Shown here: positions 1 to 64,000 of the stretch, one piece after another
How the letters are laid out: the number at the start of each line of letters is the position of its first letter
How positions within the stretch are numbered: position 1 is the stretch's first letter
Virus record (IMG/VR): IMGVR_UViG_3300046787_000286
Span: 142,060 to 206,059 of that record
DNA length: 64,000 nt
Reading direction: 5' to 3' (one strand)
From: a virus
The notes under the pieces: generated by a model
The model's database searches: none
What the model saw: the letters and a program-made list of their open reading frames with translations, nothing else
Told to the model about the DNA's origin: nothing
Made by a program: the position numbers and the translations under genes

Positions 1-208
1 TAACGTGCCAGTCACTTACGCCCCACGGAGCAGACTTTAGATCAGCAGGGTTTTGCCAGTAGTGTGCCCAAGGCTCTTCATCGTGGCCGATCCAGTAGTC
101 AGAGTTTAAAGCACGCCAACCTAGAACTTGACGATGCAAAGCAAATATCTTGCTCCATAAATGATTTCCGGAACCTTGGGGACCTGTGAGAATTAATAGT
201 GTTTTCAT
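1..208 (-). CDS. P-loop-like protein, 3' part outside window
   Basis: The gene starts with ATG at 208 and runs off the left edge, so only its first 69 codons are visible. The N-terminus reads MKTLLILTGPQGSGNHLWSK: a beta strand followed by a glycine-rich loop that resembles a nucleotide- or sulfonucleotide-binding loop. The start overlaps the stop of the upstream gene by one base (TAATG), which implies translational coupling. The second gene upstream (858-1490) also opens with a strand and a glycine-rich loop, so two sulfotransferase- or kinase-like proteins may flank the oxygenase. Substrate unknown. Confidence 0.6.
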   Translation of the reverse strand, partial: MKTLLILTGPQGSGNHLWSKIFALHRQVLGWRALNSDYWIGHDEEPWAHYWQNPADLKSAPWGVSDWHV

Positions 209-861
209 TATCTATAATTTAGCCACTGTATAAACTGTTCGGTTTTTTCTGTGCGAATTCCTGTTAATTGAAATGTTACTCTGGGATCATATCCTGCATT
301 GGCTGTGCAGTGCGGAATATTCTGCCAATCAAATGTAGTAATTTCTCCTGCACGCCATTGATTGTGATGATAATTTCCATATTCCCAAAACTGTCCAGGT
401 TGCCAGTCTGTCAATTGAATCATTATTCGCATGACTGAGTCAGGATCTTCAGGAGCCCATTTGTACAGCTTGTCAATGTGCAAGTTCCATAACTCCCCGG
501 GCAACTGCACATGTATACGATTCATACAGTTCTCTAGCCCAAAGCTGTCGGACAGCTTTTGCAATGAGTTTGGGATCTGCCAGTTTAGATGTGTAATAAG
601 CATGTCAGTAGGGATTCCTACTCTGCTCATGTCGTATTCTTCAGCAGCTAATTCGTCAGGAGGTGCTTCGATTCCTTCACCTTTGTATCCACGTGTGGCC
701 CAGGTAGCAGGTTTAGCGTTTGCAATAATGCCAGGCAAGTCTGCTTCCCAGTTAGGAGTAACATGCCCTAGATACTGTACCACATCCATTGGATTGTCTT
801 TTCTACCTGAATTAAAGTGATAATCACTTTGTGCTCGCAATGTTTCCCAATTTGATTTCAT
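208..861 (-). CDS. 2-oxoglutarate/Fe(II) oxygenase-like protein
   Basis: The 217-residue protein has the facial-triad pattern of the 2OG-Fe(II) dioxygenases: His128-x-Asp130 (NLHIDK), a distal His184 (NIPHCTANAG) and an Arg194 that could bind 2-oxoglutarate (PRVTFQLTG). The region between them is rich in aromatic residues, as in the aspartyl/asparaginyl beta-hydroxylase branch. Such enzymes hydroxylate proteins or small molecules; no substrate can be inferred. It overlaps the upstream gene by ATGA (858-861) and the downstream gene by TAATG, so the three are probably one transcript. The fold call is fairly firm and the reaction is inferred. Confidence 0.65.
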   Translation of the reverse strand: MKSNWETLRAQSDYHFNSGRKDNPMDVVQYLGHVTPNWEADLPGIIANAKPATWATRGYKGEGIEAPPDELAAEEYDMSRVGIPTDMLITHLNWQIPNSLQKLSDSFGLENCMNRIHVQLPGELWNLHIDKLYKWAPEDPDSVMRIMIQLTDWQPGQFWEYGNYHHNQWRAGEITTFDWQNIPHCTANAGYDPRVTFQLTGIRTEKTEQFIQWLNYR

Positions 862-1490
862 ATTACAGTTACCTTTATGTCGCTTTTGTTGTAGTTTTGT
901 CTATATTCGCTGCCAGGGTATTGAATCCCAAGTGCATCGCATAACTCTAGGTTGTTGCTTGGATGTTTTCTTGTGGATTTATAGTCCCAGATGGCATTTT
1001 GAATACTTTGATTTTGCCGATGTATAATTCCAGCCATGGTCTTGAAGTCTTGAAAATACTCGTGATAGTCCGGGTATGTGATATCAAAGTGCCCGCACTT
1101 TACCCACCAACCCAAGCAAGCATCATCGCCGCGATGTACCATAACAACAGGAGTTTCAGGAAAGAGTTCTTTGAGATAGTGGATGTGATTTGAGAATACA
1201 TGGCTTTTAATAATTCGTATACCTTGCGGTTCCGCAGATTGAAATGGTACAGCAAAGATGTTCTCCAGTTGTGCTTTGTTTAGCGTGGTTAAATCTTCGG
1301 GCAGTGAGCTGATCATTCCTGGGTCAAAATAAGCACCCAAATGCATTAGTTCTCTTGTGCCCGAAGCGTCGTGATAATATGTCCACTCGTCCCTATAGTC
1401 CGAGCGGTCAATGTCCGACGAGTAATAAATGTTTTTCACAACCGAGCTCCATTTAGAGCCCGGTGCGCCTGCTACAAAGACGTATTTCAT
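858..1490 (-). CDS. Sulfotransferase-like P-loop protein
   Basis: This 210-residue protein opens with MKYVFVAGAPGSKWSSVVK, a strand plus glycine-rich loop like the PAPS-binding 5' loop of sulfotransferases. A later PVVMVHRGDDACLGWW segment sits where sulfotransferases carry the conserved Arg/Ser of the 3'-phosphate site. The acceptor is unknown. Its start overlaps the end of the TctC gene by ATGA (1487-1490), so a transport protein, this enzyme and an oxygenase are translated in series. A nucleotide kinase is an alternative. Confidence 0.5.
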   Translation of the reverse strand: MKYVFVAGAPGSKWSSVVKNIYYSSDIDRSDYRDEWTYYHDASGTRELMHLGAYFDPGMISSLPEDLTTLNKAQLENIFAVPFQSAEPQGIRIIKSHVFSNHIHYLKELFPETPVVMVHRGDDACLGWWVKCGHFDITYPDYHEYFQDFKTMAGIIHRQNQSIQNAIWDYKSTRKHPSNNLELCDALGIQYPGSEYRQNYNKSDIKVTVI

Positions 1491-2464
1491 TCTTTTGTCA
1501 AGTCAATTTTAGATAGCACAGGAATAAATGCAGCACGTAGCTCTGTCATGTGCTTGTACAAGCCTGCAGGAGTTAGTTCATCTTCTGCGTAGAAAATAAC
1601 GTTGGCATCTGTGTATTCTTTATACTCAGGTGAACGAACTGCTGCTGCAAATTCCTTTTGATACCATGCTACAATATCTTTGTTAGTGCCTGGCGGCAAT
1701 TGAATTGACCATGCAGCATACACGTTAATACCTGGAGCCACAGTGTTTAGCAACGGAACCCGGGGAAACTGCGACATCTTTTGTGTGCCTGTAAACCCAA
1801 TTGGCTTTACTTTACCTGCGTCGATCAGTGCCTTGGCAACTGCAATAGGCATGATACCAAATTCTGTGCCTACCTTGCCATCGTAGCTGGCAACTGATTG
1901 CACAGCTGGCATAGGACCGTTAAACTTAATGGGCTTTACTTGATCTCGATTACCACGGCCTTTTTCCATTAGGTATTCAAATGCAGTGCGATGTGCGCCA
2001 CCGCCGATTGCTACATTAATAGGACTGGTTGCAGTGCGAATTAAACGCACAAATTGTTCGGGTGTGTTAACATCGCTTTTGACTGATGCGACCAGCACCA
2101 AGGGTGATTTGCCCATGGTTAGTACATCTACGAAACTATCAAATTGGTATTTCTTTAAATTCTTTTCCCAAATATCATTTGTTACGTAGCTTGACATGTG
2201 CGATGGCAAGTTAATAGTGTGCCCATCATTAACTGCTTCTAGGAATTTATTATTGGCAATAACAGAGTCAGCTCCGGGAATGTTTTGCACAACATACACA
2301 AAGTTGGGGTTCTTTTTTTGCACAATTTCTGCTAGTTTTCTAAAGGCCATTTCATTGCCTGCACCGGGTGTGTTGCCAATGTACACAGTTACAGGCTTAG
2401 TGGGCTCCCAGGCAAATGCCAGCACAGGTACAAGCAGTGCAGCGATTAATAATTTTTTGATCAT
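1487..2464 (-). CDS. Tripartite tricarboxylate transporter substrate-binding protein (TctC/Bug family)
   Basis: This is a 325-residue exported protein with a clear Sec signal peptide (MIKKLLIAALLVPVLAFA, cleavage expected before WEP). The mature N-terminus, VTVYIGNTPGAGNEMAFRKL, matches the start of the Bug/TctC receptors, where a P-G-x-G-[ND] loop binds the carboxylate ligand. The length is typical for the family. In bacteria these periplasmic proteins feed carboxylic acids to the TctAB membrane permease; no permease is visible here, so the phage protein would have to dock on the host's TctAB. A good ribosome site (AAGGAG) lies about 9 bases before the ATG. Bug receptors are most expanded in Burkholderiales, which suggests the host. 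The gene is unusual cargo for a phage. Confidence 0.9.
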   Translation of the reverse strand: MIKKLLIAALLVPVLAFAWEPTKPVTVYIGNTPGAGNEMAFRKLAEIVQKKNPNFVYVVQNIPGADSVIANNKFLEAVNDGHTINLPSHMSSYVTNDIWEKNLKKYQFDSFVDVLTMGKSPLVLVASVKSDVNTPEQFVRLIRTATSPINVAIGGGAHRTAFEYLMEKGRGNRDQVKPIKFNGPMPAVQSVASYDGKVGTEFGIMPIAVAKALIDAGKVKPIGFTGTQKMSQFPRVPLLNTVAPGINVYAAWSIQLPPGTNKDIVAWYQKEFAAAVRSPEYKEYTDANVIFYAEDELTPAGLYKHMTELRAAFIPVLSKIDLTKE

Positions 2465-2518
2465 CGTTTAGTCTCCTTAAATAGTATTGAAAATCTAACG
2501 TATATATCAAAATTTCCT

Positions 2519-3238
2519 ATGAACACCAAAATTTTTAACCTTTTAACAAAAAATTTGCAGACTGCATTTAATTTGCCCAAGTATGCGAATATTTCTATCA
2601 CGCCAGACACTGTGGTGCAGGACCTGCCCTGGACCCCTGCACGTTATAGAAAGTTCAAAGACGCTGTGGAAGCAGAACTCAGCTTGCCCTGTGACTATGT
2701 GGGCTCACTGGCTTCTATAACACACGATCTAAGCGAGCGCTACATACATAGATTCTTTGGGGAAATATGGAAACCCAGAACAAATGATTATGATTACACA
2801 GGTTGGCAATTAACAGATGAAATTAACGCTCTCAATCCTCGCAGTGTTCTTGATGTTGGCTGTGGCTATCATCCTTTTAAAGGTCGTATTCATAATCTTG
2901 TGGGCATTGATCCTTATAACAATTGTGCCGATTACATGGTTGATATTTTGGATTATGTTGGTAGTCATGATGTTGTTATTGCTCTAGGATCAATTAACTT
3001 TAATGATCGTGCAGAAATAGAATCACGCTTTGCAAAATGCGTAGATGTATTGGATAAAGGTGGGAAATTTTATCTACGTGCCAACCCTGGTATCACGCAC
3101 AAAACAGGGCCGTATGTGGAAATCTTTAACTGGACGTTTGAAGTAGTTAAGGAATTTGGGGACAAATATAATTTACAGTTGGATACCTTTAAAAAGGACG
3201 CCAACGATAGATTGTATTTTGTTTACACCAAGTTGTAA
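2519..3238 (+). CDS. SAM-dependent methyltransferase, class I fold
   Basis: The 239-residue protein contains the SAM-binding motif I SVLDVGCGYHPF (about residues 112-123), an acidic motif II (LVGIDPYNN) and a motif IV-like ALGSINFND, all in class I methyltransferase order. The C-terminal part (GGKFYLRANPG) continues the Rossmann-type sheet. The substrate is not evident; small molecules or surface glycans are possible given the oxygenase, sulfotransferase-like and SGNH neighbours. It is divergent from tctC and its 3' end overlaps the SGNH gene on the other strand by 16 bases. Confidence 0.75.
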   Translation: MNTKIFNLLTKNLQTAFNLPKYANISITPDTVVQDLPWTPARYRKFKDAVEAELSLPCDYVGSLASITHDLSERYIHRFFGEIWKPRTNDYDYTGWQLTDEINALNPRSVLDVGCGYHPFKGRIHNLVGIDPYNNCADYMVDILDYVGSHDVVIALGSINFNDRAEIESRFAKCVDVLDKGGKFYLRANPGITHKTGPYVEIFNWTFEVVKEFGDKYNLQLDTFKKDANDRLYFVYTKL

Positions 3239-3885
3239 CTATCAATTAGTCGGAATGCTGCATCGTGTGCAGCTTCTAAAGGATGCAGGGTCTGACTAAT
3301 CTCAAACCCATTTTCTTTGCTCCACTCCAGTAGGTTTTTATTGTCAAAGCGTGTCATGTAAGGTTCGCAATAGCCTTGCAGTGCTGACACAGCAGGAGTA
3401 GTATTCCATCTAGCATCAAACATTAGATCGTCCATGTAAGTCATAATAAACTTGTTGCCCGACGCCTTTAACGAATCTATTGCAGTTTTGACATTGATCA
3501 AGCTGGTGATTTTATCCCGCAATTCGCTATGATAATGTTTGTAGTATGTTTCGGCAGCAGGATCTGTATCAACTGGCATTACTGTTTGCCAAGGTGATCT
3601 CCACAACTTGTGTTCTTCTGTTGTGGTAAAACTAAACCTATCAATCCAGCTCCAGCCTATTACATATACAGCTGGTTCTACATCAGTTAATTGACTCAAC
3701 ACACGCTCAGTAATTTCTAAATTACCAGCCCCGGGGCGGGCATAGCATGTGTAATCCCAGTTGTGTTGTTTGGCCAACAGTGCAGGCCATGTGTAGTTGC
3801 TGTATGTGGCCTTGGCCAAATATCTACTGTCATCGTGTAAATCAGTTCCGAAAATGAAACTGCATCCAAAACTCTTTAATTTCAT
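3223..3885 (-). CDS. SGNH/GDSL-type hydrolase-like protein
   Basis: The 220-residue protein shows the spaced blocks of the SGNH esterase fold: GCSFIFGTDL near the N-terminus (nucleophile Ser), ARPGAGNLEITERV (block with oxyanion Gly and Asn) and a C-terminal HPLEAAHDAAF with the catalytic His. Such enzymes remove acetyl or other acyl groups, often from polysaccharides. No signal peptide is seen, so it may act in the cytoplasm or be packaged in the virion. Function is inferred from the fold only. Confidence 0.7.
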   Translation of the reverse strand: MKLKSFGCSFIFGTDLHDDSRYLAKATYSNYTWPALLAKQHNWDYTCYARPGAGNLEITERVLSQLTDVEPAVYVIGWSWIDRFSFTTTEEHKLWRSPWQTVMPVDTDPAAETYYKHYHSELRDKITSLINVKTAIDSLKASGNKFIMTYMDDLMFDARWNTTPAVSALQGYCEPYMTRFDNKNLLEWSKENGFEISQTLHPLEAAHDAAFRLIDSYNLV

Positions 3886-3906
3886 AACGAAATTACTTAG
3901 CGAGTT

Positions 3907-4536
3907 TTAGTGACCGTTGTTATGTAACCAGGCGCCTTTGTTAAAGCTGTTGCTCCAGCTTGCTGCATCTGCTCCGCCTTTGCGTTGGCTCCATTCGTAG
4001 CCTGCACGGTGTCCTGAACAGTCCTTGGTGCATTGCGAACCGCGGAATGTTAGTTCGTTTAATTGTGATTCATCTAGTTCATTGCCACTAAACGCAACAA
4101 CATCATACGGGCCCCATGGATTGCCAGTGCGGCTGTCAATATCATTACCAGCATCGTCGTAATCACTATATTCGTAATGATCATCGCTTTGAATCTCTAC
4201 ACCGTCAAAATTAGCATTGTAGCCAATGCTGTATTTGCGTACTTTGCCGTCGCCACAATGAATACCACGCTCTAAGATGCGTTCTATATCTTCTTGGCTT
4301 TTGATGCCTGCATGTAGATCGCCTGTGTTAAATGTATCATTATACCAAGCTGATGCTAGTGCTTTTAAATAGTTCCCGCCGGAACTGCTGCCACCTGGGG
4401 AAAATTCCGTTAAATCTTCATTCTTTTTGCGTCCAGCACAGTGAGCTTTTTGACTAAAGCCTTTGGGACTGGCACAATTGATAGAGCGCTTGTATTTTGC
4501 ACTCCACTCTTCTGAAATGAATTCCGTTGCTCGCAT
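3907..4536 (-). CDS. Conserved phage protein with MRATEFI-type N-terminus
   Basis: The 209-residue protein has unknown function. It begins MRATEFISE, an N-terminal pattern that recurs in proteins of T4-like phages, followed by a Cys-containing block (INCASPKGFSQKAHCAGR). The C-terminal region carries a second Cys/His block, GSQCTKDCSGHRAGYEWSQR, that could bind metal. The middle is acidic and rich in Gly, Asp and Tyr. Its start overlaps the upstream stop by one base (TAATG at 4536). Confidence 0.6.
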   Translation of the reverse strand: MRATEFISEEWSAKYKRSINCASPKGFSQKAHCAGRKKNEDLTEFSPGGSSSGGNYLKALASAWYNDTFNTGDLHAGIKSQEDIERILERGIHCGDGKVRKYSIGYNANFDGVEIQSDDHYEYSDYDDAGNDIDSRTGNPWGPYDVVAFSGNELDESQLNELTFRGSQCTKDCSGHRAGYEWSQRKGGADAASWSNSFNKGAWLHNNGH

Positions 4537-5108
4537 TAGATAATTCCTGCGGCGCTTTGTAGCGTTTTCATTACATTGTCGCGCTCGTAAATTTGTTTGG
4601 TTTCTAAGCCTGCTGCAATACGCATTTCGTTCATGTCGGCTTCAAACTTCTTGCGATATTCTTTGGGGCTTAGTGGCACAATGCTATCAAATGTGTCACG
4701 AGAGAACGGATAGGACTTGTCACGATAGTGCATGGTCCAGTCGTCTTGCTTAAACTCTGTTAGGGTGCTGAGATCGTCTAGTAGCATTTCAACGTGGCCG
4801 CCGGCTGTGCTTCGTCTACGCATTTCGATATAAACTAGATAACGATTGGGCTTGATCTCACCAGGTGATTTGTCTGCATCTAGCACAAAGTCATAGCCTT
4901 TTTCGAACCAGTTCATTAGGTCTTTTGCAGCTTGGTTATCACGTACAAAAAAGCTCAGGGTAATGATATCGTCATCATCGCCCATTTTGGAACTGAATTC
5001 ATCCACGTGAATAGTAGGCTTCATTAGCCCGTCTAGGTCCTTGTATTCCAAGCTCTCAAATAGCGGGAATGGCAGGAGGCTGGGCTGATTGTTGTTGTGC
5101 TTGTTCAT
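4536..5108 (-). CDS. Conserved phage protein, unknown function
   Basis: 190 residues, no recognised domain. The core has alternating beta-type segments (IITLSFFVRD, RYLVYIEMRRR) and a charged helical C-terminus. The first ~17 codons overlap the end of the upstream gene in another frame (5056-5108). A later in-frame Met at the start of MKPTIHVDEF would remove the overlap, so the start is uncertain. It lies in the same late-type transcription unit as its neighbours. Confidence 0.6.
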   Translation of the reverse strand: MNKHNNNQPSLLPFPLFESLEYKDLDGLMKPTIHVDEFSSKMGDDDDIITLSFFVRDNQAAKDLMNWFEKGYDFVLDADKSPGEIKPNRYLVYIEMRRRSTAGGHVEMLLDDLSTLTEFKQDDWTMHYRDKSYPFSRDTFDSIVPLSPKEYRKKFEADMNEMRIAAGLETKQIYERDNVMKTLQSAAGII

Positions 5109-5637
5109 CTTGTTGATACTCTTCTTTATCTAAATCTTGTTCGTATGCATCATCTAAGTCTGCTAGGTCAATGTCTTGATCTTCTAGTTCGATAGAACCA
5201 GTACGAATGTCGCTCATAAATGCTTTGGGAATAGTAATCTCTACTAGCCACACAGGTTTTTCGATAATTTTAGCTTTGTGTGTGCCAGGTGCGTAGTCAG
5301 AAGGGTCTTCGATCTTGACTGGGATTTTCATCTTTACTCGTTTGTAAAGCACATCGCAATCAAACGGTAACAAACGTCGTCCGCCACGTGGATCGGGCAT
5401 GAGTTTTTCAGGCCACATAAATGTGCAGCTTACTTTGTACTTGCCAATTTCTGGCCCGGCTACTAGCTCGCCTAGTTCCCAGTTTTTAAATGCATACACA
5501 TCTAGTTCGTCGAGCACACGCTCAAAGTCTAGTAAGGTAAGCAAACTACCTTCGCTCAAATAAATGTCGCGAATGTTGTCTGCTACTTGCCAGTAGTCAG
5601 AATGATCTTTAAAAAGTTCTTTGTCTCGTAGTCCCAT
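5056..5637 (-). CDS. Conserved phage protein with acidic Gln-rich tail
   Basis: 193 residues. The first ~150 look globular (KYKVSCTFMWPEKLMPDP, VWLVEITIPKAF); the last ~40 are acidic and Gln-rich, hence disordered. A TAAATA box ends exactly five bases before the ATG, so the predicted late transcript would begin on the start codon. No function is assigned; a structural or assembly role is possible because of the late-type promoter. Confidence 0.65.
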   Translation of the reverse strand: MGLRDKELFKDHSDYWQVADNIRDIYLSEGSLLTLLDFERVLDELDVYAFKNWELGELVAGPEIGKYKVSCTFMWPEKLMPDPRGGRRLLPFDCDVLYKRVKMKIPVKIEDPSDYAPGTHKAKIIEKPVWLVEITIPKAFMSDIRTGSIELEDQDIDLADLDDAYEQDLDKEEYQQDEQAQQQSAQPPAIPAI

Positions 5638-5642
5638 GTTAT

Positions 5643-5648
5643 TATTTA
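5643..5648 (-). promoter_or_regulatory. Late-promoter-like TAAATA box
   Basis: On the minus strand GGCTAAATA is followed by five bases and the ATG of the 5637 gene. T4 late promoters (TATAAATA, -13 to -6) initiate six bases past the last A, which here is the A of the start codon. Confidence 0.5.
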
Positions 5649-5675
5649 GCCAAGTGCGGGCATAGCGTGAGCAAA

Positions 5676-5697
5676 GAAAAACCCACCGAAGTGGGCA
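5676..5697 (-). terminator. Intrinsic terminator with UUCG loop
   Basis: Minus strand: GCCCAC-TTCG-GTGGGT followed by a run of T. It lies just after the stop of the 5713-5949 gene and ends the transcript that includes the AAA+ ATPase. Confidence 0.85.
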
Positions 5698-5712
5698 AAA
5701 ATCTATTAGACA

Positions 5713-5949
5713 TTATACCGTGTGATGTTTTTGTATTAGTGCATCCACTTGTGGACCCGATAAGGTCACCCATATAATTTTGTTGTCTAACTCTGCATCA
5801 TACCCTTGCTTCTGTAAAGCATCAACGAATGCGGGTTTGTTAATAGCACTCTGGGTTAGATAGTCTTCTTGTTTAATAGCATTTGCGATCTCCCAGAACC
5901 AGTTTTGTCCCCATGTAGTTCGTTTGTTTTCAAAAAAGTTTATTTTCAT
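5713..5949 (-). CDS. Small conserved phage protein
   Basis: 78 residues starting MKINFFENKRTTWGQNW. This ATG overlaps the upstream stop as ATGA (5946-5949), which decides the start over a longer reading. The C-terminus (IIWVTLSGPQVDALIQK) resembles a small alpha/beta domain. It is the last gene before the terminator at 5676-5697. Function unknown. Confidence 0.6.
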   Translation of the reverse strand: MKINFFENKRTTWGQNWFWEIANAIKQEDYLTQSAINKPAFVDALQKQGYDAELDNKIIWVTLSGPQVDALIQKHHTV

Positions 5950-6452
5950 TTCGTTTCTTCTAAAAAATAGTATCCTTTGACACCGTCTTTTTTCCACTTA
6001 CTAAACTTCTTGTAGGCGTTTTTTAATAAGCCTTTCTCTTCTACATATCTAGCAGCTTCTGCTATGCTCGTAAACACACCATACTCGCCTGCGTGAAAAG
6101 GTCTATCACGTTTAGCTAACCCTGCTTTGTGTGCAGCCTCCCAATTTGGGTCGCCGGGCTTATTTGTCGTAGTGGCCTTTAGCGATGCTTTATGGGCGTC
6201 AGACTTTGGTTTACCTTTATGATTTTGACTATGTTTGGCCTTGACTTCAGGACGAGAATTTACTTCTGCTTGGTAAGTATTATCCCTGTTAGCAATACCA
6301 GCGTGAAGTTTTTCGTAGTATTCGTCATCACGTTCAGCGGCAATTTGTTTTACTTTATCACTGCGGACTTTTTTATCGTGATCTGTCAGAACAGGACTAT
6401 AATGCTTATTAAGATCCCACCCGCTAGGTAGATTACTTTTGAAGTTTGTCAT
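5946..6452 (-). CDS. NUMOD-containing protein, homing-endonuclease-like
   Basis: 168 residues beginning MTNFKSNLPSGWDLN; the ATG lies 20 bases inside the upstream gene in another frame. The middle (HSQNHKGKPKSDAHKASLKA) matches the NUMOD3 DNA-binding motif of mobile-intron and homing nucleases. The C-terminal GVFTSIAEAARYVEEKG resembles NUMOD1-type helix-turn-helix repeats. A complete HNH or GIY-YIG catalytic core is not evident, so it may be a DNA-binding remnant or an accessory of a homing element inserted after the AAA+ gene. Confidence 0.6.
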   Translation of the reverse strand: MTNFKSNLPSGWDLNKHYSPVLTDHDKKVRSDKVKQIAAERDDEYYEKLHAGIANRDNTYQAEVNSRPEVKAKHSQNHKGKPKSDAHKASLKATTTNKPGDPNWEAAHKAGLAKRDRPFHAGEYGVFTSIAEAARYVEEKGLLKNAYKKFSKWKKDGVKGYYFLEETK

Positions 6453-7338
6453 CTTTAACCTCAATGGAGTTAGCAATCAAACTCATCTGTATCCACTTGT
6501 CTGGGAAGCGATATCTGTTATGTGCTACTTTGGTAGCAAACCGTGGAGTAATGCCAACTAATTTTGGATAATATTCTTCAAAGAAGTTTAACACATCCTG
6601 GATAACTTCTTCGTCATATCCATCTTTTTTACTTCGGCAGTTTTCCGCTAGCATACCTTTTTCTTGGATAAGATACCTAGTCCATAGATATTTGTCTTTT
6701 TTGTTCCAGTCTAAGATACCTGGAGTGAACCGACCACCTTCTCCAACTAATGCACCAAAGTGTCTTGCCGTCGATGGTTTCTTCAGTAGGTCTTCGGGAC
6801 GATCGTTAGTGATCCAAATAATATTACCCCAATATTCAAATTTTGAATCTATTTTATTTTCGATCATCATTTTATTCGGTGCAGCTTTGATCCAGGCAAC
6901 TTCTCGGGGCTTGTATGTATTTTCTGTCGCTGCTTTTAGTAAGGCAATAATACCTTTTGCTTCAGATCCACCTTTAGTAAGGTCCACATCGTCTAGCACC
7001 AACACACGATGTTTTTGACGATTAAACCAAAGCAATCCATAAAAGCCTGCGGCACTAATATCAGCACCTTTGAGATACTCTACACTTGCCCCGGCATCGG
7101 TTAGTGCTTTAGTTACCATTTCTGTTTTGCCAATGCCAGGTGGCCCAAAAACAGCAAGTCCTTTGGATCCGTCTAAATCGCTGGCAAAGTTAGCAGTGAT
7201 GTCGTAGATATTATCCATTTCAATCTGAAGGCGATCGATATGGGCCTGCTCGGCGGCCTGCTCGGCCTCAAATTTCTTCTGGGGTGATGCGTATTCCAGA
7301 TCGGAATCACGAGAGATAGATCGTAGTACTGTGGTCAT
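6433..7338 (-). CDS. AAA+ family ATPase
   Basis: 301 residues with Walker A GPPGIGKT (residues 65-72) and Walker B VLVLDDVDL (~112-120). A sensor-like IIWITNDRPEDL follows, with a C-terminal lid. The first 45 residues are charged and probably coiled-coil. Similar single-AAA proteins occur in T4-like phages without a settled role (remodelling of DNA or protein complexes). It has its own early promoter at 7420-7448 and a 75-base leader that can fold into a hairpin. It is divergent from phoH. Confidence 0.8.
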   Translation of the reverse strand: MTTVLRSISRDSDLEYASPQKKFEAEQAAEQAHIDRLQIEMDNIYDITANFASDLDGSKGLAVFGPPGIGKTEMVTKALTDAGASVEYLKGADISAAGFYGLLWFNRQKHRVLVLDDVDLTKGGSEAKGIIALLKAATENTYKPREVAWIKAAPNKMMIENKIDSKFEYWGNIIWITNDRPEDLLKKPSTARHFGALVGEGGRFTPGILDWNKKDKYLWTRYLIQEKGMLAENCRSKKDGYDEEVIQDVLNFFEEYYPKLVGITPRFATKVAHNRYRFPDKWIQMSLIANSIEVKDDKLQK

Positions 7339-7371
7339 TTCAACCTCCTTAAAAGTTTACTAACAATGTTT

Positions 7372-7408
7372 AAGAGCTTTTGTATTAGGCCCAAAGACCT
7401 AATCTCTT
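7372..7408 (-). other. Two-part inverted repeat in the ATPase mRNA leader
   Basis: Minus strand: AAGAG-ATTAGG-(8)-CCTAAT-(7)-CTCTT. Both arms pair to give a stem with an internal bulge. The predicted transcription start is 7413, so the hairpin would be the very 5' end of the ATPase mRNA. It could protect the 5' end or control initiation. Confidence 0.5.
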
Positions 7409-7419
7409 ATTATGCTAAT

Positions 7420-7448
7420 AGTATAGCATCGTCGTGAATGATAGTCAA
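7420..7448 (-). promoter_or_regulatory. Sigma70-type early promoter
   Basis: Minus strand TTGACT, 17-base spacer, TATACT; predicted start 7413. It drives the AAA+ ATPase transcript. Confidence 0.8.
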
Positions 7449-7539
7449 GTCTCAGTTTTACCAAACTTTTCTAGCAAAGCCAAATACTTAGTCCGTAGAA
7501 ACAAGAAATCAACACCCATAGAATATCTTGTTGCTGGAG

Positions 7540-7547
7540 TCTAAATA
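7540..7547 (+). promoter_or_regulatory. Late-promoter-like box upstream of phoH
   Basis: TCTAAATACTT on the plus strand, about 45 bases before the phoH start; it matches the TAAATA core seen before other late-type genes in this window. Confidence 0.5.
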
Positions 7548-7592
7548 CTTGCGACAGAGGCATCTGTCAATCTCATGAAACGGAGTTAACAC

Positions 7593-8336
7593 TTGAGTAG
7601 AAACCGCGCTTTAAAAGCACAACAAACCCAAAGTCGTCGCATGCCAGTAGAAACAGACAACAACGTCCTACAATTCCAAACCCGCAAAGTCGCAAATAAA
7701 CCTGTAGACTTGATTCCTCGTTCGAAGAATCAGGAGAGTTTGGTATTGGCTCTACGAGATGCTTCGCAGCACATAGTAATCACAGCAGGCCCTGCAGGAA
7801 CAGGTAAAACGTACCTGGCAATGCAAGCCGCTGTCAAAGCACTTAAAGAAGGAGATTGTGATAGAATTATCTTGACACGCCCAGCGGTTGGTGTGGAAGG
7901 AGAGCAACATGGATTCTTACCCGGAAACCTTGTTGCAAAAATGGAGCCCTGGACTAGACCATTGCTAGACGTATTACGTGAGTATTATCGTCCGCAAGAA
8001 ATTGCAGCAATGATCGAAGATCAAGTAATAGAGATAGCACCTCTAGCATTCATGCGTGGAAGAACTTTCAAACACTCATGGATTATCGCTGATGAAATGC
8101 AAAACGCCACACCAGCACAAGTAAAAATGCTAATGACAAGAATCGGATCAAACAGCAAGATCATTATCACCGGAGACGTGGAGCAGGCCGATCGCCAAAA
8201 TGGCGACAATGGCTTAATGGACCTCTGCGAAAGGTTGCAGAAGGGAGGTGTTAATGGAATTGCTGTGTGCCACTTAGATGGCCGTGATATTCAGCGGCAC
8301 AAGATCATTGGATCTGTGTTAAAGTTGTATCAGTAA
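7593..8336 (+). CDS. phoH: PhoH-like P-loop ATPase
   Basis: 247 residues with the full PhoH domain: Walker A GPAGTGKT (residues 66-73), the TRPAVGVEGEQHGFLPG block and Walker B WIIADEMQN (163-171). Bacterial PhoH proteins are RNA-associated ATPases; phage copies are common but their role is unsettled. The start is a TTG at 7593, chosen because GGAG sits seven bases upstream; the next in-frame ATG would drop about 16 residues. One of the few plus-strand genes, with a TAAATA box in front. Its 3' end overlaps the HAD gene on the other strand by 32 bases. Confidence 0.9.
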   Translation: MSRNRALKAQQTQSRRMPVETDNNVLQFQTRKVANKPVDLIPRSKNQESLVLALRDASQHIVITAGPAGTGKTYLAMQAAVKALKEGDCDRIILTRPAVGVEGEQHGFLPGNLVAKMEPWTRPLLDVLREYYRPQEIAAMIEDQVIEIAPLAFMRGRTFKHSWIIADEMQNATPAQVKMLMTRIGSNSKIIITGDVEQADRQNGDNGLMDLCERLQKGGVNGIAVCHLDGRDIQRHKIIGSVLKLYQ

Positions 8337-8907
8337 TTAAGTCATAGGCTTCGCGCCAATTTTTGACTACCGGATACGGGCACTCATGATTCATGTTGTG
8401 CCCGTGTTCCATTAATACGCTCCGTAAACCCATTGCATGGCCAACATCGGCATTTTCGGGCTTGTCCTCAAACCACCAACATCCTGATCCTGCATACTCT
8501 TCTAGTGCATAGTTCTTGTCTGCACCGGTATCCAAGCACACAATTTTCTCAAATGCAGTAGCACCAAACAACTTGTTCAAGTTCATTTCACGCAGACGTT
8601 GTGCATTAATATCTCGGCTCAGACTTGTGATACAGTGAAACACATAGCCATGCTCTTCATGCAAGCGTTTGATGTAATACATTGCATCACGGTGCGGGGG
8701 AAGAAATCCAATTGCAGCTGATTCGTTAAACATACGGATCAGCTTCTTGGCCTGTGGTTTGTCGATGTTGTAACGTTCGCCAATATCGTAGATGAATTGG
8801 CCGCCTTCTATTTTAGAGAAGCCGTGCTCTTCCATCCAAATAGCAAACGCATACTCCCAATTCAAACACACTCCGTCCGCGTCTACTAAGATTAATTTAT
8901 TTTTCAT
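8305..8907 (-). CDS. HAD-superfamily phosphatase
   Basis: 200 residues. The N-terminus KLILVDADGVCLNWE carries the DxDG nucleophile motif (Asp9, Asp11) preceded by a hydrophobic strand. Motif II is CITSLS and the C-terminal FEDKPENA matches the acidic motif IV. The layout resembles phage 5'-nucleotidase/deoxynucleotidase-like HAD enzymes, which would suit nucleotide salvage, but the substrate is not shown. The ATG at 8907 overlaps the upstream stop by 11 bases. Confidence 0.75.
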   Translation of the reverse strand: MKNKLILVDADGVCLNWEYAFAIWMEEHGFSKIEGGQFIYDIGERYNIDKPQAKKLIRMFNESAAIGFLPPHRDAMYYIKRLHEEHGYVFHCITSLSRDINAQRLREMNLNKLFGATAFEKIVCLDTGADKNYALEEYAGSGCWWFEDKPENADVGHAMGLRSVLMEHGHNMNHECPYPVVKNWREAYDLITDTTLTQIQ

Positions 8908-9175
8908 TTTTTTCCAAGTTAACTTCGTAACCGTTTTCGTTAAACAATCGAGTGATAATGTTTTCGTAGTGTTGCATATAGTAAGCAACAATAGTATCAA
9001 AGTTCTTGACTACATCCAATCCGCTCATTGAGGCTTTGGTTACTTCTAGCTTTTTAAAGTCCAAAATAACATTGGCAGTTTGGATGTCACGTGTTTTTAG
9101 ATTTTTTGACACAGCCATTGCTTCGTCGATTTGACCGTTGGCTTTTTTATAATAAGTGATTACTAGATATCTCAT
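8897..9175 (-). CDS. Conserved small phage protein next to clamp loader
   Basis: 92 residues, MRYLVITYYKKANGQIDEAM at the start and a DIQTANVILDF core: a small alpha/beta protein of unknown function. I recall similar proteins beside the clamp-loader gene in T4-like phages of aquatic bacteria. Its ATG overlaps the gp44-like stop (9172-9175), so expression is coupled. It is too short and unlike gp62 to be named as the small clamp-loader subunit. Confidence 0.65.
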   Translation of the reverse strand: MRYLVITYYKKANGQIDEAMAVSKNLKTRDIQTANVILDFKKLEVTKASMSGLDVVKNFDTIVAYYMQHYENIITRLFNENGYEVNLEKNEK

Positions 9176-10095
9176 TGTAGTTGGCTCAATTCAATTAATG
9201 TTGCACTAAGGTTGATCTCGGGGTCTGCAACCATAGTATTGTTTACTAAACCATTGCGAATAATCACAATAGCTTGGTCTTGTTGTTCAGTTGTTTTACC
9301 AAACAAGTTCACGTTGTCGTACATCCAACGGAACACATCTTCTGCTTCTTCGGGACTTGCGCTTTGGCACAATAACTTGCGAGCTTCTAGCACACGACCA
9401 TGCTTGAACAAGTCCACACAGTCCAGTTTCCAGTCACGAGTGCTTCGGTCAGCTTCACTGGGAGGTACTAGTTTGTTACTCTGAGAGTTAAGTTGAATCA
9501 AATTCAAACACTTGCGCAAGTCTGGATAAGTTGCTTTGACATAACTGTCTAGTGTATCTAAGTCAAACTCCACGCCTTCTGTTACTAACACAGTAGCAGC
9601 TCTAGCAGTAAATTCTGTTTGATCTGTTTTGGTAATGTGAAAGCCTTGACAACGTGAATGCAATGGCGGGATAATCTTGTTGGGATAGTTACAAGTTAGA
9701 ATAAAACGCACACTCTGACTGTAGTCTTCCATCAAGTTACGCATGGCAGGCTGAACTGAGTTAGGGTTTAGATAGTCAGCTTCGTCAATCAGCACAACCT
9801 TGAACTTGCCAAACGGCATGGTTTGACAGAAGCTAATCAGCTTGTCTACCCATTCAATCTTGCGACCTTCTTTGGATCCGTTAGCAAACATGATATCATA
9901 TTCGTCTACGCCCAATTCATTGATCAGCATCTTGGCAAGAGTTGTCTTGCCTGTGCCTGGCGATCCTGACAACAACAAATGCGGAATTGATCCGTCCTTG
10001 ATCCAGCTTTGTACTTGATCTCTCTGTGCTTCGTCTACAAACACATAACCGTCTACTGTGTTAGGACGGTACTTTTCTACCCATAATTCTTTCAT
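9172..10095 (-). CDS. DNA polymerase clamp-loader large subunit (gp44-like)
   Basis: 307 residues of the RFC/gp44 AAA+ family. WVEKYRPNTVDGYV opens the protein, Walker A is GSPGTGKTT (44-52), Walker B VVLIDEADYLN (100-110), and the SRC motif (LHSRCQ) follows sensor 1 (FILTCNY). The family loads the sliding clamp onto primed DNA for the phage replisome. The length matches T4 gp44 (319 residues). It overlaps the zinc-ribbon gene upstream and the 92-residue gene downstream by ATGA. Confidence 0.93.
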   Translation of the reverse strand: MKELWVEKYRPNTVDGYVFVDEAQRDQVQSWIKDGSIPHLLLSGSPGTGKTTLAKMLINELGVDEYDIMFANGSKEGRKIEWVDKLISFCQTMPFGKFKVVLIDEADYLNPNSVQPAMRNLMEDYSQSVRFILTCNYPNKIIPPLHSRCQGFHITKTDQTEFTARAATVLVTEGVEFDLDTLDSYVKATYPDLRKCLNLIQLNSQSNKLVPPSEADRSTRDWKLDCVDLFKHGRVLEARKLLCQSASPEEAEDVFRWMYDNVNLFGKTTEQQDQAIVIIRNGLVNNTMVADPEINLSATLIELSQLQ

Positions 10096-10343
10096 TGGTA
10101 TCTGCTTCCTGGTTGTCCGGGGTCATTACTTCCGGTGCATGCTAAGTTATGATTAGTTGATTTGGGGCAACGCTTGTTGCCGCAATCTGGACACACAATA
10201 AACGTGGTGTAAGTTTTTTTCCACCCGTGTTCATCTGTAATCTTGTTTAAACAATTATAACACCAACAGGTGTAATTGTTAACCTGCTGTGTTGCCAGAT
10301 TGCTCTGTCCGATTAAATTCTTCCAAACGCTTTTGATATTCAT
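10092..10343 (-). CDS. Small zinc-ribbon protein
   Basis: 83 residues with two Cys pairs, CWCYNC near residue 26 and CPDCGNKRCP near residue 52, as expected for one zinc ribbon. A conserved tail (ACTGSNDPGQPGSRYQ) follows. It may bind nucleic acid or a partner protein. Overlapping coupling to the clamp loader suggests a replication-related or early role, which is inference. Confidence 0.7.
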   Translation of the reverse strand: MNIKSVWKNLIGQSNLATQQVNNYTCWCYNCLNKITDEHGWKKTYTTFIVCPDCGNKRCPKSTNHNLACTGSNDPGQPGSRYQ

Positions 10344-10497
10344 CTTCTGTTAATCCGTGCCAACCAATACACTTGCCTGTTGGGCTGCGTCCGCAACCGC
10401 ACTTGCCAAAATCTTCACCGTTGTCTTTTGTTCTTGGTGTCATACGACTCTTTCTATTCATTCTTTCCAAACTATTACTAAATTCTTCTTTACTCAT
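10279..10497 (-). CDS. Small CxC...CxxxH protein, CDGSH-like
   Basis: 72 residues from the ATG at 10497 (an ATG three codons earlier is also possible). The central motif CGCGRSPTGKCIGWHGL has Cys-x-Cys, a Ser, then Cys and His: the same ligand order as the CDGSH [2Fe-2S] signature, with one residue fewer between the second and third Cys and Ile in place of Asp. It could bind Fe-S or zinc. The start overlaps the upstream stop by eight bases. No neighbour indicates a redox pathway. Confidence 0.6.
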   Translation of the reverse strand: MSKEEFSNSLERMNRKSRMTPRTKDNGEDFGKCGCGRSPTGKCIGWHGLTEDEYQKRLEEFNRTEQSGNTAG

Positions 10498-10786
10498 CTT
10501 CGTCATCTATTACTTCTTCTAGCTCTTCGAAACCTTCGCAATTGTGAAGATTGTATTCTATGTTGCCTACACGCCAACTCTCTGTCCATACGTGCTGATT
10601 GTTTGATTGCTCTCCGGGCCCTAATAAACGTAGCATGGTTAACACTTGCTCACGTTCTTCGCCCTGAAGTGATCTACGCTTTTTAAGTAGTCCTAGCCCT
10701 TTTAAAAATCTTCTAGCTGTTTCGGGATCTTTTGTTACGTCTCTGGCAACGGCTCGAATCTGCTCTAAGTATTCTGCATGAGTCAT
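10490..10786 (-). CDS. Conserved phage protein, unknown function
   Basis: 98 residues: a helical N-terminal half with many charges (ARRFLKGLGLLKKRRSL) and a very acidic C-terminus (LEEVIDDEDE). No known domain. It sits in the replication-gene operon and overlaps the next gene. Confidence 0.6.
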   Translation of the reverse strand: MTHAEYLEQIRAVARDVTKDPETARRFLKGLGLLKKRRSLQGEEREQVLTMLRLLGPGEQSNNQHVWTESWRVGNIEYNLHNCEGFEELEEVIDDEDE

Positions 10787-10787
10787 T

Positions 10788-11024
10788 TTATTCTTCGTAT
10801 GCAGGGTTAGGGAATTCTAATTCAAACACATGCCATTTGGGCTTGGAGTTTCCTGATGTGGTATCTTTCAACAACTCTAGTGTACGGTTGTGTTCGGCTT
10901 CGTGCAAGGTGGAGTAAAATCCAACGCCGAGCGTTGCACCTACTCCGCCGTAGCTAAATGTCAACCCAGTTTGCTTGACCAGTTGATACACTTTTAGTGT
11001 TTTAGGTGCCTTGATTGGTTCCAC
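10788..11024 (-). CDS. Conserved small phage protein
   Basis: 78 residues. TLKVYQLVKQTGLTFSY and WHVFELEFPNPAYEE look like the outer strands of a small beta-rich domain. Unknown function. Its start lies 23 bases inside the cytidylyltransferase gene's 3' end. Confidence 0.6.
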   Translation of the reverse strand: MEPIKAPKTLKVYQLVKQTGLTFSYGGVGATLGVGFYSTLHEAEHNRTLELLKDTTSGNSKPKWHVFELEFPNPAYEE

Positions 11025-11493
11025 GTAACAGTTCCTTTTCTACTTCGGCAGCAACCACACGCTTGCGAAGGCTTGAGCTGGAGAATGAGTGATCCCTGCC
11101 ATTGAAAATAATTTCAATGCCGCGCTGCTTACATTCCCACATTCCAGAGAAATCTTTATCTGCGTATTCTATTCCAAGCACACGAACATCCAAGGGCAGG
11201 ATTAGCAGAAGGTCAACAAGATCTTGTTCTGTTTGATACACAACAACTTCATCAACATAACGGCATGCGGAAAGCTGTATTTGTCGCTCAACAATAGATT
11301 GTATAGGGCGATTTTTAGTGTCAGGACGATCGATAGTTGGGTCTGTCTGGAGCCCACAGATGAGGTAGTCACAGTGATTCTTGGCTTCCGAGAGCATAGC
11401 AATGTGGCCCGCGTGGAGCATGTCAAAGGTTGAGAAAGTGATGCCAATTCGTTTACCTTCTGACTTGAGTTTTTTAATGTGATTAAAAATCAT
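11002..11493 (-). CDS. Cytidylyltransferase-family protein (TagD/RfaE-C-like)
   Basis: 163 residues with the nucleotidyltransferase HxGH signature in FDMLHAGHIAML, the RPIQSIVERQ block and the C-terminal FSSSSLRKRV, which corresponds to the family's ISSTxLRxRI loop. Relatives transfer CMP or AMP to glycerol-3-phosphate or heptose-phosphate. In a phage it may supply activated sugars for modification or divert host precursors; the acceptor cannot be told from sequence. It overlaps the gene upstream by ATGA. Confidence 0.85.
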   Translation of the reverse strand: MIFNHIKKLKSEGKRIGITFSTFDMLHAGHIAMLSEAKNHCDYLICGLQTDPTIDRPDTKNRPIQSIVERQIQLSACRYVDEVVVYQTEQDLVDLLLILPLDVRVLGIEYADKDFSGMWECKQRGIEIIFNGRDHSFSSSSLRKRVVAAEVEKELLRGTNQGT

Positions 11494-11699
11494 AGGCTGA
11501 ATTCACTTAGTGCTGCTTTGATGTTGGCAAGATCACTTGGCTCTAGGCACAAGTCAAAATGCACACGCTCATCTTCGGGATGTTTAGATCCATCATATGT
11601 AGTAGTGATTCGCAAATGAGTTAAGCCAGCTACAGCCTCAACTGGTTTGATTTCCAGAAATGTGTTCATGCCGCCAGTGGTACTAATTAGTTTTTTCAT
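11490..11699 (-). CDS. Small conserved phage protein
   Basis: 69 residues; two beta-type stretches (HLRITTTYDG, VHFDLCLEP) and a C-terminal helix. Unknown function. Coupled at both ends to neighbours. Confidence 0.55.
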   Translation of the reverse strand: MKKLISTTGGMNTFLEIKPVEAVAGLTHLRITTTYDGSKHPEDERVHFDLCLEPSDLANIKAALSEFSL

Positions 11700-11928
11700 T
11701 TAGTCTTTTCCAAACAAGTTGTTTATCAAGTTGATCTATAAACTCTTGTTCACCTTCAAACGTTGGTGAACCTCTTAGGAGTTCGTCTAACTGATATTTT
11801 ACTATAAGCAAGTCTTGTTTGCAATGCCATTGGGTAAATCCGTCATTGTAATAGTTGTTCATGTTTGCCGAACAGGCAGAGAGTTGACGTTGAATGTCTC
11901 CAACGTCCCATCGCTTTTGGAAACCCAT
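11683..11928 (-). CDS. Small conserved phage protein
   Basis: 81 residues, probably all-helical (CKQDLLIVKYQLDELLRG). Unknown. Overlaps the next gene by 17 bases and follows the co-chaperonin gene after three bases. Confidence 0.55.
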   Translation of the reverse strand: MGFQKRWDVGDIQRQLSACSANMNNYYNDGFTQWHCKQDLLIVKYQLDELLRGSPTFEGEQEFIDQLDKQLVWKRLNEKTN

Positions 11929-11931
11929 TTG

Positions 11932-12309
11932 TTAGCCCGAAACTGCGTTGGACATGGTGTCATCCACGCCCGGCTCTTCATCAGAAACTAGCAAAATGTC
12001 CTTGTGATCAATACGGCGAATAGTGTGTTCACCGGATTCGTCTTCTATTTCTACACCACGAGTCCATCGACCGTGTGCAACACAGATCCACTGACCTGTT
12101 TTGATTTCACTTTGGTCAGGGCCCACTGCATAAACTTGTGCCCAGCGTGGGCGAATACCGCCTGCTTTACCGTTGTCGTTGAGCATGATAATCCCCGAGC
12201 TTAGTTGACGCCCAGTAAAGTTCATATCCTTGACAATCACATGATCGTTCAGTGGCTTGAATTGTTTCTTTTCAAATCGATGTGGTGCAAATGCAAGTTT
12301 TTGGGTCAT
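11932..12309 (-). CDS. GroES/gp31-like co-chaperonin
   Basis: 125 residues of the Cpn10 fold: FKPLNDHVIVKDM at the start of the barrel, a mobile-loop region (QLSSGIIMLNDNGKAGG) with the hydrophobic IIM tripeptide that would dock on GroEL, the VYAVGPDQSEIKTGQW dome segment and a final strand DILLVSD. In T4, gp31 replaces GroES so that host GroEL can fold the large capsid protein; the same is likely here. It is in a late-type unit with the 12311-12736 gene. Confidence 0.88.
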   Translation of the reverse strand: MTQKLAFAPHRFEKKQFKPLNDHVIVKDMNFTGRQLSSGIIMLNDNGKAGGIRPRWAQVYAVGPDQSEIKTGQWICVAHGRWTRGVEIEDESGEHTIRRIDHKDILLVSDEEPGVDDTMSNAVSG

Positions 12310-12310
12310 A

Positions 12311-12736
12311 TTAAATCTTTTTCACTCCTGCGGATTTAGCAGCTTGTTTAGGTGGGGTTAGTTTAGTTTGTTGAACTGTTTTGGCTTTGGCGATGGCAGC
12401 AGCAAGGCCACCTTGTAATGCCGGTGCTTCTTCTTTGACAAAATCATTATCGTCAGGCAAATCAGTAAATGTATCCATTGGATCTACTGGCATTTCAACT
12501 TCTTGAGATTTAGTTGATTTTGTAACCTGTGGTTTGCTAGACACATTAGTGTGCTTTTTATTTTGTCGTTTGATCTGTTGAGTCTTTTTGTCAATAACTT
12601 TGTTGGCGCTGTTTAATTTGTCACCTTTGGCATTAACATGCATATTGCCAACTGCTCGCACGCCTTCGTTTTGAAGCATCAAGGCTCCCATATCAACAAC
12701 TTTGCCCATTGCTGTTCGGTATTGTTTTCTAGTCAT
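12311..12736 (-). CDS. Conserved phage protein, low-complexity C-terminus
   Basis: 141 residues. The N-terminal ~45 residues (KVVDMGALMLQNEGVRAVGN) are the conserved part; the rest is Lys/Gln/Thr-rich with an acidic patch, so mostly disordered. I recall this pattern from T4-like phages of aquatic bacteria, but it has no assigned role. A TAAATA box and AGGAG site precede it. Confidence 0.65.
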   Translation of the reverse strand: MTRKQYRTAMGKVVDMGALMLQNEGVRAVGNMHVNAKGDKLNSANKVIDKKTQQIKRQNKKHTNVSSKPQVTKSTKSQEVEMPVDPMDTFTDLPDDNDFVKEEAPALQGGLAAAIAKAKTVQQTKLTPPKQAAKSAGVKKI

Positions 12737-12753
12737 AATTTTCTCCTGTGTGG

Positions 12754-12759
12754 TATTTA
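12754..12759 (-). promoter_or_regulatory. Late-promoter-like TAAATA box
   Basis: Minus strand GTTAAATACC, 18 bases before the ATG at 12736, with AGGAG between. Confidence 0.5.
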
Positions 12760-13275
12760 ACGCAAGAACTCGTGTGGGTCTAAATCATAGAACATACTGT
12801 CAATGCGGTGTACTCCTAGCAAGTATAACACATAACTGGCTACACTAGAGCCACGACCTACACCCCAGATAACATTATTTTCTTTTAGTACGTTAACCAA
12901 ATAGTGCAGATAACGTAGTAAATTAAATAAGTCTCGTTCTTGATACAATAGTAGTTCTTCGCCTACCCGTTGTAGTTCTGCATCGGTTTTGCAAAGACCT
13001 AGAATGTGTTCTGCAATATCTAGGTCTTGGTATTGTTGTGGCATTTTCCAATTGTTTTGGCAACGGTGGTCAAAGTCTTCAGTTGAGCCCGACTCTGCCA
13101 ATTCATTGTAACGAATAAACAACGGAACGTCTTCAATGATCGACACTGCAACTTCTAGATCTACAGTTTGATCTACAATTACATCTTTTAGTGCGGTAAT
13201 GTCTCTGCCTTGCATTAGAAGATTACATAGGTCTTCCTCGGCAAAGATCATCTCACCATTAGTGTTTTGTCTCAT
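12757..13275 (-). CDS. DnaE-like fragment (DNA polymerase III alpha motif protein)
   Basis: 172 residues beginning MRQNTNGEMIFAEEDLC; the ATG lies 17 bases inside the upstream gene. The C-terminal third, WGVGRGSSVASYVLYLLG followed by IDSMFYDLDPHEFLR, matches the G-x-GRGS...IDPxxYxLxFERFL block at the front of the PolIII alpha palm. The protein stops right there, so the catalytic Asp residues, fingers and PHP domain are absent. It cannot be a polymerase. It may bind nucleotide or DNA, or imitate DnaE to bind a host partner. Confidence 0.75.
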   Translation of the reverse strand: MRQNTNGEMIFAEEDLCNLLMQGRDITALKDVIVDQTVDLEVAVSIIEDVPLFIRYNELAESGSTEDFDHRCQNNWKMPQQYQDLDIAEHILGLCKTDAELQRVGEELLLYQERDLFNLLRYLHYLVNVLKENNVIWGVGRGSSVASYVLYLLGVHRIDSMFYDLDPHEFLR

Positions 13276-13879
13276 TCTCAGTATGTCCAAAATTAGCAAA
13301 TACAACTTGGCCTAAGTCAGTTGTAACTTCTGCATGTGTCCAGCCTAATTCCTGATCTTCCCAATCTGTGTTGGCGCCAATAGATACAACATTTTCGGCA
13401 CCCTCGTCGTCATCAAACTCAATGTTGCTATGAGAAAGGGTAGCATCATGCCACCAGCCTGTTTCGGGAAATAACTCAGTGTGTTCAGTCTCGTTGTGGA
13501 AGTATTCAATCCCATCGCCGGCTTCGCTACTCATTACTAGTTCAGTAATTTTCATTCTACCTTCCATGATGGCATTGAGCTTGTGGTATAGCATGATACA
13601 AACAACTTGATCAACTGGCTCTTCGGGCAATGTTGTAACATTCAACCCAACGTCGGCAAATGCTTCTGCTCGCTCTACATCTGCTTGATTAATAAACACA
13701 GTGCTATGAAGTTCGTTAATCAAGAAATACTTAACACGATCGAGCGCAATGTTTTGATCTTGCGGGTCCAGAGTCTGTGTTAGAAAGTTAAGAGCTAACG
13801 TATAGTTGGTCATCATTAACTCATCGTCAAACCATACGGCGGCTGGAAAAGTAATATTGTATCGTAGTCTAACGTTCAT
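13259..13879 (-). CDS. Conserved acidic phage protein
   Basis: 206 residues, acidic overall, no recognised domain. An N-terminal half with long helices (VVCIMLYHKLNAIMEG) is followed by an acidic, beta-type C-terminus. Coupled to the DnaE-like gene by a 17-base overlap and to the upstream gene by ATGA. Confidence 0.6.
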   Translation of the reverse strand: MNVRLRYNITFPAAVWFDDELMMTNYTLALNFLTQTLDPQDQNIALDRVKYFLINELHSTVFINQADVERAEAFADVGLNVTTLPEEPVDQVVCIMLYHKLNAIMEGRMKITELVMSSEAGDGIEYFHNETEHTELFPETGWWHDATLSHSNIEFDDDEGAENVVSIGANTDWEDQELGWTHAEVTTDLGQVVFANFGHTENETKH

Positions 13880-14118
13880 TGTATGTTAATCTTATCGTTA
13901 AGATTTTTGCCAAGATCTTTGTTAGCAGCTTGGTAAATTTCTTGTAGTCGTTGGGAATGTTTTGCTTGATAACTTTCGATAGCCATTCTAATTTGATTGC
14001 AGAGATGGCCATTGCCCATGCTCTGGGCAATTCGAAGTTTGTTGTTTAGTTCAGAGATTTTAGCCCCCAACTCGTCAATTTTAAGTTCGTCGAGATTGGG
14101 GATTAGAGGATGTTCCAT
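13876..14118 (-). CDS. Small helical conserved phage protein
   Basis: 80 residues, strongly helical with a probable coiled coil (ELGAKISELNNKLRIAQ). Unknown function. The promoter at 14125-14153 places the predicted +1 on the A of this ATG, so the mRNA may be leaderless. First gene of the transcript that continues to the DnaE-like gene. Confidence 0.6.
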   Translation of the reverse strand: MEHPLIPNLDELKIDELGAKISELNNKLRIAQSMGNGHLCNQIRMAIESYQAKHSQRLQEIYQAANKDLGKNLNDKINIQ

Positions 14119-14124
14119 GTATAT

Positions 14125-14153
14125 AGTTTATAACATACACGAGATGTTGTCAA
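14125..14153 (-). promoter_or_regulatory. Sigma70-type early promoter, leaderless geometry
   Basis: TTGACA, 17-base spacer, TAAACT, six bases, ATG. The -10 is weaker than in the other sites. Confidence 0.65.
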
Positions 14154-14162
14154 TGCTTTTGG

Positions 14163-15077
14163 TTAGGCAAGTGTTGGGAATGTATCGCTTACACCTGGGC
14201 CAACACCAGTAACAAACCACTTTGAGTTAATATACATTAGGGTTGCAGTTTGACCAAACTCAGTAAATGTCACTGTACCTGTGCCCGAAGATTTCCAGCC
14301 AGCGTTTGTTACTGTAACAATTCGTGTGTCGCTTGAGTTGCCTTCGGCATAATACGCTAGCACTTTTACTTGACCGTTTACGCCAGCGGCTAGAGTGTTA
14401 GTTTCACCTGTGCCAGCTGTGGTAAAGTATTCGGTAGTCAGTGCCAAGTTAGATGCACCTGACGCTGCAATAGTTGCTGAACTGTTGTTAAATGGTGCAA
14501 GTTCTTTGTTTGATTCTACCACTGTAATAGTTGTGCCACCATCGCTAGTGATGAATTGGAACAGATATGTTCCAGTAGCAGCAAAAGTAATTACGTTAGT
14601 TGACGTATTAAGACCTTGAATACCTTGAGCATTTACGCTAACGGCCGAAGGTAATGTCAGTGTGTAACTTGTGCTAGCTACTCCGACTTGAACATACACA
14701 ATACCCACTGTGCCAGCAGCTGGGAAATTACTAAATCCCAAGCTAACCGATGCACCAGTTGTTAGTGTATGAAAATGCCCTAGTGCATAGTTAATAGTTT
14801 GGCTACCGCTAACAGTGCCAAGTGCAACTCTAGAAAGTCCAAAGTCTGCTATAACACCATTGTATACCAAACTACCGAGCATGTTGTTGTCTAAAGTAGT
14901 TCCGGCAAGTGCTGCCTTGAGAATTGCGTTTGATTGCAAATCTGTAATTTCGTCAGATGCATACTGGAAATTGGTTTTTGTGTTTGTGAAATTATCACGG
15001 AACCCTTGTGAGTTATTGTCCTGCCCTGCTACTGGGTAGGTTCCGTCGATGTTATTCGGGTTAATATTACTTGTCAT
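14163..15077 (-). CDS. Virion/fibre-associated structural protein
   Basis: 304 residues, Thr/Ser/Gly-rich and beta-type, typical of fibre or baseplate decoration proteins. The N-terminus (NPNNIDGTYPVAGQDNNSQG then FRDNFTNTKTNF) is analogous to the N-terminal module seen at 17958 and 41483, where an NDG...LR.AF...N.NF pattern recurs; this module probably anchors the proteins to the virion. It follows the 957-residue adhesin by three bases. Exact location in the virion unknown. Confidence 0.65.
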   Translation of the reverse strand: MTSNINPNNIDGTYPVAGQDNNSQGFRDNFTNTKTNFQYASDEITDLQSNAILKAALAGTTLDNNMLGSLVYNGVIADFGLSRVALGTVSGSQTINYALGHFHTLTTGASVSLGFSNFPAAGTVGIVYVQVGVASTSYTLTLPSAVSVNAQGIQGLNTSTNVITFAATGTYLFQFITSDGGTTITVVESNKELAPFNNSSATIAASGASNLALTTEYFTTAGTGETNTLAAGVNGQVKVLAYYAEGNSSDTRIVTVTNAGWKSSGTGTVTFTEFGQTATLMYINSKWFVTGVGPGVSDTFPTLA

Positions 15078-15080
15078 AGT

Positions 15081-17954
15081 TTATCCTAAAATTGTTTGTT
15101 TGGGAAATACAAGATATTTATCGTATATCTGTGTATTGGTATACATATCTACCGGCGCAATGAATCTCACGCTTTGGCCGTCGAACGTTGTTTCATCTTC
15201 GCCGACTACTTCTATATCCCAGGTAGCCCCAGAACCTGTACCAGTAACGTTTGTGCCGGCTATGTTGTAATAGACATTGCCTACACTAAACATCGGTGCA
15301 GTTCCTTGGCAAAATACTTGCTCAATAGTTCCGTTTGTGTCAACTACTGCCACAGTTAATGTTATATCGTTTAGCGTATTAGTGCCGCCCACTTGCGATC
15401 CGTTGATGCGAATGACATCACCAACTGCATATCCTGTTCCGCCGACAAATACAAAACTTGAATCATTTGGCACAGGTAATTGATAGTGTGCATTGTAATC
15501 GAATGTGGTTTCTGCAGGGGTCGGTTCCCAGGCACCAGTACTGCTGTCAGCAATCGGATCCCAATTCTTGCTGAGCAAGCGGTCTAACTCATATCTATCA
15601 ACTTCAAAATCAATTAGGTTCAAACGCTCACCAAACTTGGTTTTGATATAATAAGCTATCTGATCGCCTTTGCCTGGCTTGGCATAAGCTAATACCCAAG
15701 AAGGAGTGAACCCGAGCACTTTTCCGTCGGCTTGTTTTGATGTCATCCACAATGGTAATACATCGTCGACTTCGCCAACTGTATCAATAACTTGATCTCT
15801 CATGTTGATCAGGCTGTTTGGGTAAACTACAGATACTTCTGTAGAATCATCTTCGTTAATCGGGTATGGCAACGTAACTTGCTTGCTAACGCTTTCGCCT
15901 TCGTTGTTTAATAAATTGTCAATCACACGGCTGTAAATTACTTCGTAAATCACTACGCCTGCTGTGTTGCGAGCTTGGGCAACACTAACTTCGCCTAGTG
16001 TTAGATTTTTCCAGTAATGATTTTCATACAGGCTGCTAACATATTCGTCGTATGTGGCTGCTGTTAATCCAAACGCATGATCATAAACAACTTTTGTAGC
16101 TCTTCCAAAATTTGGATCGGTGGGGCGATACAATAAGTCAGGCTGGAATATGTCTGCATTCTGTAATAAATCTTGTATTAACGCACGATCATTTTCTGGT
16201 GGCATTGCCTCAATGTAAAGATTATCGTAAGGCTCGTTATACAAGCGTTTTACTGTGACACTAAATTCTTTAGATACATTTACCAATCCATTTGAACTAA
16301 ATGCTCGAACTGTGAACACATGGGTCATGTCAAATGTTGTTTCAGTGTCTTGTCCTGTGATTGACAAGTCGTTCATGGTAACGTCGAATGTTGTTGTGCC
16401 TAAGTCCAGTGCAAATGTATCAAAGCTCACACGACCTGCAATATCGCCCGAAGGCAATAACGCTAATCCTTGTGGCAAACTTGATGTACTTCCGTTTAGC
16501 AATTCATATTGCAACGGAATACCGGCTGTGTTATAAGCAGCGACATATAGTGTGCTGGTTGCGCCATTAACAATAGTGCCCAAATCTGCGTCAACTAGCC
16601 AGGTAATTTCTGTATCAACTGCACCAATGATTGACAGGCTGTAGCTATATTCGTTGCTAATCAGCGGATCAATGTCTTTGCTAATTCTAACACTAAATGT
16701 ATATTCACGTTCGGTTAATCCCAAGTTTGGAATATATCCGTATAACCATCCAGAGTTTTGATCTAGTGTGAGCCCAGGGATGCCCGAACTGTCGCCTGCA
16801 TCGTATATCAATTCAAAATCAACTTGGTCGCCGTCAAGGTCGAGCCCGATGAATTGATAAGCGAACCAGTTGTCATTTCTAACTGTGCCAATTGTTCCTT
16901 CGGGGTTGGTAATAATTGGTGGGCGAATTGGTGTTACGTCTGCTGTGACAAAAGTGTTGTCAGCAGTGATATCTGTAGTATCTGCACTCAAGCTATCCTT
17001 GCTGTAAACGTAGATACTAAAGGTTCGTAAATCACTATATACCCCGTCAGAGATTTCCAATGTAAATTCGTAATTGGAATTGTAACTCATGGTGCTAAAG
17101 TCGAAACTATATTCGTCGTAACCTTGCCCATCGCGGCCAAACCCAGCTTCTGCATCGTTTGATGCAAGTGGTGTAATGAACCCTGAAATTAACCCCGTGC
17201 TCGATATACCAAGACCTTTGGGTAAAGTTCCACCTACTAGTTTAACAACTACTTCGGCATTGGGGTCCACATCAGTATATTCAATTTGTAAACCTGCAAC
17301 TAAACTGCCGTCGTAGTATTGTGCAATTTGCCCACTAGGTGTGGTAAACTCAGGAGGATTAGGTCCTGTAACAGTTAATGTAAATGTTCTATCACGGATT
17401 TGATCTACAACGTAATTGCTGCCGACATATTTTTTTGTATAAGCTCTAACAGTAAACTTGCTAGTTACGTCTACTGCAACTTGTGTAGGGACGCCCTGAA
17501 TACTTGCAACAGCTTTTGGTGTGCCGATAATTAACCCGTTATCAGCTACTTGAATTCCAGAAGGAAGCTGACCAGCTTGTAGATTAAAAAGAATGTGCTG
17601 TTTAAATTCTGCAGGCATTGTGCCCGATGCAGTTGTTAGCGTAATTGGGGTAGTTGTAAATTCTGATGTTGTAATGGAAAATTGTGTGCTGTTGTACACA
17701 TCCAGCACAAAGTATCTTGTTAGGGCACTTATGCCACCGTACACTAACCCGGTGGTTCCGCCAAACATTACGTTTAGCCCAGGGTAAATATTTGCTGTAC
17801 TATCACACGTGATTCTGTTTGTAGTACCGCTTGTGGCTGTGCAAGTTACATTAGCTACAACAGGTGTGTCGGCCAACATGGCCAGCTGATAAAACACCCC
17901 TTCCGGGATGCTACCTAAAGTGCCTGCGGGCGTGATCCAGACCGGTTGCGACAT
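15081..17954 (-). CDS. Large tail/adhesin protein with Ig-like domains
   Basis: 957 residues. At least three cadherin/He_PIG-type Ig repeats are visible: blocks like VVKLVGGTLPKGLGISSTG, GIPGLTLDQNSGWLYGYIP and LPQGLALLPSGDIAGRV, where LP-x-G-L-x-[LI]-x-x-x-G-x-[IL]-x-G is the hallmark. The C-terminal part is different and ends with glycine-rich beta segments. Such proteins form fibres or surface-binding decorations. It lies between two smaller structural genes that share a transcript. Confidence 0.75.
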   Translation of the reverse strand: MSQPVWITPAGTLGSIPEGVFYQLAMLADTPVVANVTCTATSGTTNRITCDSTANIYPGLNVMFGGTTGLVYGGISALTRYFVLDVYNSTQFSITTSEFTTTPITLTTASGTMPAEFKQHILFNLQAGQLPSGIQVADNGLIIGTPKAVASIQGVPTQVAVDVTSKFTVRAYTKKYVGSNYVVDQIRDRTFTLTVTGPNPPEFTTPSGQIAQYYDGSLVAGLQIEYTDVDPNAEVVVKLVGGTLPKGLGISSTGLISGFITPLASNDAEAGFGRDGQGYDEYSFDFSTMSYNSNYEFTLEISDGVYSDLRTFSIYVYSKDSLSADTTDITADNTFVTADVTPIRPPIITNPEGTIGTVRNDNWFAYQFIGLDLDGDQVDFELIYDAGDSSGIPGLTLDQNSGWLYGYIPNLGLTEREYTFSVRISKDIDPLISNEYSYSLSIIGAVDTEITWLVDADLGTIVNGATSTLYVAAYNTAGIPLQYELLNGSTSSLPQGLALLPSGDIAGRVSFDTFALDLGTTTFDVTMNDLSITGQDTETTFDMTHVFTVRAFSSNGLVNVSKEFSVTVKRLYNEPYDNLYIEAMPPENDRALIQDLLQNADIFQPDLLYRPTDPNFGRATKVVYDHAFGLTAATYDEYVSSLYENHYWKNLTLGEVSVAQARNTAGVVIYEVIYSRVIDNLLNNEGESVSKQVTLPYPINEDDSTEVSVVYPNSLINMRDQVIDTVGEVDDVLPLWMTSKQADGKVLGFTPSWVLAYAKPGKGDQIAYYIKTKFGERLNLIDFEVDRYELDRLLSKNWDPIADSSTGAWEPTPAETTFDYNAHYQLPVPNDSSFVFVGGTGYAVGDVIRINGSQVGGTNTLNDITLTVAVVDTNGTIEQVFCQGTAPMFSVGNVYYNIAGTNVTGTGSGATWDIEVVGEDETTFDGQSVRFIAPVDMYTNTQIYDKYLVFPKQTILG

Positions 17955-17957
17955 GAT

Positions 17958-18224
17958 TTACCAAGGTGTGGTGTCAAACGCCACACGTCTCCAAATTTCA
18001 GTTGATGTATCGTAGTTCGACAAACATACGTACAAATACTGATCATCAAACGCAATCATTCCTGCTGCGTCGCCGTTGGTTCCGGCAGGGCTAGCAGGTG
18101 GTGCTTCTTGAACTCGGCTGTAAAGTTCGGCGAAATTGTCGTTACATTTAATGTAGGCTGTGCGTATTGCATCGCCTTGCCCGTCATTTGGGGTAGTTCC
18201 TACATTGATTACTTGTAATGTCAT
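17958..18224 (-). CDS. Small virion protein with fibre N-terminal module
   Basis: 88 residues from the ATG at 18224 (GAGG upstream). The first half, INVGTTPNDGQGDAIRTAYI plus CNDNFAELY, is the same module as the N-terminus of the 1334-residue fibre (DIGAAANDGTGDPLRTAF, NNNFSNVW). The second half is a short beta domain. It may be a free-standing attachment subunit. First gene of the 18224-14163 late-type operon. Confidence 0.65.
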   Translation of the reverse strand: MTLQVINVGTTPNDGQGDAIRTAYIKCNDNFAELYSRVQEAPPASPAGTNGDAAGMIAFDDQYLYVCLSNYDTSTEIWRRVAFDTTPW

Positions 18225-18243
18225 TATTGAATCCTCTGGCAAG

Positions 18244-18249
18244 TATTTA
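18244..18249 (-). promoter_or_regulatory. Late-promoter-like TAAATA box
   Basis: Minus strand CTGGTAAATACT, 20 bases before the ATG at 18224; fits late expression of the structural genes. Confidence 0.55.
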
Positions 18250-18270
18250 CCAGAAATTCAAAAGGACAAG

Positions 18271-18813
18271 TTACAGACGTTCGTTGCAAACGTCCCAGTT
18301 GATAATTTTCCAGATATTATCTAGGTACTTTTCTTTATCGCTTTGGTAGTCTAGCGCCCAGGCATGCTCCCACCAGTCTACTAGCACTGCAATATCTGTG
18401 CGAACTTGGTGATTTGGGATTGTTTTGATAGCACCACTAGTGCTCAAGTAGACCCACCCGGAACCTTGGATTTTCATTGCTTCTTCTTTGAACGCAATCT
18501 TGAAATCTTCGTAGGTTTTAAAGTGCTCTTCGATTAGCGTGAGTATTGCACCACGGGGTTTGTTTGCGCCCTTAGGAGCCCTAAGCTGAGGGAAGAACTT
18601 ATTGTGTAAAAAACTGCCAGCACGATTAAAATTCGCATTACCTTCTCCTGCGTTATAACGTTTTGCATAGCCCTTGGCTAGATGCTCATAGTGATAGTCA
18701 ATTGTTTCTGCGCTCATTACAGGGTCAAGGTCTTTGACACCGTAGGGCAGGGGAGTGGTTTCCAGTTTTGCTGGACGGGTACTTGCTTCGATTAAGTCAA
18801 TTTGTTCACGCAT
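18271..18813 (-). CDS. Fe/Mn superoxide dismutase family protein
   Basis: 180 residues. All four metal ligands of the family can be placed: His41 (ETIDYHYEHL), His70 (GSFLHNKFF), Asp146 and His150 (VDWWEHAW). The GSGW block (117-120) is also present. The active-site Gln that tunes Fe versus Mn is not in either usual position: Gly66 occupies the FeSOD position, and His/Gln occupy the region of the MnSOD Gln. Metal preference and activity are therefore open. It would remove superoxide in the cytoplasm or be a structural derivative. It follows IF-1 by seven bases. Confidence 0.88.
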   Translation of the reverse strand: MREQIDLIEASTRPAKLETTPLPYGVKDLDPVMSAETIDYHYEHLAKGYAKRYNAGEGNANFNRAGSFLHNKFFPQLRAPKGANKPRGAILTLIEEHFKTYEDFKIAFKEEAMKIQGSGWVYLSTSGAIKTIPNHQVRTDIAVLVDWWEHAWALDYQSDKEKYLDNIWKIINWDVCNERL

Positions 18814-18820
18814 CTAATAT

Positions 18821-19039
18821 TTAGCGTCTACGTGTAATACGCCCTTTAGTAAGGTCGTAAGGTGAAAATTCTAGCTCAACTCGATCGCCCAAAAGGACTT
18901 TAATGTTGTGTTTTCTCATGCGGCCCGATAAGTGGGCTAACACCAATGTTTCTACGTTATCTAATTTTACACGAAACATAGTAGCGGGTAGCACCTCAAG
19001 GATCTTGCCCTCCATGTTAATAATATCTTCTTTTGCCAT
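18821..19039 (-). CDS. infA: Translation initiation factor IF-1
   Basis: 72 residues, the normal IF-1 length, with the OB-fold signature throughout: [18 protein letters not shown], then [28 protein letters not shown] and [13 protein letters not shown]. The basic GRMRKHNI loop, which contacts 16S rRNA near the A site, is intact. The start is the ATG at 19039 (MAKED), two codons inside a longer reading. The protein would bind host 30S subunits, possibly biasing initiation during infection. It sits between an SH3-like gene and the superoxide dismutase gene. Confidence 0.93.
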
Positions 19040-19045
19040 AAGCAA

Positions 19046-19423
19046 TTACTTAGTCTCAAAAGAGATAGAAGCTCCGACTTTTTGCAGTCGATCAAAGCGG
19101 AAACTGCGCCACTCGTTTTTGTCTAAATCGAATACACGGATACTTTCGGGATCCGGTGCTTTACGCTGTTTGCTTTCCTTTACAATCCCGTCCACTGGAC
19201 CAGTTGGCACAGGAGGTGGCGGCAGTTTGTCGGGATTTAGTGTGCAACGCATTTCGCGCACAGTGCCATCTGCTTTTGTAAATTCTACATTTACTTCAGT
19301 AACGTGCAACAAACTCTTTACCCAGTCCCGGATAATAACTTTGTTCACATCATCAGCTTCCTGATAGCTAGTACCAGGTTTGTTTTTAAGAATACGAAAT
19401 ACTTCTTGTTGTTCCCATGTCAT
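19046..19423 (-). CDS. SH3-barrel/WYL-like conserved phage protein
   Basis: 125 residues. A helical N-terminus is followed by REMRCTLNPDKLPPPPVP and SIRVFDLDKNEWRSFRFDRL, the pattern of phage proteins annotated as SH3 beta-barrel fold. The Pro-rich linker separates two strands. Role unknown; a nucleic-acid or host-protein adaptor is possible. Confidence 0.65.
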   Translation of the reverse strand: MTWEQQEVFRILKNKPGTSYQEADDVNKVIIRDWVKSLLHVTEVNVEFTKADGTVREMRCTLNPDKLPPPPVPTGPVDGIVKESKQRKAPDPESIRVFDLDKNEWRSFRFDRLQKVGASISFETK

Positions 19424-19436
19424 GATATTTTTCCTT

Positions 19437-19880
19437 TTAACTAATACGATTCATTGCTGCCCACATGTCAATCTGCTCTTTGAGTTTGTCATTTTGCTTT
19501 TTGACTTGATTAATTTCTTCTTGAGCTTGTTGCACTTTGGCAGTGGCACTTTTCTTTTCCTGCCACACTTCTTGCACAAAGTCCATGATACTTCGAGTTT
19601 TAAGTTCGTTGTATTTGTCTTCGAGCTCGTGGTGATCGTCTTGCAACCAGCTAAGGGTTGATTGAACTTCCTCAAGATCACCACGAAGCTTTTGAATGTA
19701 GTCCCCTGGATACATACTCTGCCAGTCAGTTTCGAACTGCCAGGTATGTGGGTCCATGCCTGCTGCTTCGAGATCAGTGATTAGACCACCGCGAGTGTTT
19801 GATAAAAAGTTAACTAGTCTACGTATTACCGGATCTTCTGAGTGGAGATCCAGATAGTGCAGTAGCTCAAAATCTGTCAT
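19437..19880 (-). CDS. Coiled-coil conserved phage protein
   Basis: 147 residues from the ATG at 19880; a GTG eight codons earlier overlaps the upstream stop and is an alternative. The N-terminus MTDFELLHYLDLHSEDP is globular, and the C-terminal ~80 residues form a long charged coiled coil ending near DMWAAMNRIS. Unknown function. Confidence 0.6.
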   Translation of the reverse strand: MTDFELLHYLDLHSEDPVIRRLVNFLSNTRGGLITDLEAAGMDPHTWQFETDWQSMYPGDYIQKLRGDLEEVQSTLSWLQDDHHELEDKYNELKTRSIMDFVQEVWQEKKSATAKVQQAQEEINQVKKQNDKLKEQIDMWAAMNRIS

Positions 19881-19896
19881 TGAGTTATAGTTCACA

Positions 19897-20289
19897 TCAG
19901 CCACGGCGCATCTTTGAAATTTCGATTGCTTCTTCGTCACTGAACACAGGCACAGCGTTTGACTTGTGCATGGTTGCAATGCCTTTTACTTTGGTACCAG
20001 TGTATACTTTTGGTGCTGCCATTGTAGCGTTACCACCTGTATTCACACTTGGGATATGATGCGTGTTGCTACGACCAACCGGTGTGGTCAGTTTGTATTG
20101 CAACGGTTCGGCTTTCATAGCACGGCTACGGCGCTTTTCGTCAGCATCCACTTCCCACTTCTTTTGCAGTTCTTTCCAGGCAGCATCAAGCTCACGTGCT
20201 TTCTTTGCTTCTTCTGCATTACGGAATTTAACTTTGCCCTTGCGCTTGCCGTTGTAGCTCAAGCTAGGGTGATGTAAGTGCATGCTCAT
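19897..20289 (-). CDS. Basic conserved phage protein
   Basis: 130 residues, basic (KRKGKVKFRNAEEAKKARE), with a Gly/Thr-rich middle and an acidic C-terminal helix. A similar protein is common in T4-like phages of aquatic bacteria, with no known role. Overlaps the upstream gene by ATGA. Confidence 0.6.
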   Translation of the reverse strand: MSMHLHHPSLSYNGKRKGKVKFRNAEEAKKARELDAAWKELQKKWEVDADEKRRSRAMKAEPLQYKLTTPVGRSNTHHIPSVNTGGNATMAAPKVYTGTKVKGIATMHKSNAVPVFSDEEAIEISKMRRG

Positions 20290-20522
20290 TGTAGTGTGCG
20301 AGGTTCGTTGTTGAGTGTTTGTTTGAGGATCTCGATTTCCTCTTCAGAGAGATTGTCCCAGTCAACTGGCTTGCTCGCGGCTTCAAGTTCTTCAGGGCTC
20401 ATGTTACTAAACATGTCCATGATTTCTGCCATCATCTGATCAAGCTCTTCTTGCGTTCCATCAAAATGATCAAACGCACCAGGTGCAAATTCTATTTCTA
20501 ACGGTTTTTTAGTATCAGTCAT
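20286..20522 (-). CDS. Small acidic protein
   Basis: 78 residues, very acidic, Met-rich helical middle (ELDQMMAEIMDMFSNM). Such small acidic proteins could mimic DNA or bind host enzymes, but nothing specific supports this. Coupled to neighbours. Confidence 0.55.
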   Translation of the reverse strand: MTDTKKPLEIEFAPGAFDHFDGTQEELDQMMAEIMDMFSNMSPEELEAASKPVDWDNLSEEEIEILKQTLNNEPRTLQ

Positions 20523-20743
20523 TTCTTCATTAACTCCCAGGTGTATTCTTCGTTACGTAAGTTAGCAACAGGCTGGACCCAACCCTTGGCAATAGCAAAG
20601 TTAACCTTGTCACGTATCTCGGCAGGGCATTGTTCCAAGATCTCAACATGAGCTCGTGGAACAACACTGATACCGTCGGGACAAAACATAAAGTTATCTT
20701 GTCCGCGGTATATAGAAACATACGATCGATTTTGCTTGAACAT
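20519..20743 (-). CDS. Small conserved phage protein, leaderless start
   Basis: 74 residues. The promoter at 20750-20778 has its predicted +1 on the A of this ATG, so translation should begin on a leaderless mRNA. First gene of the transcript leading through the 19-20 kb genes towards IF-1. Confidence 0.6.
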   Translation of the reverse strand: MFKQNRSYVSIYRGQDNFMFCPDGISVVPRAHVEILEQCPAEIRDKVNFAIAKGWVQPVANLRNEEYTWELMKK

Positions 20744-20749
20744 GAGTGT

Positions 20750-20778
20750 ATTATAGCAGATTAGGATTTATTGGTCAA
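20750..20778 (-). promoter_or_regulatory. Sigma70-type early promoter, leaderless geometry
   Basis: TTGACC, 17-base spacer ending TGC, TATAAT, six bases, ATG at 20743. It overlaps the 3' end of the upstream gene (stop at 20775). Confidence 0.85.
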
Positions 20779-21167
20779 TAGTAAGACAATGCCTCTAGCG
20801 GCTCGCCTTTAAGGATCATCCAAGTTTCTTGCTCTTCGGAAAAGACAAGATCCCGCTCTACTAAAAATTTTCGGCGGTCGTCGTCTCTCATTTTCATCCA
20901 AGCATTAACCTTTTCATAACTGCCCTTGGCTGATACGGGCATGCAGTTAAGCATCCATTTGGATAGATCTTTGAGAGATTGAACTGCGTTAGCAGGATGA
21001 CTATGAATGATTGCCATAGCATCACCAGCATACCATCCTTTAAAGAAGCTACCGGGCTCAATCCCAAACACTAGGTAGTTATACATAGGATCTGCAAAGT
21101 CTTTGGCCACACGCCAATGGGCCATTGACTTCCGTAAACGGTGTTCACTGTATGTTGATAGCTTCAT
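20775..21167 (-). CDS. Conserved phage protein, unknown function
   Basis: 130 residues, helical with many Trp and aromatic residues (YLVFGIEPGSFFKGWYAGDA). No domain recognised. Its stop codon overlaps the -35 region of the next promoter, showing tight packing. Follows the HD-domain gene by 11 bases. Confidence 0.55.
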   Translation of the reverse strand: MKLSTYSEHRLRKSMAHWRVAKDFADPMYNYLVFGIEPGSFFKGWYAGDAMAIIHSHPANAVQSLKDLSKWMLNCMPVSAKGSYEKVNAWMKMRDDDRRKFLVERDLVFSEEQETWMILKGEPLEALSYY

Positions 21168-21178
21168 GCTACCTCCGA

Positions 21179-21688
21179 TTAGTCGTTGAACAGTTTCACT
21201 AGTTCTTGTGCTAGGGCGTTGTTGCCCAGCACAGGGCTGAGTGCGGAATGTTCGTCTCGGTACATGTTGTATAAACCCATTTTCTTTTCTGCTTTAGAAG
21301 CACTTGCATTCGAAAGACGGTCTGCTGACTTCACAAAGTCTGCACCCGGAGTACGAGCAATTTTTTCAATTACATTGGACATTTTTTCAGCACGGTCGCT
21401 GCCGTGTGCTGTTACAGCCCAAACCATGTCTGCTACATTAGTGCCGAACATTTTGCGGATGTCGTCAATTGTGACTTCCGGGCTGTCTTCTACTGTGTCG
21501 TGCAACCAGGCAGCGGCAATAATTTCAGGGTCGTCGGTGATTTGCTTCACACGGCGCACCACATCTTCCAAGTGAACTGAGTATGGCTGCTCGCCATACT
21601 TTTGATCTTTGTGTGCGGCACGAGCAACAAGCTCGGCGCGATGGACTAGACTGTTACCAATAGTTGCGTTTACTTCGTTAATTTTCAT
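21179..21688 (-). CDS. HD-domain protein, MESH1/SpoT-hydrolase-like
   Basis: 169 residues of the RelA/SpoT HD hydrolase family. Metal ligands can be placed at His39 (QPYSVHLEDV), His63-Asp64 (AWLHDTVED) and Asp123 (KSADRLSN). The ARAAHKDQKYGEQPY block matches the family's substrate-site start. There is no synthetase domain, so the likely reaction is removal of pyrophosphate from (p)ppGpp or a related nucleotide, which would blunt the host stringent response. The first residue of the expected His/Arg series is shifted to the loop before Lys27. Own early promoter at 21717. Confidence 0.8.
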   Translation of the reverse strand: MKINEVNATIGNSLVHRAELVARAAHKDQKYGEQPYSVHLEDVVRRVKQITDDPEIIAAAWLHDTVEDSPEVTIDDIRKMFGTNVADMVWAVTAHGSDRAEKMSNVIEKIARTPGADFVKSADRLSNASASKAEKKMGLYNMYRDEHSALSPVLGNNALAQELVKLFND

Positions 21689-21716
21689 GGTGCCCTTTTT
21701 TTTACTCTATGTACAT

Positions 21717-21745
21717 ATTATAGCAAAAGGGCAATAATTGGTCAA
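21717..21745 (-). promoter_or_regulatory. Sigma70-type early promoter
   Basis: TTGACC, 17-base spacer ending TTTGC, TATAAT; start near 21710, then a 22-base leader to the HD-protein ATG. Confidence 0.85.
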
Positions 21746-21769
21746 CCAGTAAAAAGTAGTACTCAAGTA

Positions 21770-22102
21770 TTACAGTTGATCGGGCCAGTCACGGAACAGT
21801 GCATGCTGGATATCCCCTGCTACAAACTGGTTGAACGACTTGTGTTTTGTTTCGAGCTCGCCTTCTAGTGGTGCAACACGTTTGAACGCAGAGTCCATTT
21901 GCGCCATGTCCTTGAATTCCATGAGTATCATCCATTCAGGCATGTCAGCAATCGAACGGAATCCCATTTTGCATCTTGTGATACGATAGCTTTCCATACG
22001 ACCTTCGGATACCAAATGATCAAAGAATCCCTTCATGCCATTTACCCACTCGAGGTCAGAAATGTCGCCTTGTTTATTTGCCCAAATTGTATAAATGTCC
22101 AT
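21770..22102 (-). CDS. Small conserved phage protein (DabB-like?)
   Basis: 110 residues from the ATG at 22102, which overlaps the upstream TAA (TAATG). MDIYTIWANKQGDISDLEW opens the protein; WMILMEFKDMAQMDSAFKR resembles a ferredoxin-like dimeric alpha/beta barrel strand-helix unit. Function unknown. Confidence 0.55.
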   Translation of the reverse strand: MDIYTIWANKQGDISDLEWVNGMKGFFDHLVSEGRMESYRITRCKMGFRSIADMPEWMILMEFKDMAQMDSAFKRVAPLEGELETKHKSFNQFVAGDIQHALFRDWPDQL

Positions 22103-22530
22103 TAGCAAGGTCCCAGTAGTTCGTAGCCGTCAAATTGTGCTTTGTAGTTGGCACTTTCGCCCAGGTACAAATACTTGTATCCTGATGATTTGTAATATGC
22201 ACACTCATGTTCCAAGCTACGGCGACCTAGTTCCAGACTAGGGGTCTGATAGTCCCATGCAAATTGCATGCTCTCTACGTTGTATTCATCCCAGCGACGA
22301 CATAAACTCCATGCAACAATTTGATCGTTGTGATAGTAAATGTGAATATCGTTTGCTTTGTCTTGAAACTGACTCAAGAAAAGTGGCATCACACTCATAA
22401 ATTGTTTGTGAGCACAATACTGCCTATAAATCTGCTCAAACGGTTCTACACTAGATGCCCAGGTCCATCTAGCTGTTTCAGGGTACTCATTATAGTTTGT
22501 ATGAGCTAGTTTAATTCTACAAAATTTCAT
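22102..22530 (-). CDS. GNAT-like protein
   Basis: 142 residues. The final third, SSGYKYLYLGESANYKAQFD, follows the GNAT beta4-alpha-beta5 pattern, and IHIYYHNDQIVAWSLCRRW could be the central strands. The acetyl-CoA loop is not clear, so the family call is tentative. Overlaps its neighbours at both ends. Confidence 0.45.
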   Translation of the reverse strand: MKFCRIKLAHTNYNEYPETARWTWASSVEPFEQIYRQYCAHKQFMSVMPLFLSQFQDKANDIHIYYHNDQIVAWSLCRRWDEYNVESMQFAWDYQTPSLELGRRSLEHECAYYKSSGYKYLYLGESANYKAQFDGYELLGPC

Positions 22531-23024
22531 TTTTCATAACGCCAAGTAACTACATCGTCTAGAGACTTTTGATCCCATGTATCATAGTAGCCTTGCGATT
22601 TTAATTTGTCTGCGGCATTATTTAACTTGCTTAATTTCTGAATTACTAAAAGCCCGCACAAACCAAAATTCATGTTTACTCGGTTAACATACTCTGGCGC
22701 ATCGGGATGGTCTTCGAGTATAACATAGTTTATGGGTATTAGTGTTTGATTCATGTTACTAACCCATTCCTGCAAGGATACTGGATCAATTGTGCGGTGA
22801 TCAAAACACACTACTACAACATCTTTATGTTCTAGCATGCTAATACTTTCACGAATTACATCTGAGAATTCAAACACTTCGCAAAATATTGTACTGATCA
22901 TGTCAGACAGTCTTGCAGCTCGAGCATACGGACAAGGTGCCCAGTTGGCCAGATCAGGATGTTCGACTTCTACAAACTCGATCATCCATTGATCAAGTTC
23001 TGCCTTGATTTTTACTTGGTCCAT
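22527..23024 (-). CDS. Conserved phage protein with PCPYA motif
   Basis: 165 residues. HPDLANWAPCPYARAARL is the distinctive block, followed by a Rossmann-like strand (KDVVVVCFDH) and a second one (INYVILEDHPD). Similar PCPYA proteins occur in aquatic T4-like phages. No function known. Starts one base inside the end of the membrane-protein gene. Confidence 0.55.
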   Translation of the reverse strand: MDQVKIKAELDQWMIEFVEVEHPDLANWAPCPYARAARLSDMISTIFCEVFEFSDVIRESISMLEHKDVVVVCFDHRTIDPVSLQEWVSNMNQTLIPINYVILEDHPDAPEYVNRVNMNFGLCGLLVIQKLSKLNNAADKLKSQGYYDTWDQKSLDDVVTWRYEK

Positions 23025-23338
23025 TACTTAAACAATATCAATGCCATGCAACTAGCTTGTAGAATAAACCCAATACCGATTGTAATAATGTTAAGCATGT
23101 CTTTGAGTACAACTGCTCGCATAAACAACAAAATCAACCCACCCCAGAGAAACAGGATCATGTCTAGGCCAGGAGTCTTGTCGCTTAGACCCGACATCAG
23201 TGCTAGGAAGCTAGGCAGTGTTGCACAATGCAACACAATTGCTGATAGCCATCCCAGTGTGTCTGCTGAAAGTTTAGCAAGGCTGTCTGTAAGGAATTCA
23301 CGGATAGCAATAATTGTCATTGGAAATTTAAAAGGCAT
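23024..23338 (-). CDS. Small membrane protein, holin candidate
   Basis: 104 residues with about three hydrophobic segments (LGWLSAIVLHCATLPSFLAL, MILFLWGGLILLFMRAVVL, IITIGIGFILQASCMALIL). Size and topology fit a class I holin or other small inner-membrane protein. It lies two bases downstream of the SleB-type endolysin, as expected for a lysis pair. The holin role is inferred from context. Confidence 0.6.
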   Translation of the reverse strand: MPFKFPMTIIAIREFLTDSLAKLSADTLGWLSAIVLHCATLPSFLALMSGLSDKTPGLDMILFLWGGLILLFMRAVVLKDMLNIITIGIGFILQASCMALILFK

Positions 23339-23340
23339 TG

Positions 23341-23913
23341 TTATGCTCCGTAAAAAATGTGACGACCAATTTTATCAATCTTGGGCTTTTTCCAACCTGG
23401 ACTGACATAATCCGCATGGTAAAATAATGCTTCTTTAAGTCCCGGCAGTCGGAAGTTTTCTAGCAAAACTTTTTTAGCCACTTCCTCAGACTCTCGCCAT
23501 AGTGGTGTATGCACTGGACGAACTTTATGTGTAGTTTCGCATACCCAGCTAAACTGACAGATCAGTTTTTCATATATAACATTCTTTTGATAAACAACTC
23601 CGCACACTGAATCAGCAAAGCGGCCGGATTCAACTCGGTTCATTGTTACCTGGGCTACAGCTACTTTGCCTTCGAATGATTCCGATGCAGCTTCCCAATA
23701 AATGTTTCGTGTCAAGCAATCAAGTTGCTTGATTTTCTCTGTTGTACTGACATAACCCGCGGGCATGCTTTCGATGTCAGAACGAAGATCGTTGAGTTTG
23801 TGGTTACTAACAGCAATAACTGCTAGTGCCACTAACCAAAGTCCGGCAGCTTTTAATGCTCGCGAACTCCACGTTGTAATTTGATTATTAATGTAGTTTA
23901 CTTGTGCTTTCAT
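23341..23913 (-). CDS. SleB-type cell-wall hydrolase, probable endolysin
   Basis: 190 residues. A hydrophobic N-terminal segment (ALKAAGLWLVALAVIAVS, ~20-37) is a signal anchor. The hydrolase_2 domain follows: CLTRNIYWEAASES with the catalytic Glu, VAVAQVTMNRVESGRF, then CQFSWVC. SleB-family enzymes cut the glycan backbone of peptidoglycan as lytic transglycosylases. The anchor suggests a SAR-type or membrane-tethered endolysin exported by Sec. Several Cys residues in the domain could provide thiol control. Paired with the putative holin. Confidence 0.82.
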   Translation of the reverse strand: MKAQVNYINNQITTWSSRALKAAGLWLVALAVIAVSNHKLNDLRSDIESMPAGYVSTTEKIKQLDCLTRNIYWEAASESFEGKVAVAQVTMNRVESGRFADSVCGVVYQKNVIYEKLICQFSWVCETTHKVRPVHTPLWRESEEVAKKVLLENFRLPGLKEALFYHADYVSPGWKKPKIDKIGRHIFYGA

Positions 23914-23941
23914 GGTAGTTTTACTTACTCAATTGGACTAC

Positions 23942-23962
23942 GAACCAGTGAGTTACTGGTTC
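23942..23962. repeat. 8-bp inverted repeat between endolysin and upstream gene
   Basis: GAACCAGT-GAGTT-ACTGGTTC, a perfect stem. There is no T-run after it on the minus strand, so a processing site or operator is as likely as a terminator. Confidence 0.6.
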
Positions 23963-23993
23963 AAACGAATGCTTTTTGTCGTTATGTTAGCCG

Positions 23994-24386
23994 TTAACGG
24001 TTATCTTTGTCTTGAGCTTGAAGTTTGTTCCAAGTTTCAAGTTTATCCTTGATTCGTTGTTCCAACTCACGATATTGGTTGCCCAACTCCCGGAGTTCTT
24101 CCCACTCAGATTCAAGTTTGTGATTTACCGTTAAGAGATTGATGCGCTCTTCGATGCGCTTTAACATTGTTACAAGGCTCTCGCCGTTGATCTCAATGTC
24201 GGCACCCTCGCCCTGCAAACTTATTTTACCTGATGGATTTACATTGAGTGGCGAGCTAATTCTATAGTCGACTCCAGAGGTAACCCAAGGCGATGCCATT
24301 GTGTATGATGTGCTTGACGCAGAACCTATTGTTAGATTAGCGTCAAGACTTGAGAGCGATACTGTTGGTGATACAGTATAAGTCAT
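23994..24386 (-). CDS. Conserved phage protein, probable structural
   Basis: 130 residues. The Ser/Thr-rich first half ends with KISLQGEGADIEINGESLVT, after which a coiled coil begins (MLKRIEERINLL onward). I recall the same two-part layout in T4-like phages of aquatic bacteria. The layout suggests a virion or assembly protein, but no role is known. Confidence 0.6.
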   Translation of the reverse strand: MTYTVSPTVSLSSLDANLTIGSASSTSYTMASPWVTSGVDYRISSPLNVNPSGKISLQGEGADIEINGESLVTMLKRIEERINLLTVNHKLESEWEELRELGNQYRELEQRIKDKLETWNKLQAQDKDNR

Positions 24387-24587
24387 TTACTTTGCAGCCA
24401 ATGCCTCTTTTTCAGCAGTGATTTCTTTGCGGCGTTCTTTAATGCCCTTGCTCATTTCTTGAAGAGCTTTGCGAGCGCGAGCTGCCGATGCCTTTACACC
24501 TTTTGCTGTAAACTTTTCGTTTTCGGCAATGTATGTTTCGTAAGCGGTAACAATTTGTTCGTGTTGTGTAGGTGTTGGTGATGTCAT
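24387..24587 (-). CDS. Small basic conserved phage protein
   Basis: 66 residues from MTSPTPTQHEQIV; the longer reading would start inside the leader. The C-terminal half is basic and helical (KGVKASAARARKALQEM, then KERRKEIT), like small histone-like or nucleoid-binding proteins. DNA binding is inferred from charge only. Driven by the promoter at 24614. Confidence 0.6.
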   Translation of the reverse strand: MTSPTPTQHEQIVTAYETYIAENEKFTAKGVKASAARARKALQEMSKGIKERRKEITAEKEALAAK

Positions 24588-24613
24588 AATATTCTCCTTG
24601 ATAGACAAAAGTA

Positions 24614-24641
24614 ATTATAACACTTTCCGCACACTTGTCAA
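24614..24641 (-). promoter_or_regulatory. Sigma70-type early promoter
   Basis: TTGACA, 16-base spacer, TATAAT on the minus strand, 20-base leader to the ATG at 24587. Confidence 0.75.
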
Positions 24642-24647
24642 ATTTCT

Positions 24648-24890
24648 TTAGTCCAGATAGATATGACGTCTGCTCCAGGTGTCCCAGATCGTGACGTTAC
24701 TCCAGCTTCCATTCCAAGTTACTTGAAAAAGATTTAGGCTGTTCTGACTATAAAGACTCATCTTGTTGTTGGCCAAATGAACGTCCTGCTTGTTCTTGGT
24801 TGCCCAATTTTTTAGTAGTGCGTTGGCTTGTGAGTCTCGAAGAATTATAATATACAGGGCTTCGCCTGACTTCGAATGGTATGTACTCAT
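24648..24890 (-). CDS. Small conserved phage protein
   Basis: 80 residues from MSTYHSKSGEALYIIIL. Strand-rich with several Trp (FQVTWNGSWSNVTIWDTW). It lies just after the terminator at 24935, so it may rely on readthrough or an unseen promoter. Unknown function. Confidence 0.5.
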   Translation of the reverse strand: MSTYHSKSGEALYIIILRDSQANALLKNWATKNKQDVHLANNKMSLYSQNSLNLFQVTWNGSWSNVTIWDTWSRRHIYLD

Positions 24891-24934
24891 TGTTTTTATT
24901 TTACTTAGCACACTCAATTAAAAAGGCCAAAAGA

Positions 24935-24954
24935 AAAGCGGCCGAAGCCGCTTT
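24935..24954 (-). terminator. Intrinsic terminator with UUCG loop
   Basis: Minus strand AAAGCGGC-TTCG-GCCGCTTT, then TTCTTTT and, further on, CCTTTTT. It follows the 24975-25319 gene. Confidence 0.85.
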
Positions 24955-24974
24955 GTAGAAGAAGCACAAGCTGA

Positions 24975-25319
24975 TTAGGCTTTTGCGGCCTCGAGCACTT
25001 GCTCGGCAGTAACTTCTTTCTTGGCAGGCTTGGATGCCTTGACCTTGACTTCGCCCTTCTTAGCGAGCTTGGCTTTTTCTGCCAACTTGTTGGCAACAGC
25101 AAAACCTGCATCACCTTCGGTGATACCTTGCTCTGTTAGATACTGGAGACATTCCAGCTTGGTCATTGCATGTGGCAACTCAACCAAGTTAATATCAGTG
25201 CAACCTGCTTTGTTGAGGATCTTAATACGAGCTACCAGGTCGTTTGCAAAACGTGCCTTAACGGTGCCATCGGAGTTTTTAGCGGTACCAGCCACGGTAA
25301 AAGTTTTTTCTGCTGTCAT
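24975..25319 (-). CDS. Conserved phage protein with Lys/Ala-rich tail
   Basis: 114 residues. A beta-start (KTFTVAGTAKNSDGTVKARF) leads to a helical core (LECLQYLTEQGITEGDAGFA) and a Lys/Ala-rich tail. Unknown; the basic tail may bind nucleic acid. It has its own promoter (25388) and terminator (24935), so it is monocistronic. Confidence 0.6.
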   Translation of the reverse strand: MTAEKTFTVAGTAKNSDGTVKARFANDLVARIKILNKAGCTDINLVELPHAMTKLECLQYLTEQGITEGDAGFAVANKLAEKAKLAKKGEVKVKASKPAKKEVTAEQVLEAAKA

Positions 25320-25387
25320 TTTGTGTTGCCTTAAAAGTTGATTTAGAGAGTTAAAAAATGTTTTGCATTACTGCTCAACATATCAAT

Positions 25388-25416
25388 ATTATAGCAAAAG
25401 ATGATATTTAGGTCAA
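25388..25416 (-). promoter_or_regulatory. Sigma70-type early promoter
   Basis: TTGACC, 17-base spacer ending TTTTGC, TATAAT; a ~60-base leader precedes the ATG at 25319. Confidence 0.85.
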
Positions 25417-25453
25417 CCATTTTCTGCAATAATTTTGATTTGGTTTGCCCGTT

Positions 25454-25582
25454 TTACTGGGCGAGTTCTTTGCTTTGCGTTTGGATCGTTTGGACACCTT
25501 TGTCCATAATGCGAGCAATTCCTGAGAAGCCCACGGTAGTGACTACTACACCTAAAACAAACCCAATAACTAGATTACGCAT
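25454..25582 (-). CDS. Small single-pass membrane protein
   Basis: 42 residues: MRNLVIGFVLGVVVTTVGFS forms one membrane helix with a Gly-rich face, followed by a short amphipathic helix ending SKELAQ. I recall similar 40-odd-residue proteins in other T4-like phages. Preceded by a clear promoter (25613) and a 24-base leader. Membrane protein of unknown role. Confidence 0.7.
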   Translation of the reverse strand: MRNLVIGFVLGVVVTTVGFSGIARIMDKGVQTIQTQSKELAQ

Positions 25583-25612
25583 TCGATTTCCTTTTGCAGT
25601 TTTGATAAGTTA

Positions 25613-25641
25613 ATTATACCAGATTTAGGGTTTTTCGTCAA
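25613..25641 (-). promoter_or_regulatory. Sigma70-type early promoter
   Basis: TTGACG, 17-base spacer, TATAAT; drives the 42-residue membrane protein. Confidence 0.8.
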
Positions 25642-25676
25642 CCGTTTTTGTATAGAAAAAAGTTAGTACTTAACAC

Positions 25677-27203
25677 TTACTTGTTGATCAGGTGTCGCAC
25701 AGCTTCTAATTCAGGAATGTAGTCACCAAGTTGACTGTTTCTGGCTGCGTCCAATTTATCATTGAATTCAAAAAACTTACGCAACTTCTCTACATCAAAG
25801 GTAGGATTTGTTTTGTAATACTCGTACATAGAATCAATTGCGCTCTTGTTAGATTTGCCATCGCTCATGTACATATTGGTTTTCATACACCTAGACAAAC
25901 TGTCTAACGCCATCTCAACATTGGGATGGATAAACGGGCTTTGATGTTCGACATAATTTATCTGTACGTACACCGAAGTGTCTGGCAATTCTCGATCTAA
26001 AAATTCATAAAGCAAATGTAAGTTCGTAACATTGTAAATTCCTGGAACACAGTTGATAGATATACGATGCCCATGGCTTTTTAATAATTTTATATTTTTA
26101 ATAATAGTATCAAAGTTACTGCCCCAACGCCAATAATCGTTCACACGCCCGTATCCGTCTAAACTTATGCTGAAATTTACTACAGAAAAGTGATTGCACA
26201 GATTTAAAAAGCGTTGACTAATTTTTTGTCCGTTTGTGCCAAACGTGAGTTCAAAATCTGTTTTGTTTGCTGCTATACATCTTTCCATGAAAGTGAGAAC
26301 TTCCGGGATAACAGTTGGATCGCCACCGGTCAAGTATATCCGTGACAATGGTGACAATGTATTGATGTCGATCCTATCAATATTGGAATATTGGTACTGC
26401 TCGGTATCATTTACCCACTTACTAAAAGTGATGTTGTGCTGTTTAAATTCAGCTTCAATCCGATGACTGTATGCTGGACGGCAACCTCTGCACATTAGAT
26501 TGCACTTGTTGCTCAGTCGCAATTCATATAGATAAGGATGAGTAATCTTGTCGAGATCCTCAAACGATTGGATGTTTAATTTATTAATCCAATCCCGAGT
26601 TTCAAATTGCCGATAGCTCTCAATACCTTTATCTTCGTATTCTTCGTAGCAAAACCCGCAGTGCTCAGGTATGCGTTCTCCTGCTAACATTTTTTGTCTA
26701 ATAGCCTGATAATCAGGATTGGTCTTCCAGTCAACAATTTTATCAGGGGTTGTTACATTTGCCCTGGCTCTGGGACAAAGGCGTGTGGTGCCATTTTCCT
26801 CAGTGAAATTTATCCATGGGTAAATGCAAAAACTTTTATTCTCGGTTGTTAGTTTGTCAATTGAGTGAGCAGCTAGCACATTGGCATTGTCTTTGTATAC
26901 TACATCATAGCCGCGTTGGTCAATCTCTTCCATGATCTTTATAGTACTCAACAATGGCTTCCAATTAGTCCATTGACTAATCGGCTGATCTAATAGAACA
27001 ATTTGATCAAAGTAATCAGCCAACTTGACTATAGCGCCAAACGGTATGTCTAAAACAGTAGTATGATAAAATCCATCATGGGCAGGCACAAAGTCTGCCT
27101 GACTAATAAGACCGTGATTAATTGTGTTATGCGTTGCGGCCAACACACTTACACGACGATCGGTATCTTCATCGTTGTTTCCTAAATATAAAACTTTGTT
27201 CAT
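25677..27203 (-). CDS. Radical SAM protein (SPASM/twitch-type)
   Basis: 508 residues. The [4Fe-4S] motif is CNLMCRGC (Cys234, Cys238, Cys241), preceded by ELRLSNK and followed by a typical YLTGGDPTV strand and SISLDGYG. An upstream Cys-rich region (CIYPWINF...RLCPRA...HCGFCYEEYED, residues 126-190) looks like an auxiliary-cluster domain placed N-terminally. The first 120 residues are a separate unknown domain. The substrate is unknown; relatives modify peptides or sugars. It is coupled to the 27203 gene by a one-base TAATG overlap. A second radical SAM gene lies at 51770. Confidence 0.82.
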   Translation of the reverse strand: MNKVLYLGNNDEDTDRRVSVLAATHNTINHGLISQADFVPAHDGFYHTTVLDIPFGAIVKLADYFDQIVLLDQPISQWTNWKPLLSTIKIMEEIDQRGYDVVYKDNANVLAAHSIDKLTTENKSFCIYPWINFTEENGTTRLCPRARANVTTPDKIVDWKTNPDYQAIRQKMLAGERIPEHCGFCYEEYEDKGIESYRQFETRDWINKLNIQSFEDLDKITHPYLYELRLSNKCNLMCRGCRPAYSHRIEAEFKQHNITFSKWVNDTEQYQYSNIDRIDINTLSPLSRIYLTGGDPTVIPEVLTFMERCIAANKTDFELTFGTNGQKISQRFLNLCNHFSVVNFSISLDGYGRVNDYWRWGSNFDTIIKNIKLLKSHGHRISINCVPGIYNVTNLHLLYEFLDRELPDTSVYVQINYVEHQSPFIHPNVEMALDSLSRCMKTNMYMSDGKSNKSAIDSMYEYYKTNPTFDVEKLRKFFEFNDKLDAARNSQLGDYIPELEAVRHLINK

Positions 27204-27982
27204 TAAATAATGCTTACGCGATTGAGTTGGGTTTTGCCATCTTTGTGAGATTTAACAGTTCCTATAACTGTATGTTTCGACCCATTTGATAGCTCTGGGC
27301 GATAACTGAAAAATACAGCATGGTTGTCAGGGGTGATTGCAGTTACAAAATTTACGTTCCAGTTTTTACTAAACACGGTTTGGATAACTTCGATATCCAG
27401 TTTAATTTTGTCGCCTATGTTGCTGATGTATTTACCTGTGGTCTCTGCAAGCCGGTCTTGAACAGTCTCGCGAGTTTTTGCTCTAAAGAAGGAGTTGGGC
27501 AAGGCAGCGATTACAGCAAGTTCGTAACGATGTCCCACTGAGTAGAATTTGTCCTTTACAGCAAGACATTTCTGTGCCGCTGAGTCAAATTCAGTGAGTT
27601 GGCTTTTAAGGGCACGGAACGTCAAGTCATTGTTTAGCCAGCGCCGAAGCTCTTCGCCGGTTTCAACATCGCCTACTGTGAGCCGGTCAGGATTTTGTAA
27701 AAACTCCAACATAACATCTCGATTTCGAAGTTGCACACTTAACACCCGCCCAGGATTTTCAGGATCTGCAATAGGTTTAGTTTCTTTTCGATATTCGCCG
27801 TTTACACGGTGCGCGGCACAGGCTGCGGCCCACACATCGCTTACAGAGTAGCCAACTTGATGTACAGGATGTGAGGTTTTACGGAAACCATAACGTTGTG
27901 GCTCCTCATCATAGTCATCGGCATGGCCCATGCGTCGAACTTCTTCGCTTGTCATATTTGATACGTCAACAAAACCAGGCAT
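27203..27982 (-). CDS. Conserved phage protein, possible nucleic-acid binding
   Basis: 259 residues. A helical N-terminal part and a beta-rich C-terminus (VNFVTAITPDNHAVFFSYR, then TVIGTVKSHKDGKTQLNRV), the latter resembling an OB-type or repair-associated strand set. Seen in many large phages without assigned role, as I recall. Between the 27992 gene and the radical SAM gene. Confidence 0.55.
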   Translation of the reverse strand: MPGFVDVSNMTSEEVRRMGHADDYDEEPQRYGFRKTSHPVHQVGYSVSDVWAAACAAHRVNGEYRKETKPIADPENPGRVLSVQLRNRDVMLEFLQNPDRLTVGDVETGEELRRWLNNDLTFRALKSQLTEFDSAAQKCLAVKDKFYSVGHRYELAVIAALPNSFFRAKTRETVQDRLAETTGKYISNIGDKIKLDIEVIQTVFSKNWNVNFVTAITPDNHAVFFSYRPELSNGSKHTVIGTVKSHKDGKTQLNRVSII

Positions 27983-27991
27983 AACGATTCC

Positions 27992-28345
27992 TTAGACCAG
28001 CACAGAGGACATGTTGCTGGAGTAGCTAGCAATGAAATTTTCGCCAACATCCAGGCTCACATAAGTGTCGCCTTGCATGCCTTGCTCAGAGTAGCCAACA
28101 TCGCTATCGTCAAGGCCCATGGCAGTCAACAATTCTTTCAAGTCTTTTTCAAATTGACGATCTGTATAAATCAATCCGTCTTTGTTTACGTCCCAAGACT
28201 TGGTGTCAAAGTAAACACGGAGTTCGCCAAAGTCTTGCTCGTCATTAACATACGCTAGGTTAATGCCAGTGACCTTAACGTCCTTGGCAACTTCTGACCA
28301 GTAGCCGCATCCGTTTGTGGACAAAATTGCAGTGACTTTACGCAT
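27992..28345 (-). CDS. Conserved phage protein
   Basis: 117 residues, alpha/beta (INLAYVNDEQDFGELRVYFD), acidic C-terminus. Unknown. First gene after the promoter at 28375. Confidence 0.55.
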   Translation of the reverse strand: MRKVTAILSTNGCGYWSEVAKDVKVTGINLAYVNDEQDFGELRVYFDTKSWDVNKDGLIYTDRQFEKDLKELLTAMGLDDSDVGYSEQGMQGDTYVSLDVGENFIASYSSNMSSVLV

Positions 28346-28374
28346 TCGAACTCCTTTTGTTTCTGTATGTGTAT

Positions 28375-28403
28375 ATTATAGCAAATTGGGCAATTCTGGT
28401 CAA
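28375..28403 (-). promoter_or_regulatory. Sigma70-type early promoter
   Basis: TTGACC, 17-base spacer ending TTTGC, TATAAT; abuts the terminator 28404-28434. Drives 27992 and probably 27203 and the radical SAM gene. Confidence 0.9.
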
Positions 28404-28434
28404 CCAAAAAAATACCCTGCCAACTAGCAGGGTT
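28404..28434 (-). terminator. Intrinsic terminator
   Basis: Minus strand CCCTGC-(6)-GCAGGG then TATTTTTTT. Ends the operon that starts at 31510. Confidence 0.85.
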
Positions 28435-28450
28435 TTGTAACACTTTGGGT

Positions 28451-28822
28451 TTAATCTGTAAACTGCTGATTTTGCAGTTGTTGCCCTAGACTCTTTTGGG
28501 TTTTGATGTTGGCGTTGTTGCCTGTGCCCGAGTCCTTGTGACTAAAAATACCATACAAATTAAACACAGTTGGATCTCTACCGCTGAGTGTGTAAAACAC
28601 CGAAAGGTCTTGTGTTAGGTGAGCATGCTTGATACCGGGCACAGCTCTACCTAATGGGCCAGCTGATACCATTTGAGTATCACTTTTGCCAAACTGCTGG
28701 ATTGGATTGTTAGTTTTAGTACCAACAAAATCTGCAAACTTTGCAGCCAGTCCCGGAACTGCCTGAGTCTTTTCAGCATAAGTTTTTTTAAACAACGGGC
28801 TCATCATGAACCGAACACTCAC
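28451..28822 (-). CDS. RelE/YafQ-like toxin candidate
   Basis: 123 residues from a GTG at 28822 that overlaps the upstream TGA; an ATG (MMSPLFKKTY) five codons later is an alternative. The C-terminal half has the RelE-fold order: GPLGRAVPGIKHAHLTQDLS, then VFYTLSGRDPTVFNLYGIFS and HKD, like the strand that carries catalytic His/Lys in YafQ-type mRNA interferases. A Lys-rich N-terminal helix precedes it. The 57-residue gene directly upstream could be its partner, though it does not resemble a known antitoxin. Last gene of the operon. Confidence 0.55.
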   Translation of the reverse strand: MSVRFMMSPLFKKTYAEKTQAVPGLAAKFADFVGTKTNNPIQQFGKSDTQMVSAGPLGRAVPGIKHAHLTQDLSVFYTLSGRDPTVFNLYGIFSHKDSGTGNNANIKTQKSLGQQLQNQQFTD

Positions 28823-28992
28823 TTTAGACTCTCCAGTAATTGTTCGCCTGTCATGGGCTCGCTCCATTCATTGGCTTGATGGGTGCGAACTACCTTAACT
28901 AAATCTTCAGTTAGGTAGCCGGTGTTGTTTTCAGCATCAATGCTTTCAAACAATGCTCGATCAGATGGTTGTTGGACTTCGTTAATACGCAT
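28819..28992 (-). CDS. 57-residue protein upstream of RelE-like gene
   Basis: A small gene starting MRINEVQQPSDRALFESI and ending MTGEQLLESLK. The N-terminus matches the MRxxEF/MKINEV leader seen in other proteins here (3907, 21179). The stop overlaps the GTG of the RelE-like gene (GTGA). It could be an antitoxin by position; sequence does not show a DNA-binding fold. Confidence 0.55.
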   Translation of the reverse strand: MRINEVQQPSDRALFESIDAENNTGYLTEDLVKVVRTHQANEWSEPMTGEQLLESLK

Positions 28993-28995
28993 CAG

Positions 28996-29397
28996 TTATT
29001 TACTCTTTTTGGCTGCTTTGTTTTCTGCGTCTGAGGACTTTAGCACACGCATCATTTCTGCTTGCTCAATTTCCTTTTTAACTTTGGCTTGGTATGCACG
29101 AACTTTAACTTCGCACTTTTCACGCTTGTTCTTGTCGGACACTTTGATCAAGAAGTCGTAGTCACGTGCCCACTTTACACCAGCCAGCCATTGCTGGAGC
29201 TCTGTAATAGAACCGTTGAACAACATAGCATCTCGTGCGTAGGCAGGCAGTTCTTCGTCCTGGGGGAACACAGCTACAGTATCGCCGAATTTGCCGTCGC
29301 CCCAGCTGCCATGCTTGTCGTAGCCCCAACGCATGCCCAAGTCATGCAGTTGCTTTTCCAAGGCTTGGATTTTGAGAATTAGTGCATATCCGCTCAC
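28996..29397 (-). CDS. Conserved phage protein
   Basis: 133 residues from a GTG at 29397 that overlaps the upstream TGA. WGYDKHGSWGDGKFGDTVAV and WLAGVKWARDYDFLIK are the conserved blocks; the C-terminus is a Lys/Glu-rich helix. Unknown. Part of the 31.5-28.4 kb early operon. Confidence 0.6.
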   Translation of the reverse strand: MSGYALILKIQALEKQLHDLGMRWGYDKHGSWGDGKFGDTVAVFPQDEELPAYARDAMLFNGSITELQQWLAGVKWARDYDFLIKVSDKNKREKCEVKVRAYQAKVKKEIEQAEMMRVLKSSDAENKAAKKSK

Positions 29398-29621
29398 GAC
29401 AACAAATCTTTCATAATATTGATCCCCTCTGGTGGCAAGTTAACCAGGAGATACATCATTTGCGATTCTTCAACAACCACTTCTTCGTCGGGCCCGTTGG
29501 GATTAGATGCAATCTTTTCGTTGATAAACTTTGCCTGTACACTTTCTTCACCAAAGAAGATGTTGCACAGTTTCAAGTAACTGCCCAGGGTAGAGGGCTG
29601 ACCGGTGCTGAGAGTAATCAT
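29394..29621 (-). CDS. Small conserved phage protein
   Basis: 75 residues, acidic, with a C-terminal helix (MMYLLVNLPPEGINIMKDLL). Unknown. Coupled to both neighbours. Confidence 0.55.
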   Translation of the reverse strand: MITLSTGQPSTLGSYLKLCNIFFGEESVQAKFINEKIASNPNGPDEEVVVEESQMMYLLVNLPPEGINIMKDLLS

Positions 29622-29929
29622 AATGTTTCCTTGTATTCAGGGTGAGAGGATTTGGCTTTTTCTGCACGCCAAGATTCTTGTTGTTCTTCATATTCACGAG
29701 TGGTACGAGCAATCGTTAGTTCCACCCAGAGCCATGTGCCAGATGCAACGATAAGCATCACTGCCAGGCTCTGCAAGAAAAAGTGAGCCATAAGGTACAC
29801 TACTGTGCCTAACACAGCAAGACCTACTACCGTTGCGGTTGCTACTTTGACTGCCATGATTGCAAAAAATACAATACCGTGCCCAATTTCTTTGAGTGCA
29901 AGTTTCAAATCCTGTTTGGTAAATGTCAT
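29618..29929 (-). CDS. Membrane protein, two to three helices
   Basis: 103 residues from the ATG at 29929 (ATGA overlap). Hydrophobic segments GIVFFAIMAVKVATATVVGL, VLGTVVYLMAHFFLQSLAVM and LIVASGTWLWVELTIA are followed by a charged cytoplasmic tail. Unknown role in the early operon. Confidence 0.6.
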   Translation of the reverse strand: MTFTKQDLKLALKEIGHGIVFFAIMAVKVATATVVGLAVLGTVVYLMAHFFLQSLAVMLIVASGTWLWVELTIARTTREYEEQQESWRAEKAKSSHPEYKETL

Positions 29930-30105
29930 TCTGTGTAGTCCTTTTTCAATGCTGTCCACGTTGCATTGTGCTGTTCTGCGATGTAATGTTGTGCCACTTT
30001 GAGCATAAACACAGCATGTTCATAACTTACTGGTATCACAACTTTATCGCCGCACTCGATTTCTTTAAGAAGCTCAAGACGTTCCCAATCAGTATGAGGG
30101 AGCAT
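29926..30105 (-). CDS. Small conserved phage protein
   Basis: 59 residues from MLPHTDWERLELL; the ATG overlaps the upstream TAA (TAATG). Unknown. Confidence 0.55.
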   Translation of the reverse strand: MLPHTDWERLELLKEIECGDKVVIPVSYEHAVFMLKVAQHYIAEQHNATWTALKKDYTE

Positions 30106-30341
30106 TATTTGCCCCACAACAGTAAAAAGCGCCAGATTACGATTTCATACATGGTCTGACCCTTCATGTTACGCACTTTACCAAAGTGCAAGTAGTCAGT
30201 CTTTTCATTTTCACGATCTGTAATATGCGTCCAACAATCGTTGGCCCAGTTTACTGAAAACAAGTAACCAAACAGGGTAAAGTACTTGGGTTCGTTAGGA
30301 CATGGATATGTTTTGAAATATTCTCTTGCTCGTTCACTCAT
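30105..30341 (-). CDS. Small conserved phage protein, aromatic-rich
   Basis: 78 residues, rich in Tyr, Phe and Trp (YFTLFGYLFSVNWANDCW). Unknown; coupled to both neighbours. Confidence 0.55.
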   Translation of the reverse strand: MSERAREYFKTYPCPNEPKYFTLFGYLFSVNWANDCWTHITDRENEKTDYLHFGKVRNMKGQTMYEIVIWRFLLLWGK

Positions 30342-30571
30342 TCTTCAACTCCGAAATGTTTTAAAATATCAATACCAGCCCAAGAGCGACCTGAATTGTA
30401 ATCTGAAGTATCACCATCTTCTTTTTGCACGGCGACTCGGAAACATTCTTTCACAATCAACTCGGCGAACTTTTCCATTAATTCGTGAAGTTGTTTGGCT
30501 TCTTCCATCTTAAATGTGTAGCCTATATCTTTATTAGCCTTATTAGCAAGGGATAGAATTTGTTCGTTCAT
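30338..30571 (-). CDS. Small protein, FGVEE-tail family
   Basis: 77 residues. The pattern MNEQILSLANKA, FAELIVKECFRVA and the C-terminal ILKHFGVEE are shared with the proteins at 59427 and 59642, so these three are paralogues. I recall this small family from other T4-like aquatic phages; function unknown. Confidence 0.65.
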   Translation of the reverse strand: MNEQILSLANKANKDIGYTFKMEEAKQLHELMEKFAELIVKECFRVAVQKEDGDTSDYNSGRSWAGIDILKHFGVEE

Positions 30572-30795
30572 TTTTGTTGCAGTAAAAAAGCAGTTAAATC
30601 CGGGCCTTCAACTTTTACAAGTTGCGAACCTTCTTGAAGCAGGGTTTGCCATTTGTGCTCTCCCCAGCGAATACGAGCTTTGCCCGACTCAGTGAATGCG
30701 TAGATCTTTGCCAGGCGGAGTCGGCGATAGTGTTGTTCCATAAACACCACATGGTCGTCAATTTCTAGCGGGCGGAGCAAATAGTCTTTGGTCAT
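30568..30795 (-). CDS. Small conserved phage protein
   Basis: 75 residues, basic and beta-type (AFTESGKARIRWGEHKWQ). Unknown. Coupled. Confidence 0.55.
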   Translation of the reverse strand: MTKDYLLRPLEIDDHVVFMEQHYRRLRLAKIYAFTESGKARIRWGEHKWQTLLQEGSQLVKVEGPDLTAFLLQQK

Positions 30796-31265
30796 TCTGC
30801 AGCCACCGACATTTCATTTTGCTCAATCACTTCGTCGGCAAGTGCTTCTGCCAACAGCACCAACTTGCCACCCAGCTTGTCATCGGAACCGTATGTAGTG
30901 CCCACATACCACTCACCGTCTTTCATGATGTAGTAATACTCGGCACCGCAGTCATCACATAGATTGATGAACTCTTCAAAAGTAGAAGTTGTTTTCCACT
31001 CAGTGCCAGTCTCGCCACGATCGCGACCGTAAAAAACACAGATGTCTTCTGCTGGCTTTTCAAATGAGTGCTCAACACCTTCTGCAACAAGCACATCAGG
31101 ACGCAGGCTACTCAAGTCACCTAGTGCCACAAGGAAGTTGGCTTTGGTGCTGTCGTAGTGCTCTAACAAGAGACGACCGTTAAAGTCCAAATAACCATCC
31201 CAGTGACAATAAACACTTTTGCAGTTGCTACCGTGCATAACGCCAATACGTGAACGAGTTCCCAT
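30792..31265 (-). CDS. MGTRSRIGV-type conserved phage protein
   Basis: 157 residues from MGTRSRIGVMHGSNCKSVYC at 31265 (a longer reading would run into the upstream gene); GGAG lies upstream. HWDGYLDFNGRLLLEHYDS is characteristic of a family found in many phages and plasmids. It has a two-part alpha/beta layout, and no function is known. Confidence 0.65.
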   Translation of the reverse strand: MGTRSRIGVMHGSNCKSVYCHWDGYLDFNGRLLLEHYDSTKANFLVALGDLSSLRPDVLVAEGVEHSFEKPAEDICVFYGRDRGETGTEWKTTSTFEEFINLCDDCGAEYYYIMKDGEWYVGTTYGSDDKLGGKLVLLAEALADEVIEQNEMSVAAE

Positions 31266-31275
31266 GTTTTTCTCC

Positions 31276-31479
31276 TTAAGCAGTAAAGTCGTAAGCAAAT
31301 TCGTCGCCCACTTTGCTTGGGCTAACTTTGAAGTCGTATTCTTTGCAGAGCATAGAGAACACTCGGCGAGCTTGTTTTTCTTCCGCCTGGACAAACAATG
31401 TACCTTGGAAGAAATATGCTTGTGTGCCAGTTTTAAGAACAGTTGCAACCTTGTCGAGCACTACTTTTTCAAACGCCAT
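31276..31479 (-). CDS. Small conserved phage protein
   Basis: 67 residues from MAFEKVVLDKVATVLKTG. The start is taken at 31479 because the sequence upstream is promoter and leader (AAGGAG just before). Unknown function. First gene of the 31.5-28.4 kb operon. Confidence 0.6.
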   Translation of the reverse strand: MAFEKVVLDKVATVLKTGTQAYFFQGTLFVQAEEKQARRVFSMLCKEYDFKVSPSKVGDEFAYDFTA

Positions 31480-31509
31480 TTCAAACTCCTTTTGTTTCTT
31501 TATGTGTAT

Positions 31510-31538
31510 ATTATAGCAAATCGGGCAATTTTGGTCAA
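31510..31538 (-). promoter_or_regulatory. Sigma70-type early promoter
   Basis: TTGACC, 17-base spacer ending TTTGC, TATAAT. The TGA inside TTGACC is also the stop codon of the upstream gene (31535). Identical, spacer included, to the sites at 31778 and 60066. Confidence 0.92.
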
Positions 31539-31771
31539 CCAAATGCTTTAACTAATCCTGTGAGTCCAAGTCCCAAGGCCACAAGATTCACTGCCATTTG
31601 TGGTTTATTTGCAACACGAACAGTCCATGTCAGGAACAATATTGTGCCTACAAAAAATGCAAGAATATTGTAAGGATAGGCTGCAGGTCCCACAGCGTTG
31701 AGACTGTGCCCTGCTATGATAAACACAGCACCGGCCCACTGTAAAATTTCGTTTGTATCTAATTTCTTCAT
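31535..31771 (-). CDS. Small membrane protein, leaderless start
   Basis: 78 residues from MKKLDTNEILQWAGAVFIIA. Three hydrophobic stretches make it a small integral membrane protein with NPxxxN-like turns (YNILAFFVGTILFLTW). The promoter at 31778 predicts +1 on the A of this ATG. Its TGA stop lies in the -35 box of the next promoter. Unknown function. Confidence 0.65.
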   Translation of the reverse strand: MKKLDTNEILQWAGAVFIIAGHSLNAVGPAAYPYNILAFFVGTILFLTWTVRVANKPQMAVNLVALGLGLTGLVKAFG

Positions 31772-31777
31772 GTGTAT

Positions 31778-31806
31778 ATTATAGCAAATCGGGCAATTTT
31801 GGTCAA
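31778..31806 (-). promoter_or_regulatory. Sigma70-type early promoter, leaderless geometry
   Basis: TTGACC, 17-base spacer, TATAAT, six bases, ATG at 31771. Directly preceded by the terminator at 31808-31837. Confidence 0.92.
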
Positions 31807-31807
31807 C

Positions 31808-31837
31808 CAAAAAAATACCCCGCATTTCTGCAGGGTT
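31808..31837 (-). terminator. Intrinsic terminator
   Basis: Minus strand CCCTGCAG-(3)-ATGCGGGG then TATTTTTTTT; ends the 34.2-31.8 kb operon. Confidence 0.85.
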
Positions 31838-31854
31838 AATGTAACACTTGAGTA

Positions 31855-32064
31855 TTACTTTTTAAACTCGTGTTCCACGTAGTACTTGACTAGGCTTTGC
31901 TGGCACATAGTAATCAAGTCACCGTGGGAGTCCGGCACAATGAAACGATATGGGCATCGTCCCCAAGTGCCATGTTTTGTAAATTGCGAATACCAACGTC
32001 GATGTTCTTTGTTGGCAGGATCAAATACTGTCCAGGGACGGGCTTTGAAATGCAATACGCTCAT
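31855..32064 (-). CDS. Small conserved phage protein
   Basis: 69 residues, basic and aromatic (FTKHGTWGRCPYRFIVP). Conserved in T4-like phages as I recall, no function. Last gene before the terminator. Confidence 0.6.
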   Translation of the reverse strand: MSVLHFKARPWTVFDPANKEHRRWYSQFTKHGTWGRCPYRFIVPDSHGDLITMCQQSLVKYYVEHEFKK

Positions 32065-32072
32065 GCTACTCC

Positions 32073-32633
32073 TTAGTTGATTACAAGATGTTTAAAATAT
32101 TCAAAATGTTGTTCTAGTGTCCATGTTTCTGGGTCAATGGCGGTACCGTCATGTGTTTCAAACTTGGCCTCAAACACTTGACTGTATCGACGGAATGGCA
32201 ACCACATGTCTGGTGTATGACTTGCCCAACCTGCTTCCTTGAGTTGTGCATGTTTTGCACGGCTCAATTTCACCGTAGGAGCGTTCAGTGCTTGCTCTAC
32301 AGAGATAACACCGGCCAACAAAAGGTCACGGATACGTGCGGCAGGAATTAGATGCTCAAAATCTGTTTCTGCGTCTGCACCTTGCTCATGATAGTGAGCG
32401 CCCATGCTGTCACGTTGCTTGATGCAGTACTCGTGATATCGACGAAGTTTTTCGTCAATGTCGTTGCGAAGCTCTCGCAACAGTTGCTGATCATTGCGCA
32501 CAGCCTTGTATTCATCAACCAAGCGAGTTAGATGATTGGTACAGTGTTGAGACACAGTTTTGTATGTAGCAGTACTGCGTTGAGTCTTGCCGTACACAGG
32601 AGCAGTAAATTGTTGGAGAGATTCTTTTAACAT
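32073..32633 (-). CDS. Conserved phage protein, helical
   Basis: 186 residues with a long charged helical middle (LLRELRNDIDEKLRRYHEYC) and a C-terminal KLSRAKHAQLKEAGWASH. No domain recognised. It begins one base inside the HNH gene's stop (TAATG). Confidence 0.55.
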   Translation of the reverse strand: MLKESLQQFTAPVYGKTQRSTATYKTVSQHCTNHLTRLVDEYKAVRNDQQLLRELRNDIDEKLRRYHEYCIKQRDSMGAHYHEQGADAETDFEHLIPAARIRDLLLAGVISVEQALNAPTVKLSRAKHAQLKEAGWASHTPDMWLPFRRYSQVFEAKFETHDGTAIDPETWTLEQHFEYFKHLVIN

Positions 32634-33049
32634 TAGATAACCTCAAAAAGATTTGGGTCCAGGTCAACAACATTTGAATAACGATTGTGTTGATGCCCAC
32701 TGTCTACTGTTACACGAGCATGGCATACTCGGCACAAACATTCAATGTTACTAGGATCAGTATTCATCTTATTGCCATCAATGTGATTCACGTCAATTTG
32801 AGAAGGATGAGTAATTGTAGTAGTGCAAGCAAATCCATGATGCGTGTCTCGATTCTCGCAACCACGCTTTAATTTCCAAGCATCAAACTCTGCTTTACGA
32901 GCTCCTCGATGGTCAGGGCAAGCCTGCATCCATTTAAAGCCGGGTCCTCCGTGGTTTAACTTAGAATACTTTTTATGGTAAGATACAAGATTATTGCATC
33001 CATCCATGACACATTTTGGTGCCCAGTTCTTTGAAATAGTTGCCTTCAT
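32633..33049 (-). CDS. HNH homing endonuclease
   Basis: 138 residues from MKATISKNWAPKCVMDGC. The HNH core is VNHIDGNKMNTDPSNIECLC followed by RVCHA, with two zinc-binding Cys pairs around it. It fits the recombination-type homing enzymes of phages. It sits right after the ParB-like gene, with its ATG two bases past that stop, as a probable mobile insertion. Confidence 0.85.
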   Translation of the reverse strand: MKATISKNWAPKCVMDGCNNLVSYHKKYSKLNHGGPGFKWMQACPDHRGARKAEFDAWKLKRGCENRDTHHGFACTTTITHPSQIDVNHIDGNKMNTDPSNIECLCRVCHARVTVDSGHQHNRYSNVVDLDPNLFEVI

Positions 33050-33050
33050 G

Positions 33051-34097
33051 TTACGCCTCAGGGAAAAGACCGTCTGCAATATTGCCAGCCTCGACACCCA
33101 TTTTAGCACCTTCGCCGTGGTAGGGCAAGTTCAATGAGCCACCGTTGCGTAAATGCAACTCACGCAAGAAGTTTGCCATTGCGCTGGGCGCTGACCAAGT
33201 TGCACCTGGGTTCACGTGTTCCCACTGTACTTTGGCTTTGGCGTGGATCAAGGCACTTGACTTGAATGTGGGCTTGATGCTTTCCAGCAAAGTCTTCATC
33301 CAACCTGCAGGCAGTTTTTCGTTGGGGTTTGTGCTAGAGATGCGGTGCAACTCATACAAGCCAATAAAACAACCCTGATCAATTTCTTCTTGCAGTGGGA
33401 AAGTGTCTTTGATTGCGCTGAGAATGTTGAACAGCACTGTGCCGCTTTCGTCTACTTCGATGCCTTTTTGTGCATACTTAAAGTGACTCATAAAGTAGTC
33501 ATTGTCGCCACGCAGGTTGTCACTAGCACGAGAGCCTTTGTCTTGTAAGTCAATGCCGCAAGCATCAAATTGATCTTGCATTGTGCGAGCACGAACGTTT
33601 TTAATGTCACGGCTACCGTTTTTATAGCGCACCAGAGCATTACGATGCAAATCGCCAGGGCCTAAGCGTTTGACGCCGGTGTCGTTGAGCATTTCGAATG
33701 CATAACTTGCAAAGTTAGGGTCGTTAGTTTCCACCACAGCACAAGGAACTTCCGCAAAGCCCAGGATAGCCGAGGCAATAGTACGATGTTGACCATCATA
33801 TGTATCCGTTTGCTTTTTACCGTTCAGGCGGCATGCGCTTACAGGTGAGCAGATACGTGGATCCCACTTTTTCATGATGTTGATAATATGCTTGTGCAAT
33901 ACATCACGTTGAACTTCGTAGTCAATACTCAGTTCATCAATAGGAACCATTGCAGTATTAGGGAAGGCAAACTTGCTGGCTTTGGCTGCTGCTCGCCATG
34001 TATCGAGTTCTTTTTGTGTCACACCATAGTGTGCTTTGAGCTGGGCTTCAACTTCGCGAGCCACATCAATGAGTTTACGAGTAAGGCGTTTTGCCAT
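33051..34097 (-). CDS. ParB/sulfiredoxin-fold protein
   Basis: 348 residues. The N-terminal ~150 residues have the ParB/Srx nuclease-like order: VPIDELSIDYEVQRDVL, then TYDGQHRTIASAILG (the GxHR motif) and a VPCAVVE strand. The C-terminal half is helical and unknown. Phage relatives may act as nucleases, regulators or NTP-dependent DNA binders. Own promoter at 34174. Confidence 0.75.
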   Translation of the reverse strand: MAKRLTRKLIDVAREVEAQLKAHYGVTQKELDTWRAAAKASKFAFPNTAMVPIDELSIDYEVQRDVLHKHIINIMKKWDPRICSPVSACRLNGKKQTDTYDGQHRTIASAILGFAEVPCAVVETNDPNFASYAFEMLNDTGVKRLGPGDLHRNALVRYKNGSRDIKNVRARTMQDQFDACGIDLQDKGSRASDNLRGDNDYFMSHFKYAQKGIEVDESGTVLFNILSAIKDTFPLQEEIDQGCFIGLYELHRISSTNPNEKLPAGWMKTLLESIKPTFKSSALIHAKAKVQWEHVNPGATWSAPSAMANFLRELHLRNGGSLNLPYHGEGAKMGVEAGNIADGLFPEA

Positions 34098-34173
34098 GAT
34101 AATTTCCTTTTAAATGATGCACAATGCATCGGGTTGTAAGCTGCCTAGTACCATACTTGGCTTGCTTATGAGT

Positions 34174-34202
34174 ATTATATAGCAAATACCCTATGCTGTC
34201 AA
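34174..34202 (-). promoter_or_regulatory. Sigma70-type early promoter
   Basis: TTGACA, 17-base spacer, TATAAT; ~70-base leader to the ParB-like gene. Confidence 0.85.
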
Positions 34203-34219
34203 CCTCTAAATGTGTAGTA

Positions 34220-34582
34220 CTATCGTATTACACGTTCAGTAGTTTCTCTGTGGCTCACATACATGTGGCCAATACGTCGAATTGTGTCTGCGGCATTTTG
34301 CGGGTCTGCTTCGAACATATCACGTATGTGATCTTCGCTGATACCCGGTGTGGCAGTAATGATGTAGATTTCGTAGTTGCGTTGAGGATTGAAACGTGCT
34401 CGCAGTTCCCACATGTTGATGTTAGGCATTGCTGGTGGCTCAACCCCTTTTAGCAGTGCAAAGGTGGTGTCAGCAGGGTCGGGACATCGTGCCACGGCTT
34501 CAAGTCCGTTGCAGTCCCACATGATAGCGAACATGCCATTGCGGCGATCTTCTGCTTCTTCGTCGTCCCAGTCTTCAATCAT
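34220..34582 (-). CDS. Small conserved phage protein
   Basis: 120 residues from MIEDWDDEEAEDRR (ATGA overlap with the upstream gene). WELRARFNPQRNYEIYIITA and a DADP-type acidic C-terminus are notable. Unknown. Confidence 0.55.
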   Translation of the reverse strand: MIEDWDDEEAEDRRNGMFAIMWDCNGLEAVARCPDPADTTFALLKGVEPPAMPNINMWELRARFNPQRNYEIYIITATPGISEDHIRDMFEADPQNAADTIRRIGHMYVSHRETTERVIR

Positions 34583-34743
34583 TTTGGAACTCCAACTGCT
34601 ACACAATGTTGATCTCGCGGTAATGATTTTTCACAATGTTTAATTGCCTGCCGATACTTTTCAGCATCGGCAAACGGCATGGTGTGTAGTATAGAACAGA
34701 TAAAGAATCCCAACACAATGCACCACATGTTGTCTTTTGTCAT
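34579..34743 (-). CDS. Small exported or membrane protein
   Basis: 54 residues: MTKDNMWCIVLGFFICSILH is a signal-anchor-like helix, followed by AEKYRQAIKHCEKSLPRDQH. Both flanks overlap neighbours by ATGA. Two Cys in the exported part could form a disulfide. Unknown role. Confidence 0.65.
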   Translation of the reverse strand: MTKDNMWCIVLGFFICSILHTMPFADAEKYRQAIKHCEKSLPRDQHCVAVGVPK

Positions 34744-34964
34744 AACATGAACTTTTTCAATACTAAATTGGCTTCAGTAAGGTCTGAATCTTCAAGTGCA
34801 TCCAACAATTCTTGTTCCTGGATTATGTTTAGCAGTCGTGCGGCTTGAATGAGCTCAATTGCATACTTGATGTCGTCGCTGGGAAGGCTCATGGCCCAGG
34901 CGTCAAACTCCTGGTCCGAAAGACTCATGATAAAGTTTAGTTGATCTTGATCATACGGGTTCAT
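34740..34964 (-). CDS. Small acidic conserved phage protein
   Basis: 74 residues, acidic and helical (ELIQAARLLNIIQEQELLDA). Unknown. First gene after promoter 34991. Confidence 0.55.
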   Translation of the reverse strand: MNPYDQDQLNFIMSLSDQEFDAWAMSLPSDDIKYAIELIQAARLLNIIQEQELLDALEDSDLTEANLVLKKFML

Positions 34965-34990
34965 TGCTACACTCCTTAGAACATAGCCAT

Positions 34991-35019
34991 ATTATAGCAA
35001 ATGATTAATTAATGGTCAA
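34991..35019 (-). promoter_or_regulatory. Sigma70-type early promoter
   Basis: TTGACC, 17-base spacer ending TTTGC, TATAAT. The TGA of TTGACC is the stop codon of the upstream F-x-L-K-W gene. Confidence 0.88.
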
Positions 35020-35255
35020 CCGCCCCATTTTAGCAGAAAAGCACAGTAATCACGCTCGTTGTCGAAGTAAAATAGGTAGCGACCATCTGCGTGATCCGAA
35101 CTAACTTGTATCAATTGCCAACGCCATTCGCCTTGCATTTCTGATTCCTTGCACCAGGCGATCACTGAGTCCAGGCCGCCAAATGGTTGATGGATTTCGA
35201 CTGCATGTTTAAAACTATCTTTTGCTCTTACAACTAGGTTGTCTAAAACATTCAT
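35016..35255 (-). CDS. F-x-L-[RK]-W tail family member (outside array)
   Basis: 79 residues ending FDNERDYCAFLLKWGG, the same tail as the 45.5-49.6 kb array, with the family's upstream WC motif (VIAWCKESEM). It follows the S11 peptidase gene by ATGA overlap, and its stop lies within a promoter. Because the next gene has its own promoter and leader, the tail here is not needed as a ribosome site, so the protein itself must be under selection. Confidence 0.7.
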   Translation of the reverse strand: MNVLDNLVVRAKDSFKHAVEIHQPFGGLDSVIAWCKESEMQGEWRWQLIQVSSDHADGRYLFYFDNERDYCAFLLKWGG

Positions 35256-36076
35256 AAGTTAGGGGTTAGTTCCATTTCTGGTAGCTGGTTATCTATAACA
35301 TGATTATACATAACCTTCTCAACTGTGCGTATACGGTCTTGTTTTGTTTGGGACCCTAATACCACAATAATGTATTGTTGTTGCTTTTGTTCAACTACTA
35401 ATCCCAAACAAAAACCTGCTCGAGACGTGAATCCAGTTTTGCTCACAACAATGTTATCAAACTCAAACAGCAACGGAGAATTTGTATTTTTTAAATTTAC
35501 AGTTCTAACACGTTTTTTAAATTGAGCTTCAACAGCCACTTGCTTGCGTGTGGTTACTTCTTGAATAATCCAATATCCTGAAGCAGTTTCCATCATGCTA
35601 ACAACTTCTGTTGCTGTACTTATATTGTTAGCACTGAGGCCAGTAGGATCTTCGAATCGAGTGTTCTTCATGCCCCATTCACGGGCTTGTTGATTCATTG
35701 CTGCAATAAACGCAGATCTCCCGCCTGGGTAATCGTTTGCTAGTGTTTCAGCCGCAGCATTGTCCGATCTAACCAGCATGGCTTGTAGCAGTTGCCAGCG
35801 ATTATAAGTTTGTTTGGGCAAATGACTGCCCACACGACCATCTAACTTTAACCTGCGTTGTAGATTTTTATCGTAGTCCAACGCAACCATTGCGGTCATA
35901 ATTTTAGTCACTGATGCAATTGGGCGAACTGCATCTTTGTTATGCGAGTATTCAATACGATCTTTTGCCGAATTGTAAACAATTACACTGGGTTCTGCTT
36001 TTTGAACTCGAGGTTTTGCTACTGCTGTGCCTGCTACTAAAATTAGTGTTATGAAGAAATATTTTATTATGCCCAT
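35252..36076 (-). CDS. S11-family D-Ala-D-Ala peptidase (PBP7-like)
   Basis: 274 residues. Signal peptide MGIIKYFFITLILVAGTAVA. Active-site motifs are complete: SVTK (Ser55, Lys58), SDN (103-105) and KTG (212-214). The size matches the low-molecular-mass PBP7/PbpG class without the C-terminal anchor of DacA. It would trim or cut peptidoglycan cross-links in the periplasm, and could soften the wall for lysis or alter the wall against other phages. Unusual in a phage. Flanked on both sides by F-x-L-K-W family genes. Confidence 0.88.
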   Translation of the reverse strand: MGIIKYFFITLILVAGTAVAKPRVQKAEPSVIVYNSAKDRIEYSHNKDAVRPIASVTKIMTAMVALDYDKNLQRRLKLDGRVGSHLPKQTYNRWQLLQAMLVRSDNAAAETLANDYPGGRSAFIAAMNQQAREWGMKNTRFEDPTGLSANNISTATEVVSMMETASGYWIIQEVTTRKQVAVEAQFKKRVRTVNLKNTNSPLLFEFDNIVVSKTGFTSRAGFCLGLVVEQKQQQYIIVVLGSQTKQDRIRTVEKVMYNHVIDNQLPEMELTPNL

Positions 36077-36294
36077 TTTAACCTGTAAAAACTAGCCATA
36101 GCTGGATCTGCAAACTCAAATATAACTTGGCTATCAGATTCCGGGGTCGAGCTAAAACTATCGCTGTATTTAACGGGCTGAAATCTCCATGTATAATCCT
36201 GATCTACTACTAGACCTGTCCGATCCAGATCTATCTTTAATGCAATAGCTTCAGCAGCGGATAGTTTAGTAATAGTAAGAGAGTTCAGTGTCAA
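36067..36294 (-). CDS. F-x-L-[RK]-W tail family member, start uncertain
   Basis: About 75 residues; no ATG fits, and a TTG at 36294 (LTLNSLTITKLSAAEAIALK) is the best guess. The tail FADPAMASFYRLKWA matches the array family. The start lies inside the 3' end of the gamma-glutamylcyclotransferase-like gene and the stop overlaps the ATG of the peptidase gene. Reading frame confident, start not. Confidence 0.5.
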   Translation of the reverse strand: MTLNSLTITKLSAAEAIALKIDLDRTGLVVDQDYTWRFQPVKYSDSFSSTPESDSQVIFEFADPAMASFYRLKWA

Positions 36295-36682
36295 AATCTT
36301 GTACCAAATGATCAAACGGTTGATTGAAATATCTATACACAGAACGAATGTCATCCACATAACACTTGCTAGGGTTGCCTTCGCGAAAGGATGCCATTTC
36401 GTAAAAGAAAAACTTTTGCTTGCTTTGGCGCATTTGGCGCTTGGTGTAGTAAGATGGAAAACCTTCAAACGAATCCAGTGAGCGCTCGCATTCAGGAGTA
36501 ATATCCCACAGGATTCCCCAAACAGATTCGCCAGGGCTAGGCTCCACTGTTGCATGAGAGTAGAACTTTAGTTTCCAGCCTTGCAAAACAAACGGGCGTG
36601 GATTAGTGGCACCAGGGCAACGGCGTGCCATGCTAGCTTGACTCATATTTGCCCCGTAGGCAAAATACAATTTCTTGGTCAT
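36266..36682 (-). CDS. Gamma-glutamylcyclotransferase-like protein
   Basis: 138 residues of the GGCT/AIG2 fold. LYFAYGANMSQ carries the YGxN-type phosphate-binding loop; VWGILWDITPE and FEGFPSYYTKR supply the usual middle strands with the catalytic Glu position (SFEGF). Family members release 5-oxoproline from gamma-glutamyl amines or peptides. Role in infection unknown. Overlaps its upstream gene by ATGA. Confidence 0.78.
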   Translation of the reverse strand: MTKKLYFAYGANMSQASMARRCPGATNPRPFVLQGWKLKFYSHATVEPSPGESVWGILWDITPECERSLDSFEGFPSYYTKRQMRQSKQKFFFYEMASFREGNPSKCYVDDIRSVYRYFNQPFDHLVQDFDTELSYYY

Positions 36683-37374
36683 ACTAATCTTAAATTTCCC
36701 AGTTGTATGTAATTGAATCCTCGACGACCTTGCATGCCTTTGTAGTAAGCAGTGGCTGTGAATTCTCTAGGTGTTGTTAATACACTTTCTACTAGTGATC
36801 GTAATACGTCGTCGGACTTGGCTACCAGCTTGTAAAGATATGGGGATCCTTCTTGCTTTAACCAGTAATAGTAATACTCGCCGTTGCGACGACTTCGCAA
36901 CATTCTTTTATGCAAAGAGAACACACCCCGGAGTTCTTTGTTTACTGATACTTCCACGCTTTTGAATTCTGATACCATTTGATCAAGTGCAAGATCTTCT
37001 TCGTACAAATACGGTAGTCGATGCAACAAACCAATATCGTCTTTGGTATACTCGTGACAGCCTGTGGCAATAGCATAGAGCTTTTGTCTAAATGTTGTTT
37101 TAATTCCTGTGCCTTTAAGTGCAGCAAAGGTCATTTGACCAGCGTAGTATTTTCTCAACTCATTGGCACGAACTCTATCTTCATCTTGTGCAGTTGTGTT
37201 CTCCAAGTCGGTCCAGCGAATTCCTGTGTGCAACCAAATACGATAACTGGCCATTGCCAGTGCCACTGGATCGTCGGGCAGTTTCAGCGGCACTGATTCA
37301 GGCTTGGGTCGGTTTGCTAACCAAGCTCCAAAGTCAAACTCGTCGTTAGATTCTATAATATTCACAGTTGTCAT
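36679..37374 (-). CDS. Conserved phage protein
   Basis: 231 residues, unknown. Contains a helical region (AMASYRIWLHTGIRWTDLEN) and a basic C-terminal half (LHKRMLRSRRNGEYYYYWLK). Divergent from the NUMOD endonuclease gene; the intervening 44 bases hold the latter's late-type box. Confidence 0.55.
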   Translation of the reverse strand: MTTVNIIESNDEFDFGAWLANRPKPESVPLKLPDDPVALAMASYRIWLHTGIRWTDLENTTAQDEDRVRANELRKYYAGQMTFAALKGTGIKTTFRQKLYAIATGCHEYTKDDIGLLHRLPYLYEEDLALDQMVSEFKSVEVSVNKELRGVFSLHKRMLRSRRNGEYYYYWLKQEGSPYLYKLVAKSDDVLRSLVESVLTTPREFTATAYYKGMQGRRGFNYIQLGNLRLV

Positions 37375-37406
37375 GTTAATCCCATAGTCCTTTATACGTT
37401 AAAATC

Positions 37407-37413
37407 ATAAATA
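37407..37413 (+). promoter_or_regulatory. Late-promoter-like box, leaderless geometry
   Basis: ATAAATA on the plus strand, five bases, then ATG at 37419; predicted +1 is the A of the ATG. Confidence 0.55.
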
Positions 37414-37418
37414 AAAGT

Positions 37419-37988
37419 ATGATACCATACACATACTTGATCGGTTGGAGTAAAGAAAATAAATTTTATTACGGAGCGAGATGGGCAAAAAATTGCCACC
37501 CCTCTGATCTGTGGAAAACATACTTTACCTCTTCAACACATGTTAAAAAATATCGCAATCTCTACGGTGATCCTGATATTATTCAAATTAGAAAAACATT
37601 TAGTGACGTCGATCAGTGCAGAATTTATGAGCAAAAAACTCTACGTCGAATTAATGTATTATACAATAATAAATGGTTAAACAAGAACATAAACGGAAGA
37701 TTCCTTCCGTATGGTCCTCAAACAGAAGAACACAAAGCTGCGAGATCGATTGCCCTTAAAGGCCATGCACCAACATTCACTAGAAAACATTCAGCAGAAT
37801 CCTTAGAAAAAATGCGTTTAGCTCAACTTGGAAAACCTAAGTCTGCGGAGCATATCCTTGCTATGCGTAGCCGTCCTCAAGATACTGCGAAACTTGTTTG
37901 TCCACATTGTGGTAAAGAAGGCGATTATAAGAATATGAAACGTTGGCATATGGACAGGTGCAAACATCAATCCCAGAGGCCGGAATAA
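37419..37988 (+). CDS. NUMOD3 homing-endonuclease-like protein
   Basis: 189 residues. The N-terminus YTYLIGWSKENKFYYGARWA resembles the GIY-YIG-type segment of Seg-like enzymes. Two NUMOD3-like stretches follow (TFTRKHSAESLEKMRLAQLG and GKPKSAEHILAMRS). The C-terminus is a zinc-finger-like CPHCGKEG...HMDRCKH. Plus-strand gene among minus-strand ones, as expected for a selfish insertion. Its 3' end overlaps the 37967 gene by 22 bases. Confidence 0.75.
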   Translation: MIPYTYLIGWSKENKFYYGARWAKNCHPSDLWKTYFTSSTHVKKYRNLYGDPDIIQIRKTFSDVDQCRIYEQKTLRRINVLYNNKWLNKNINGRFLPYGPQTEEHKAARSIALKGHAPTFTRKHSAESLEKMRLAQLGKPKSAEHILAMRSRPQDTAKLVCPHCGKEGDYKNMKRWHMDRCKHQSQRPE

Positions 37989-38593
37989 TATTTTCCGAAC
38001 AATCGATATCCGTTTGCCTTACGTGCAGTGTGGGCATCTAGACCTGCACGATCAACTTTCATCTGGTTAATTTGTTGATTGAGACTGGCACCAGATTGAA
38101 CTCCGGAATGATCGTAAAACTGAGCATCATCGTCGTCTTTGAGTTTTTGTTCAAATGCCCAGATCATTTCGTCCATGATCCAGTTCCAGCGATCATGCAC
38201 AGTTTCGTCATCGTAATTGTTGTGAGGACCAGGTGCCACCTTGGGGTGCAGATGTTCAGGAGTATCTTCAAGGTCTGTCATGGGACTGCCATGTTTGGTA
38301 GCCTTGAGCTGCTTTAGCATAGGCACAATAATATGTGCCAGGGTATGATCCATGCTCCATGTGTCGTGGTAGTCGACCTTGACATATCTGAGGGGAGGAT
38401 GAATCCAATCCAAGAAGTCACGCAACTTTTCACAAACAGGCGCTAAACGAAGGGCCCACTTTTCAATCCAGGGATCATCTTCAAAACTTTCATTATCGTC
38501 GTCACGCGGAATCACTCGCCAAAAACACACACGCTGAAGGATAGTGTATGGCGAGATCCAGTGGTCGCGATAAGGTGATAGATATACTTTCAT
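37967..38593 (-). CDS. Conserved phage protein
   Basis: 208 residues. YLSPYRDHWISPYTILQ and WSMDHTLAHIIVPML, then HDRWNWIMDEMIWAFEQ, mark a family common in T4-like phages; no function known. Last gene of the 41.0-38.0 kb operon. Confidence 0.6.
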   Translation of the reverse strand: MKVYLSPYRDHWISPYTILQRVCFWRVIPRDDDNESFEDDPWIEKWALRLAPVCEKLRDFLDWIHPPLRYVKVDYHDTWSMDHTLAHIIVPMLKQLKATKHGSPMTDLEDTPEHLHPKVAPGPHNNYDDETVHDRWNWIMDEMIWAFEQKLKDDDDAQFYDHSGVQSGASLNQQINQMKVDRAGLDAHTARKANGYRLFGKYYSGLWD

Positions 38594-38829
38594 TTTACAG
38601 GTTGCATGCTTTCTGTTGTATAGTCAAGGAAATCGCCAGCTTCACTGCGGATAAAAGCAGCATGTGGATCGATAATTACTACTTCGCAATCGTGGTTGGT
38701 AATTTCGTAATCTGTAAACGAATGATCCTTGGACCCTTCGTGATATACACGAAACCAAATCTCGTTGTCAAGCCCGCGAATTAAAAATCCTCGTTGTCCG
38801 ATTGCGAGAGCTTCTTCCGTATTTCCCAT
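38590..38829 (-). CDS. Small conserved phage protein
   Basis: 79 residues, beta-rich (GFLIRGLDNEIWFRVYHEGS), acidic. Unknown. Its start lies in the 3' end of the AbrB-like gene. Confidence 0.55.
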   Translation of the reverse strand: MGNTEEALAIGQRGFLIRGLDNEIWFRVYHEGSKDHSFTDYEITNHDCEVVIIDPHAAFIRSEAGDFLDYTTESMQPVK

Positions 38830-38969
38830 GTACCGTCTCCTCTGTCATACCATTCTAAATTATCGCCAGGTTTCCAGCCCACTTCGTCTAGCATTTCCTG
38901 GGGAAAGGGAAGAATTAAATCTTCGCCTTCCTCTTCGATCATTACACTCCATGTTTTGACTTTTGTCAT
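38781..38969 (-). CDS. AbrB/SpoVT-like domain protein
   Basis: 62 residues. LILPFPQEMLDEVGWKPGD followed by LEWYDRGDGTWEIRK is the swapped-hairpin AbrB/MazE pattern (strand, helix, GD turn, strand). It would bind DNA as a dimer, either as a regulator or as an antitoxin-like protein. No toxin gene is adjacent. Coupled to the metallophosphoesterase by ATGA. Confidence 0.7.
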   Translation of the reverse strand: MTKVKTWSVMIEEEGEDLILPFPQEMLDEVGWKPGDNLEWYDRGDGTWEIRKKLSQSDNEDF

Positions 38970-39850
38970 ACTTCCACCGTTAGCAGTTCAAAGTCAATAG
39001 CACGTTGTTCATGTCCAGTGTAGCCACGTGGGTTGCAAACAACTCGAGTTTCCCCAACCATATAATCAAACACATGATGAGTATGGCCGTGTGTCCACAA
39101 TTTAATTTGCGGGTGATCCACAATAAACTCGTCTAGGTCTGAACTATATCCGCCGTTCATGATAGTGTCATCGGCATACATTGGATGTGTTGACTGCTTG
39201 CTGGGTGAGTGATGGCCGCACACAACAAACTTTTGATCAAACTTGCCTTCAACAATTTGCTGAATATAGCCCTTCATCTTTACATGCTCTTCAAACGCAT
39301 CCTCGGGCTGAAACTTAGCTGTACGAGTTTTAAAGATTGGCTTTTCACGATTGTCGACACCGTTGATTTGTTCGTAAGCCTTGTAGTTTACAACACGGTT
39401 AGAGTTTTCGACAACACGGAAATCGTTCATCATAGCTTTCATATGATATAAAGTTAACGTGTCACCGTTGTTCATGTCAGTCCACAATGTGCCACCGATA
39501 AACGTAACATCATCGATAACTTTGACTTCCTTTTCCAACACGTACACATTCTTCAAGTAGCCAAGCACATCCTTCAAGTGTGTTTCTGTCTTGGCAAAGT
39601 CGCCGTTGTAGTGTTCGTGGTTGCCCATCACGTAGATAACATGTGGGAACAGGGCAGAGCAGCGTTGCATAAAATCATGGTAACGATTACTACGATACTC
39701 TGTGCCCATTACGCCGTAAGGGTCACGCTGTGTTATATCTCTAGCAACAAGAATGTCGCCTGATAAAATTAAAACGTCTGCTTGATCGGTGTTGTTGATT
39801 TCTAAGTCGCCAAACTCAAGATGCAGATCCGATGCTATTGCTATTTTCAC
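38966..39850 (-). CDS. Calcineurin-like metallophosphoesterase
   Basis: 294 residues with all metal-site blocks: ASDLHLEF (DxH), LSGDIL (GD), VMGNHEHY (GNHE), VCGHHSP and LWTHGHTH (GHxH). The family cleaves phosphodiesters or phosphomonoesters; similar genes are found in cyanophages. Substrate unknown. The start overlaps the 39816 gene by 35 bases. Confidence 0.88.
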   Translation of the reverse strand: MKIAIASDLHLEFGDLEINNTDQADVLILSGDILVARDITQRDPYGVMGTEYRSNRYHDFMQRCSALFPHVIYVMGNHEHYNGDFAKTETHLKDVLGYLKNVYVLEKEVKVIDDVTFIGGTLWTDMNNGDTLTLYHMKAMMNDFRVVENSNRVVNYKAYEQINGVDNREKPIFKTRTAKFQPEDAFEEHVKMKGYIQQIVEGKFDQKFVVCGHHSPSKQSTHPMYADDTIMNGGYSSDLDEFIVDHPQIKLWTHGHTHHVFDYMVGETRVVCNPRGYTGHEQRAIDFELLTVEV

Positions 39851-40235
39851 GATTGTCTTTCAGTTGTTGTCGCAGTACTGCTAATGCAGCCTCGTCGCCG
39901 GAATTAAAAAATGCGTTGAGTCCCGGGAAACGTTGTTGAAACTGATCAGTAAGTTCTTTTACATCTGATCCTTGACAAACAAATTGGTTTGTATTGCTAT
40001 TATAGCAGTAATACAAATTGTTTTCAACCTCTACGGTTAGTGGGATAATCTTGTCCGAAGCAAGTGCTTGTTCTTTGGACACCGAAGTTGTGGTTTTTCC
40101 AGACTCATCTGCTAATGCTTCTTCTAGCAACACTCGAAGACGCTCTGCCCACCGGCGAACAAAGATCGCCATGACCCAAACAGCAACGACCATTCCAACT
40201 ACAAATGCCAAAAACAATTCGCCCCATCCAAACAT
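39816..40235 (-). CDS. Membrane-anchored conserved phage protein
   Basis: 139 residues. One N-terminal membrane helix (GELFLAFVVGMVVAVWVMAI) followed by a basic stop-transfer and an acidic cytoplasmic domain (NLYYCYNSNTNQFVCQGSDV). Unknown. One of the 41.0-38.0 kb operon genes. Confidence 0.6.
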   Translation of the reverse strand: MFGWGELFLAFVVGMVVAVWVMAIFVRRWAERLRVLLEEALADESGKTTTSVSKEQALASDKIIPLTVEVENNLYYCYNSNTNQFVCQGSDVKELTDQFQQRFPGLNAFFNSGDEAALAVLRQQLKDNRENSNSIGSAS

Positions 40236-40236
40236 A

Positions 40237-40527
40237 TTAACCTCGCATTGCTTCTAAAGTGATCAACTTGCCCAACTCGCGCTCAAAATCCCGATCATCT
40301 GGGATAAGGTAAACTTGATTGTTACTGCGGTCACTTTTACGATCGTATTTACGAAACGTTACAATACGCCCGCCGTGTGCCGAGTGAACTTGGATATTGA
40401 GTCCATCGCCCCAGTCACTTTCGGGTGACATACTGACTTTGGCACTTGACATGCTTCGATCATATAGTTCAGGCTCATTACCGATGTCACGCATCTTTTT
40501 AAACAAATAACGCCAAATAAACTTCAT
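40237..40527 (-). CDS. Conserved phage protein
   Basis: 96 residues from MKFIWRYLFKKMRDIGNEPE; the ATG overlaps the cupin stop as ATGA. Beta-rich C-terminus (RIVTFRKYDRKSD). Unknown. Confidence 0.55.
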   Translation of the reverse strand: MKFIWRYLFKKMRDIGNEPELYDRSMSSAKVSMSPESDWGDGLNIQVHSAHGGRIVTFRKYDRKSDRSNNQVYLIPDDRDFERELGKLITLEAMRG

Positions 40528-40988
40528 ACTTTTGCCTTTCGATTTTTTAAATAATCTTCCCACTGCACCCACTTGTTTTTAACAAGGAATCCCCAGTCAC
40601 GTTGTTTAGCGCCTGGCATGAACAAGGTCCAGCATGTTACTTCGGGGTCGAGCTCAATACGGTGGAGGCTTTTCGCCCCAGCCATCCGGAAGCTGCCCGG
40701 ACCGCACCACCGAGCAATCTCGCCAATTTTCTTTCCATCGCTCCCAAACTGCGGAGTCCATTCATAGTAGCCACCTTTTAAAATAAGTGTAGCAAAGGGC
40801 CAGGGATGATCGTGTAAGTCATCAACATCTGATTTCAAAAACTTGTGCAGGAACACGTTAAACGGAAAGTTCTCTCGATCTTTAAGAAACAAGTAGTACC
40901 GTTCCAGATATGGTTCATTGTCTACACGGTCATAAACAATGCGTTTACGCCCACGGGCTTCCAAAAACTTTAGAAATTTTGAGAACAT
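40524..40988 (-). CDS. Cupin-like protein
   Basis: 154 residues. DDLHDHPWPFATLILKGGYY and SLHRIELDPEVTCWTLFMPG contain the two cupin motifs with His ligands. It may bind a metal and act on a small molecule, or be a binding domain only. First gene after promoter 41009. Confidence 0.75.
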   Translation of the reverse strand: MFSKFLKFLEARGRKRIVYDRVDNEPYLERYYLFLKDRENFPFNVFLHKFLKSDVDDLHDHPWPFATLILKGGYYEWTPQFGSDGKKIGEIARWCGPGSFRMAGAKSLHRIELDPEVTCWTLFMPGAKQRDWGFLVKNKWVQWEDYLKNRKAKV

Positions 40989-41008
40989 GCTAACTCCTTT
41001 ACACCTGT

Positions 41009-41037
41009 ATTATACAGGGTTTTTATTTGCTGGTCAA
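41009..41037 (-). promoter_or_regulatory. Sigma70-type early promoter
   Basis: TTGACC, 17-base spacer ending CTG, TATAAT. Drives the 40988-37967 operon. Directly follows a terminator. Confidence 0.85.
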
Positions 41038-41041
41038 GAGA

Positions 41042-41063
41042 AACCCGCCACTTGGGCGGGTTA
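41042..41063 (-). terminator. Intrinsic terminator
   Basis: Minus strand CCCGCC-CAAGT-GGCGGG then TTTCTC; ends the HTH-gene transcript. Confidence 0.75.
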
Positions 41064-41087
41064 ATACTTTGGGTTGACCTAAGTAAC

Positions 41088-41354
41088 TTAGACCAAGCCC
41101 ATTGCCAAAGCGCGATAGCCTGCGGCGATCAACTTGCGTGATGGCTTGCCAATTTGGTACTCGGTGACCTTGACACCGTTGCCTGCAACGCGGCTGTTGG
41201 AGTAAACGCAGAAACCAGCAGCGCGAACGCGACTGACTTCAGCACTCAAGTTACCAACGCCGAAACGCTTTTTGGCTTCAGATGGGGTTAAAGTTTCGCC
41301 ATTGTGCAAGGCTGTAAAGACTTTAAAAGTTTTGGATTTAGGATTAAAACGCAT
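41088..41354 (-). CDS. Helix-turn-helix-like small protein
   Basis: 88 residues from MRFNPKSKTFKVFTALHNGE. The block LTPSEAKKRFGVGNLSAEVS followed by RVRAAGFCVY fits a winged helix: recognition helix then wing. I recall it in other large phages. Possible DNA binder; target unknown. The fibre gene starts 129 bases away on the other strand. Confidence 0.65.
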   Translation of the reverse strand: MRFNPKSKTFKVFTALHNGETLTPSEAKKRFGVGNLSAEVSRVRAAGFCVYSNSRVAGNGVKVTEYQIGKPSRKLIAAGYRALAMGLV

Positions 41355-41453
41355 AATATTACCTTTCATGTAAGTTAGCTGTTTGCGTACAGCATATGAC
41401 TATTGTATGCGAGTATAACACAAAATGCAACGGCTTTTGGATGCAGTTTAGCC

Positions 41454-41460
41454 ATAAATA
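41454..41460 (+). promoter_or_regulatory. Late-promoter-like box
   Basis: CCATAAATAAC on the plus strand, 22 bases before the fibre ATG at 41483. Suited to a late structural gene. Confidence 0.55.
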
Positions 41461-41482
41461 ACAAAAAAGGTAGAGTTCTCAC

Positions 41483-44400
41483 ATGGCAAACCAAATTAAC
41501 ATTGATATCGGTGCAGCAGCAAATGACGGCACAGGCGATCCGTTACGCACCGCGTTTAATTACGTAAACAACAACTTTTCTAACGTTTGGAATACAGGAT
41601 TACCTAACTCAAACGTTCAATTTTCTGACAATAGAATTTTAACAGTTAACACCAACGCTAACTTGGTGTTGGCACCTAATGGCATTGGCAAAGTTGCATC
41701 CAACGTTGATATTGTGCCTAACACAGCTAATGTATTTGCGCTAGGTGGGGCAAGTCGTCGTTGGAACACAGTTTACGGACAGTATTTAGATTTATCGCAC
41801 AATGCAGTTATTGGCGGGAATTTAGTTGTTACAGGTAACTTATCAGCAGGGAATATCAGTTACACATCTAATGTATTTGTTGGCGACCTAGAAGGATCAG
41901 TGTTCGACGGTGCTAGTTCGATTGTGTTGGATGTAATTGACAGTACCATTTACGTAGACAACTATCGTTATGCAAATGGCGTTCCTGTTTCTTTTGGCGG
42001 CAATTATAGCAATGCAAACGTGGCAGCATATTTGCCAACTTACACTGGCAATCTCAGTGCTAATAATATCACAGCTGGCAATGTGTTCACTGCACAGACA
42101 GTAACAGCAAATGATGCATACATTAACACTGGCACCTTTGCCGGGGATGAGAATACCGGAGACGCTGCAATGTACGTTGGATCGCCAACGTTTACTAACC
42201 TGGGCTCAGATATCATGGCCCAGTTTACAGGCAACGTAACAACCTACGCTCAAATCAACTTGCAGAACTGGAGTAATGCTGCCACTGCATCCGGCGATTA
42301 CATTTTAACAGCAGACAACGGCAACGACTCTACTCACTTCCTGGATATGGGTATAACCAGTTCTACCTGGGACGGTACACAAACAAACGTCTTAACCGGT
42401 CTCAATCCAAACAACGGTTACTTGTATGTACAAGATGGCAACTTAACACTGGGCACAAGAGCAGGCAACGTAAGTTATAGCTGGAAGTTTGATACCACAG
42501 GCAACTTAACTGTGGCCGGAAACGTTATCCCCACAGGCAACAACACACAGAGTTTAGGTAGTGCAACCCAGCAATGGAATGACTTGTATTTGTCCAATGC
42601 TACAATTTACATGAACTCTGTGCCGATCAGTTTGACTGCCGACAATGTGCTCACAGTCAATGGTGCAGATGTTGTAACAACCAACAGTGAAGGACAGGCA
42701 AACATTGGTAACCTTGACATCAACGGCACTGTTATTCAAATTGCAGAAGGTGCTTCAGAAACTCTAATCAATATTACTCCTAGTGGACCTACCGCAGGTT
42801 GGGCATATTTACAACTTCCCACAAATGGCACTGCAAATACAGCCAACACACGCTTGCATAACGATGCCGGCAATATAGAATTTGGTACAGGAGATTTTTC
42901 AACAGGTAGCACCAACTATACTTGGACATTTAACAACACCGGAACCTTGGTTTTTCCTGCCAACCCTAATGGTCAAATCTATGGTGGCCAAGACAACGAT
43001 TTTATCATCACCACCTCCAATGCCAATGCTGCCACATACTATTTTACTTTCAGTCAGTTAGGCGATCTCACAGTTCCTATCAATCTCAATGTGTCGGGCA
43101 ATGTCTATACAAATGATATTGTAGGAGCAGGAGCTGGCAACATCACAATCACAGCTAACACACAGTCATGGTTATTTGATGACACTGGCATGTTGACTTT
43201 GCCCAGCGAGGGTCAGATTAGATCTGTGGCCAACACTGGCATGAGACTCAGTGCTGGTGCCAGCGATGTCACTGGCTTGTTGTTAAACAACACTGGCGAT
43301 GCTGAACTCTATGCTAATGCCAATGTATCCGTATACACTGACTCTGGAAACACCGGCTGGACGTTTGACACTGCTGGTAATCTAACACTTCCTGGTAACG
43401 CTGGTGCAAACAATGCAAGCATTTCAGCAACAGTCAATGGTAGTATTCTAGGCCTAAACAGTCAGGCTAATGGTTCAGTAAGATTGAGAGCATATGGCAG
43501 TGCTGCCAACCTGGTTGCTGGCATGGCTGTGTTTGGTGAAGACGGTGAAGTTGATCGTGTTCAAATCAGCACTTATAACCCTGGCATTGATGATAACAAC
43601 GCTTGGGTATTTAACACTAGTGGCGATTTAACCACGCCAGATGGTAACATATTCTTTGGCACAGGCGCTAATAGTGCTGTTATTGTGCCAGCAGGTAATT
43701 CTGTTAAAATAGCCGCAGATCGCGGAAATACTTCAAAAAATTATATTGATATAACCAGCAGTGGAATAACCATTGATGCACTAGGTGGTTCCACTGCTGA
43801 CATTAGAATAAGAGCCGCAGATGATATTTTTGTGCAAGGCGGGGACAAAACAAGTGCTCCGGGACAACGCGGTGGTGATATCAATATTGATGGTGGCCAA
43901 GGTGGCCCAGACAATGGTGTCAATGCAGGCGACGGCGGCGACATTGCCATTCAAGGTGGCCTGGGCGGCGAGATATTAGCAGGTGGATCAGGCGACGGCG
44001 GCGATGTGACACTGCTTGGTGGTACAGGTAGCACCGCCAACGTTGCTAATTTACTAGGGGCAGGCCGCGGCGGCCTGGTGGTGATACAAGGTGGTCAAGG
44101 TGGCGATCAAGCAGGCAACACTTCTCTATCAGAGCGCGGCGGCAACGTTGACATCTACGGCGGCCAAGGCAGTTTTGACTTTGCGAACACTTTGCCAAGT
44201 GGTCTTCCAGGCCATGTTAACCTCTATGGTGGCAACTGGGGATTTGTCAATGCTCCAAGTGGCAACATCTATCTCAATACCTATGACGGAACAAACTTCA
44301 AGACATTGACCTACGATACTGCTGGCAATGTCACAATGGCCGCTGGTGGTGCATTAAACATGGTGGGATCAAGTTCGGGCATTGTTCAATCGCCAAACAA

Positions 44401-45487
44401 TGATTTGATTGTCACAGTTCAAGATGATGACAATGACGATTGGGCATTATACAATCGAATCACTGACACTGGCGCAACATTGGGCGAAACAAGACTACGC
44501 CGTGGCGATTTTCGAATTGATTTTCCTGGTGTGTCAAAGACCTTTACCTTTGATGATAGTGGTGTACTTAGTTTACCCGGTGATATTGCTTCTAGCACTC
44601 AAGGCGGAGATATCAGTCTTTATGCAATCGACGATGGCGACAGTGGATCTGCAGAGATAAAAACTATCAGTTTTGCTGGTAGTACGCTAGGTAGTAATGT
44701 CAGAGTAACCCAAAGCAACGCCACTATTTCGACCAGTAACGCTGCATACACCTGGACATTTGATAACACTGGTAATCTAACAGTTCCAGGAAACACCATT
44801 GTTTCCACAGCCAATGCCACAGGCGGTCTAGGTGGTAAGAGCGTAAGCATTACTGCTGGCGCCAGTGACGCAGTTACTTGGAATTCAAACCCAGGTGGCA
44901 ATGTAAACATCACAGGCGGATACGGCTCGTTTGGCGGCGGCGGCGGCGGTCCTGGTGGTAATGTTAATATCACAAGTGGTGGTAGTTCAGATAGCCATGC
45001 AGGCAATGTAACTATCAATTCCGGCGCTAATGCATGGAACTTTGATTACACCGGTAATTTAGACGCCCCGGGTAATATTACATCCACTAACTTTGTCGGC
45101 AACGGCGCAGCATTGACCAATGTTGCTACACAAGTAACAGGTTCCTGGACATTAGCCGCAGGGACAAACACTGCAAATATTACAGTTCCGCCAAACGGTA
45201 CTTACACAATCTGGGTCAATGGAAACATTCCAAACGGTATTGCAGTATGGAACGCTACTGTAACTATTACCAACAATAACGTGCCAGTAATTGGACAACA
45301 ATTTGCTTGGAATTATTCTGGTAATGCGTTGGTGATTACTTCAATTCCATCACAGATCATTGGAACAGCAGGTGCTATTAGTAATGCATCACCGGCTGTT
45401 GGCACAACTACCAATGTGTTTGAGTTCAGCATTGACAACAACAGTGGTAATAGTCAGACTGTGGACTACGGATGGACTAAACTTTAA
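41483..45487 (+). CDS. Large tail-fibre/adhesin protein with Gly-rich repeats
   Basis: 1334 residues. The N-terminal module DIGAAANDGTGDPLRTAF (with NNNFSNVW) matches the 17958 protein and likely anchors it. The shaft holds about nine degenerate copies of W-x-F-x-x-[TA]-G-x-L-x-x-P (e.g. WTFDNTGNLTVPGN), spaced 60-100 residues, as in beta-helical or beta-prism fibres. Residues ~797-920 and ~1114-1180 have repeats of GG[DN][IV]x[IL]xGGxGG, like the polyglycine-II bundles of T-even adhesins. The C-terminal ~110 residues are a distinct beta domain. It is the probable host-recognition fibre. No frameshift seen. Confidence 0.8.
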   Translation: MANQINIDIGAAANDGTGDPLRTAFNYVNNNFSNVWNTGLPNSNVQFSDNRILTVNTNANLVLAPNGIGKVASNVDIVPNTANVFALGGASRRWNTVYGQYLDLSHNAVIGGNLVVTGNLSAGNISYTSNVFVGDLEGSVFDGASSIVLDVIDSTIYVDNYRYANGVPVSFGGNYSNANVAAYLPTYTGNLSANNITAGNVFTAQTVTANDAYINTGTFAGDENTGDAAMYVGSPTFTNLGSDIMAQFTGNVTTYAQINLQNWSNAATASGDYILTADNGNDSTHFLDMGITSSTWDGTQTNVLTGLNPNNGYLYVQDGNLTLGTRAGNVSYSWKFDTTGNLTVAGNVIPTGNNTQSLGSATQQWNDLYLSNATIYMNSVPISLTADNVLTVNGADVVTTNSEGQANIGNLDINGTVIQIAEGASETLINITPSGPTAGWAYLQLPTNGTANTANTRLHNDAGNIEFGTGDFSTGSTNYTWTFNNTGTLVFPANPNGQIYGGQDNDFIITTSNANAATYYFTFSQLGDLTVPINLNVSGNVYTNDIVGAGAGNITITANTQSWLFDDTGMLTLPSEGQIRSVANTGMRLSAGASDVTGLLLNNTGDAELYANANVSVYTDSGNTGWTFDTAGNLTLPGNAGANNASISATVNGSILGLNSQANGSVRLRAYGSAANLVAGMAVFGEDGEVDRVQISTYNPGIDDNNAWVFNTSGDLTTPDGNIFFGTGANSAVIVPAGNSVKIAADRGNTSKNYIDITSSGITIDALGGSTADIRIRAADDIFVQGGDKTSAPGQRGGDINIDGGQGGPDNGVNAGDGGDIAIQGGLGGEILAGGSGDGGDVTLLGGTGSTANVANLLGAGRGGLVVIQGGQGGDQAGNTSLSERGGNVDIYGGQGSFDFANTLPSGLPGHVNLYGGNWGFVNAPSGNIYLNTYDGTNFKTLTYDTAGNVTMAAGGALNMVGSSSGIVQSPNNDLIVTVQDDDNDDWALYNRITDTGATLGETRLRRGDFRIDFPGVSKTFTFDDSGVLSLPGDIASSTQGGDISLYAIDDGDSGSAEIKTISFAGSTLGSNVRVTQSNATISTSNAAYTWTFDNTGNLTVPGNTIVSTANATGGLGGKSVSITAGASDAVTWNSNPGGNVNITGGYGSFGGGGGGPGGNVNITSGGSSDSHAGNVTINSGANAWNFDYTGNLDAPGNITSTNFVGNGAALTNVATQVTGSWTLAAGTNTANITVPPNGTYTIWVNGNIPNGIAVWNATVTITNNNVPVIGQQFAWNYSGNALVITSIPSQIIGTAGAISNASPAVGTTTNVFEFSIDNNSGNSQTVDYGWTKL

Positions 45488-45699
45488 GCCCACCGTAAGT
45501 TAAACCAGGCACGGTCTTGGTCGTTGAGCACTCGCCACACGTCAAAACCACCAAGTGTGCCTTGGTATTCAATTGTGATGCTATTCTCACCTGCCCACTC
45601 ATACACTTCTTGACGCTTTGAGTACGGTGTTGCAATATCACGAGCATCACTCATGAACACATATCCACGATCGTCACGAGCAAACTCTTTGAGTGCCAT
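45484..45699 (-). CDS. F-x-L-[RK]-W array member 1 (last in operon)
   Basis: 71 residues from MALKEFARDDRGYVFMSD, ending LNDQDRAWFNLRWA. The ATG overlaps the previous stop (TAATG). No gene follows on the strand, yet LRW is still present, here coded CGG TGG, not the GAGG form. Family function unknown. Convergent with the fibre gene (4-base overlap). Confidence 0.75.
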   Translation of the reverse strand: MALKEFARDDRGYVFMSDARDIATPYSKRQEVYEWAGENSITIEYQGTLGGFDVWRVLNDQDRAWFNLRWA

Positions 45700-45920
45700 T
45701 ACTGCCACCTCATTGCAAACACTGCGGCTTTTTTAGAGCAGTCGAATTTCCACTCTGGATTACCGATCCATCGCGGATCGTGCCATCCGTCGTCTACACA
45801 AGGGCCAAAGTTCTTTTGACACCATTCAAACATCTCCATGTAGTGGTGCCAGTCTCGTGTGGGTACATTAATAATGTATTTCCACTTTCGTCGATCTTTT
45901 CTACGTTGATGACTATTCAT
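45699..45920 (-). CDS. F-x-L-[RK]-W array member 2
   Basis: 73 residues from MNSHQRRKDRRKWKY, with the WC motif (MFEWCQKNFGPC), ending FDCSKKAAVFAMRWQ. ATGA-coupled. The tail codons form GAGGTGG, eight bases before the next ATG. Confidence 0.75.
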   Translation of the reverse strand: MNSHQRRKDRRKWKYIINVPTRDWHHYMEMFEWCQKNFGPCVDDGWHDPRWIGNPEWKFDCSKKAAVFAMRWQ

Positions 45921-46150
45921 TTCCATCTCAGCAAGAACATTGTGTAGGATTTTTCATCCGGGAACTCAACCATCATTTCCTTGCTCAAGCCATACTTGCC
46001 GCCAAACGAGCCAGCACGAACTTTGCGAGCACCGTAGTCACGGGCTAGCACATCCCAGATACTCATGTGGGTACCGTTGGCGGGTTGATCAAACTTTTCC
46101 CAATACCAGTCGGCAATTTTTTTAAAATAGGGTTCGATGTTTACTCTCAT
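45917..46150 (-). CDS. F-x-L-[RK]-W array member 3
   Basis: 77 residues, ending FPDEKSYTMFLLRWK. YFKKIADWYWEKFDQPANGT and SIWDVLARDYG are nearly the same as in member 13 (48546), so this is a recent duplicate. ATGA-coupled. Confidence 0.75.
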   Translation of the reverse strand: MRVNIEPYFKKIADWYWEKFDQPANGTHMSIWDVLARDYGARKVRAGSFGGKYGLSKEMMVEFPDEKSYTMFLLRWK

Positions 46151-46542
46151 GACGTATATTTTAACGCAATCATCATAGCGTCCCTTTCATCGTTTGTTGC
46201 CACAAATACTTTATCTCTATCACCCATTCCGTTAATGTCCCATTCCCCAGTCCATTGGTTCCACATGACTCGTTCAAATTGCCAAACGCAAGTGTTAGTA
46301 ACTGGACGCTGTGGCCAAAAATATTGCCTAGCATCTTCGCATGGCACATAAGCAAATGGTTCGCATATATCAAAGAACTTGTTTGGGCTGACTATGATAA
46401 CATGTTTAAAGTTTTGGAACATGTTAGGGATTGTGCTAGCACGATAGACTACATTCTCTTCGTACCACGCTTCCCACTCTCGTGTAGCCTTGTCCTTACC
46501 GGTACGCCAGGTTAGCCACCGGTCTTTGATCCATTCAATCAT
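46147..46542 (-). CDS. F-x-L-[RK]-W array member 4 (long, divergent tail)
   Basis: 131 residues from MIEWIKDRWLTWRTGKDKAT. It ends NDERDAMMIALKYTS, a degenerate version of the tail with the Trp replaced by Tyr. The longest member apart from the P-loop fusion. The long aromatic N-terminal half is not shared with other members. Confidence 0.6.
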   Translation of the reverse strand: MIEWIKDRWLTWRTGKDKATREWEAWYEENVVYRASTIPNMFQNFKHVIIVSPNKFFDICEPFAYVPCEDARQYFWPQRPVTNTCVWQFERVMWNQWTGEWDINGMGDRDKVFVATNDERDAMMIALKYTS

Positions 46543-46721
46543 GACCATTTCAACTTATATACGATGTAAATATCTTCGTCCATGTAGATATTGTCTAGCC
46601 CGTAGTCATACTGTGTACCCCAACGACGACCTTCTGGACCAAAGTTGAGCCCTAGCCAATGTCGTACCTCACTCTTACGAACTGCTGGCCAGTTCTCAAT
46701 TGCTATTCCGTATTGCTTCAT
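46539..46721 (-). CDS. F-x-L-[RK]-W array member 5
   Basis: 60 residues, ending DIYIVYKLKWS. Contains HWLGLNFGPEGRRWGTQYDY, the family's W-x-x-x-FG-type middle. Not overlapped with the upstream gene (one-base gap). Confidence 0.7.
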   Translation of the reverse strand: MKQYGIAIENWPAVRKSEVRHWLGLNFGPEGRRWGTQYDYGLDNIYMDEDIYIVYKLKWS

Positions 46722-46722
46722 G

Positions 46723-46944
46723 TTACATCTTTAACAAAAACATCATGTAGTCCTTTTCTTCTTTGAACACAATGTAGTTCTTGTCTTTGCGCCAACTAAA
46801 CTCTTGGTCACCGTTGTACTCTGCTTTAACAAACTGCCAAAAGCTCTTGCTGTACACGCCCTTGCCGCGACTAAGCATTGCATCAACGATTCTTGCACTG
46901 TATTCCTCTGCAAGTACCCTGTGTTTTTTGCGGAATACGTTCAT
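46723..46944 (-). CDS. F-x-L-[RK]-W array member 6 (tail ends KM)
   Basis: 73 residues from MNVFRKKHRVLAEEYSARI; the ATG overlaps the stop of member 7 as ATGA. Ends FKEEKDYMMFLLKM, where the terminal Trp is replaced by Met. The middle has FWQFVKAEYNGDQEFSWRKD. The coding tail gives no GAGG sequence, and the next gene starts after one spare base. Confidence 0.65.
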   Translation of the reverse strand: MNVFRKKHRVLAEEYSARIVDAMLSRGKGVYSKSFWQFVKAEYNGDQEFSWRKDKNYIVFKEEKDYMMFLLKM

Positions 46945-47228
46945 AGCCATTTCAACTTTATAAACGTCATCAAGTCCTCGCGCACATGATAGATAGCACG
47001 ATGTCGCTCACCGGAGGCTTCCCATTGTTCATCTTTAGTGCCATTAGCTTCGATCCAGTCTCCGAACCAGTAACTGCAATTTAAGCGATACCAAAGGATC
47101 CCGTCATTACGATCGTGTGGGTAGAAACCGACTTCTCCCCCGAGCTCGTAGTGATATAACTTGTCGCCGTATAGCGGATCACCTTCAATCGGACGCTTTC
47201 TGTAAACCCATTTTTGAAAATCTCCCAT
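46941..47228 (-). CDS. F-x-L-[RK]-W array member 7
   Basis: 95 residues, ending VREDLMTFIKLKWL. Middle is rich in Trp and Tyr (WYRLNCSYWFGDWIEANG). TAATG overlap with member 8. A second Lys-rich variant of the tail. Confidence 0.7.
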   Translation of the reverse strand: MGDFQKWVYRKRPIEGDPLYGDKLYHYELGGEVGFYPHDRNDGILWYRLNCSYWFGDWIEANGTKDEQWEASGERHRAIYHVREDLMTFIKLKWL

Positions 47229-47428
47229 TATGCAAACCTCAACTTAAACCACATTAGATCTTTCTTGCGCTTGAAGTAGATTTCATCACTAAAGTGATAG
47301 TAGTGCCAATTTTTACGCAGGAAGTTTTCGTTGCAAAAAGCAAAGTGCTGTTCTCTTTCGGTAGGGTGTGTTGGCACACAATGCTTGAACTTTTCTTCAT
47401 ACGTGCCGTAATCAACAATCAGTGTCAT
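47228..47428 (-). CDS. F-x-L-[RK]-W array member 8
   Basis: 66 residues from MTLIVDYGTYEEKFKHC, with the C motif (HFAFCNENFLRK), ending FKRKKDLMWFKLRFA: here Phe replaces Trp. GAGG occurs in the tail codons. Confidence 0.7.
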   Translation of the reverse strand: MTLIVDYGTYEEKFKHCVPTHPTEREQHFAFCNENFLRKNWHYYHFSDEIYFKRKKDLMWFKLRFA

Positions 47429-47655
47429 GACCACTTCAGTGCAAAGTACACTGCATCTTTTTGCTCACTAAATTTAAACTCAGCGTGAGACCACCCATTC
47501 TCGTTTTTCCAACTGCCTTTGCAATTTTTCCTACACCAACGAGCTGCTAGTTCAACCTTTTGGTCATGCTCGAAGTAGCGTTTTTGTTCGGCAGTGCGAA
47601 GTGTGATAATGTGAGGATGCTCACGTTTTGCTTTGCGTCTTTGTGCTGAATTCAT
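47425..47655 (-). CDS. F-x-L-[RK]-W array member 9
   Basis: 76 residues from MNSAQRRKAKREHPHI, ending FSEQKDAVYFALKWS, with AARWCRKNCKGS. Its N-terminus resembles member 2 (MNSHQRRKDRRK). ATGA-coupled to the next gene. Confidence 0.75.
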   Translation of the reverse strand: MNSAQRRKAKREHPHIITLRTAEQKRYFEHDQKVELAARWCRKNCKGSWKNENGWSHAEFKFSEQKDAVYFALKWS

Positions 47656-47900
47656 GATGCCCACTTTAATACAAACGCGGTATGACTGGATTCTTTATCC
47701 CACCGCAAATACCAACCTTGTGTTTTTGTGATAACAAGTTTGCCCCCAAGCGGCCTAAGTTGATAGTTCATAACAGTTGCAGTAGACCAGCCATTTGTAC
47801 GAGCAATCCCTTGGCAATGTTCCAAGAAGTTATCAAACCACTTAGGGCTGTCATCTTTCCAATAGCTTTTTAAAATAGTAACACGAAATTTATCAGGCAT
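47652..47900 (-). CDS. F-x-L-[RK]-W array member 10
   Basis: 82 residues from MPDKFRVTILKSYWKDD, with FLEHCQGIARTNGW, ending DKESSHTAFVLKWAS. The ATG overlaps the previous TAA. Confidence 0.75.
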   Translation of the reverse strand: MPDKFRVTILKSYWKDDSPKWFDNFLEHCQGIARTNGWSTATVMNYQLRPLGGKLVITKTQGWYLRWDKESSHTAFVLKWAS

Positions 47901-48094
47901 TATTTCCACCTCAACATAAACCACTCTGCGTCTTGTTTACGCTCAAACTTAACAGCCGTGCTTGAGCGATGAATATGATACATACCTTTGCTGTCGTGTG
48001 TCCGCAACCATTCCCACTGGTCGTTATTCAACGGCCGTTTTAACAGAACATTCGTCCAGTCTTTTGTATTGTGCGAATCTGGCGTGTGAATCAT
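47900..48094 (-). CDS. F-x-L-[RK]-W array member 11
   Basis: 64 residues from MIHTPDSHNTKDWTN, ending FERKQDAEWFMLRWK. Middle WEWLRTHDSKGMYH. GAGGTGG lies in the tail codons before the next ATG. Confidence 0.75.
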   Translation of the reverse strand: MIHTPDSHNTKDWTNVLLKRPLNNDQWEWLRTHDSKGMYHIHRSSTAVKFERKQDAEWFMLRWK

Positions 48095-48549
48095 GACCAC
48101 TTCAACTTATAAAACACAAAATCTTTTTCATCGCGGAAGTGAATTTCTCCGACACCAACCCACCAACGACTCCACGCATCTGGTTTGTCGGGGTGCTTTC
48201 CGAACTGCTCGGTACACCATTCGATGATTTCGTTATACTCACGGCCTAGACGCCAGATGCCATTGCCAATGTCAACAGTGTGCCACTTAGCACGGCTAAA
48301 TTGGTATTTGGGTTTTGTAACAGGATGCATTGGCAAGAAAATTTCCTTACATAAGTTAGAACCCATTACAGAAACGCTTCGCTGTTTCAATGCTGAATAG
48401 TAGTATAAAGAAATCAGACTCTTACCAGTTTGTCGACCACCGGAGAAAATCATCATTTCACTAGGATGAATACCGCCAGTAGTATTACTTAATACCGTTG
48501 GCGTCAGGGCGTCCCAAGCTTCGAGATCAACTATTGTTTTATTTTTCAT
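48091..48549 (-). CDS. P-loop / F-x-L-[RK]-W fusion protein
   Basis: 152 residues from MKNKTIVDLEAWDALTPTVL. The first ~45 residues include a P-loop, MMIFSGGRQTGKSLISLYYY (Walker A GRQTGKS), as in packaging or helicase ATPases, but nothing like Walker B follows. From ~85 on it is an ordinary family member: IIEWCTEQFGKHPD and the tail FRDEKDFVFYKLKWS. It looks like a fusion of a P-loop stub to an array unit. Coupled at both ends. Confidence 0.7.
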   Translation of the reverse strand: MKNKTIVDLEAWDALTPTVLSNTTGGIHPSEMMIFSGGRQTGKSLISLYYYSALKQRSVSVMGSNLCKEIFLPMHPVTKPKYQFSRAKWHTVDIGNGIWRLGREYNEIIEWCTEQFGKHPDKPDAWSRWWVGVGEIHFRDEKDFVFYKLKWS

Positions 48550-48758
48550 GACCACCTCAGTATAAACCAATTGCGTGTTTTTTCATCGGGAAATGCCACC
48601 ACTATTTGCTGGCTGGCTGCGCTGCCAAAGGTGTGGCTAATACCATACTCGCGGTCAAGCCAATCCCAGATACTAACATTGGACTTGTATGGGTTATCCC
48701 AATAGTGATTAGCGACCTTCTTGAAGTAGGGATAGATGTCTGCATAGATTTTAGTCAT
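48546..48758 (-). CDS. F-x-L-[RK]-W array member 13
   Basis: 70 residues from MTKIYADIYPYFKKVANH, ending FPDEKTRNWFILRWS. Close duplicate of member 3 (IWDWLDREYG versus IWDVLARDYG). Tail codons CTG AGG TGG TCA TGA give GAGGTGG five bases before the next ATG. Confidence 0.78.
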   Translation of the reverse strand: MTKIYADIYPYFKKVANHYWDNPYKSNVSIWDWLDREYGISHTFGSAASQQIVVAFPDEKTRNWFILRWS

Positions 48759-48967
48759 GACCACCTCAGTACAAATAACACAGCATCCTGTTTGGATCTA
48801 AAATGCCACACAGTTTGGTCCCGGCGAAACATAGCACCCCTGTAGTCTTCTTGACAGTTTTGTTTGCACCACACAAACCTCTCGTCCTTGCCCCATACCC
48901 AACCACCTGAATGTGGTACTTCCACACGATGCTGGAGATCTCGGCTGCGACTGTATTTTGCTGTCAT
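48755..48967 (-). CDS. F-x-L-[RK]-W array member 14
   Basis: 70 residues from MTAKYSRSRDLQHRVEVP, with RFVWCKQNCQED, ending FRSKQDAVLFVLRWS. Same GAGGTGG tail junction as member 13. Confidence 0.78.
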   Translation of the reverse strand: MTAKYSRSRDLQHRVEVPHSGGWVWGKDERFVWCKQNCQEDYRGAMFRRDQTVWHFRSKQDAVLFVLRWS

Positions 48968-49149
48968 AACCACTTCAATGCAAACATTGTAGCATCTTTT
49001 TCATGTTGAAAGTTAAATGTAACATACTGTCGTTTATCAATAACTTCCCATGTGCGATTAAGCAAGTTCATGCCATGCTCTTGTGCCCATTCCTGGCGCT
49101 CTGACACTTCAATGATATTGCGACATGCAACAGTTACAGGATACCACAT
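48964..49149 (-). CDS. F-x-L-[RK]-W array member 15
   Basis: 61 residues from MWYPVTVACRNIIEVSER, ending FQHEKDATMFALKWL. Middle RQEWAQEHGMNL lacks the Cys. TAATG-coupled to the upstream gene. Confidence 0.75.
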   Translation of the reverse strand: MWYPVTVACRNIIEVSERQEWAQEHGMNLLNRTWEVIDKRQYVTFNFQHEKDATMFALKWL

Positions 49150-49340
49150 TACGACCACCTCAATGCAAATAGCACAGCACTCGCTTGCTCGTTAAACTTG
49201 AAAATAAAATCTGCTTTTCCAGCAGCCATGCCATAAGTCCAATCTCTTTGCCATTGAAAATCGTTGTCTACTTCGAGCCAGTCAAATACATCGGGTAACA
49301 CTTTGTCCCGTGGGAGCTTGATTGAAACATCGTAAGTCAT
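49149..49340 (-). CDS. F-x-L-[RK]-W array member 16
   Basis: 63 residues from MTYDVSIKLPRDKVLPDV, ending FNEQASAVLFALRWS. Middle VFDWLEVDNDFQWQ. GAGGTGG junction. Confidence 0.75.
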   Translation of the reverse strand: MTYDVSIKLPRDKVLPDVFDWLEVDNDFQWQRDWTYGMAAGKADFIFKFNEQASAVLFALRWS

Positions 49341-49516
49341 GACCACCTCAACAAAAACAATGTGTAGTCTTTTTCATTTTCAAAATAAACAGTTTCGTTC
49401 CGCCAAAACCAGTATACATAACCAAAGGCGTCACGGCACCATTGAACTATTTCGTTAAATGGCGCAGAACCGTTATACTGCCAAACGTATACTTTCGACG
49501 TGCTTACAGCCCCCAC
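49337..49516 (-). CDS. F-x-L-[RK]-W array member 17 (first in array), start uncertain
   Basis: About 59 residues if a GTG at 49516 is used; an ATG at 49579 would overlap the SWIM gene by 107 bases. It has IVQWCRDAFGYVYWFW and ends FENEKDYTLFLLRWS. It joins directly to the SWIM gene; GAGGTGG lies in its tail. Confidence 0.65.
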   Translation of the reverse strand: MGAVSTSKVYVWQYNGSAPFNEIVQWCRDAFGYVYWFWRNETVYFENEKDYTLFLLRWS

Positions 49517-49829
49517 GGAACCGGAAGCCGGAACAAGTGCAGTTGAAATTTCCACTATTCTCTGTGACTTTGTATTCATCGCCTTTGCTACCTTTCACAA
49601 CCCACATACGACCTAGGGGCTCATCCTCTTTGAGTTTTGTTTTAAACTGCACAGGATTCACAATAAACTTGCGGCCACGAGTTTCAATCTTGATGGGATT
49701 CCGGAACACTTTGATGTCGCCTGTGCCCCGGGGTTTGAAAGCATACATCTTGACCTTGGCATCATCCAGCAAGTAGATACCGTTGGGAACAGAGTCCTTG
49801 TAGTCAGTTGTTTCAGCAAACCATTTCAT
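49473..49829 (-). CDS. SWIM-type zinc-finger protein
   Basis: 118 residues. The C-terminus FNCTCSGFRFRGGCKHVESI is the SWIM pattern CxC...CxH, which binds zinc and often nucleic acid or protein. The beta-rich N-terminal part (KVKMYAFKPRGTGDIKVF, then RMWVVKGSKGDEYKVT) is unknown. First gene upstream of the array, from which it is read; ATGA-coupled to 49826. Confidence 0.75.
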   Translation of the reverse strand: MKWFAETTDYKDSVPNGIYLLDDAKVKMYAFKPRGTGDIKVFRNPIKIETRGRKFIVNPVQFKTKLKEDEPLGRMWVVKGSKGDEYKVTENSGNFNCTCSGFRFRGGCKHVESIRLAV

Positions 49830-50032
49830 TCTTCAACTCCGACTATTTCAAGGAAATCACTGCGGTAAAGTTCCTCTATCTCTTTAGCAAACTCTTTGTT
49901 GCCAAACTCATGCGTGAATACAGGTCGACCCAGACGCTTCTCAACATCGCCGTGAAAGTCACTAAATTTACATGCCAACTTACCAGTAAAGCCGGTAATC
50001 ACAATAGCCTGTTCTTTAGAAAGTTTTTTCAT
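49826..50032 (-). CDS. Small conserved phage protein
   Basis: 68 residues, MKKLSKEQAIVITGFTGKLA. I recall similar small proteins beside SWIM genes in other phages. Unknown. Coupled by ATGA at both ends. Confidence 0.6.
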   Translation of the reverse strand: MKKLSKEQAIVITGFTGKLACKFSDFHGDVEKRLGRPVFTHEFGNKEFAKEIEELYRSDFLEIVGVEE

Positions 50033-50160
50033 TTTGCCATTACCTTTGCTAACACTTCGCGGGCTAAAGTCAAATCTACAATTTCTGGTTCCTGTTCAAC
50101 AGGCCATGCTTCGTAAGTTTGAGTCCAAACAATGCGATACAGTTCGTTGTCTTTGTTCAT
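50029..50160 (-). CDS. 43-residue protein
   Basis: A small gene from ATG 50160 to TGA 50029: MNKDNELYRIVWTQTYEAWP, then a helical tail ending AREVLAKVMAK. TAATG with the gene upstream and ATGA downstream support it. Unknown. Confidence 0.65.
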   Translation of the reverse strand: MNKDNELYRIVWTQTYEAWPVEQEPEIVDLTLAREVLAKVMAK

Positions 50161-50432
50161 TACACTGCCTCTAACATGTTAGCAGGAACGTTGAACACCG
50201 AACTACCAGTCTTGACAAGAACATACTTGATTTTAACCTTGTTTACTGTGCCAGTGTACGTGATACCATTGCGATTGCTGGTAAATTTCACAGCATCGCC
50301 AACACGGAATGAACGAGTCTTTTGTTTGGTCATTTGTGCGCGAGCATATTTTACTGCTTCGACTACACTGTTGATTTCGTCGTTGGTGAGATTACCAAAC
50401 ATGATTGCAGAGTTGATGTCTTTGATGTCCAT
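50160..50432 (-). CDS. Conserved phage protein with SH3/KOW-like barrel
   Basis: 90 residues. The helical MDIKDINSAIMFGNLTNDE start and the basic KTRSFRVGDAVKFTSNRNGI, then YTGTVNKVKIKYVLVK, suggest a small KOW/SH3 barrel that could bind RNA or ribosome. Conserved in T4-like phages, as I recall. First gene of the promoter 50463 transcript. Confidence 0.65.
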   Translation of the reverse strand: MDIKDINSAIMFGNLTNDEINSVVEAVKYARAQMTKQKTRSFRVGDAVKFTSNRNGITYTGTVNKVKIKYVLVKTGSSVFNVPANMLEAV

Positions 50433-50462
50433 TTGGGGCTCCTTTTTACTGTCTATGCGTAT

Positions 50463-50491
50463 ATTATAGCAAATCGGTAATTTTTGGTCAA
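50463..50491 (-). promoter_or_regulatory. Sigma70-type early promoter of the array operon
   Basis: TTGACC, 17-base spacer ending TTTGC, TATAAT; 24-base leader to 50432. No further promoter is seen before 45484, so about 5 kb and 21 genes depend on it. Confidence 0.88.
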
Positions 50492-50492
50492 C

Positions 50493-50759
50493 TCAATTTA
50501 CCACTTTGTAGCTGTCTTTTTCGAAGAACAACCCGTATACTTTAGTATTAACTCTGCGTTCTGTTCCCACACGCCAATCTGAGCAGTGATGGGTTCCGCC
50601 TGACCCAGCCCAAGCACCGCAGTAGGAGTAGGATACTGTATAGGGCTCGCTTACAACTTCGTAAGTGCCAAACACATCATTGACAATGCTAGTACCCACA
50701 ATTCCAAAAACTGTTAGTACACAAGCCACGATGCAGAAGTTTGTTTGTTTTGCTGTCAT
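50493..50759 (-). CDS. Exported or membrane protein, leaderless start
   Basis: 88 residues from MTAKQTNFCIVACVLTVFGI: an N-terminal membrane helix followed by a Ser/Tyr/Gly-rich exported domain with two Cys (SYCGAWAGSGGTHHCSDW) that could form a disulfide. Predicted +1 is the A of this ATG. Superinfection exclusion is one possible role, but only from topology. Confidence 0.65.
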   Translation of the reverse strand: MTAKQTNFCIVACVLTVFGIVGTSIVNDVFGTYEVVSEPYTVSYSYCGAWAGSGGTHHCSDWRVGTERRVNTKVYGLFFEKDSYKVVN

Positions 50760-50765
50760 GTGTAT

Positions 50766-50794
50766 ATTATAGCAAAACGGAAAATTCTGGTCAA
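50766..50794 (-). promoter_or_regulatory. Sigma70-type early promoter, leaderless geometry
   Basis: TTGACC, 17-base spacer ending TTTTGC, TATAAT, six bases, ATG at 50759. Confidence 0.9.
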
Positions 50795-50861
50795 CCAAGC
50801 AAAATGTAATACTTTTGTAATACTAGTGTTTATACTGAGATATTTCCTCCAATAATATGTG

Positions 50862-50867
50862 TAAATA
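50862..50867 (+). promoter_or_regulatory. Late-promoter-like box, leaderless geometry
   Basis: GTGTAAATA on the plus strand, five bases, then ATG at 50873; +1 predicted on the A. Confidence 0.55.
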
Positions 50868-50872
50868 TTTGT

Positions 50873-51250
50873 ATGAACTCCAGAGAATACGCAAAATTTA
50901 AAAGACTGTTTGTTGGGCCAATTATGCCAAGAAAAGTAGTCAAAGAAAGATTTTATAGTGTAATGCCTACAAAATCAAATCCTCGGCCCTTGTTAGAAAA
51001 GGGAGATGTTAGAAAGTTGTGGGACAGAGCCGCGGTGCGTAGATATGCTACTCCTTCTTGGGCTGACAAAAATCAAATTGATCAACTATACACTGAGGCT
51101 AGAAAACTAACACTAGAAACTGGAATACCACACGAAGTTGATCATATTATACCTGTCAAGCATCCTTTGGTATGTGGGCTACATGTAGAAACTAATTTAC
51201 GTATTCTATCAGGAACTGTAAACAATAAAAAATCAAATTTTTATAATTAA
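50873..51250 (+). CDS. HNH endonuclease
   Basis: 125 residues. EVDHIIPVKHPLVCGLHVET then NLRILSGTVNNKKSN is the HNH core (DHxxP...H...N...N.KK). Basic N-terminus. A homing or free-standing endonuclease on the plus strand; the second plus-strand nuclease with the TAAATA-N5-ATG arrangement. Confidence 0.85.
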   Translation: MNSREYAKFKRLFVGPIMPRKVVKERFYSVMPTKSNPRPLLEKGDVRKLWDRAAVRRYATPSWADKNQIDQLYTEARKLTLETGIPHEVDHIIPVKHPLVCGLHVETNLRILSGTVNNKKSNFYN

Positions 51251-51287
51251 TAGGGTTCCTTCTTATGGTTTCTACTGAGTATCATGG

Positions 51288-51293
51288 TAAATA
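51288..51293 (+). promoter_or_regulatory. Late-promoter-like TAAATA box
   Basis: ATGGTAAATACT on the plus strand, 18 bases before the ATG at 51312, with GAAGGA between. Confidence 0.5.
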
Positions 51294-51311
51294 CTACGAA
51301 GGAAAAATATC

Positions 51312-51467
51312 ATGAAATTACTACAATGGATCAAAAGTCTGTTTGCAGCACCGTCTTATCAAGACCAGCTAGACAGTTTCGTAGCTAGCAAACGCCCAAC
51401 ATCAACTGCCGAAGTTGAACATTGGCTCAGAGTCTACGATCAACATCAAAAAGGATGCACACTATGA
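51312..51467 (+). CDS. 51-residue protein
   Basis: Begins MKLLQWIKSLFAAPSYQDQL, followed by a helical core ending WLRVYDQHQKGCTL. Resembles DUF3563-like small proteins in size and layout, which is weak support. Plus-strand pair with the next gene, joined by ATGA. Confidence 0.6.
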   Translation: MKLLQWIKSLFAAPSYQDQLDSFVASKRPTSTAEVEHWLRVYDQHQKGCTL

Positions 51468-51559
51468 AAAAGTTTTTAACAGCAGTTTGGGATTTTTTTG
51501 TCGAGTGGGGCGAGTATCGCTACCAAGTGGCCAAACGTCGTGGCTTCATGACTTACTGA
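51464..51559 (+). CDS. 31-residue protein
   Basis: A very short gene: MKKFLTAVWDFFVEWGEYRY, then QVAKRRGFMTY. An amphipathic aromatic helix with a basic end. Its ATG overlaps the upstream stop, which supports translation. Ends in the 3' end of the opposite 51553 gene. Unknown. Confidence 0.5.
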   Translation: MKKFLTAVWDFFVEWGEYRYQVAKRRGFMTY

Positions 51560-51801
51560 GGTTCTAACAACCAACCCTGCCCGCTTGCTCGATGATACCA
51601 GCGGTAAAAAGGCTCAGATATAATTAATTTTCCATCTACAGCCATATACGAGTATTTGGGCAGTATTTCTATTCTATCTATTACAACCGCATCGTTGGCA
51701 GAAAATGATAATATATCGTGAAGGCCAGCTTCATGTTCTATTCCATTTATAACAACAGTTAACGTTGGCTCAGTAGCCAGCAGTTCTGAAAAGTTCTTCA
51801 T
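51553..51801 (-). CDS. Small conserved phage protein
   Basis: 82 residues, beta-rich (TLTVVINGIEHEAGLHDIL). Unknown. Its start overlaps the end of the radical SAM gene by 32 bases. Confidence 0.55.
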   Translation of the reverse strand: MKNFSELLATEPTLTVVINGIEHEAGLHDILSFSANDAVVIDRIEILPKYSYMAVDGKLIISEPFYRWYHRASGQGWLLEPQ

Positions 51802-53041
51802 ATTCGGGTAGGTAGGTTAAGACAGAGTTTCCTCTGTTGGATTCAAGCTGCTTCAAGTATTTGACCAAGTCTGGCAAGCGCCAACTTTCATCTGGTTCAG
51901 TACTTAGATAATTTACGTAACTTTGTAAGTCTTGCACCAATTGTGCTTGCACAGTGTTGGGATTTCTAATGTTCACTATTTGATCGCTTGTGATCATATG
52001 AGCATCGATCCAGGCTTGCATTTTATCTATAATCTGTTGTCTATAACTCATTGGCAATACTGAAGGTTTTAGAACTTCCGGTCTATATAAAAAATTACAG
52101 CTTTCAACGATAATGCTATGTGCTAGTGCATAATCGTATATAGGAAGCAGTGTATGAACAGTCAAACAAGTAGGCGTTGTTCTAAATTGCATTAACCATT
52201 TGAGTTCATTGGCTACTGTTTTCCATCGTTCTAGATTTTCAAACACTGTTGGCAAGCATACTGGCCAACGAACATAGTCGTTGATAATGCTAAAACTTTC
52301 AACACTGAATCCAAGATTAACACCCTTGAATTGTTTAAGTAAATCAACAATATCATTGTCCCATACTGACAGATTAGTAGTGAACCCAATGGTTGCATTT
52401 GTGTTTAGCCCTGCGTCAACTAGTGCTTGTAGGATAATTCTAAACGCCGGGGTAATTAATGTTTCGCCGCCAATAAAGTGCAAATACTGTATATGTGGAC
52501 TTTGCTTTAATGTGTTGATAAATTTCTGAACTAATAAAGGATCATCGCTCCAGTTAGCAGGTGGCATCTCAGTGATGAACCCAATTTTTTTCCATTCAGC
52601 AGCAAGGCGTGAACTTGACTCTGGTCTGCAAAAGACGCAGGCACTGTTACAAAAATTTCCCAAATCTATTTGCCAATCTTGTGGGTACTGGCTACACTTA
52701 CTGTCGCCAAATGTAGACACCCATGGGCTGCTTGCTAACGTTTTTTCAAACTCATCTAGTCTAACTCCAACTTTGAGTAACTGTTTTTGCCTGCCGCTGA
52801 TTTTATCATGCTTTTCCATGCTGCGACAAGTGTGGCATCCTGCAGGGCTTGCGCCTTGCAGTAACTCATTTCTCAGGGGTTGCATTATTGTTTGAAAATA
52901 ATCAACTGGATCAATATCTCTAATATTGTGAGTGCGCGGGGATTGGGCCCAGCGACAATACTCAAAATCACCAGAATTTGTTATTCTCATGTGAATCCAA
53001 GGGCTTGAGCAAAAGTTATTTTTGATATTGTTCTCTGACAT
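51770..53041 (-). CDS. Radical SAM protein (twitch/SPASM-type), second copy
   Basis: 423 residues. The cluster motif is CNSACVFC (Cys131, Cys135, Cys138). LHFIGGETLITPAF and LGFSVESFSIINDYV are the expected core strands. An N-terminal Cys region (NNFCSSPWIHMRITNSG, EYCRWAQ, CHTCRSMEKHDK) resembles an auxiliary SPASM-type site moved to the N-terminus, as in the 25677 protein, though the two are otherwise divergent. The two glycosyltransferase-like genes upstream suggest that the product acts on a glycan or its precursor. Substrate unknown. Confidence 0.8.
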   Translation of the reverse strand: MSENNIKNNFCSSPWIHMRITNSGDFEYCRWAQSPRTHNIRDIDPVDYFQTIMQPLRNELLQGASPAGCHTCRSMEKHDKISGRQKQLLKVGVRLDEFEKTLASSPWVSTFGDSKCSQYPQDWQIDLGNFCNSACVFCRPESSSRLAAEWKKIGFITEMPPANWSDDPLLVQKFINTLKQSPHIQYLHFIGGETLITPAFRIILQALVDAGLNTNATIGFTTNLSVWDNDIVDLLKQFKGVNLGFSVESFSIINDYVRWPVCLPTVFENLERWKTVANELKWLMQFRTTPTCLTVHTLLPIYDYALAHSIIVESCNFLYRPEVLKPSVLPMSYRQQIIDKMQAWIDAHMITSDQIVNIRNPNTVQAQLVQDLQSYVNYLSTEPDESWRLPDLVKYLKQLESNRGNSVLTYLPEYEELFRTAGY

Positions 53042-53975
53042 AAATTTTAAATCTGTTTTGATTGTACAGTAGTTTTTCTTGAAGTTGCAAAAATTTCATT
53101 TGCAAATAATCAGTTGGTTGTTTACACAATTCTGTTAAAAATACAGGAATATTATATGGTGCTGTTAGATCTGCATCAGTGATATCTTCAAAATCATCAA
53201 CGTATGTTTCGAATCCCCGACTGTGCAAACATTCCACGCCCCCATTGGGTGCATAAAGTAAAAAAGGTCTTAGCCCTAGTATAGGCTTAAATGTTTTTTC
53301 ACTTAGGAAATTACTAGGCTCAATGTCCCAGATAGTTTCAGTGATAATGTTAACAAAATGTCGTTTCCAATTGCTGATGTTTCCCAAACTCACGATGTCA
53401 TTGCCAATTCCGTATTGTTCAGTTCCGCCATTGGGTGCAAGATCTTGCCCCGGACTATCTTCATTAAGTAGTCTCAGTGGTGGCGTACCGCCCATGCTTA
53501 CAAATCCACAATCTAGTAGCCCTGCTGCTTCTAACCCTTGATATAATCTCATTCGATGTTGATGCGGCTTTCTATTCAAGCACATGTATGCCGTATCTAT
53601 CATGTCATGAGTTAGTAAAAGAGACTGATCAACCGGCTGATAAAAATGCTCCATAAACAATGGAAAATAATCAACATACCCCTGGCCTGAATAATACCCA
53701 ATGCCATGCACTTCACAATTTAATTCGTCAAACCAATCGAGTTGAACAATCGGAGGATCTAACATTGCAACAACAAAAATATGACTGGGTTGTATCTTGC
53801 GTAATTCTGCCATCACCTGTTGATGATAATCACCTGTGTACCAGACACTGTTGATTATCACTGCTCTGCTATCGTCAGCGTAATACTTTGATAACTTAGT
53901 CTTGATGATTTGTCGCTCAAGTTGCTTCATGGGCCAATTTGTGCCCCAGCCTATGTCATACTCCTTTAAAATCAC
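53016..53975 (-). CDS. Glycosyltransferase-like protein (GT-B, fucosyltransferase-type C-terminus)
   Basis: 319 residues. The C-terminal part NIITETIWDIEPSNFLSEKT, FKPILGLRPFLLYAPNGGVE and GFETYVDDFEDIT is the nucleotide-sugar-binding signature of GT10-type enzymes ([LV]TEK-x-[FW]xPI...P[FV][LIV]). The N-terminal half is Rossmann-like. Paralogous to the next gene, with similar C-terminal blocks. Likely transfers a sugar to a cell-surface or phage glycan. Confidence 0.7.
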   Translation of the reverse strand: MILKEYDIGWGTNWPMKQLERQIIKTKLSKYYADDSRAVIINSVWYTGDYHQQVMAELRKIQPSHIFVVAMLDPPIVQLDWFDELNCEVHGIGYYSGQGYVDYFPLFMEHFYQPVDQSLLLTHDMIDTAYMCLNRKPHQHRMRLYQGLEAAGLLDCGFVSMGGTPPLRLLNEDSPGQDLAPNGGTEQYGIGNDIVSLGNISNWKRHFVNIITETIWDIEPSNFLSEKTFKPILGLRPFLLYAPNGGVECLHSRGFETYVDDFEDITDADLTAPYNIPVFLTELCKQPTDYLQMKFLQLQEKLLYNQNRFKIYVREQYQK

Positions 53976-54933
53976 GAATTTTCTTTCTTACTATACTTCT
54001 ATTATGTCGAGTGATATTAGCAGCCTGGTTGATAATTTCTTGCCACTGAGCATCAGGCAGGTTTGCTAACGTATCAATTAACTTTGATATCGCTGACCAA
54101 CGAGCAACACCCTCAAGTTGATCATAACTTTCGTCCCAAAGATCGCTAAATGTTTGAAAGTTATCCTTCTTTAAATTATTTAAGTAATTTACAGGGCCGT
54201 AAACTATAAAGGGCTTGTTGCCCACAATTGGACGTATTGTTTTTTCTGTAGGGAAAAAAGTATCACCTAATGTATACGTTTCACAAACAAGTTCGATATT
54301 AAACATGGGATAATACTGGAACAAACTTCTTGCCATATCTCCTGAACTGATTTCGGGCACACGATATTGATCTTGTATCACATGATTATCAATACTGCAC
54401 ACTGGCGCAGTACCAAGCCAGGCTACAGCTTGTTCTGCATCGTCAAACCAGTCGTTTACATTTTCACAATGTGATGCGTGTGGCGATAATTTCATGCCCC
54501 AGTTATCTCCATGCAGACTAGACATTTTGCTTACTAGAAATTTCCCGGGCCACTTGTGGAATGTATCGTATAAAATACGGTTTCTACTTGGACATCCGCG
54601 GCCTTGGAACAACCCAAAACGGGAATCTGTTGGAGATGTATTTTCAATTTCATCTACCCAATAGTGCCAACTCATTGGAAAAAAATGACTGTGACTATTG
54701 CAATAATTTCGTTTGTACGGCACAGATTCAATGCCGTTAGACCAGCGTGTAACCCATACATCTAAGTCGTAGTTACTGATCAAATCAGTTACTCCTAGTT
54801 TTTTTAAACTAGGGCCTTCGGAACAGAGATCTAGCATTATACTCTGCCCCGGTTGCGTTTGATCTAACAGTTGTTTTGCAGTGTCTCTGTTGTTCCAAAT
54901 GTCGCCAGAAACTTGTATAGGTATTGTAATCAT
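53956..54933 (-). CDS. Glycosyltransferase-like protein (paralogue)
   Basis: 325 residues. IELVCETYTLGDTFFPTEKT then IRPIVGNKPFIVYGPVNYL matches the 53016 protein's block (SEKT-FKPI-RPF). The N-terminal domain differs. Start ATG at 54933, divergent from the 54951 gene. Probably acts with the radical SAM enzyme and the neighbour as a glycan-modification set. Confidence 0.68.
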   Translation of the reverse strand: MITIPIQVSGDIWNNRDTAKQLLDQTQPGQSIMLDLCSEGPSLKKLGVTDLISNYDLDVWVTRWSNGIESVPYKRNYCNSHSHFFPMSWHYWVDEIENTSPTDSRFGLFQGRGCPSRNRILYDTFHKWPGKFLVSKMSSLHGDNWGMKLSPHASHCENVNDWFDDAEQAVAWLGTAPVCSIDNHVIQDQYRVPEISSGDMARSLFQYYPMFNIELVCETYTLGDTFFPTEKTIRPIVGNKPFIVYGPVNYLNNLKKDNFQTFSDLWDESYDQLEGVARWSAISKLIDTLANLPDAQWQEIINQAANITRHNRSIVRKKIRDFKGV

Positions 54934-54950
54934 GTAGATAAGTATATATT

Positions 54951-56519
54951 ATGATGCGCGACTTACTTAACATTCTTGACAAAATAACCCTTACTGAAGG
55001 TGTGGGATTAACTAACCGTAAACCTGGCGAAAAATTCAAAAATCATGTGGATGACATTGTGTCGTACCAGAACATGGAATTTTATCCAGACTCAGGCCGA
55101 TACGAAACCCCAGACGAACTAGCACAGGCCAAAACCTCAGTTGAGCAGTCTGGTAGAAACATACACTGGATCAATCAACCTAACTCATCAACTGGTGGAT
55201 TCATGATTGCCACGTTCACTGGCGAAGATGGAAAAGAATATTATCTAGGCAAATGGGTCAAAGCAATTAGTCCAAACAAGGCCCTGAACAATTTTGCGCA
55301 CAATGAGATTCCCGGTGGATTCAAGTTCCAAAGCAAGGCAGGGCAAAAGGAAAACTCTGGACTCAAGCCCAGTGAGTGGTTAGAGCAATATCAAAACAAC
55401 ACTCCACAAACAATTTTAGATCAAGCCCGCAAGGCATTTGGACCAGACAGCGCAGAAGCTCAAGCACTGGCAACATTTATTAACGGAGATATTCCAGTGG
55501 AAGTTGCCCGTGGTAACATGAACGCTACTGCCTTCCGCGATTACTTTGCTGAGGTACTACAGCCTATTGCACTAGTGCTAGGTAAAAAAGTATCCGGTAA
55601 TGCCGCAGAAGCGGCTCAAATCTTCTTTGGTCCAGGTGCTGATTACTCAGATTGTACAATTAGTTTCAACAACAATACCATTGGTGGCCTGTACGATTCC
55701 TTGTTGGTTAACCCCGAAGGTAAACAGATCAAGCTGTCGAGCAAAGGTAAAGATGGCGCTAACGCATCAGTTACTAACTTGATTAAATCTGTACAAGAAC
55801 TTGAAAAAGTACCTGCAGGTAAAAAGCTCAAGGCCACATTTGCCGAAGAAATAGAAATGTTGACCAACATTGAAAAACTGGGACACTTCGGTGCTCCTAT
55901 TGCTATTGCCGAAAAGTACGGAATTATCGACCAAGGCGACGGAGCAAGAGTTATGCAGTTAAAAAATCTGGGTCCCAACGATGATGTTACTGGTATCTTG
56001 AGCAAGAAGCTACAGGCGTTGTACAATGACCGCAAAGCCAAGGACATGGGACGCATTATCCCGGCTGAACACATGATTGCTGCCATTGCTTACAAAGTTG
56101 CCGATTATGTTAACAAGAACACACGCTTTGGCGAAGCAGCTTCTTCTATCCTAAACAACGCGGCACTGGTACAAATGTATACAAACACTACCGACACTGC
56201 TGATACAATTACTATTACTAAACTAGAAGCAGTATACCCATCGCAGACAGTTACAGGTGTGCTGCTAGATGCTACCAAGGCTTACATGAGCACACAAGGC
56301 AAAGGTAACTTTACATTTAAGATCTTGAAGAATGGTGCCAAGCCAACTGATGTAAACGACATCGACGGAATGGATAGTTTAGAAGAGCCCGGGGTAGATA
56401 CATCTAATCCAGACGAGTTAGACGCTGCTACACAACGTAGAAGTTCTGTAAAAGCAGCTGGAGCAGCACCTGAGAAATTAGGGTCTAAACAAAGTTTAGG
56501 TAGAGCACGTCAACGCTGA
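54951..56519 (+). CDS. Large conserved phage protein
   Basis: 522 residues, function unknown. The MRDLLNILDKITLTEG N-terminus is a leader pattern (M[RK]x(3-5)[LI]x(3)I) seen in other proteins here. The middle (GKQIKLSSKGKDGANASVTN) and the acidic Ser-rich C-terminus are distinctive; I recall relatives in freshwater T4-like phages. ATG/ATG doublet with no clear ribosome site; a TAAGTATATATT stretch ends at the ATG, so the start may be leaderless. Probably late. Confidence 0.6.
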   Translation: MMRDLLNILDKITLTEGVGLTNRKPGEKFKNHVDDIVSYQNMEFYPDSGRYETPDELAQAKTSVEQSGRNIHWINQPNSSTGGFMIATFTGEDGKEYYLGKWVKAISPNKALNNFAHNEIPGGFKFQSKAGQKENSGLKPSEWLEQYQNNTPQTILDQARKAFGPDSAEAQALATFINGDIPVEVARGNMNATAFRDYFAEVLQPIALVLGKKVSGNAAEAAQIFFGPGADYSDCTISFNNNTIGGLYDSLLVNPEGKQIKLSSKGKDGANASVTNLIKSVQELEKVPAGKKLKATFAEEIEMLTNIEKLGHFGAPIAIAEKYGIIDQGDGARVMQLKNLGPNDDVTGILSKKLQALYNDRKAKDMGRIIPAEHMIAAIAYKVADYVNKNTRFGEAASSILNNAALVQMYTNTTDTADTITITKLEAVYPSQTVTGVLLDATKAYMSTQGKGNFTFKILKNGAKPTDVNDIDGMDSLEEPGVDTSNPDELDAATQRRSSVKAAGAAPEKLGSKQSLGRARQR

Positions 56520-57082
56520 GTTAGGTCTGAAATGTAATTGCAGATTCTCAATTGAACTGCTTCTTCTGCACTAAGGTAAACATCTTGTGGAGGAAGCAGT
56601 TTTTCTTTTATAGTTTTTTCGTCTAGTCCAGTTGCCAACTTGTAATGTGCTAGCATGCGTTCGTGAACTAAATTAAACTCTTTTGTAACTGCCCATAGTT
56701 CGTGGTGCTTGCCTTCGCTTCCCCAGGAGTACTGGTGGCTTAGTATACTGGTATTTGGTGTTAATATGCGGGGCTTGCCTGCTAAGAATATCATCAATCC
56801 TGCTGATGCAATTTGCCCTAGTCCCACAGTTTTAACAGGAATCAAGCTGCTTCGTATTACATCGATTAGTGCAAATGCAGATTCGAGCTCCCCGCCTGAG
56901 CTGCAAATCATTAACAGTAATTCTTTTTTCTTCTTTTTAACCACATGATTCTCTGCCAGAATCCACTCTATAATAGGCTGTATTGACTCTTCGTCAACTT
57001 CGCCCATGAAGACATACATCCCGTTGTCTTGCAGTTGTTCCGAATGTGATCTTGATTCTGGTAGGTCTTTTTCTTGTGGCAT
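56510..57082 (-). CDS. ClpP-like serine protease
   Basis: 190 residues from MPQEKDLPESRSHSEQ. The ClpP fold shows in GQIASAGLMIFLAGKP with Ser93 as nucleophile, TSILSHQYSWGSEG with His116, and a PQDVYLSAEEAVQLRICNYI segment carrying Asp. The fold is compact and lacks a transmembrane part. ClpP-like proteins in phages may mature capsid proteins or act on host proteins; the target is unknown. Short relative to bacterial ClpP by its N-terminus. The start lies two bases from the 57084 inverted repeat. Confidence 0.82.
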   Translation of the reverse strand: MPQEKDLPESRSHSEQLQDNGMYVFMGEVDEESIQPIIEWILAENHVVKKKKKELLLMICSSGGELESAFALIDVIRSSLIPVKTVGLGQIASAGLMIFLAGKPRILTPNTSILSHQYSWGSEGKHHELWAVTKEFNLVHERMLAHYKLATGLDEKTIKEKLLPPQDVYLSAEEAVQLRICNYISDLTQR

Positions 57083-57083
57083 A

Positions 57084-57111
57084 ATAAGTAACCGGTTACC
57101 CAATTACTTAT
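57084..57111. repeat. Nested inverted repeat upstream of ClpP gene
   Basis: Outer arms ATAAGTAA / TTACTTAT and an inner palindrome GTAACCGGTTAC. It fills the 35 bases between two genes, where an operator or RNA hairpin controlling the protease could sit. Confidence 0.55.
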
Positions 57112-57117
57112 CATGTA

Positions 57118-58125
57118 TCACAGAGAACGACATTGCGAATTTGTTACAACTTCCACTAAAATGTTGTCAGTTTTTGCCATCGCCGCAACATCTTGCCCTA
57201 GATTCACACTTGCACGGAATCGATGTGCCCCATTCTGCAATCGAAGACTATTCCCGTAATAAGAATAAAATTCAACATTGTGCAAATAACAAACACGCTT
57301 GACTGGCTGTCCGTAAATGTTTTGCACTTCGACCATTACAGTAGGGGACGATGATCTAAAGTACTGATCAATATCAACCAGCTTTTGGATGTCATAAAAC
57401 TCACGATCTTGAATAAAGTAACGCAAGTCTGCACAACCAAACCTACACATTTTGTTGCCAGTTTTTTCTGCGGCATCATTAAATGCATTTACAAACCGTT
57501 CGTCCCAGCTAATTGTTATTGGGATGGACACCTGGGTGTTTCGGTATGCATCCATGTATACATCAGGGGTCTCCATTTTTACACGAAATGCGCGACGAGG
57601 GAAATCACGCAGTACAGCACGAAAAATGTCATCTCCTCGGCTTCGCTCGTCCAGGATGCTTTCTGCACGAGTGCTTAATGCACCGCCGTCGATCCCTTTT
57701 TCAGTAGCACTTTTGGCCAATAACCGTTGTGCCATTACACTTTCTGTAATCCAAACATCCATGGTCAACTTTACAAACCCTGCACCGTTGTAGCGTTCAA
57801 CGATTTTGTATTCGTCAATTAGCCCAGAACTGTAAGTAACGATTTCATCACGGGTTAGTTTGCTGTTACGCAGTTCGCTTTCGCTTAGGACCACAGTTCC
57901 TGCAACTTGCTCACTTGCTAAACGGAATGCTTGTTTCTTTGCTTTTTCAAAATCCGGTGCTTGGGATTCTACACGAATGTAGTATACCTTCTTTTGGTCT
58001 TTCAAATAAGACTTAACTGCAATAACCACACCTAGCGGACTAGGTGTAATCAATACTGACACCGGTGGTACTGCTAGGGCATTAAAACTCAATGCCACTA
58101 GCAGAGTAGCTACTAGCTGTTTCAT
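57118..58125 (-). CDS. Exported FlgT-like protein
   Basis: 335 residues from MKQLVATLLVALSFNALA, a Sec signal. The block KVYYIRVESQAPDFEKAKKQ, then AFRLASEQVAGTVV and YSSGLIDEYKIVERYN resembles the FlgT N-terminal domain (strand, helix, S-x-G-x-[IV]-x-x-[YF]). It is periplasmic or outer-membrane-associated. Coupled by ATGA with the upstream lipoprotein, so they probably act together. Surface remodelling or exclusion are possible roles; none is shown. Confidence 0.7.
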   Translation of the reverse strand: MKQLVATLLVALSFNALAVPPVSVLITPSPLGVVIAVKSYLKDQKKVYYIRVESQAPDFEKAKKQAFRLASEQVAGTVVLSESELRNSKLTRDEIVTYSSGLIDEYKIVERYNGAGFVKLTMDVWITESVMAQRLLAKSATEKGIDGGALSTRAESILDERSRGDDIFRAVLRDFPRRAFRVKMETPDVYMDAYRNTQVSIPITISWDERFVNAFNDAAEKTGNKMCRFGCADLRYFIQDREFYDIQKLVDIDQYFRSSSPTVMVEVQNIYGQPVKRVCYLHNVEFYSYYGNSLRLQNGAHRFRASVNLGQDVAAMAKTDNILVEVVTNSQCRSL

Positions 58126-58796
58126 TGCTGAACACGCCACTTATTGCGGAAGAACTCGCTAGCACGTTCTGAATCTTTGTCCCAACGAATTGTAACCTGC
58201 ACAGTTTGGCGATCCACAATCTTCTCGTCAACTGCACGAACTCCACGCAAGATGCCTGCGGCATTGATACGCACAGTTTCTGTCAAGGTTTGCACAGTGT
58301 CATTGGTGTTTTCGCGAATGGCCCAGTTTGTTTCTTTAGTGGCCTCGTCGTCAGTCATGCTAACTTCTTCGTTGGCATTGATACGTTGTTTAATACGATC
58401 ATTTGCCTTTTCAATGTTCTTAGCAATCACAGTTTTAACCTGCGAGCTAGACACGTCTTCTTGGATGAAGTGACGCAGTTTGGCCTTGGCTCGCATTTCT
58501 GCGACACGGAACGCCTGTTCACGGTTGTTTTCAGAGTTGCCGTAGCTTGGTGCATAAGCAGTAACTTCGATTGCTTTGATATCAGTCTTGCTACACATAG
58601 CATCTGTCATGCCAAATGCACCAGTGCCAAATGCACAATCATATTCTAGCTTGATACCTTTTCGGGTAAAGTTGCTAGACAGTTTCTGCGAATGGATAGG
58701 TGTCATGGACCCGGGGTTTTCTGCTTTGTTTAATTTAACAGAGCTACATGCACTCAATGTCAGTGCAATCGCGGTAACTAAAAGAACACGTTTCAT
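58122..58796 (-). CDS. LPP20-like lipoprotein
   Basis: 224 residues. MKRVLLVTAIALTLSACSSV is a lipoprotein signal with a lipobox (LSAC, Cys17). The mature part contains an LPP20/FlgO-type domain with a helix (AEMRAKAKLRHFIQEDVSSS) and a strand (VRINAAGILRGVRAVDEKIV). It would be lipid-anchored, probably in the outer membrane. Own promoter at 58833. Paired with the FlgT-like protein. Rare in phages. Confidence 0.78.
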   Translation of the reverse strand: MKRVLLVTAIALTLSACSSVKLNKAENPGSMTPIHSQKLSSNFTRKGIKLEYDCAFGTGAFGMTDAMCSKTDIKAIEVTAYAPSYGNSENNREQAFRVAEMRAKAKLRHFIQEDVSSSQVKTVIAKNIEKANDRIKQRINANEEVSMTDDEATKETNWAIRENTNDTVQTLTETVRINAAGILRGVRAVDEKIVDRQTVQVTIRWDKDSERASEFFRNKWRVQQ

Positions 58797-58832
58797 ATGG
58801 CCTCCTTAGCCTGAAAGTTTGTTAATGTGTAT

Positions 58833-58861
58833 ATTATAGCAAAATGGAAATTATTGGTCAA
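58833..58861 (-). promoter_or_regulatory. Sigma70-type early promoter
   Basis: TTGACC, 17-base spacer ending TTTTGC, TATAAT. The -35 lies inside the last codons of the upstream gene. 30-base leader to the lipoprotein ATG. Confidence 0.88.
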
Positions 58862-59048
58862 CCGATTCCACATCCTGCAAGATACGCTTGAGTTCGTCGA
58901 TGTTGACTTCCAACATCTTGACAACAGCATAGGCCATCATACGCACATGGGCATCTTCTGATTTACGATTCTCGTTTTCACGAGCCAAGTATGCTTCCTT
59001 GCCGGCGATTGTGTTACGCAGATTTTCTGCTACGGTTTGGATGTTCAT
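58851..59048 (-). CDS. Small conserved phage protein
   Basis: 65 residues from MNIQTVAENLRNTIAGKE, helical. Unknown. ATGA-coupled; its 3' end overlaps the next promoter. Confidence 0.55.
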   Translation of the reverse strand: MNIQTVAENLRNTIAGKEAYLARENENRKSEDAHVRMMAYAVVKMLEVNIDELKRILQDVESVDQ

Positions 59049-59254
59049 TTCAATTCCTTTACAACCCAAGGTTCAGGTTTAACTTTCCAATGATCCTTGT
59101 TCCAGATACCATGAACATTTTCTTCCCACAATCCAATGATTGCGTTCATGTTAACGGCATGTGCTTCTGCATCCTCTTTGGTGTAAAACTTCATAGGAAC
59201 TGGACTTGGATCATTGGGACTCATTGCCCCGTGTGTGAATTTTGGTTCGTTCAT
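59045..59254 (-). CDS. Small conserved phage protein
   Basis: 69 residues with a VPMKFYTKEDAEAHAVNMNA block typical of a small alpha/beta unit with acidic patch. Unknown. Coupled. Confidence 0.55.
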   Translation of the reverse strand: MNEPKFTHGAMSPNDPSPVPMKFYTKEDAEAHAVNMNAIIGLWEENVHGIWNKDHWKVKPEPWVVKELK

Positions 59255-59430
59255 TTTGATTCTTTCAATCGTTTTACATTCAAGAAAATTCGTTGTTCAT
59301 GCAAGCCAACAGCGGCCTGTCGCAGTTCTCTCAATCTTGCTTCGCTTTGATTTTCTTTGGATTTATTGTGTTCTACGATAAACTGATCCTTGACTAATTG
59401 TAGCAAGATTTCAGTTGCTTCCCAGTTCAT
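59251..59430 (-). CDS. 59-residue helical protein
   Basis: A small gene, MNWEATEILLQLVKDQFIVE, then a charged helix ending LNVKRLKESK. ATGA at both ends supports it. Unknown. Confidence 0.6.
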   Translation of the reverse strand: MNWEATEILLQLVKDQFIVEHNKSKENQSEARLRELRQAAVGLHEQRIFLNVKRLKESK

Positions 59431-59645
59431 TTTTCAACTCCAAACTGTTTCAACATATCATACGCATTGTCATCATCGACAACAAGACTGGCACATTCTC
59501 GCACAATCAACTCAGCGAACAAGTCAAGGTCAAAGTGACGGGTCACTGATACTGACTTGATAGTAGGATCAACCACAGAACTAAAATATTCTTGTCGGCG
59601 TTCTATATGAGCCTGCTCATACAGTTTTTTAATTCGTAGGTTCAT
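59427..59645 (-). CDS. Small protein, FGVEE-tail family
   Basis: 72 residues with FAELIVRECASLVVDDD and C-terminal MLKQFGVEK, matching the 30338 and 59642 proteins. Unknown. Confidence 0.65.
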   Translation of the reverse strand: MNLRIKKLYEQAHIERRQEYFSSVVDPTIKSVSVTRHFDLDLFAELIVRECASLVVDDDNAYDMLKQFGVEK

Positions 59646-59869
59646 TCTTCAACTCCGAAATCTTTGTTAATAGCACGGATGTAATCTTCCGATGTTGGTA
59701 CTTGCCCTTTTTCTTCCATTACCACATCTGTAATTAGAATACTTGCAATTACCTTACGGTGCATATCTTGCATAATCAACTCAGAGAACTTTCGCTTGTC
59801 AAGATACCGAAAACCATCGTGCTCTTCGGTAGTGGCTTGTTCGGCTAGTTGTTTAATCGGTTCGTTCAT
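59642..59869 (-). CDS. Small protein, FGVEE-tail family
   Basis: 75 residues from MNEPIKQLAEQATTEEHDG, with FSELIMQDMHRKVIASI and C-terminal INKDFGVEE; paralogue of 59427 (adjacent) and 30338. Unknown. Confidence 0.65.
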   Translation of the reverse strand: MNEPIKQLAEQATTEEHDGFRYLDKRKFSELIMQDMHRKVIASILITDVVMEEKGQVPTSEDYIRAINKDFGVEE

Positions 59870-60036
59870 ACCATCTCTACCTTGCCGTTGAGTTGTTGTG
59901 CAACTTTGTCAGCTTGGGCACGGCTACGGTATGTTTGGGGCTGACGCACGAAAGAAATCTTACCACTGCGGTCGTATTCGTTACGGCCAATTGCAAATTT
60001 CTCGTCGCTTTGATCCAGGGCAATCACATAAAACAT
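59866..60036 (-). CDS. 56-residue conserved phage protein
   Basis: A small gene: MFYVIALDQSDEKFAIGRNE then RQPQTYRSRAQADKVAQQLN. I recall similar short proteins in T4-like phages. First gene after promoter 60066; overlaps the next gene by ATGA. Confidence 0.65.
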   Translation of the reverse strand: MFYVIALDQSDEKFAIGRNEYDRSGKISFVRQPQTYRSRAQADKVAQQLNGKVEMV

Positions 60037-60065
60037 ACTCGGTCCTTTTTGCTGTCTATGTGTAT

Positions 60066-60094
60066 ATTATAGCAAATCGGGCAATTTTGGTCAA
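60066..60094 (-). promoter_or_regulatory. Sigma70-type early promoter
   Basis: TTGACC, 17-base spacer ending TTTGC, TATAAT; the same sequence, spacer included, as 31510 and 31778. 23-base leader. Confidence 0.92.
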
Positions 60095-60097
60095 CCA

Positions 60098-60120
60098 AAA
60101 GAAAAGCCCCTTGCGGGGCT
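60098..60120 (-). terminator. Intrinsic terminator
   Basis: Minus strand AGCCCC-GCAA-GGGGCT then TTTCTTTT; ends the phasin transcript. Confidence 0.85.
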
Positions 60121-60140
60121 CAAAATGTACTACTTGAGTA

Positions 60141-60407
60141 TTACTTTTTGAAGCTGAACTTTTCTGCCATGTCAGCGTATGCTTTGTTGAAGTCATACTT
60201 GGTAGCTTCTTGAGCTGTCTTTACTGCTTCGCTTGTGAGTGAAGTGAAAGTGTCCATGCCAACCTTAGCTGCCTTCTTTGTGTAGTCGGCTTGTGCATCA
60301 ATGAACTTGATCAATGGTGCTTTGACTGCTTCGTTTGTTACGAATGTGTTGATGAAAGTCTTTTTTGCAGTTTGAACTGCGTCGATGGTTGCGTCTGCTG
60401 TAAACAT
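60141..60407 (-). CDS. Phasin-like protein
   Basis: 88 residues, helical, amphipathic and without signal: MFTADATIDAVQTAKKTFIN, then AAKVGMDTFTSLTSEAVKTA and KYDFNKAYADMAEKFSFKK. The pattern and C-terminal Tyr/Phe-rich end fit the phasin family (PhaP/Phasin_2), which coats polyhydroxyalkanoate granules. Host phasins are usually 150-190 residues, so this is a short one. It could bind host granules or redirect stored carbon. A candidate promoter at 60470 and a terminator just after make it monocistronic. Confidence 0.78.
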   Translation of the reverse strand: MFTADATIDAVQTAKKTFINTFVTNEAVKAPLIKFIDAQADYTKKAAKVGMDTFTSLTSEAVKTAQEATKYDFNKAYADMAEKFSFKK

Positions 60408-60469
60408 AATGTTCTCCTTAAATAAGCAAGTTTGCTACAAGACCCGGCCTATCCAGCGTCTCATAGTAT

Positions 60470-60499
60470 ATTATATATGATCTATATATTGAAGATCAA
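60470..60499 (-). promoter_or_regulatory. Sigma70-type promoter candidate for phasin gene
   Basis: TTGATC, 18-base spacer, TATAAT; weaker spacing than the other sites. 56-base leader with AAGGAG before the ATG. Confidence 0.5.
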
Positions 60500-60514
60500 T
60501 GGGTTTTTGTATGT

Positions 60515-61690
60515 TTAGTGACGACTCACTAAATCTGCAACCTTTTTACCTGTAGCCGGGCCTAGTGTCCATCCCAAATGTCCGTGTCCTGTGTTGTAAA
60601 ACACATTTGGGGTAGATACACTTTGGCGAATAATTGGCATCATGTCTGGTGTCATTGGACGCAAACATGCATACTGAGTGTAATCATGTGTGTTAATGTT
60701 TGGGAAATTAGTATGCACCCATTTCAACAACGGGTCGATTCGATCTCTAGTGATGTCGTAGTTTTCACCTGCCAGCTCTGCTGTGCCTGCAACACGGAAA
60801 CGATTGCCTAATGTTGCTGTAACAATTTTTGCTTCGTCATCTAATAAACTCACTCGAGGCAAATACTTAGGATCGACATTGTTGATTGTGATAGAGTAAC
60901 CCTTGACTGGGTATACATCAATTGTGTCTCCCGCTGTCTTGGCCAATGCTCGACTGCCAACTCCGTTTGCAATCACAATAGCATCGTAAAAGGAAAGTTC
61001 TTCCACATGTCCAATTTTCCAGTTGTAGTGAAATTCAACTCCGTACTTGGTCTCTAAGATTTCTGCAAGGCTATAACAGAACTTGTGAATGTCTCCTGTC
61101 CAATCTTCCTTGGTCCATGTGCCACCGATAATATTCTCAATATCACCTAGTGCAGGATCCATTGACTTTACATGTTGACTGCTTTGTAGCAAATCCCAAC
61201 TGCATCCGTTGGCATTATAAAGTTCTTTAATATCTTGTGCATTTTTCCAATAGTCGGGATTCTTGTAAAAATGCAAGATGCCGCAATCGTTACGATCAAA
61301 ATCGATATTCTCATCGCTACAAATCTCATCGTATAGCTGTCTGCTTTGAATACCCATCTGAACAGTCGAACTAGAGTTGCGATAACAAACATCGTTGACT
61401 GTTGCTAACAAAAATTTAAACACCCAACGCCACATTGCCCAGTCTAGTCTCCAACGAAACTTTAACGGAGCGTCTTTCTTGAACATCCATTTGAAGCCTT
61501 TCTTGACATTGCTCCATGTTGTCCATGTTTCTGAATTACTAACTGATATTTGTCCACCGTTGGCAAAACTTGTTTTCATGCCAGCATAACGTTCAGCTTC
61601 GTATACTCTAACTTTGTGACCGGACTTTGCCAGATAATACGCTGAACATAGTCCCGTAATGCCTGCGCCTACTACTGCTACTTTTTTCAC
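60515..61690 (-). CDS. D-amino-acid dehydrogenase-like FAD oxidoreductase (DadA-type)
   Basis: 391 residues from a GTG (61690). KKVAVVGAGITGLCSAYYLA is the FAD-binding Rossmann motif (GAGITG), followed by RVYEAERYAGMKTSFANGGQ, the DadA-type second block. The C-terminus YACLRPMTPDMMPIIRQS and NTGHGHLGWTLGPATGKKV has the RPxTPDxxPxIG and G-x-[GT]-[HT]-GxT motifs. It would oxidise D-amino acids at the membrane or in the cytosol; the electron acceptor is unknown. A perfect TATAAATA box lies upstream. The phasin gene follows. Confidence 0.82.
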   Translation of the reverse strand: MKKVAVVGAGITGLCSAYYLAKSGHKVRVYEAERYAGMKTSFANGGQISVSNSETWTTWSNVKKGFKWMFKKDAPLKFRWRLDWAMWRWVFKFLLATVNDVCYRNSSSTVQMGIQSRQLYDEICSDENIDFDRNDCGILHFYKNPDYWKNAQDIKELYNANGCSWDLLQSSQHVKSMDPALGDIENIIGGTWTKEDWTGDIHKFCYSLAEILETKYGVEFHYNWKIGHVEELSFYDAIVIANGVGSRALAKTAGDTIDVYPVKGYSITINNVDPKYLPRVSLLDDEAKIVTATLGNRFRVAGTAELAGENYDITRDRIDPLLKWVHTNFPNINTHDYTQYACLRPMTPDMMPIIRQSVSTPNVFYNTGHGHLGWTLGPATGKKVADLVSRH

Positions 61691-61711
61691 TGTTAATTCC
61701 TTAAGACAAAC

Positions 61712-61719
61712 TATTTATA
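61712..61719 (-). promoter_or_regulatory. Late promoter TATAAATA
   Basis: Full T4-type consensus on the minus strand, 22 bases before the GTG of the DadA-like gene. Confidence 0.65.
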
Positions 61720-61739
61720 AGGTACCATTAACCACCTAC

Positions 61740-61745
61740 TAAATA
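61740..61745 (+). promoter_or_regulatory. Late-promoter-like TAAATA box
   Basis: CTAAATAAAATC on the plus strand, then GGAGG and ATG at 61763. Confidence 0.5.
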
Positions 61746-61762
61746 AAATCGGAGGATATCAC

Positions 61763-62032
61763 ATGATACGATTTTTTAAAAACTTATTCAAAGGCAAGGA
61801 ACCTATTCCTGCGCCCGAAGCACCTTACAAGGTAGAAACGCCAGTTACTAAAGTTGCCGCAGTAAATGCACAACCTGTTGTTGCCGAGGTAGTAACTGCC
61901 AAGGCTGTTACCAAGGCACCTGCTAAGAAACGCACGTTTGTTAAACGTGAAGAAGGTGGCGTTGCCAAAGTAGCACCTGTCAAAGCAAAGCCCAAGGCAC
62001 CTGCAAAACCCAAGGCACCTAAAGCAAAATAA
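61763..62032 (+). CDS. Basic Ala/Lys/Pro-rich (histone H1-like) protein
   Basis: 89 residues. A short N-terminal amphipathic helix (MIRFFKNLFKGK) leads into VETPVTKVAAVNAQPVV and a Lys/Ala/Pro-rich tail (KAPAKKRTF, KAKPKAPAKP). Low complexity and strongly basic, like H1-type DNA-compacting tails. It may condense DNA for packaging. GGAGG eight bases before the start; terminator directly after. Confidence 0.75.
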   Translation: MIRFFKNLFKGKEPIPAPEAPYKVETPVTKVAAVNAQPVVAEVVTAKAVTKAPAKKRTFVKREEGGVAKVAPVKAKPKAPAKPKAPKAK

Positions 62033-62055
62033 AAAGCCCCGAAAGGGGCTTTTTT
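62031..62055. terminator. Bidirectional intrinsic terminator
   Basis: AAAAAGCCCC-GAAA-GGGGCTTTTTT serves the basic-protein gene (plus) and the 62054 gene (minus). Confidence 0.9.
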
Positions 62056-62344
62056 ATTGAAATATCATTCTGGCTAGTGCTACACTATCTATGCTGACTA
62101 ACAAGAAGTAGTTGGCTAACATACCTAGACTCTTTCGTGTCCATGCCGCCCATGCAAAGATAACGCATTGTGTAATGAACAATGGGTATAGGATCAAGAA
62201 AGGCGGATTAGGAACAGTTAGCATCATAGTAAATGAGCATCCGATACTCAAGAACCATGCCAAGATTTCTAATCCACAACGTAGAGGATTACTGCGCCAG
62301 TCCTCCCGTATCCATGCAACAATATTAAGCAGTAAATTGTTCAT
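62054..62344 (-). CDS. Small membrane protein
   Basis: 96 residues from MNNLLLNIVAWIREDWRSNP. Three hydrophobic stretches: GLEILAWFLSIGCSFTMMLT, LILYPLFITQCVIFAWAAW and LANYFLLVSIDSVALARMIF. I recall a similar protein in other T4-like phages. The start lies 20 bases inside the UvsE gene. Unknown. Confidence 0.65.
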   Translation of the reverse strand: MNNLLLNIVAWIREDWRSNPLRCGLEILAWFLSIGCSFTMMLTVPNPPFLILYPLFITQCVIFAWAAWTRKSLGMLANYFLLVSIDSVALARMIFQ

Positions 62345-63347
62345 ACAGTTGTTCACTTGCTAGATTCTTGCTCTTGGCCTCGCACTGAATATCAAAGTTG
62401 TCAGCAAAGCCTAACACCCAGTCATTACAAGCTGTATTCCACATCATATCAGAGTGTGCGCGGAGCTTTTGCTTTTTAAAACCTCCAGCAAGAAGTTGAT
62501 CAAGGTCTGGTCGAACTCCTGTATCATGACCAACCAAAACATCTTCGCGGCTAACAGAGTAGTGAAGAGTAGGACGCTGGTCGCGCCAAGACTCAATAAC
62601 CCGCATCGTGCGAGCGTCCTTGGGATCGATGTACTCGCCGGAATTAATCCAATGGTGGTGAACGTCCAGAACAAGAGCAACATGCTCAGCCACAAGTAAA
62701 GTACTATCAAGTCCATTTGTCATCTCGTCGTTTTCGATGGAAATTAAGTTCCTGGCCTCTGGAGTGAGACGACCTAGTGTCTTCAGGAATTTAGTGGCAC
62801 CACCTTTGCCACTCAAATGCACGTTTATTTTAAATCCATGATCATGCCAACTTGAACCGTAACCCATCCAGCGAGCCATGTCCGCGTGATACTCAAATTC
62901 GAGTATCGAACGTTCCACGATGTCGTCGGACTCACTAGCCAGTACACAGAATTGCCCAGGGTGAAACGACAATCGAACACCAAGTTCTCGAGCACGAGCA
63001 CCAATCGGAGCAAAGATTCGGGCACAGTGATCTTGAACATCTTGCTGTTGCCAAAACGGAATCCAATCTTCATGTGTGTATCCTTGTAGCATTTCTGAGC
63101 CCAGGCGCACCATGCGGCGGCCTTCGGGCATGGCACCCACACGTTCCACCATAAGCAGAGCCGCACGAGCATTGTGATTCATAATGTCCCACTGACGCTG
63201 TTCTGCTTCGCTCTTGTGTTCGCGAAGCCAGCGCATTGTAGTAGAACGCCCGTTTAGTTCACGGCTCTCAACTGTGGGCTTGCGACCCGCAGTTTCAGAG
63301 GGATGATCGAGCCATTTGCAGCAAAAGCCAATTCGAGGTGTATTCAT
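62325..63347 (-). CDS. UV-damage endonuclease UvsE/UvdE
   Basis: 340 residues from MNTPRIGFCCKWL. Typical blocks in order: SFHPGQFCVL, INVHLSGKGGATKFL, ISIENDEMTNGLDSTLLVAE, VALVLDVHHHWINSGEYI and LRAHSDMMWN. These supply the His/Glu/Asp metal ligands of the TIM-barrel endonuclease that nicks 5' of UV photoproducts. A phage copy would repair its DNA in sunlit water. The promoter at 63354 makes the mRNA leaderless. The length is slightly more than usual. Confidence 0.9.
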   Translation of the reverse strand: MNTPRIGFCCKWLDHPSETAGRKPTVESRELNGRSTTMRWLREHKSEAEQRQWDIMNHNARAALLMVERVGAMPEGRRMVRLGSEMLQGYTHEDWIPFWQQQDVQDHCARIFAPIGARARELGVRLSFHPGQFCVLASESDDIVERSILEFEYHADMARWMGYGSSWHDHGFKINVHLSGKGGATKFLKTLGRLTPEARNLISIENDEMTNGLDSTLLVAEHVALVLDVHHHWINSGEYIDPKDARTMRVIESWRDQRPTLHYSVSREDVLVGHDTGVRPDLDQLLAGGFKKQKLRAHSDMMWNTACNDWVLGFADNFDIQCEAKSKNLASEQLYEQFTA

Positions 63348-63353
63348 GATGTA

Positions 63354-63382
63354 ATTATACAACATTACGAAAATTGTGTCAA
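63354..63382 (-). promoter_or_regulatory. Sigma70-type early promoter, leaderless geometry
   Basis: TTGACA, 17-base spacer, TATAAT, six bases, ATG at 63347. It lies in the last codons of the upstream gene. Confidence 0.85.
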
Positions 63383-63919
63383 CACGTTATCTAACTTGTC
63401 AAACAACAAATTTGGTAAATCTTTGAACATTTTTTCAATTTGATCTGGGTGGTCCAAAATAACCCATTGGATTGTAGGGTTATCTTTTACAAGATGTAAT
63501 ACATATTGCTTATAATTGTGCCACTTATGGATAGCCAATTTATCTGTGCCAAGATCCTTGGGCTGCAAATCAAACCCAACTAACAATACAATATCGCTAT
63601 TAGAAGTTGACAAGTGCATACTCACAATATCATCTGGATGGTCTACTATTTCGTGAAAGTCACCTTGATATAACTTAACACCCGGTGGCCTACCAATTGA
63701 CTGATATGCAGAATTAGGCACATACAAATTGCATCTTGTATGGAAACTTCTATTAACTAAATCCTGTGCCTCTGGCTCGGAGTGACATATGACATTGTCA
63801 GTTGCGTAACTGCGCCAGGTGCGCCAGCCACCCCAAAATGGACCAACGCTTTTGAGTCGTTCTATATCTATAGTTGGATGTATAGTTGCAGCATCGGCTA
63901 GTACCCAGGATATTTTCAT
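63365..63919 (-). CDS. Conserved phage protein
   Basis: 184 residues. MKISWVLADAATIHPTID is followed by SDIVLLVGFDLQPK, which resembles a sugar- or nucleotide-binding alpha/beta protein. Unknown; the N-terminal half suggests a glycosyltransferase-like or other Rossmann fold. Overlaps the next gene upstream by ATGA. Confidence 0.5.
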   Translation of the reverse strand: MKISWVLADAATIHPTIDIERLKSVGPFWGGWRTWRSYATDNVICHSEPEAQDLVNRSFHTRCNLYVPNSAYQSIGRPPGVKLYQGDFHEIVDHPDDIVSMHLSTSNSDIVLLVGFDLQPKDLGTDKLAIHKWHNYKQYVLHLVKDNPTIQWVILDHPDQIEKMFKDLPNLLFDKLDNVLTQFS

Positions 63920-64000
63920 TCAACTGCCTTGATTAATTTCCATTTAAACCCGCCCAAGCATTGCCACGCAAACACCGGGTTCTCAACAGTAGGGTTAGCA
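63916..64000 (-). CDS. Unknown protein, 3' end only
   Basis: The final 27 codons of a gene that begins outside the right edge: ending VFAWQCLGGFKWKLIKAVE. The stop overlaps the ATG of the next gene (ATGA). Nothing can be said about function. Confidence 0.5.
   Translation of the reverse strand, partial: ANPTVENPVFAWQCLGGFKWKLIKAVE

Follow-up and report, generated by a model that had tools for sequence, protein, structure and literature searches.

The best-known region analogous to the locus analysed here is the ORFanage of Synechococcus phage S-PM2, where a T4-type phage carries many small, coupled ORFs of early type in an extended series, which is shuffled between phages, has few recognised relatives and was lost in culture without harm (PMC4503421). 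The ORFanage genes share a short junction sequence, AATGACTGA. Core-protein segments were not reported for them, and the paper left the mechanism of exchange open (PMC4503421). T4-type phages also undergo PeSL (promoter early stem-loop) modular shuffling (Arbiol 2010; Comeau 2014; both as cited in PMC4503421), in which, according to that account, small early genes can presumably be exchanged through conserved, non-unique DNA at their borders. A different line of work concerns bacterial defences that detect short capsid segments or capsid proteins, namely Gol-Lit exclusion, with Lit and the Gol region of gp23 (PMC3014915), CapRel (PMC9712102) and Thoeris (PMC11312562).

The window, a stretch of 64,000 nucleotides, belongs to a 214-kb phage contig of a large bacterial virus. 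It contains a tandem array of 17 consecutive small ORFs on the minus strand at 45484-49579, as the earlier note had described, and the encoded proteins are mostly 60-95 residues long (Table 1). The overlaps of 1 to 20 bases given in that note are an artefact of start-codon choice, the longer ones arising from upstream GTG/TTG codons. With ATG starts, eleven junctions share 4 nt (ATGA), four share a single nucleotide and one is a gap of 1 nt. The motif F-x-[LMIV]-[RK]-[WFYM], or a one-residue variant of it, is found near the C-terminus of 14 of the 17 products, in agreement with the reported tail, and the remaining tails are variants such as YKLKWS, IKLKWL and ALKYTS. Members 3 and 13 had been called near duplicates; their proteins are only 44% identical. 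The array is a single operon, and its translationally coupled genes all encode proteins of one family.

Table 1. Features of the array and its surroundings (window coordinates)
Position	Strand	Feature	Basis or remark
50766..50794	-	sigma70-type promoter TTGACC-N17-TATAAT	sequence; upstream of gene 50493-50798
50463..50491	-	sigma70-type (early-type) TTGACC-N17-TATAAT	sequence; nearest promoter-like site upstream of operon
50160..50432	-	first operon gene, 90 aa	outside the LRW family
50029..50160	-	short gene of 43 aa, coupled	
49826..50032	-	coupled gene of family PHROG_13999	E 4e-32
49473..49829	-	SWIM-type zinc-finger-like gene	C-x-C-x(n)-C-x-H motif seen in the sequence
49337..49579	-	W01, LRW family	tail FLLRWS; query for structure model
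49149..49340	-	W02, LRW family	tail FALRWS
48964..49149	-	W03, LRW family	tail FALKWL
48755..48967	-	W04, LRW family	tail FVLRWS
48546..48758	-	W05, LRW family	tail FILRWS
48546..48560	-	example seam CTGAGGTGGTCATGA, W05 3' end and W06 start	LRWS-stop, Shine-Dalgarno GAGGTG, next ATG
48091..48549	-	W06, LRW domain	N-terminal extension of about 85 residues
48418..48477	-	GGIHPSEMMIFSGGRQTGKS (W06 residues 25-44), Walker A segment resembling that of a helicase	tentative mimic; PHROG_19 E 0.058
48331..48357	-	W06 residues 65-73, NLCKEIFLP	tentative mimic; resembles NrdA active-site peptide of related phages
47900..48094	-	W07, LRW family	tail FMLRWK
47652..47900	-	W08	tail FVLKWAS; missed by HMM at 1e-3
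47425..47655	-	W09, LRW family	tail FALKWS
47228..47428	-	W10, LRW family	tail FKLRFA
46941..47228	-	W11	variant tail IKLKWL
46723..46944	-	W12, LRW family	tail FLLKM
46539..46721	-	W13	variant tail YKLKWS; the HMM finds its relatives in G002 and G016
46147..46542	-	W14, 131 aa counted from second ATG	variant tail ALKYTS
45917..46150	-	W15, LRW family	tail FLLRWK
45699..45920	-	W16, LRW family	tail FAMRWQ
45484..45699	-	W17, last member	tail FNLRWA, Arg codon CGG (no gene follows that it could serve)
36067..36555	-	ORF with LRW-like C-terminus YRLKWA, probable member	uncertain start; overlap with another ORF
35016..35255	-	lone LRW family member outside array	tail FLLKWGG; HMM E 2e-8

We named the family LRW and defined membership by a profile match together with the C-terminal F-x-L-[RK]-W helix. 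The profile matches 13 of the 17 genes at E<1e-3, and the other four were placed by tail, position or relatives. Homology is not confined to the tail: a profile of the tail-less body trained on half the loci recovered 132 of 317 members in the other half at E<=0.01 and none of 317 shuffled sequences. The tail-less model reaches its end in 439 ORFs, 370 of which finish in an LRW tail. The proposal of a single family stands, and a check for structurally unrelated tails gave no sign of them. The W-C-x-x-x-F-G middle motif, also pointed out in the earlier note, is shared by many members and corresponds to the first helix of the shared domain. This domain is predicted to be a small beta-beta-alpha-beta-beta-alpha fold in which F-x-L-[RK]-W ends the last helix; some members lack the first hairpin. 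One structure model has pLDDT values of 84-90 over residues 31-80, and another has a mean pLDDT of 85 and a pTM of 0.76.

The suggestion that no named family exists was confirmed in Pfam, NCBIfam, PHROG, PADLOC and PDB. Searches of the first four with the LRW domain gave no consistent family, the best matches being 0.0026 or weaker with 1-3 members each, and no solved fold was found by Foldseek or PDB profile at E<=0.001. The eIF1/SUI1 fold (YciH, aIF1), also of small beta/alpha proteins, recurs weakly in the fold searches, but with Foldseek probabilities of at most 0.18, E above 1 and no sequence match to LRW. BLAST of the array DNA or its 17 proteins against annotated phages gave no match, nor did the profile in P-SSM2, HTVC008M, CBB and NCTB. 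Unlike the array products, the S-PM2 ORFanage proteins fall outside the LRW family; the best HMM E among 37 was 0.004, for one protein. The family is common in environmental large phages, with 758 HMM matches in the loci examined, and includes a second array at G000 50721-53650. Among cultured phages it occurs in Sinorhizobium phage Phosso and Agrobacterium phage Atu_ph07. A seam-pattern search of bacterial and archaeal genomes returned 9 single matches, of which only L246 is an LRW array; it sits on a short contig of a Bacteroidetes MAG and is possibly misbinned phage. One candidate caught by the tail pattern, L019_+10, is a metallophosphoesterase and was discarded. LRW is a large virus-restricted protein family that is absent from the family catalogues searched.

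The array is probably transcribed early from a host-type promoter, judging from the promoter-like sites upstream (Table 1). The genome holds 30 such TTGACC-N17-TATAAT sites, all on the minus strand, and promoter- and terminator-like sites within the array region are at shuffle expectation. In the relative L012, a homologue of the SWIM-type zinc-finger-like gene likewise lies upstream of the array.

The DNA encoding the tail, TTG AGG TGG TCA TGA, includes a Shine-Dalgarno site and the overlapping start of the next gene; the genes therefore share the same reusable end seam. In loci not selected by DNA pattern, the tail Arg codon is AGG in 17 of 22 cases, whereas the rest of these genes use AGG for 10 of 143 (p=2.7e-12). 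This strong bias and the seam sequence would be expected if the LRW residues were kept only because their DNA is the ribosome-binding site of the next gene, the proteins being otherwise unrelated. We regard this as highly improbable, since homology extends to the tail-less body, the Shine-Dalgarno site includes neither the conserved F nor the strand before it, and the tail is kept without a coupled downstream gene, as in W17 and in a lone Atu_ph07 protein (AUZ95077) ending in FILRFH. A pure translation artefact is rejected as the sole cause and holds as a partial explanation. The seam also differs from PeSL borders as these are described in the account cited above: it is a 3' coding end with a Shine-Dalgarno site and a stop/start overlap, not an early promoter with a terminator stem-loop. 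No stem-loop was found at LRW seams, and the borders coincide with the coding seam.

Phages exchange single array genes with breakpoints at these seams. W05 recurs as a single-gene cassette in L012 (92% identity over 223 nt), with similarity stopping abruptly at both seams, and W04 and W12 recur in L054 and L061 with 86% and 87% nucleotide identity, respectively. The three copies sit in three different phages among unrelated neighbours. In total, 14 gene pairs from different contigs have both ends of similarity at seams. Gene content was expected to vary between related phages, and that of the arrays differs almost completely. The fast diversification by selection that had been proposed was not borne out: dN/dS is below 1, well below it, in 10 of 11 homologous pairs, indicating purifying selection, and the eleventh pair is 98% identical with no synonymous change. 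Positive selection is ruled out for the pairs tested by this result. The variability of the array is old divergence combined with the exchange of whole gene cassettes.

Gp23 is the T4-type major capsid protein (PF07068, PHROG_138). At least 13 array proteins of relatives carry N-terminal gp23 segments at E<=0.01 (best 1.5e-15); 20 shuffled gp23 sequences gave no such match, and each of 308 further ORFs, 300 aa or longer, gave at most 1. The best Pfam Gp23 and PHROG_138 values among these proteins are 4e-12 and 5e-14. One gp23-like fragment matches 1,666 phage records, which, among the matches listed, are mostly annotated as major head or capsid protein. Gp23 is the source of segments in a subset of LRW members of related arrays, but the piece taken from it is only 30-60 residues long and is joined to a domain of other origin, and these proteins are not capsid proteins. 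The same test gave no gp23 segment for any of the 17 array genes of the window, and G000 yielded no match to Gp23. Every small gp23-like ORF of the environmental loci, gp23 itself aside, finishes with an LRW tail or a variant of one. Cultured phage Phosso encodes a gp23-LRW fusion, XYS97328; one gp23 piece in this phage sits in an ORF without the LRW domain. Misassembly of the fusions is unlikely, as the G001 and G002 records carry the same fusions and Phosso is an isolate.

In cases where both are known, the fragments are clearly distinct from the gp23 of the same phage; in G016, for example, identity is about 42%. Residues shared by fragment and donor mostly use different codons, which rejects recent DNA copies of gp23 and makes a DNA-level homing-site decoy unlikely. 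The gp23-like part has a dN/dS of about 0.27. Given the differing codons and this ratio, the gp23-like peptide itself appears to be conserved.

Other donor pieces are tentative. Members in relatives give weaker matches to helicase (E 0.008), NrdA (Ribonuc_red_lgC E 0.05) and DNA polymerase. W06 is the only composite member of the window array, and its weak helicase- and NrdA-like segments could be due to chance.

We tentatively favour, at roughly 40%, a reading in which the LRW genes, swapped singly at seams, form an early counter-defence set, with core-protein-bearing members as decoys or antagonists. A host-type promoter would drive the array early in infection, and the array would supply an interchangeable set of small binding proteins, for which counter-defence is the most likely role. 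The members with core-protein segments would deceive or antagonise bacterial sensors of phage proteins, the capsid protein among them. A piece that is commonly captured matches T4 gp23 86-132, and these residues belong to the first quarter of the protein, which also holds Gol (PMC3014915). Gol-Lit, CapRel and Thoeris are host systems, and any action of LRW proteins on them is hypothetical. A decoy that retains the recognised peptide might also trigger the sensor instead of blocking it. Most members have no recognisable donor segment; therefore mimicry cannot be the general function. The role guessed in the earlier note is plausible as regards anti-defence or takeover, but receptor mimicry finds no support: in related arrays, the proteins imitated are phage core proteins, gp23 above all. 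More broadly, the array may be an early, swappable repertoire for counter-defence or inter-phage conflict that partly mimics core phage proteins. A protein-level library, in which a constant C-terminal domain carries exchangeable capsid-, helicase-, ribonucleotide reductase- or polymerase-like N-termini and the early, singly swapped products blind host sensors or sabotage rivals, is possible though doubtful.

Interference between phages, in which LRW proteins bearing gp23, helicase or NrdA segments would bind and poison the corresponding machinery of T4-type phages infecting the same cell, with the repertoire shuffled to match local rivals, is unlikely. Most donor segments by far come from gp23, and this protein works as a multimer, which could make its fragments dominant-negative; where both are known, they are also clearly unlike the phage's own gp23, and cassette exchange implies frequent co-infection. 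However, an early capsid poison would endanger the phage's own capsid, the fragments show no sign of being nearer to rivals' gp23 than to their own, and NrdA or helicase active-site peptides are unlikely inhibitors. It is quite unlikely that the region is a non-adaptive sink, in which an exchangeable early region collects pieces of conserved genes by recombination and the products are merely harmless. Purifying selection on homologous pairs, the gp23-like part included, the shared residues despite differing codons and the LRW or variant tails of all the environmental gp23-like small ORFs argue against such a sink, although exchange at seams is frequent and the ORFanage was dispensable in culture (PMC4503421). 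A role in regulating or chaperoning head assembly and replication of the phage itself, with docking via segments of the client proteins, would account for donors that belong to the phage's own core set and for segments held at the protein level. This explanation is distinctly improbable, because related phages differ almost completely in array content, and host-type promoters are shared while the arrays lack a late-type motif.

New here are the Shine-Dalgarno-bearing tail seam, single-gene exchange at seams and the gp23 segments in members of relatives. The array shows how a large phage can assemble and shuffle a hypervariable region of small genes with one short seam that serves three purposes, which in the library reading would be coding sequence, ribosome-binding site and recombination site. 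Pieces of capsid protein in likely early proteins are unexpected and suggest a testable idea about how phages may counter capsid-sensing defences. Since a cultured phage with a gp23-LRW fusion exists, Sinorhizobium phage Phosso, this question is directly testable.

With ATG starts, 11 of the 16 junctions in the array (genes W01-W17) are ATGA overlaps, another four overlap by a single nucleotide, and the remaining one is a gap of 1 nt. The longer overlaps reported in the earlier note came from GTG or TTG codons within the preceding gene's tail that were miscounted as starts. The usual 3' end, TTT NNN TTG AGG TGG TCA TGA, encodes F-x-L-R-W-S-stop, and its GAGGTG sits immediately 5' of the next gene's ATG. 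GAGGTG is complementary to the 3' end of 16S rRNA. In the window and in loci L005 and L012, all chosen without the DNA pattern, AGG encodes 17 of the 22 tail Arg residues, compared with 10 of the 143 Arg residues at other positions of these genes (p=2.7e-12); the tail Leu tends to TTG and the tail Lys to AAG. These codon preferences show that a nucleotide-level constraint acts on the tail. The tail is a protein feature as well, because W17, which has no downstream gene to serve, retains FNLRWA (with CGG for Arg), tail-less models find the family, and AUZ95077, a lone protein in Atu_ph07, has the C-terminus FILRFH. An analogous seam exists in the S-PM2 ORFanage (L237), an array unrelated to the LRW arrays: many of its small genes have a common junction ending in AATGACTGA, so that many proteins end in ND and start with MTD or MTE.

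A search of IMG/VR contigs with the seam DNA pattern found at least 119 stretches, and the matches listed, together with the first loci, give 634 distinct tail-bearing proteins. Iterated profiles started from any of six window members gather more than 560 of 623 proteins. As that set was preselected by tail, a tail-less profile serves as the independent test; at E<=0.01 it recovers 132 of the 317 members kept out of training and 0 of 317 shuffled sequences, confirming that the array proteins are one family. Across the full set of loci, the family profile matches 758 of the 7,280 distinct small ORFs. Two AlphaFold models concur on the core: W01 (strand-helix-strand-strand-helix, pLDDT 84-90 across residues 31-80) and a member of array 2 (beta-beta-alpha-beta-beta-alpha, mean pLDDT 85, pTM 0.76). 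No significant PDB fold match was found for these models, and the best viral structure matches are uncharacterised phage proteins, one from Atu_ph07. LRW fits no named family in Pfam, NCBIfam, PHROG, PADLOC or PDB, as the first reading had supposed. Two cultured phages carry the family: Sinorhizobium phage Phosso, with 21 matches (best 2.8e-12), and Agrobacterium phage Atu_ph07, in which the A1 profile gives 7. An LRW array also lies on a 6.4-kb contig of Bacteroidetes MAG UBA11400 (L246, DLXM01000070), possibly a misbinned phage.

A plus-strand gene of 1,334 aa adjoins the array end, tail to tail with W17, and four further small minus-strand genes, the SWIM-type zinc-finger-like gene among them, lie upstream of W01. 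G000 contains 30 TTGAC-N16-19-TATAAT sites, on the minus strand only and including sites upstream of both LRW arrays of this genome; shuffled sequence contains none. These host-type sites suggest that host RNA polymerase may transcribe the array early. Many of the 30 have a common spacer, AAAATTGCCCGATTTGC.

Features of the window (positions 142060-206059 of the 214,006-bp virus record G000)
Feature	Window position	Strand	Remark
W01	49337-49579	minus	array start
W17	45484-45699	minus	array end
Promoter-like site	50463-50491		TTGACC-N17-TATAAT
Promoter-like site	50766-50794		TTGACC-N17-TATAAT
SWIM-type zinc-finger-like gene	49473-49829		directly upstream of array; homologue at L012 6659-7072, likewise next to the array on its upstream side
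D-Ala-D-Ala carboxypeptidase-like ORF	35252-36076		SVTK, SDN, KTG motifs by eye
Single LRW gene	35016-35255		coupled to the carboxypeptidase-like ORF
UV-damage endonuclease-like gene	62325-63365		48% identity with that of Phage NCTB
Radical SAM domain gene	25677-27203		
Radical SAM domain gene	51770-53041		

Single genes of the array are exchanged. The related loci L012 and L013 have an array in the same location, with clear counterparts for only four window genes (protein identity 90% for W05, 43-52% for W01, W12 and W15). W05 and its counterpart share 92% nucleotide identity across 223 nt, from the upstream GAGGTGG-CATGA seam to the downstream seam, with unrelated flanks on both sides. Seam-bounded copies of W04 and W12 occur in L054 (86% identical) and L061 (87%). 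Across the loci, 61 3' ends of similarity were resolved, and 31 of them lie no more than 6 nt from the stop codon; of the 48 5' ends resolved, 21 lie at -25 to +9 relative to the ATG. In 14 pairs both ends fall at these borders. Most of these loci were found via the seam pattern, so the counts describe break position, not exchange frequency. The pairs compared show purifying selection and do not support the fast diversification that the earlier note proposed: W05 has a dN/dS of 0.14, and the ratio stays under 1 for 10 of the 11 pairs, while the remaining pair is 98% identical with a dS of 0.

Array proteins of relatives contain segments of a core phage protein, the T4-type major capsid protein gp23, within N-terminal extensions of 30-90 residues on some LRW members. 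In a non-random sample of 72 extensions (longer ones and candidates), at the loose cut-off of E<=1, Pfam Gp23 matches 14 (best 4e-12) and the PHROG_138 major head protein 13 (best 5e-14). Used as a query, the full gp23 of the relative G016 has hits at E<=0.01 in 13 of the 685 array proteins, the best at 1.5e-15; 20 shuffled gp23 queries match none, and 308 control ORFs, all 300 aa or longer and taken from three of the phages, give at most one match each. The segments correspond to three conserved gp23 regions (~50-100, 157-216 and 335-376 of 398-408 residues), and a fragment in L106 aligns with T4 gp23 86-132 in PDB (E 1.6e-4). In environmental loci, all small gp23-matching ORFs have an LRW or LRW-variant tail, save a contig-end piece of gp23 itself. 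In cultured Phosso, XYS97328 is a fusion: its gp23 segment matches positions 336-376 of the phage's own MCP (E 6e-6), and the part joined to it is an LRW domain (E 2e-10). Phosso also has a gp23 piece without an LRW domain (L261, PV764938 182280-182546), within an open frame that lies 5' of the start annotated for XYS97433. Residues common to segment and donor mostly use different codons, and dN/dS of the gp23-like part is ~0.27 in the one testable pair. These data speak against fresh DNA copies of gp23 and show the resemblances to be old and at the protein level. Other recurrent N-terminal modules (e.g. LRPMKTGK, PAGYTDDLGIIADxNQWV, KKRAMA) occur in L030, L033, L120, L064, L072, L087, L067 and L071.

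W06 is the sole composite member among the window array genes, and its N-terminal part has homologous counterparts in L014 and L117. Its Walker A segment resembles DnaB-type helicase (PHROG_19, E 0.058), a helicase-like ORF of a related phage matches L014 (E 0.008), and NLCKEIFLP in W06 resembles the NrdA active-site pattern of related phages. In a relative, G002:150773-151045 has ISSMYPS, resembling polymerase motif A. These helicase, NrdA and polymerase likenesses are short and tentative.

The analysis demonstrates a coupled operon, a multi-purpose seam, exchange of single genes, segments of core proteins in relatives, and purifying selection; the mechanism that we propose further supposes that the array would be expressed early and that LRW proteins would have binding functions. 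The capsid protein triggers the bacterial defences Lit, CapRel and Thoeris (PMC3014915, PMC9712102, PMC11312562), and the Gol region, the activator of Lit, falls within the first quarter of gp23 (PMC3014915). The main alternative is that the array may interfere with co-infecting T4-type phages. We favour a counter-defence role, given that phages can exchange array content, that the promoters are host-type and that bacterial defences are documented to respond to the capsid protein.

Follow-up and report, generated by a model that had tools for sequence, protein, structure and literature searches.

A candidate RNA thermometer of the ROSE type precedes a phasin-like gene and chaperone genes in large phages

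A small gene of a large phage genome is preceded by an RNA leader that folds as a short thermometer of the ROSE type and is homologous to bacterial ROSE elements, and the same class of leader recurs before chaperone genes of other large phages. The gene lies in a window of 64,000 nucleotides, positions 142060-206059 of a 214,006-base virus record (IMGVR_UViG_3300046787_000286, hereafter G000). The explanation that we favour, with a probability of about 0.78, is that heat opens the leader and so controls the translation of a phage stress regulon, to which the phasin-like product of this gene belongs. The first-pass annotation of the window had described the gene with a promoter and a terminator of its own, and had overlooked the structured RNA leader that separates the two start signals of transcription and translation. 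The features of the locus are as follows:

60141..60407, minus strand: open reading frame of 88 amino acids (ATG at 60407, stop at 60141), small, helical and phasin-like in appearance
about 60408..60466, minus strand: 5' leader, candidate ROSE-type RNA thermometer (R1 match 60405-60467, ROSE_3 match 60402-60465)
60436..60465, minus strand: hairpin I, (U)AUGAGAC-[G]-CUGG / AUAGG loop / CCGG-GUCUUGU(A), with a bulged G at 60457 and covariation
60414..60430, minus strand: hairpin II, CUU-[G]-CU(U)...(A)AGGAG, with anti-Shine-Dalgarno UUGCU at 60429-60425, bulged G at 60427 and Shine-Dalgarno AGGAG at 60418-60414
60499..60470, minus strand: sigma70-like promoter, TTGATC-18 nt-TATAAT, with 10 of 12 consensus matches, conserved in relatives
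60121..60104, minus strand: intrinsic terminator, stem-loop GAGCCCCGCAAGGGGCTT followed by TTCTTTT, position conserved in relatives
60515-61690: DadA-like FAD oxidase (DAO family), adjoining the 88-amino-acid gene

Codon comparison with the closest relative (91% at the amino acid level) revealed 15 synonymous and 8 non-synonymous codon differences, third positions accounting for 19 of the 28 base changes, indicating that selection acts at the protein level on the 88-codon frame. Relatives of the protein are spread across IMG/VR, where 33 were obtained by protein query alone and at least 147 stretches by alignment query, and the open reading frame proposed earlier is thus a real gene. No relative was detected by tblastn in cultured-phage records and no homologue in bacterial genomes, in which two weak fragments were judged to be chance. 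The proposed promoter and terminator were also upheld. Promoter matches of equal quality numbered 40, as compared to 31.8 expected by chance; we accepted the promoter despite this chance-level single match because it is conserved in relatives, in which both the -10 box and its distance from the leader are kept. Transcription is predicted to start at the base of hairpin I, near 60463. Most relatives carry a similar terminator hairpin at the equivalent place. Since promoter and terminator are both its own, the gene forms a single-gene unit.

Some further elements were noted around this unit. A palindrome, TACTCAAGTA(G/T)TAC, lies directly 3' of the stop codon (window 60127-60140) and is conserved in many relatives. 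In relatives such as L050 and L035, the -35 position of the promoter is taken up by another palindrome, TGTTGCANTGCAACA, which is degenerate in the window near 60486-60500 and is perhaps an operator. Four near-identical strong promoters, TTGACC-17-TATAAT with an extended -10, are present at window positions 60066-60094, 58833-58861, 50766-50794 and 50463-50491, and probably represent a repeated phage promoter.

The leader of the relatives is about 60 nt long, and its sequence varies while the fold is kept: hairpin I with its bulged G is followed by U(U/C)GCU paired to AGGAG around a bulged G, and then by ATG. A covariance model built from 21 phage leaders (R1) matched 61 of 62 sources carrying the gene, the 21 training leaders being among these; in one relative (L144/L033) the gene is present and the leader absent. 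When 60 leaders were aligned by fitting to the structure, pairing was retained in 96.9% of cells as compared to 85.5% in shuffled and 34-57% in slid controls, and double-change cells numbered 111 as compared to 27.5 in shuffles. Leaders of hsp20, groES and dnaK genes that had not been used to train R1, aligned in the same structure-fitted manner, were paired in 97.2% of cells against 80.3%. Independent of any structure-fitted alignment, one helix showed the compensations GAGAC/GUCUC, GGGAC/GUCCC and CAAC/GUUG. From the first MAFFT alignment, RNAalifold recovered hairpin II alone, because hairpin I had been misaligned by MAFFT.

The structural traits that mark a ROSE element were found in this leader. 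UUGCU pairs with AGGAG, a pairing present in 98.3% of cells over the 60 leaders; the bulged G opposite the Shine-Dalgarno sequence is present in the aligned leaders; and a 5' hairpin with strong covariation, hairpin I, stands ahead of the thermosensing hairpin. Homology to known members was also evident. ROSE_3 (RF02523) was the top Rfam family for the window leader (25.7 bits, E 0.005, direct scan of 801 bases) and matched independent relatives at the equivalent leader site with up to 34.4 bits, the best phage hsp20 leader reaching 39.4 bits, all of these being below the gathering score of 43 bits. A search of the whole phage record with RF02523 returned no match although the direct scan did, probably because of search filters. 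RF02523 matched 16 loci among 398 genomes from a single bacterial phylum; the gene behind 13 of them was resolved by motif read-out, 12 beginning like Hsp20/IbpA throughout and the thirteenth being a short frame that starts like IbpA. The phage-only model R1 in turn found 12 of these 16 bacterial ROSE loci, 11 of them at E < 0.01 and the best at E 6.8e-8 in 49 kb. Such reciprocal matching makes a chance resemblance unlikely.

The short ibpA ROSE element of Pseudomonas (PMC3669281) and Rfam ROSE_3 share with the phage leader a length of about 60 nt, two hairpins and an end just before the start codon, a hairpin I in which a bulged G and the motif GAYGCYG..CGGGUC are conserved, and a hairpin II that sets U(U/C)GCU against AGGAG around a bulged G. 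The phage leader differs in its location in a phage genome, in the phasin-like gene downstream, in a weaker hairpin II and in scoring below the Rfam cut-off. In Pseudomonas, the two hairpins span 61-62 nt and close the Shine-Dalgarno sequence when cool, and warming melts hairpin II while hairpin I remains folded (PMC3669281). In related elements, induction is reduced or lost when the bulged G is deleted (PMC3669281, PMC11342760). As the phage leader is the same in length, parts and position, we infer that it works by the same mechanism.

The same leader was found before phage chaperone genes. R1 gave matches in 20 of 20 large phage records, at the site before the phasin-type gene and at a second site before each of the 18 hsp20 genes found through Pfam in these records, where the match lay 130-142 nt before the start of the Hsp20 domain. 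The six hsp20 leaders that we inspected each run into the Hsp20 start codon, including that of the window phage itself, which lies outside the window at G000:213161-213223, about 10 kb from the 88-amino-acid gene. Taken alone this leader is weak (R1 17.1 bits, E 0.025), and the gene behind it is a clear Hsp20 (Pfam E 7.6e-19). A search for the exact sequence of the leader motif revealed no second copy in the phage, and the covariance model was needed to find the hsp20 copy. An R1 element also precedes groES in three phages, groES lacking it in four others, and precedes dnaK on the large contigs L274/L289 and L288. ROSE-type leaders were further seen before open reading frames of 8-14 codons (L297:192-254; L301:2957-3017, minus strand; L262:5069-5127); these short frames, encoding MSKHIYVT, MTKSLWPSWPS and MIKNLSPPDHSIST, lie about 120-130 nt upstream of phage groES-groEL, and each is possibly a thermometer-controlled leader peptide. 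Chaperone genes are clustered on some large phage contigs, as dnaK-hsp20-clpS (L274:3462-6219) and groES-groEL-hsp20-clpS (L297:388-3213).

Cultured phages gave a similar picture. By eye, ten of ten cultured-phage hsp20 leaders, among them those of Prochlorococcus phage P-SSM2, Synechococcus phage S-SM2, Sinorhizobium phage Phosso and Pseudomonas phage 30-2, showed two hairpins with the ROSE core, and R1 matched nine of the ten, seven at E < 0.01. Cyanophage Hsp20 (PMC3827213) thus shares with the 88-amino-acid protein a type of leader common to all ten cultured phages inspected, and differs from it in having an unrelated, alpha-crystallin fold. Since this leader control is common to the 88-amino-acid gene and Hsp20, the 88-amino-acid protein is most likely a stress protein, co-regulation being no proof of shared function.

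Hairpin II is predicted to be weaker in phages than in bacteria, with a median of -2.5 kcal/mol at 25 C as compared to -6.9 in seven bacterial elements, the window leader having -1.6; the energy model omits non-canonical pairs known in ROSE. The Shine-Dalgarno sequence of the window leader is predicted to open gradually, its mean unpaired fraction rising from 0.27 at 5 C to 0.58 at 37 C, and some relatives show little or no predicted trend with temperature. The weak hairpin II of the phages may mean a lower switching temperature, which would fit cool water, or a leakier element. The same weakness is also what would be seen if the leader were a translational operator or a 5' structure that stabilises the mRNA, recognised by a protein of the phage or of the host (a RegA-type repressor or a coat-like protein, for instance), with temperature not being the signal and the likeness to ROSE being one of form. 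Hairpin I is the most stable part of the leader and is very well conserved, and regA adjoins hsp20 in several cyanophages, both as such an operator would have it. However, the helix formed by anti-Shine-Dalgarno, bulged G and Shine-Dalgarno is conserved too (98% of cells paired), and the leader stands, as in bacteria, before classic heat-shock genes, namely Hsp20, GroES and DnaK. We therefore consider a protein-bound operator unlikely.

Under heat-opened control, the sigma70-like promoter would drive transcription from the base of hairpin I. At low temperature, ribosome binding would be limited by hairpin II, in which the conserved U(U/C)GCU would be paired around the bulged G with the Shine-Dalgarno sequence AGGAG; on warming, hairpin II would open while hairpin I stays folded, and the 88-amino-acid protein would be made. 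The gene would then be a member of a phage stress regulon under ROSE-type translational control, the same element preceding the Hsp20 gene of this phage and, elsewhere, GroES, the leader of groES-groEL and DnaK. The amphipathic helical protein would be produced alongside Hsp20 in infected host cells that have warmed up, where it would perhaps coat aggregates or granules, like phasins and IbpA.

The protein itself has a mass of 9.7 kDa, is rich in lysine and alanine and has three predicted helices (4-22, 26-70 and 73-84 in an AlphaFold2 model of mean pLDDT 84.9, which superseded a poor earlier model from 32 sequences). The long helix is amphipathic (muH 0.35, equalled by 0.3% of shuffles). The first-pass annotation had called the protein phasin-type, to be judged by its score against Phasin_2 (PF09361), and this name stands in part. 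In their small size, amphipathicity and helical make-up the bacterial phasins of Phasin_2 resemble it, and in a structural comparison with viral models the top two neighbours carry the UniProt name 'Phasin' (33-35% identity, Foldseek E 0.003-0.02). Profile-profile comparison with 27 bacterial phasins gave a probability of 18%, which is weak and exceeds 59 of 60 block-shuffled controls; the similarity is in register over about 30 residues. However, every family member scores below the Phasin_2 cut-off of 24.9 bits: none of 55 relatives scanned reached it, nine gave sub-threshold matches (best E 0.0026, displayed scores up to 17.9 bits), and unrelated helical families scored equally well or more often. 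The window protein had no match in Pfam, NCBIfam or PHROGs, nor to Phasin_2 even at E 1; PDB sequences gave nothing significant, solved structures yielded only helical look-alikes of the model without a significant PDB match, and a bacterial phasin profile failed to reach real phasins in phages. A phasin assignment by any of these routes was thus rejected. Given the sub-threshold Phasin_2 matches, the weak profile similarity and the neighbours named Phasin, the protein appears phasin-like and not demonstrably a phasin.

It had been proposed that this phage protein binds polyhydroxyalkanoate (PHA) granules, either for access to carbon or to block storage, jointly with the DadA-like oxidase beside it. 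Amphipathic helices, the Phasin-named neighbours and the weak profile similarity agree with granule binding, which would also suit stress control: IbpA, ROSE-controlled in Pseudomonas, is located on PHA granules and has been termed phasin-like (PMC10646324), a phasin shields E. coli against heat (PMC4117528), and since the coating of PHA granules and a protective effect under stress are shared by phasins and IbpA (PMC10646324, PMC4117528), the two roles are compatible. The proposal is nevertheless doubtful, as no member of the family reaches the Phasin_2 cut-off, no homologue was found in the bacterial genomes searched and DadA is unlinked. None of the 94 related loci has the DadA gene, not even the one with 91% identity, and the recurrent neighbours are UvdE (46 loci) and a ClpP-like protease (49 loci), so that a joint role in carbon and nitrogen supply finds no support. 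A search of bacterial genomes with DadA gave distant matches only. The oxidase is perhaps a recent acquisition of the window phage.

Proteins related to ClpP can be head maturation proteases, and Hsp20 has been suggested to act in cyanophage capsid scaffolding (PMC7674155). Both would suit a virion or assembly protein, small, helical and scaffold-like, whose expression is timed with capsid maturation. We hold this to be quite improbable, as the gene is a single-gene unit with its own promoter, its own terminator and a leader of the chaperone type.

ROSE elements and single phage thermometers are already known. The thermometer of lambda cIII is not known to be of the ROSE type. Like it, the fourU thermometer of SPbeta blyA (PMC10586365) and the sigma70 thermometer of a gut Caudoviricetes phage (PMC11182007) are temperature-sensing phage leaders; the latter two are not ROSE as far as is known, and all of these earlier cases concern single genes, with no element shared across a chaperone regulon. 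RNA thermometers were believed to be uncommon in phages: in PMC11182007, blyA ranks as no more than the second case from a phage genome, and one further case is added. In the phages analysed here, a single class recurs ahead of chaperone genes and stress genes in many large genomes of aquatic phages. We found no report of ROSE elements in phages in the open-access literature, most subscription journals being outside the search, nor of one thermometer class across such genes; that literature is incomplete and we claim no priority. We lean towards the wider view that large T4-like aquatic phages, cyanophages included, own a heat-shock regulon (Hsp20, GroES/GroEL, DnaK and the new phasin-like stress protein) coordinated post-transcriptionally by one ROSE family and tuned cooler than the bacterial one, so that infection output would follow water temperature. 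This would be a mechanism by which water temperature could directly set phage gene expression, and it is immediately testable in the cultured model cyanophages P-SSM2 and S-SM2, which carry the element. Guilt by regulation also gives a functional handle on an 88-amino-acid family without prior reliable annotation.

R1 gave some further matches before TctC-like, short or unknown genes (G408:173404, G407:125107, G409:317150, G410:56324, G410:118785, G411:134847, G412:25670 and G412:6395); we treated these as chance because they were weak and most had no hairpin I or core. A scan for the core followed by an MFT start also turned up Hsp20 genes, along with another family of short helical proteins (MFTEITKTFESNQKLAKEL...; L204, L205, L223, L232, L234, L244, L246 and L254), in which the ROSE core of hairpin II is kept and the set of upstream hairpins is different. 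A gene for a TctC-like tricarboxylate-binding protein is present in two large phage records (L347 and L348), which we take to be, possibly, a hint at a betaproteobacterial host.
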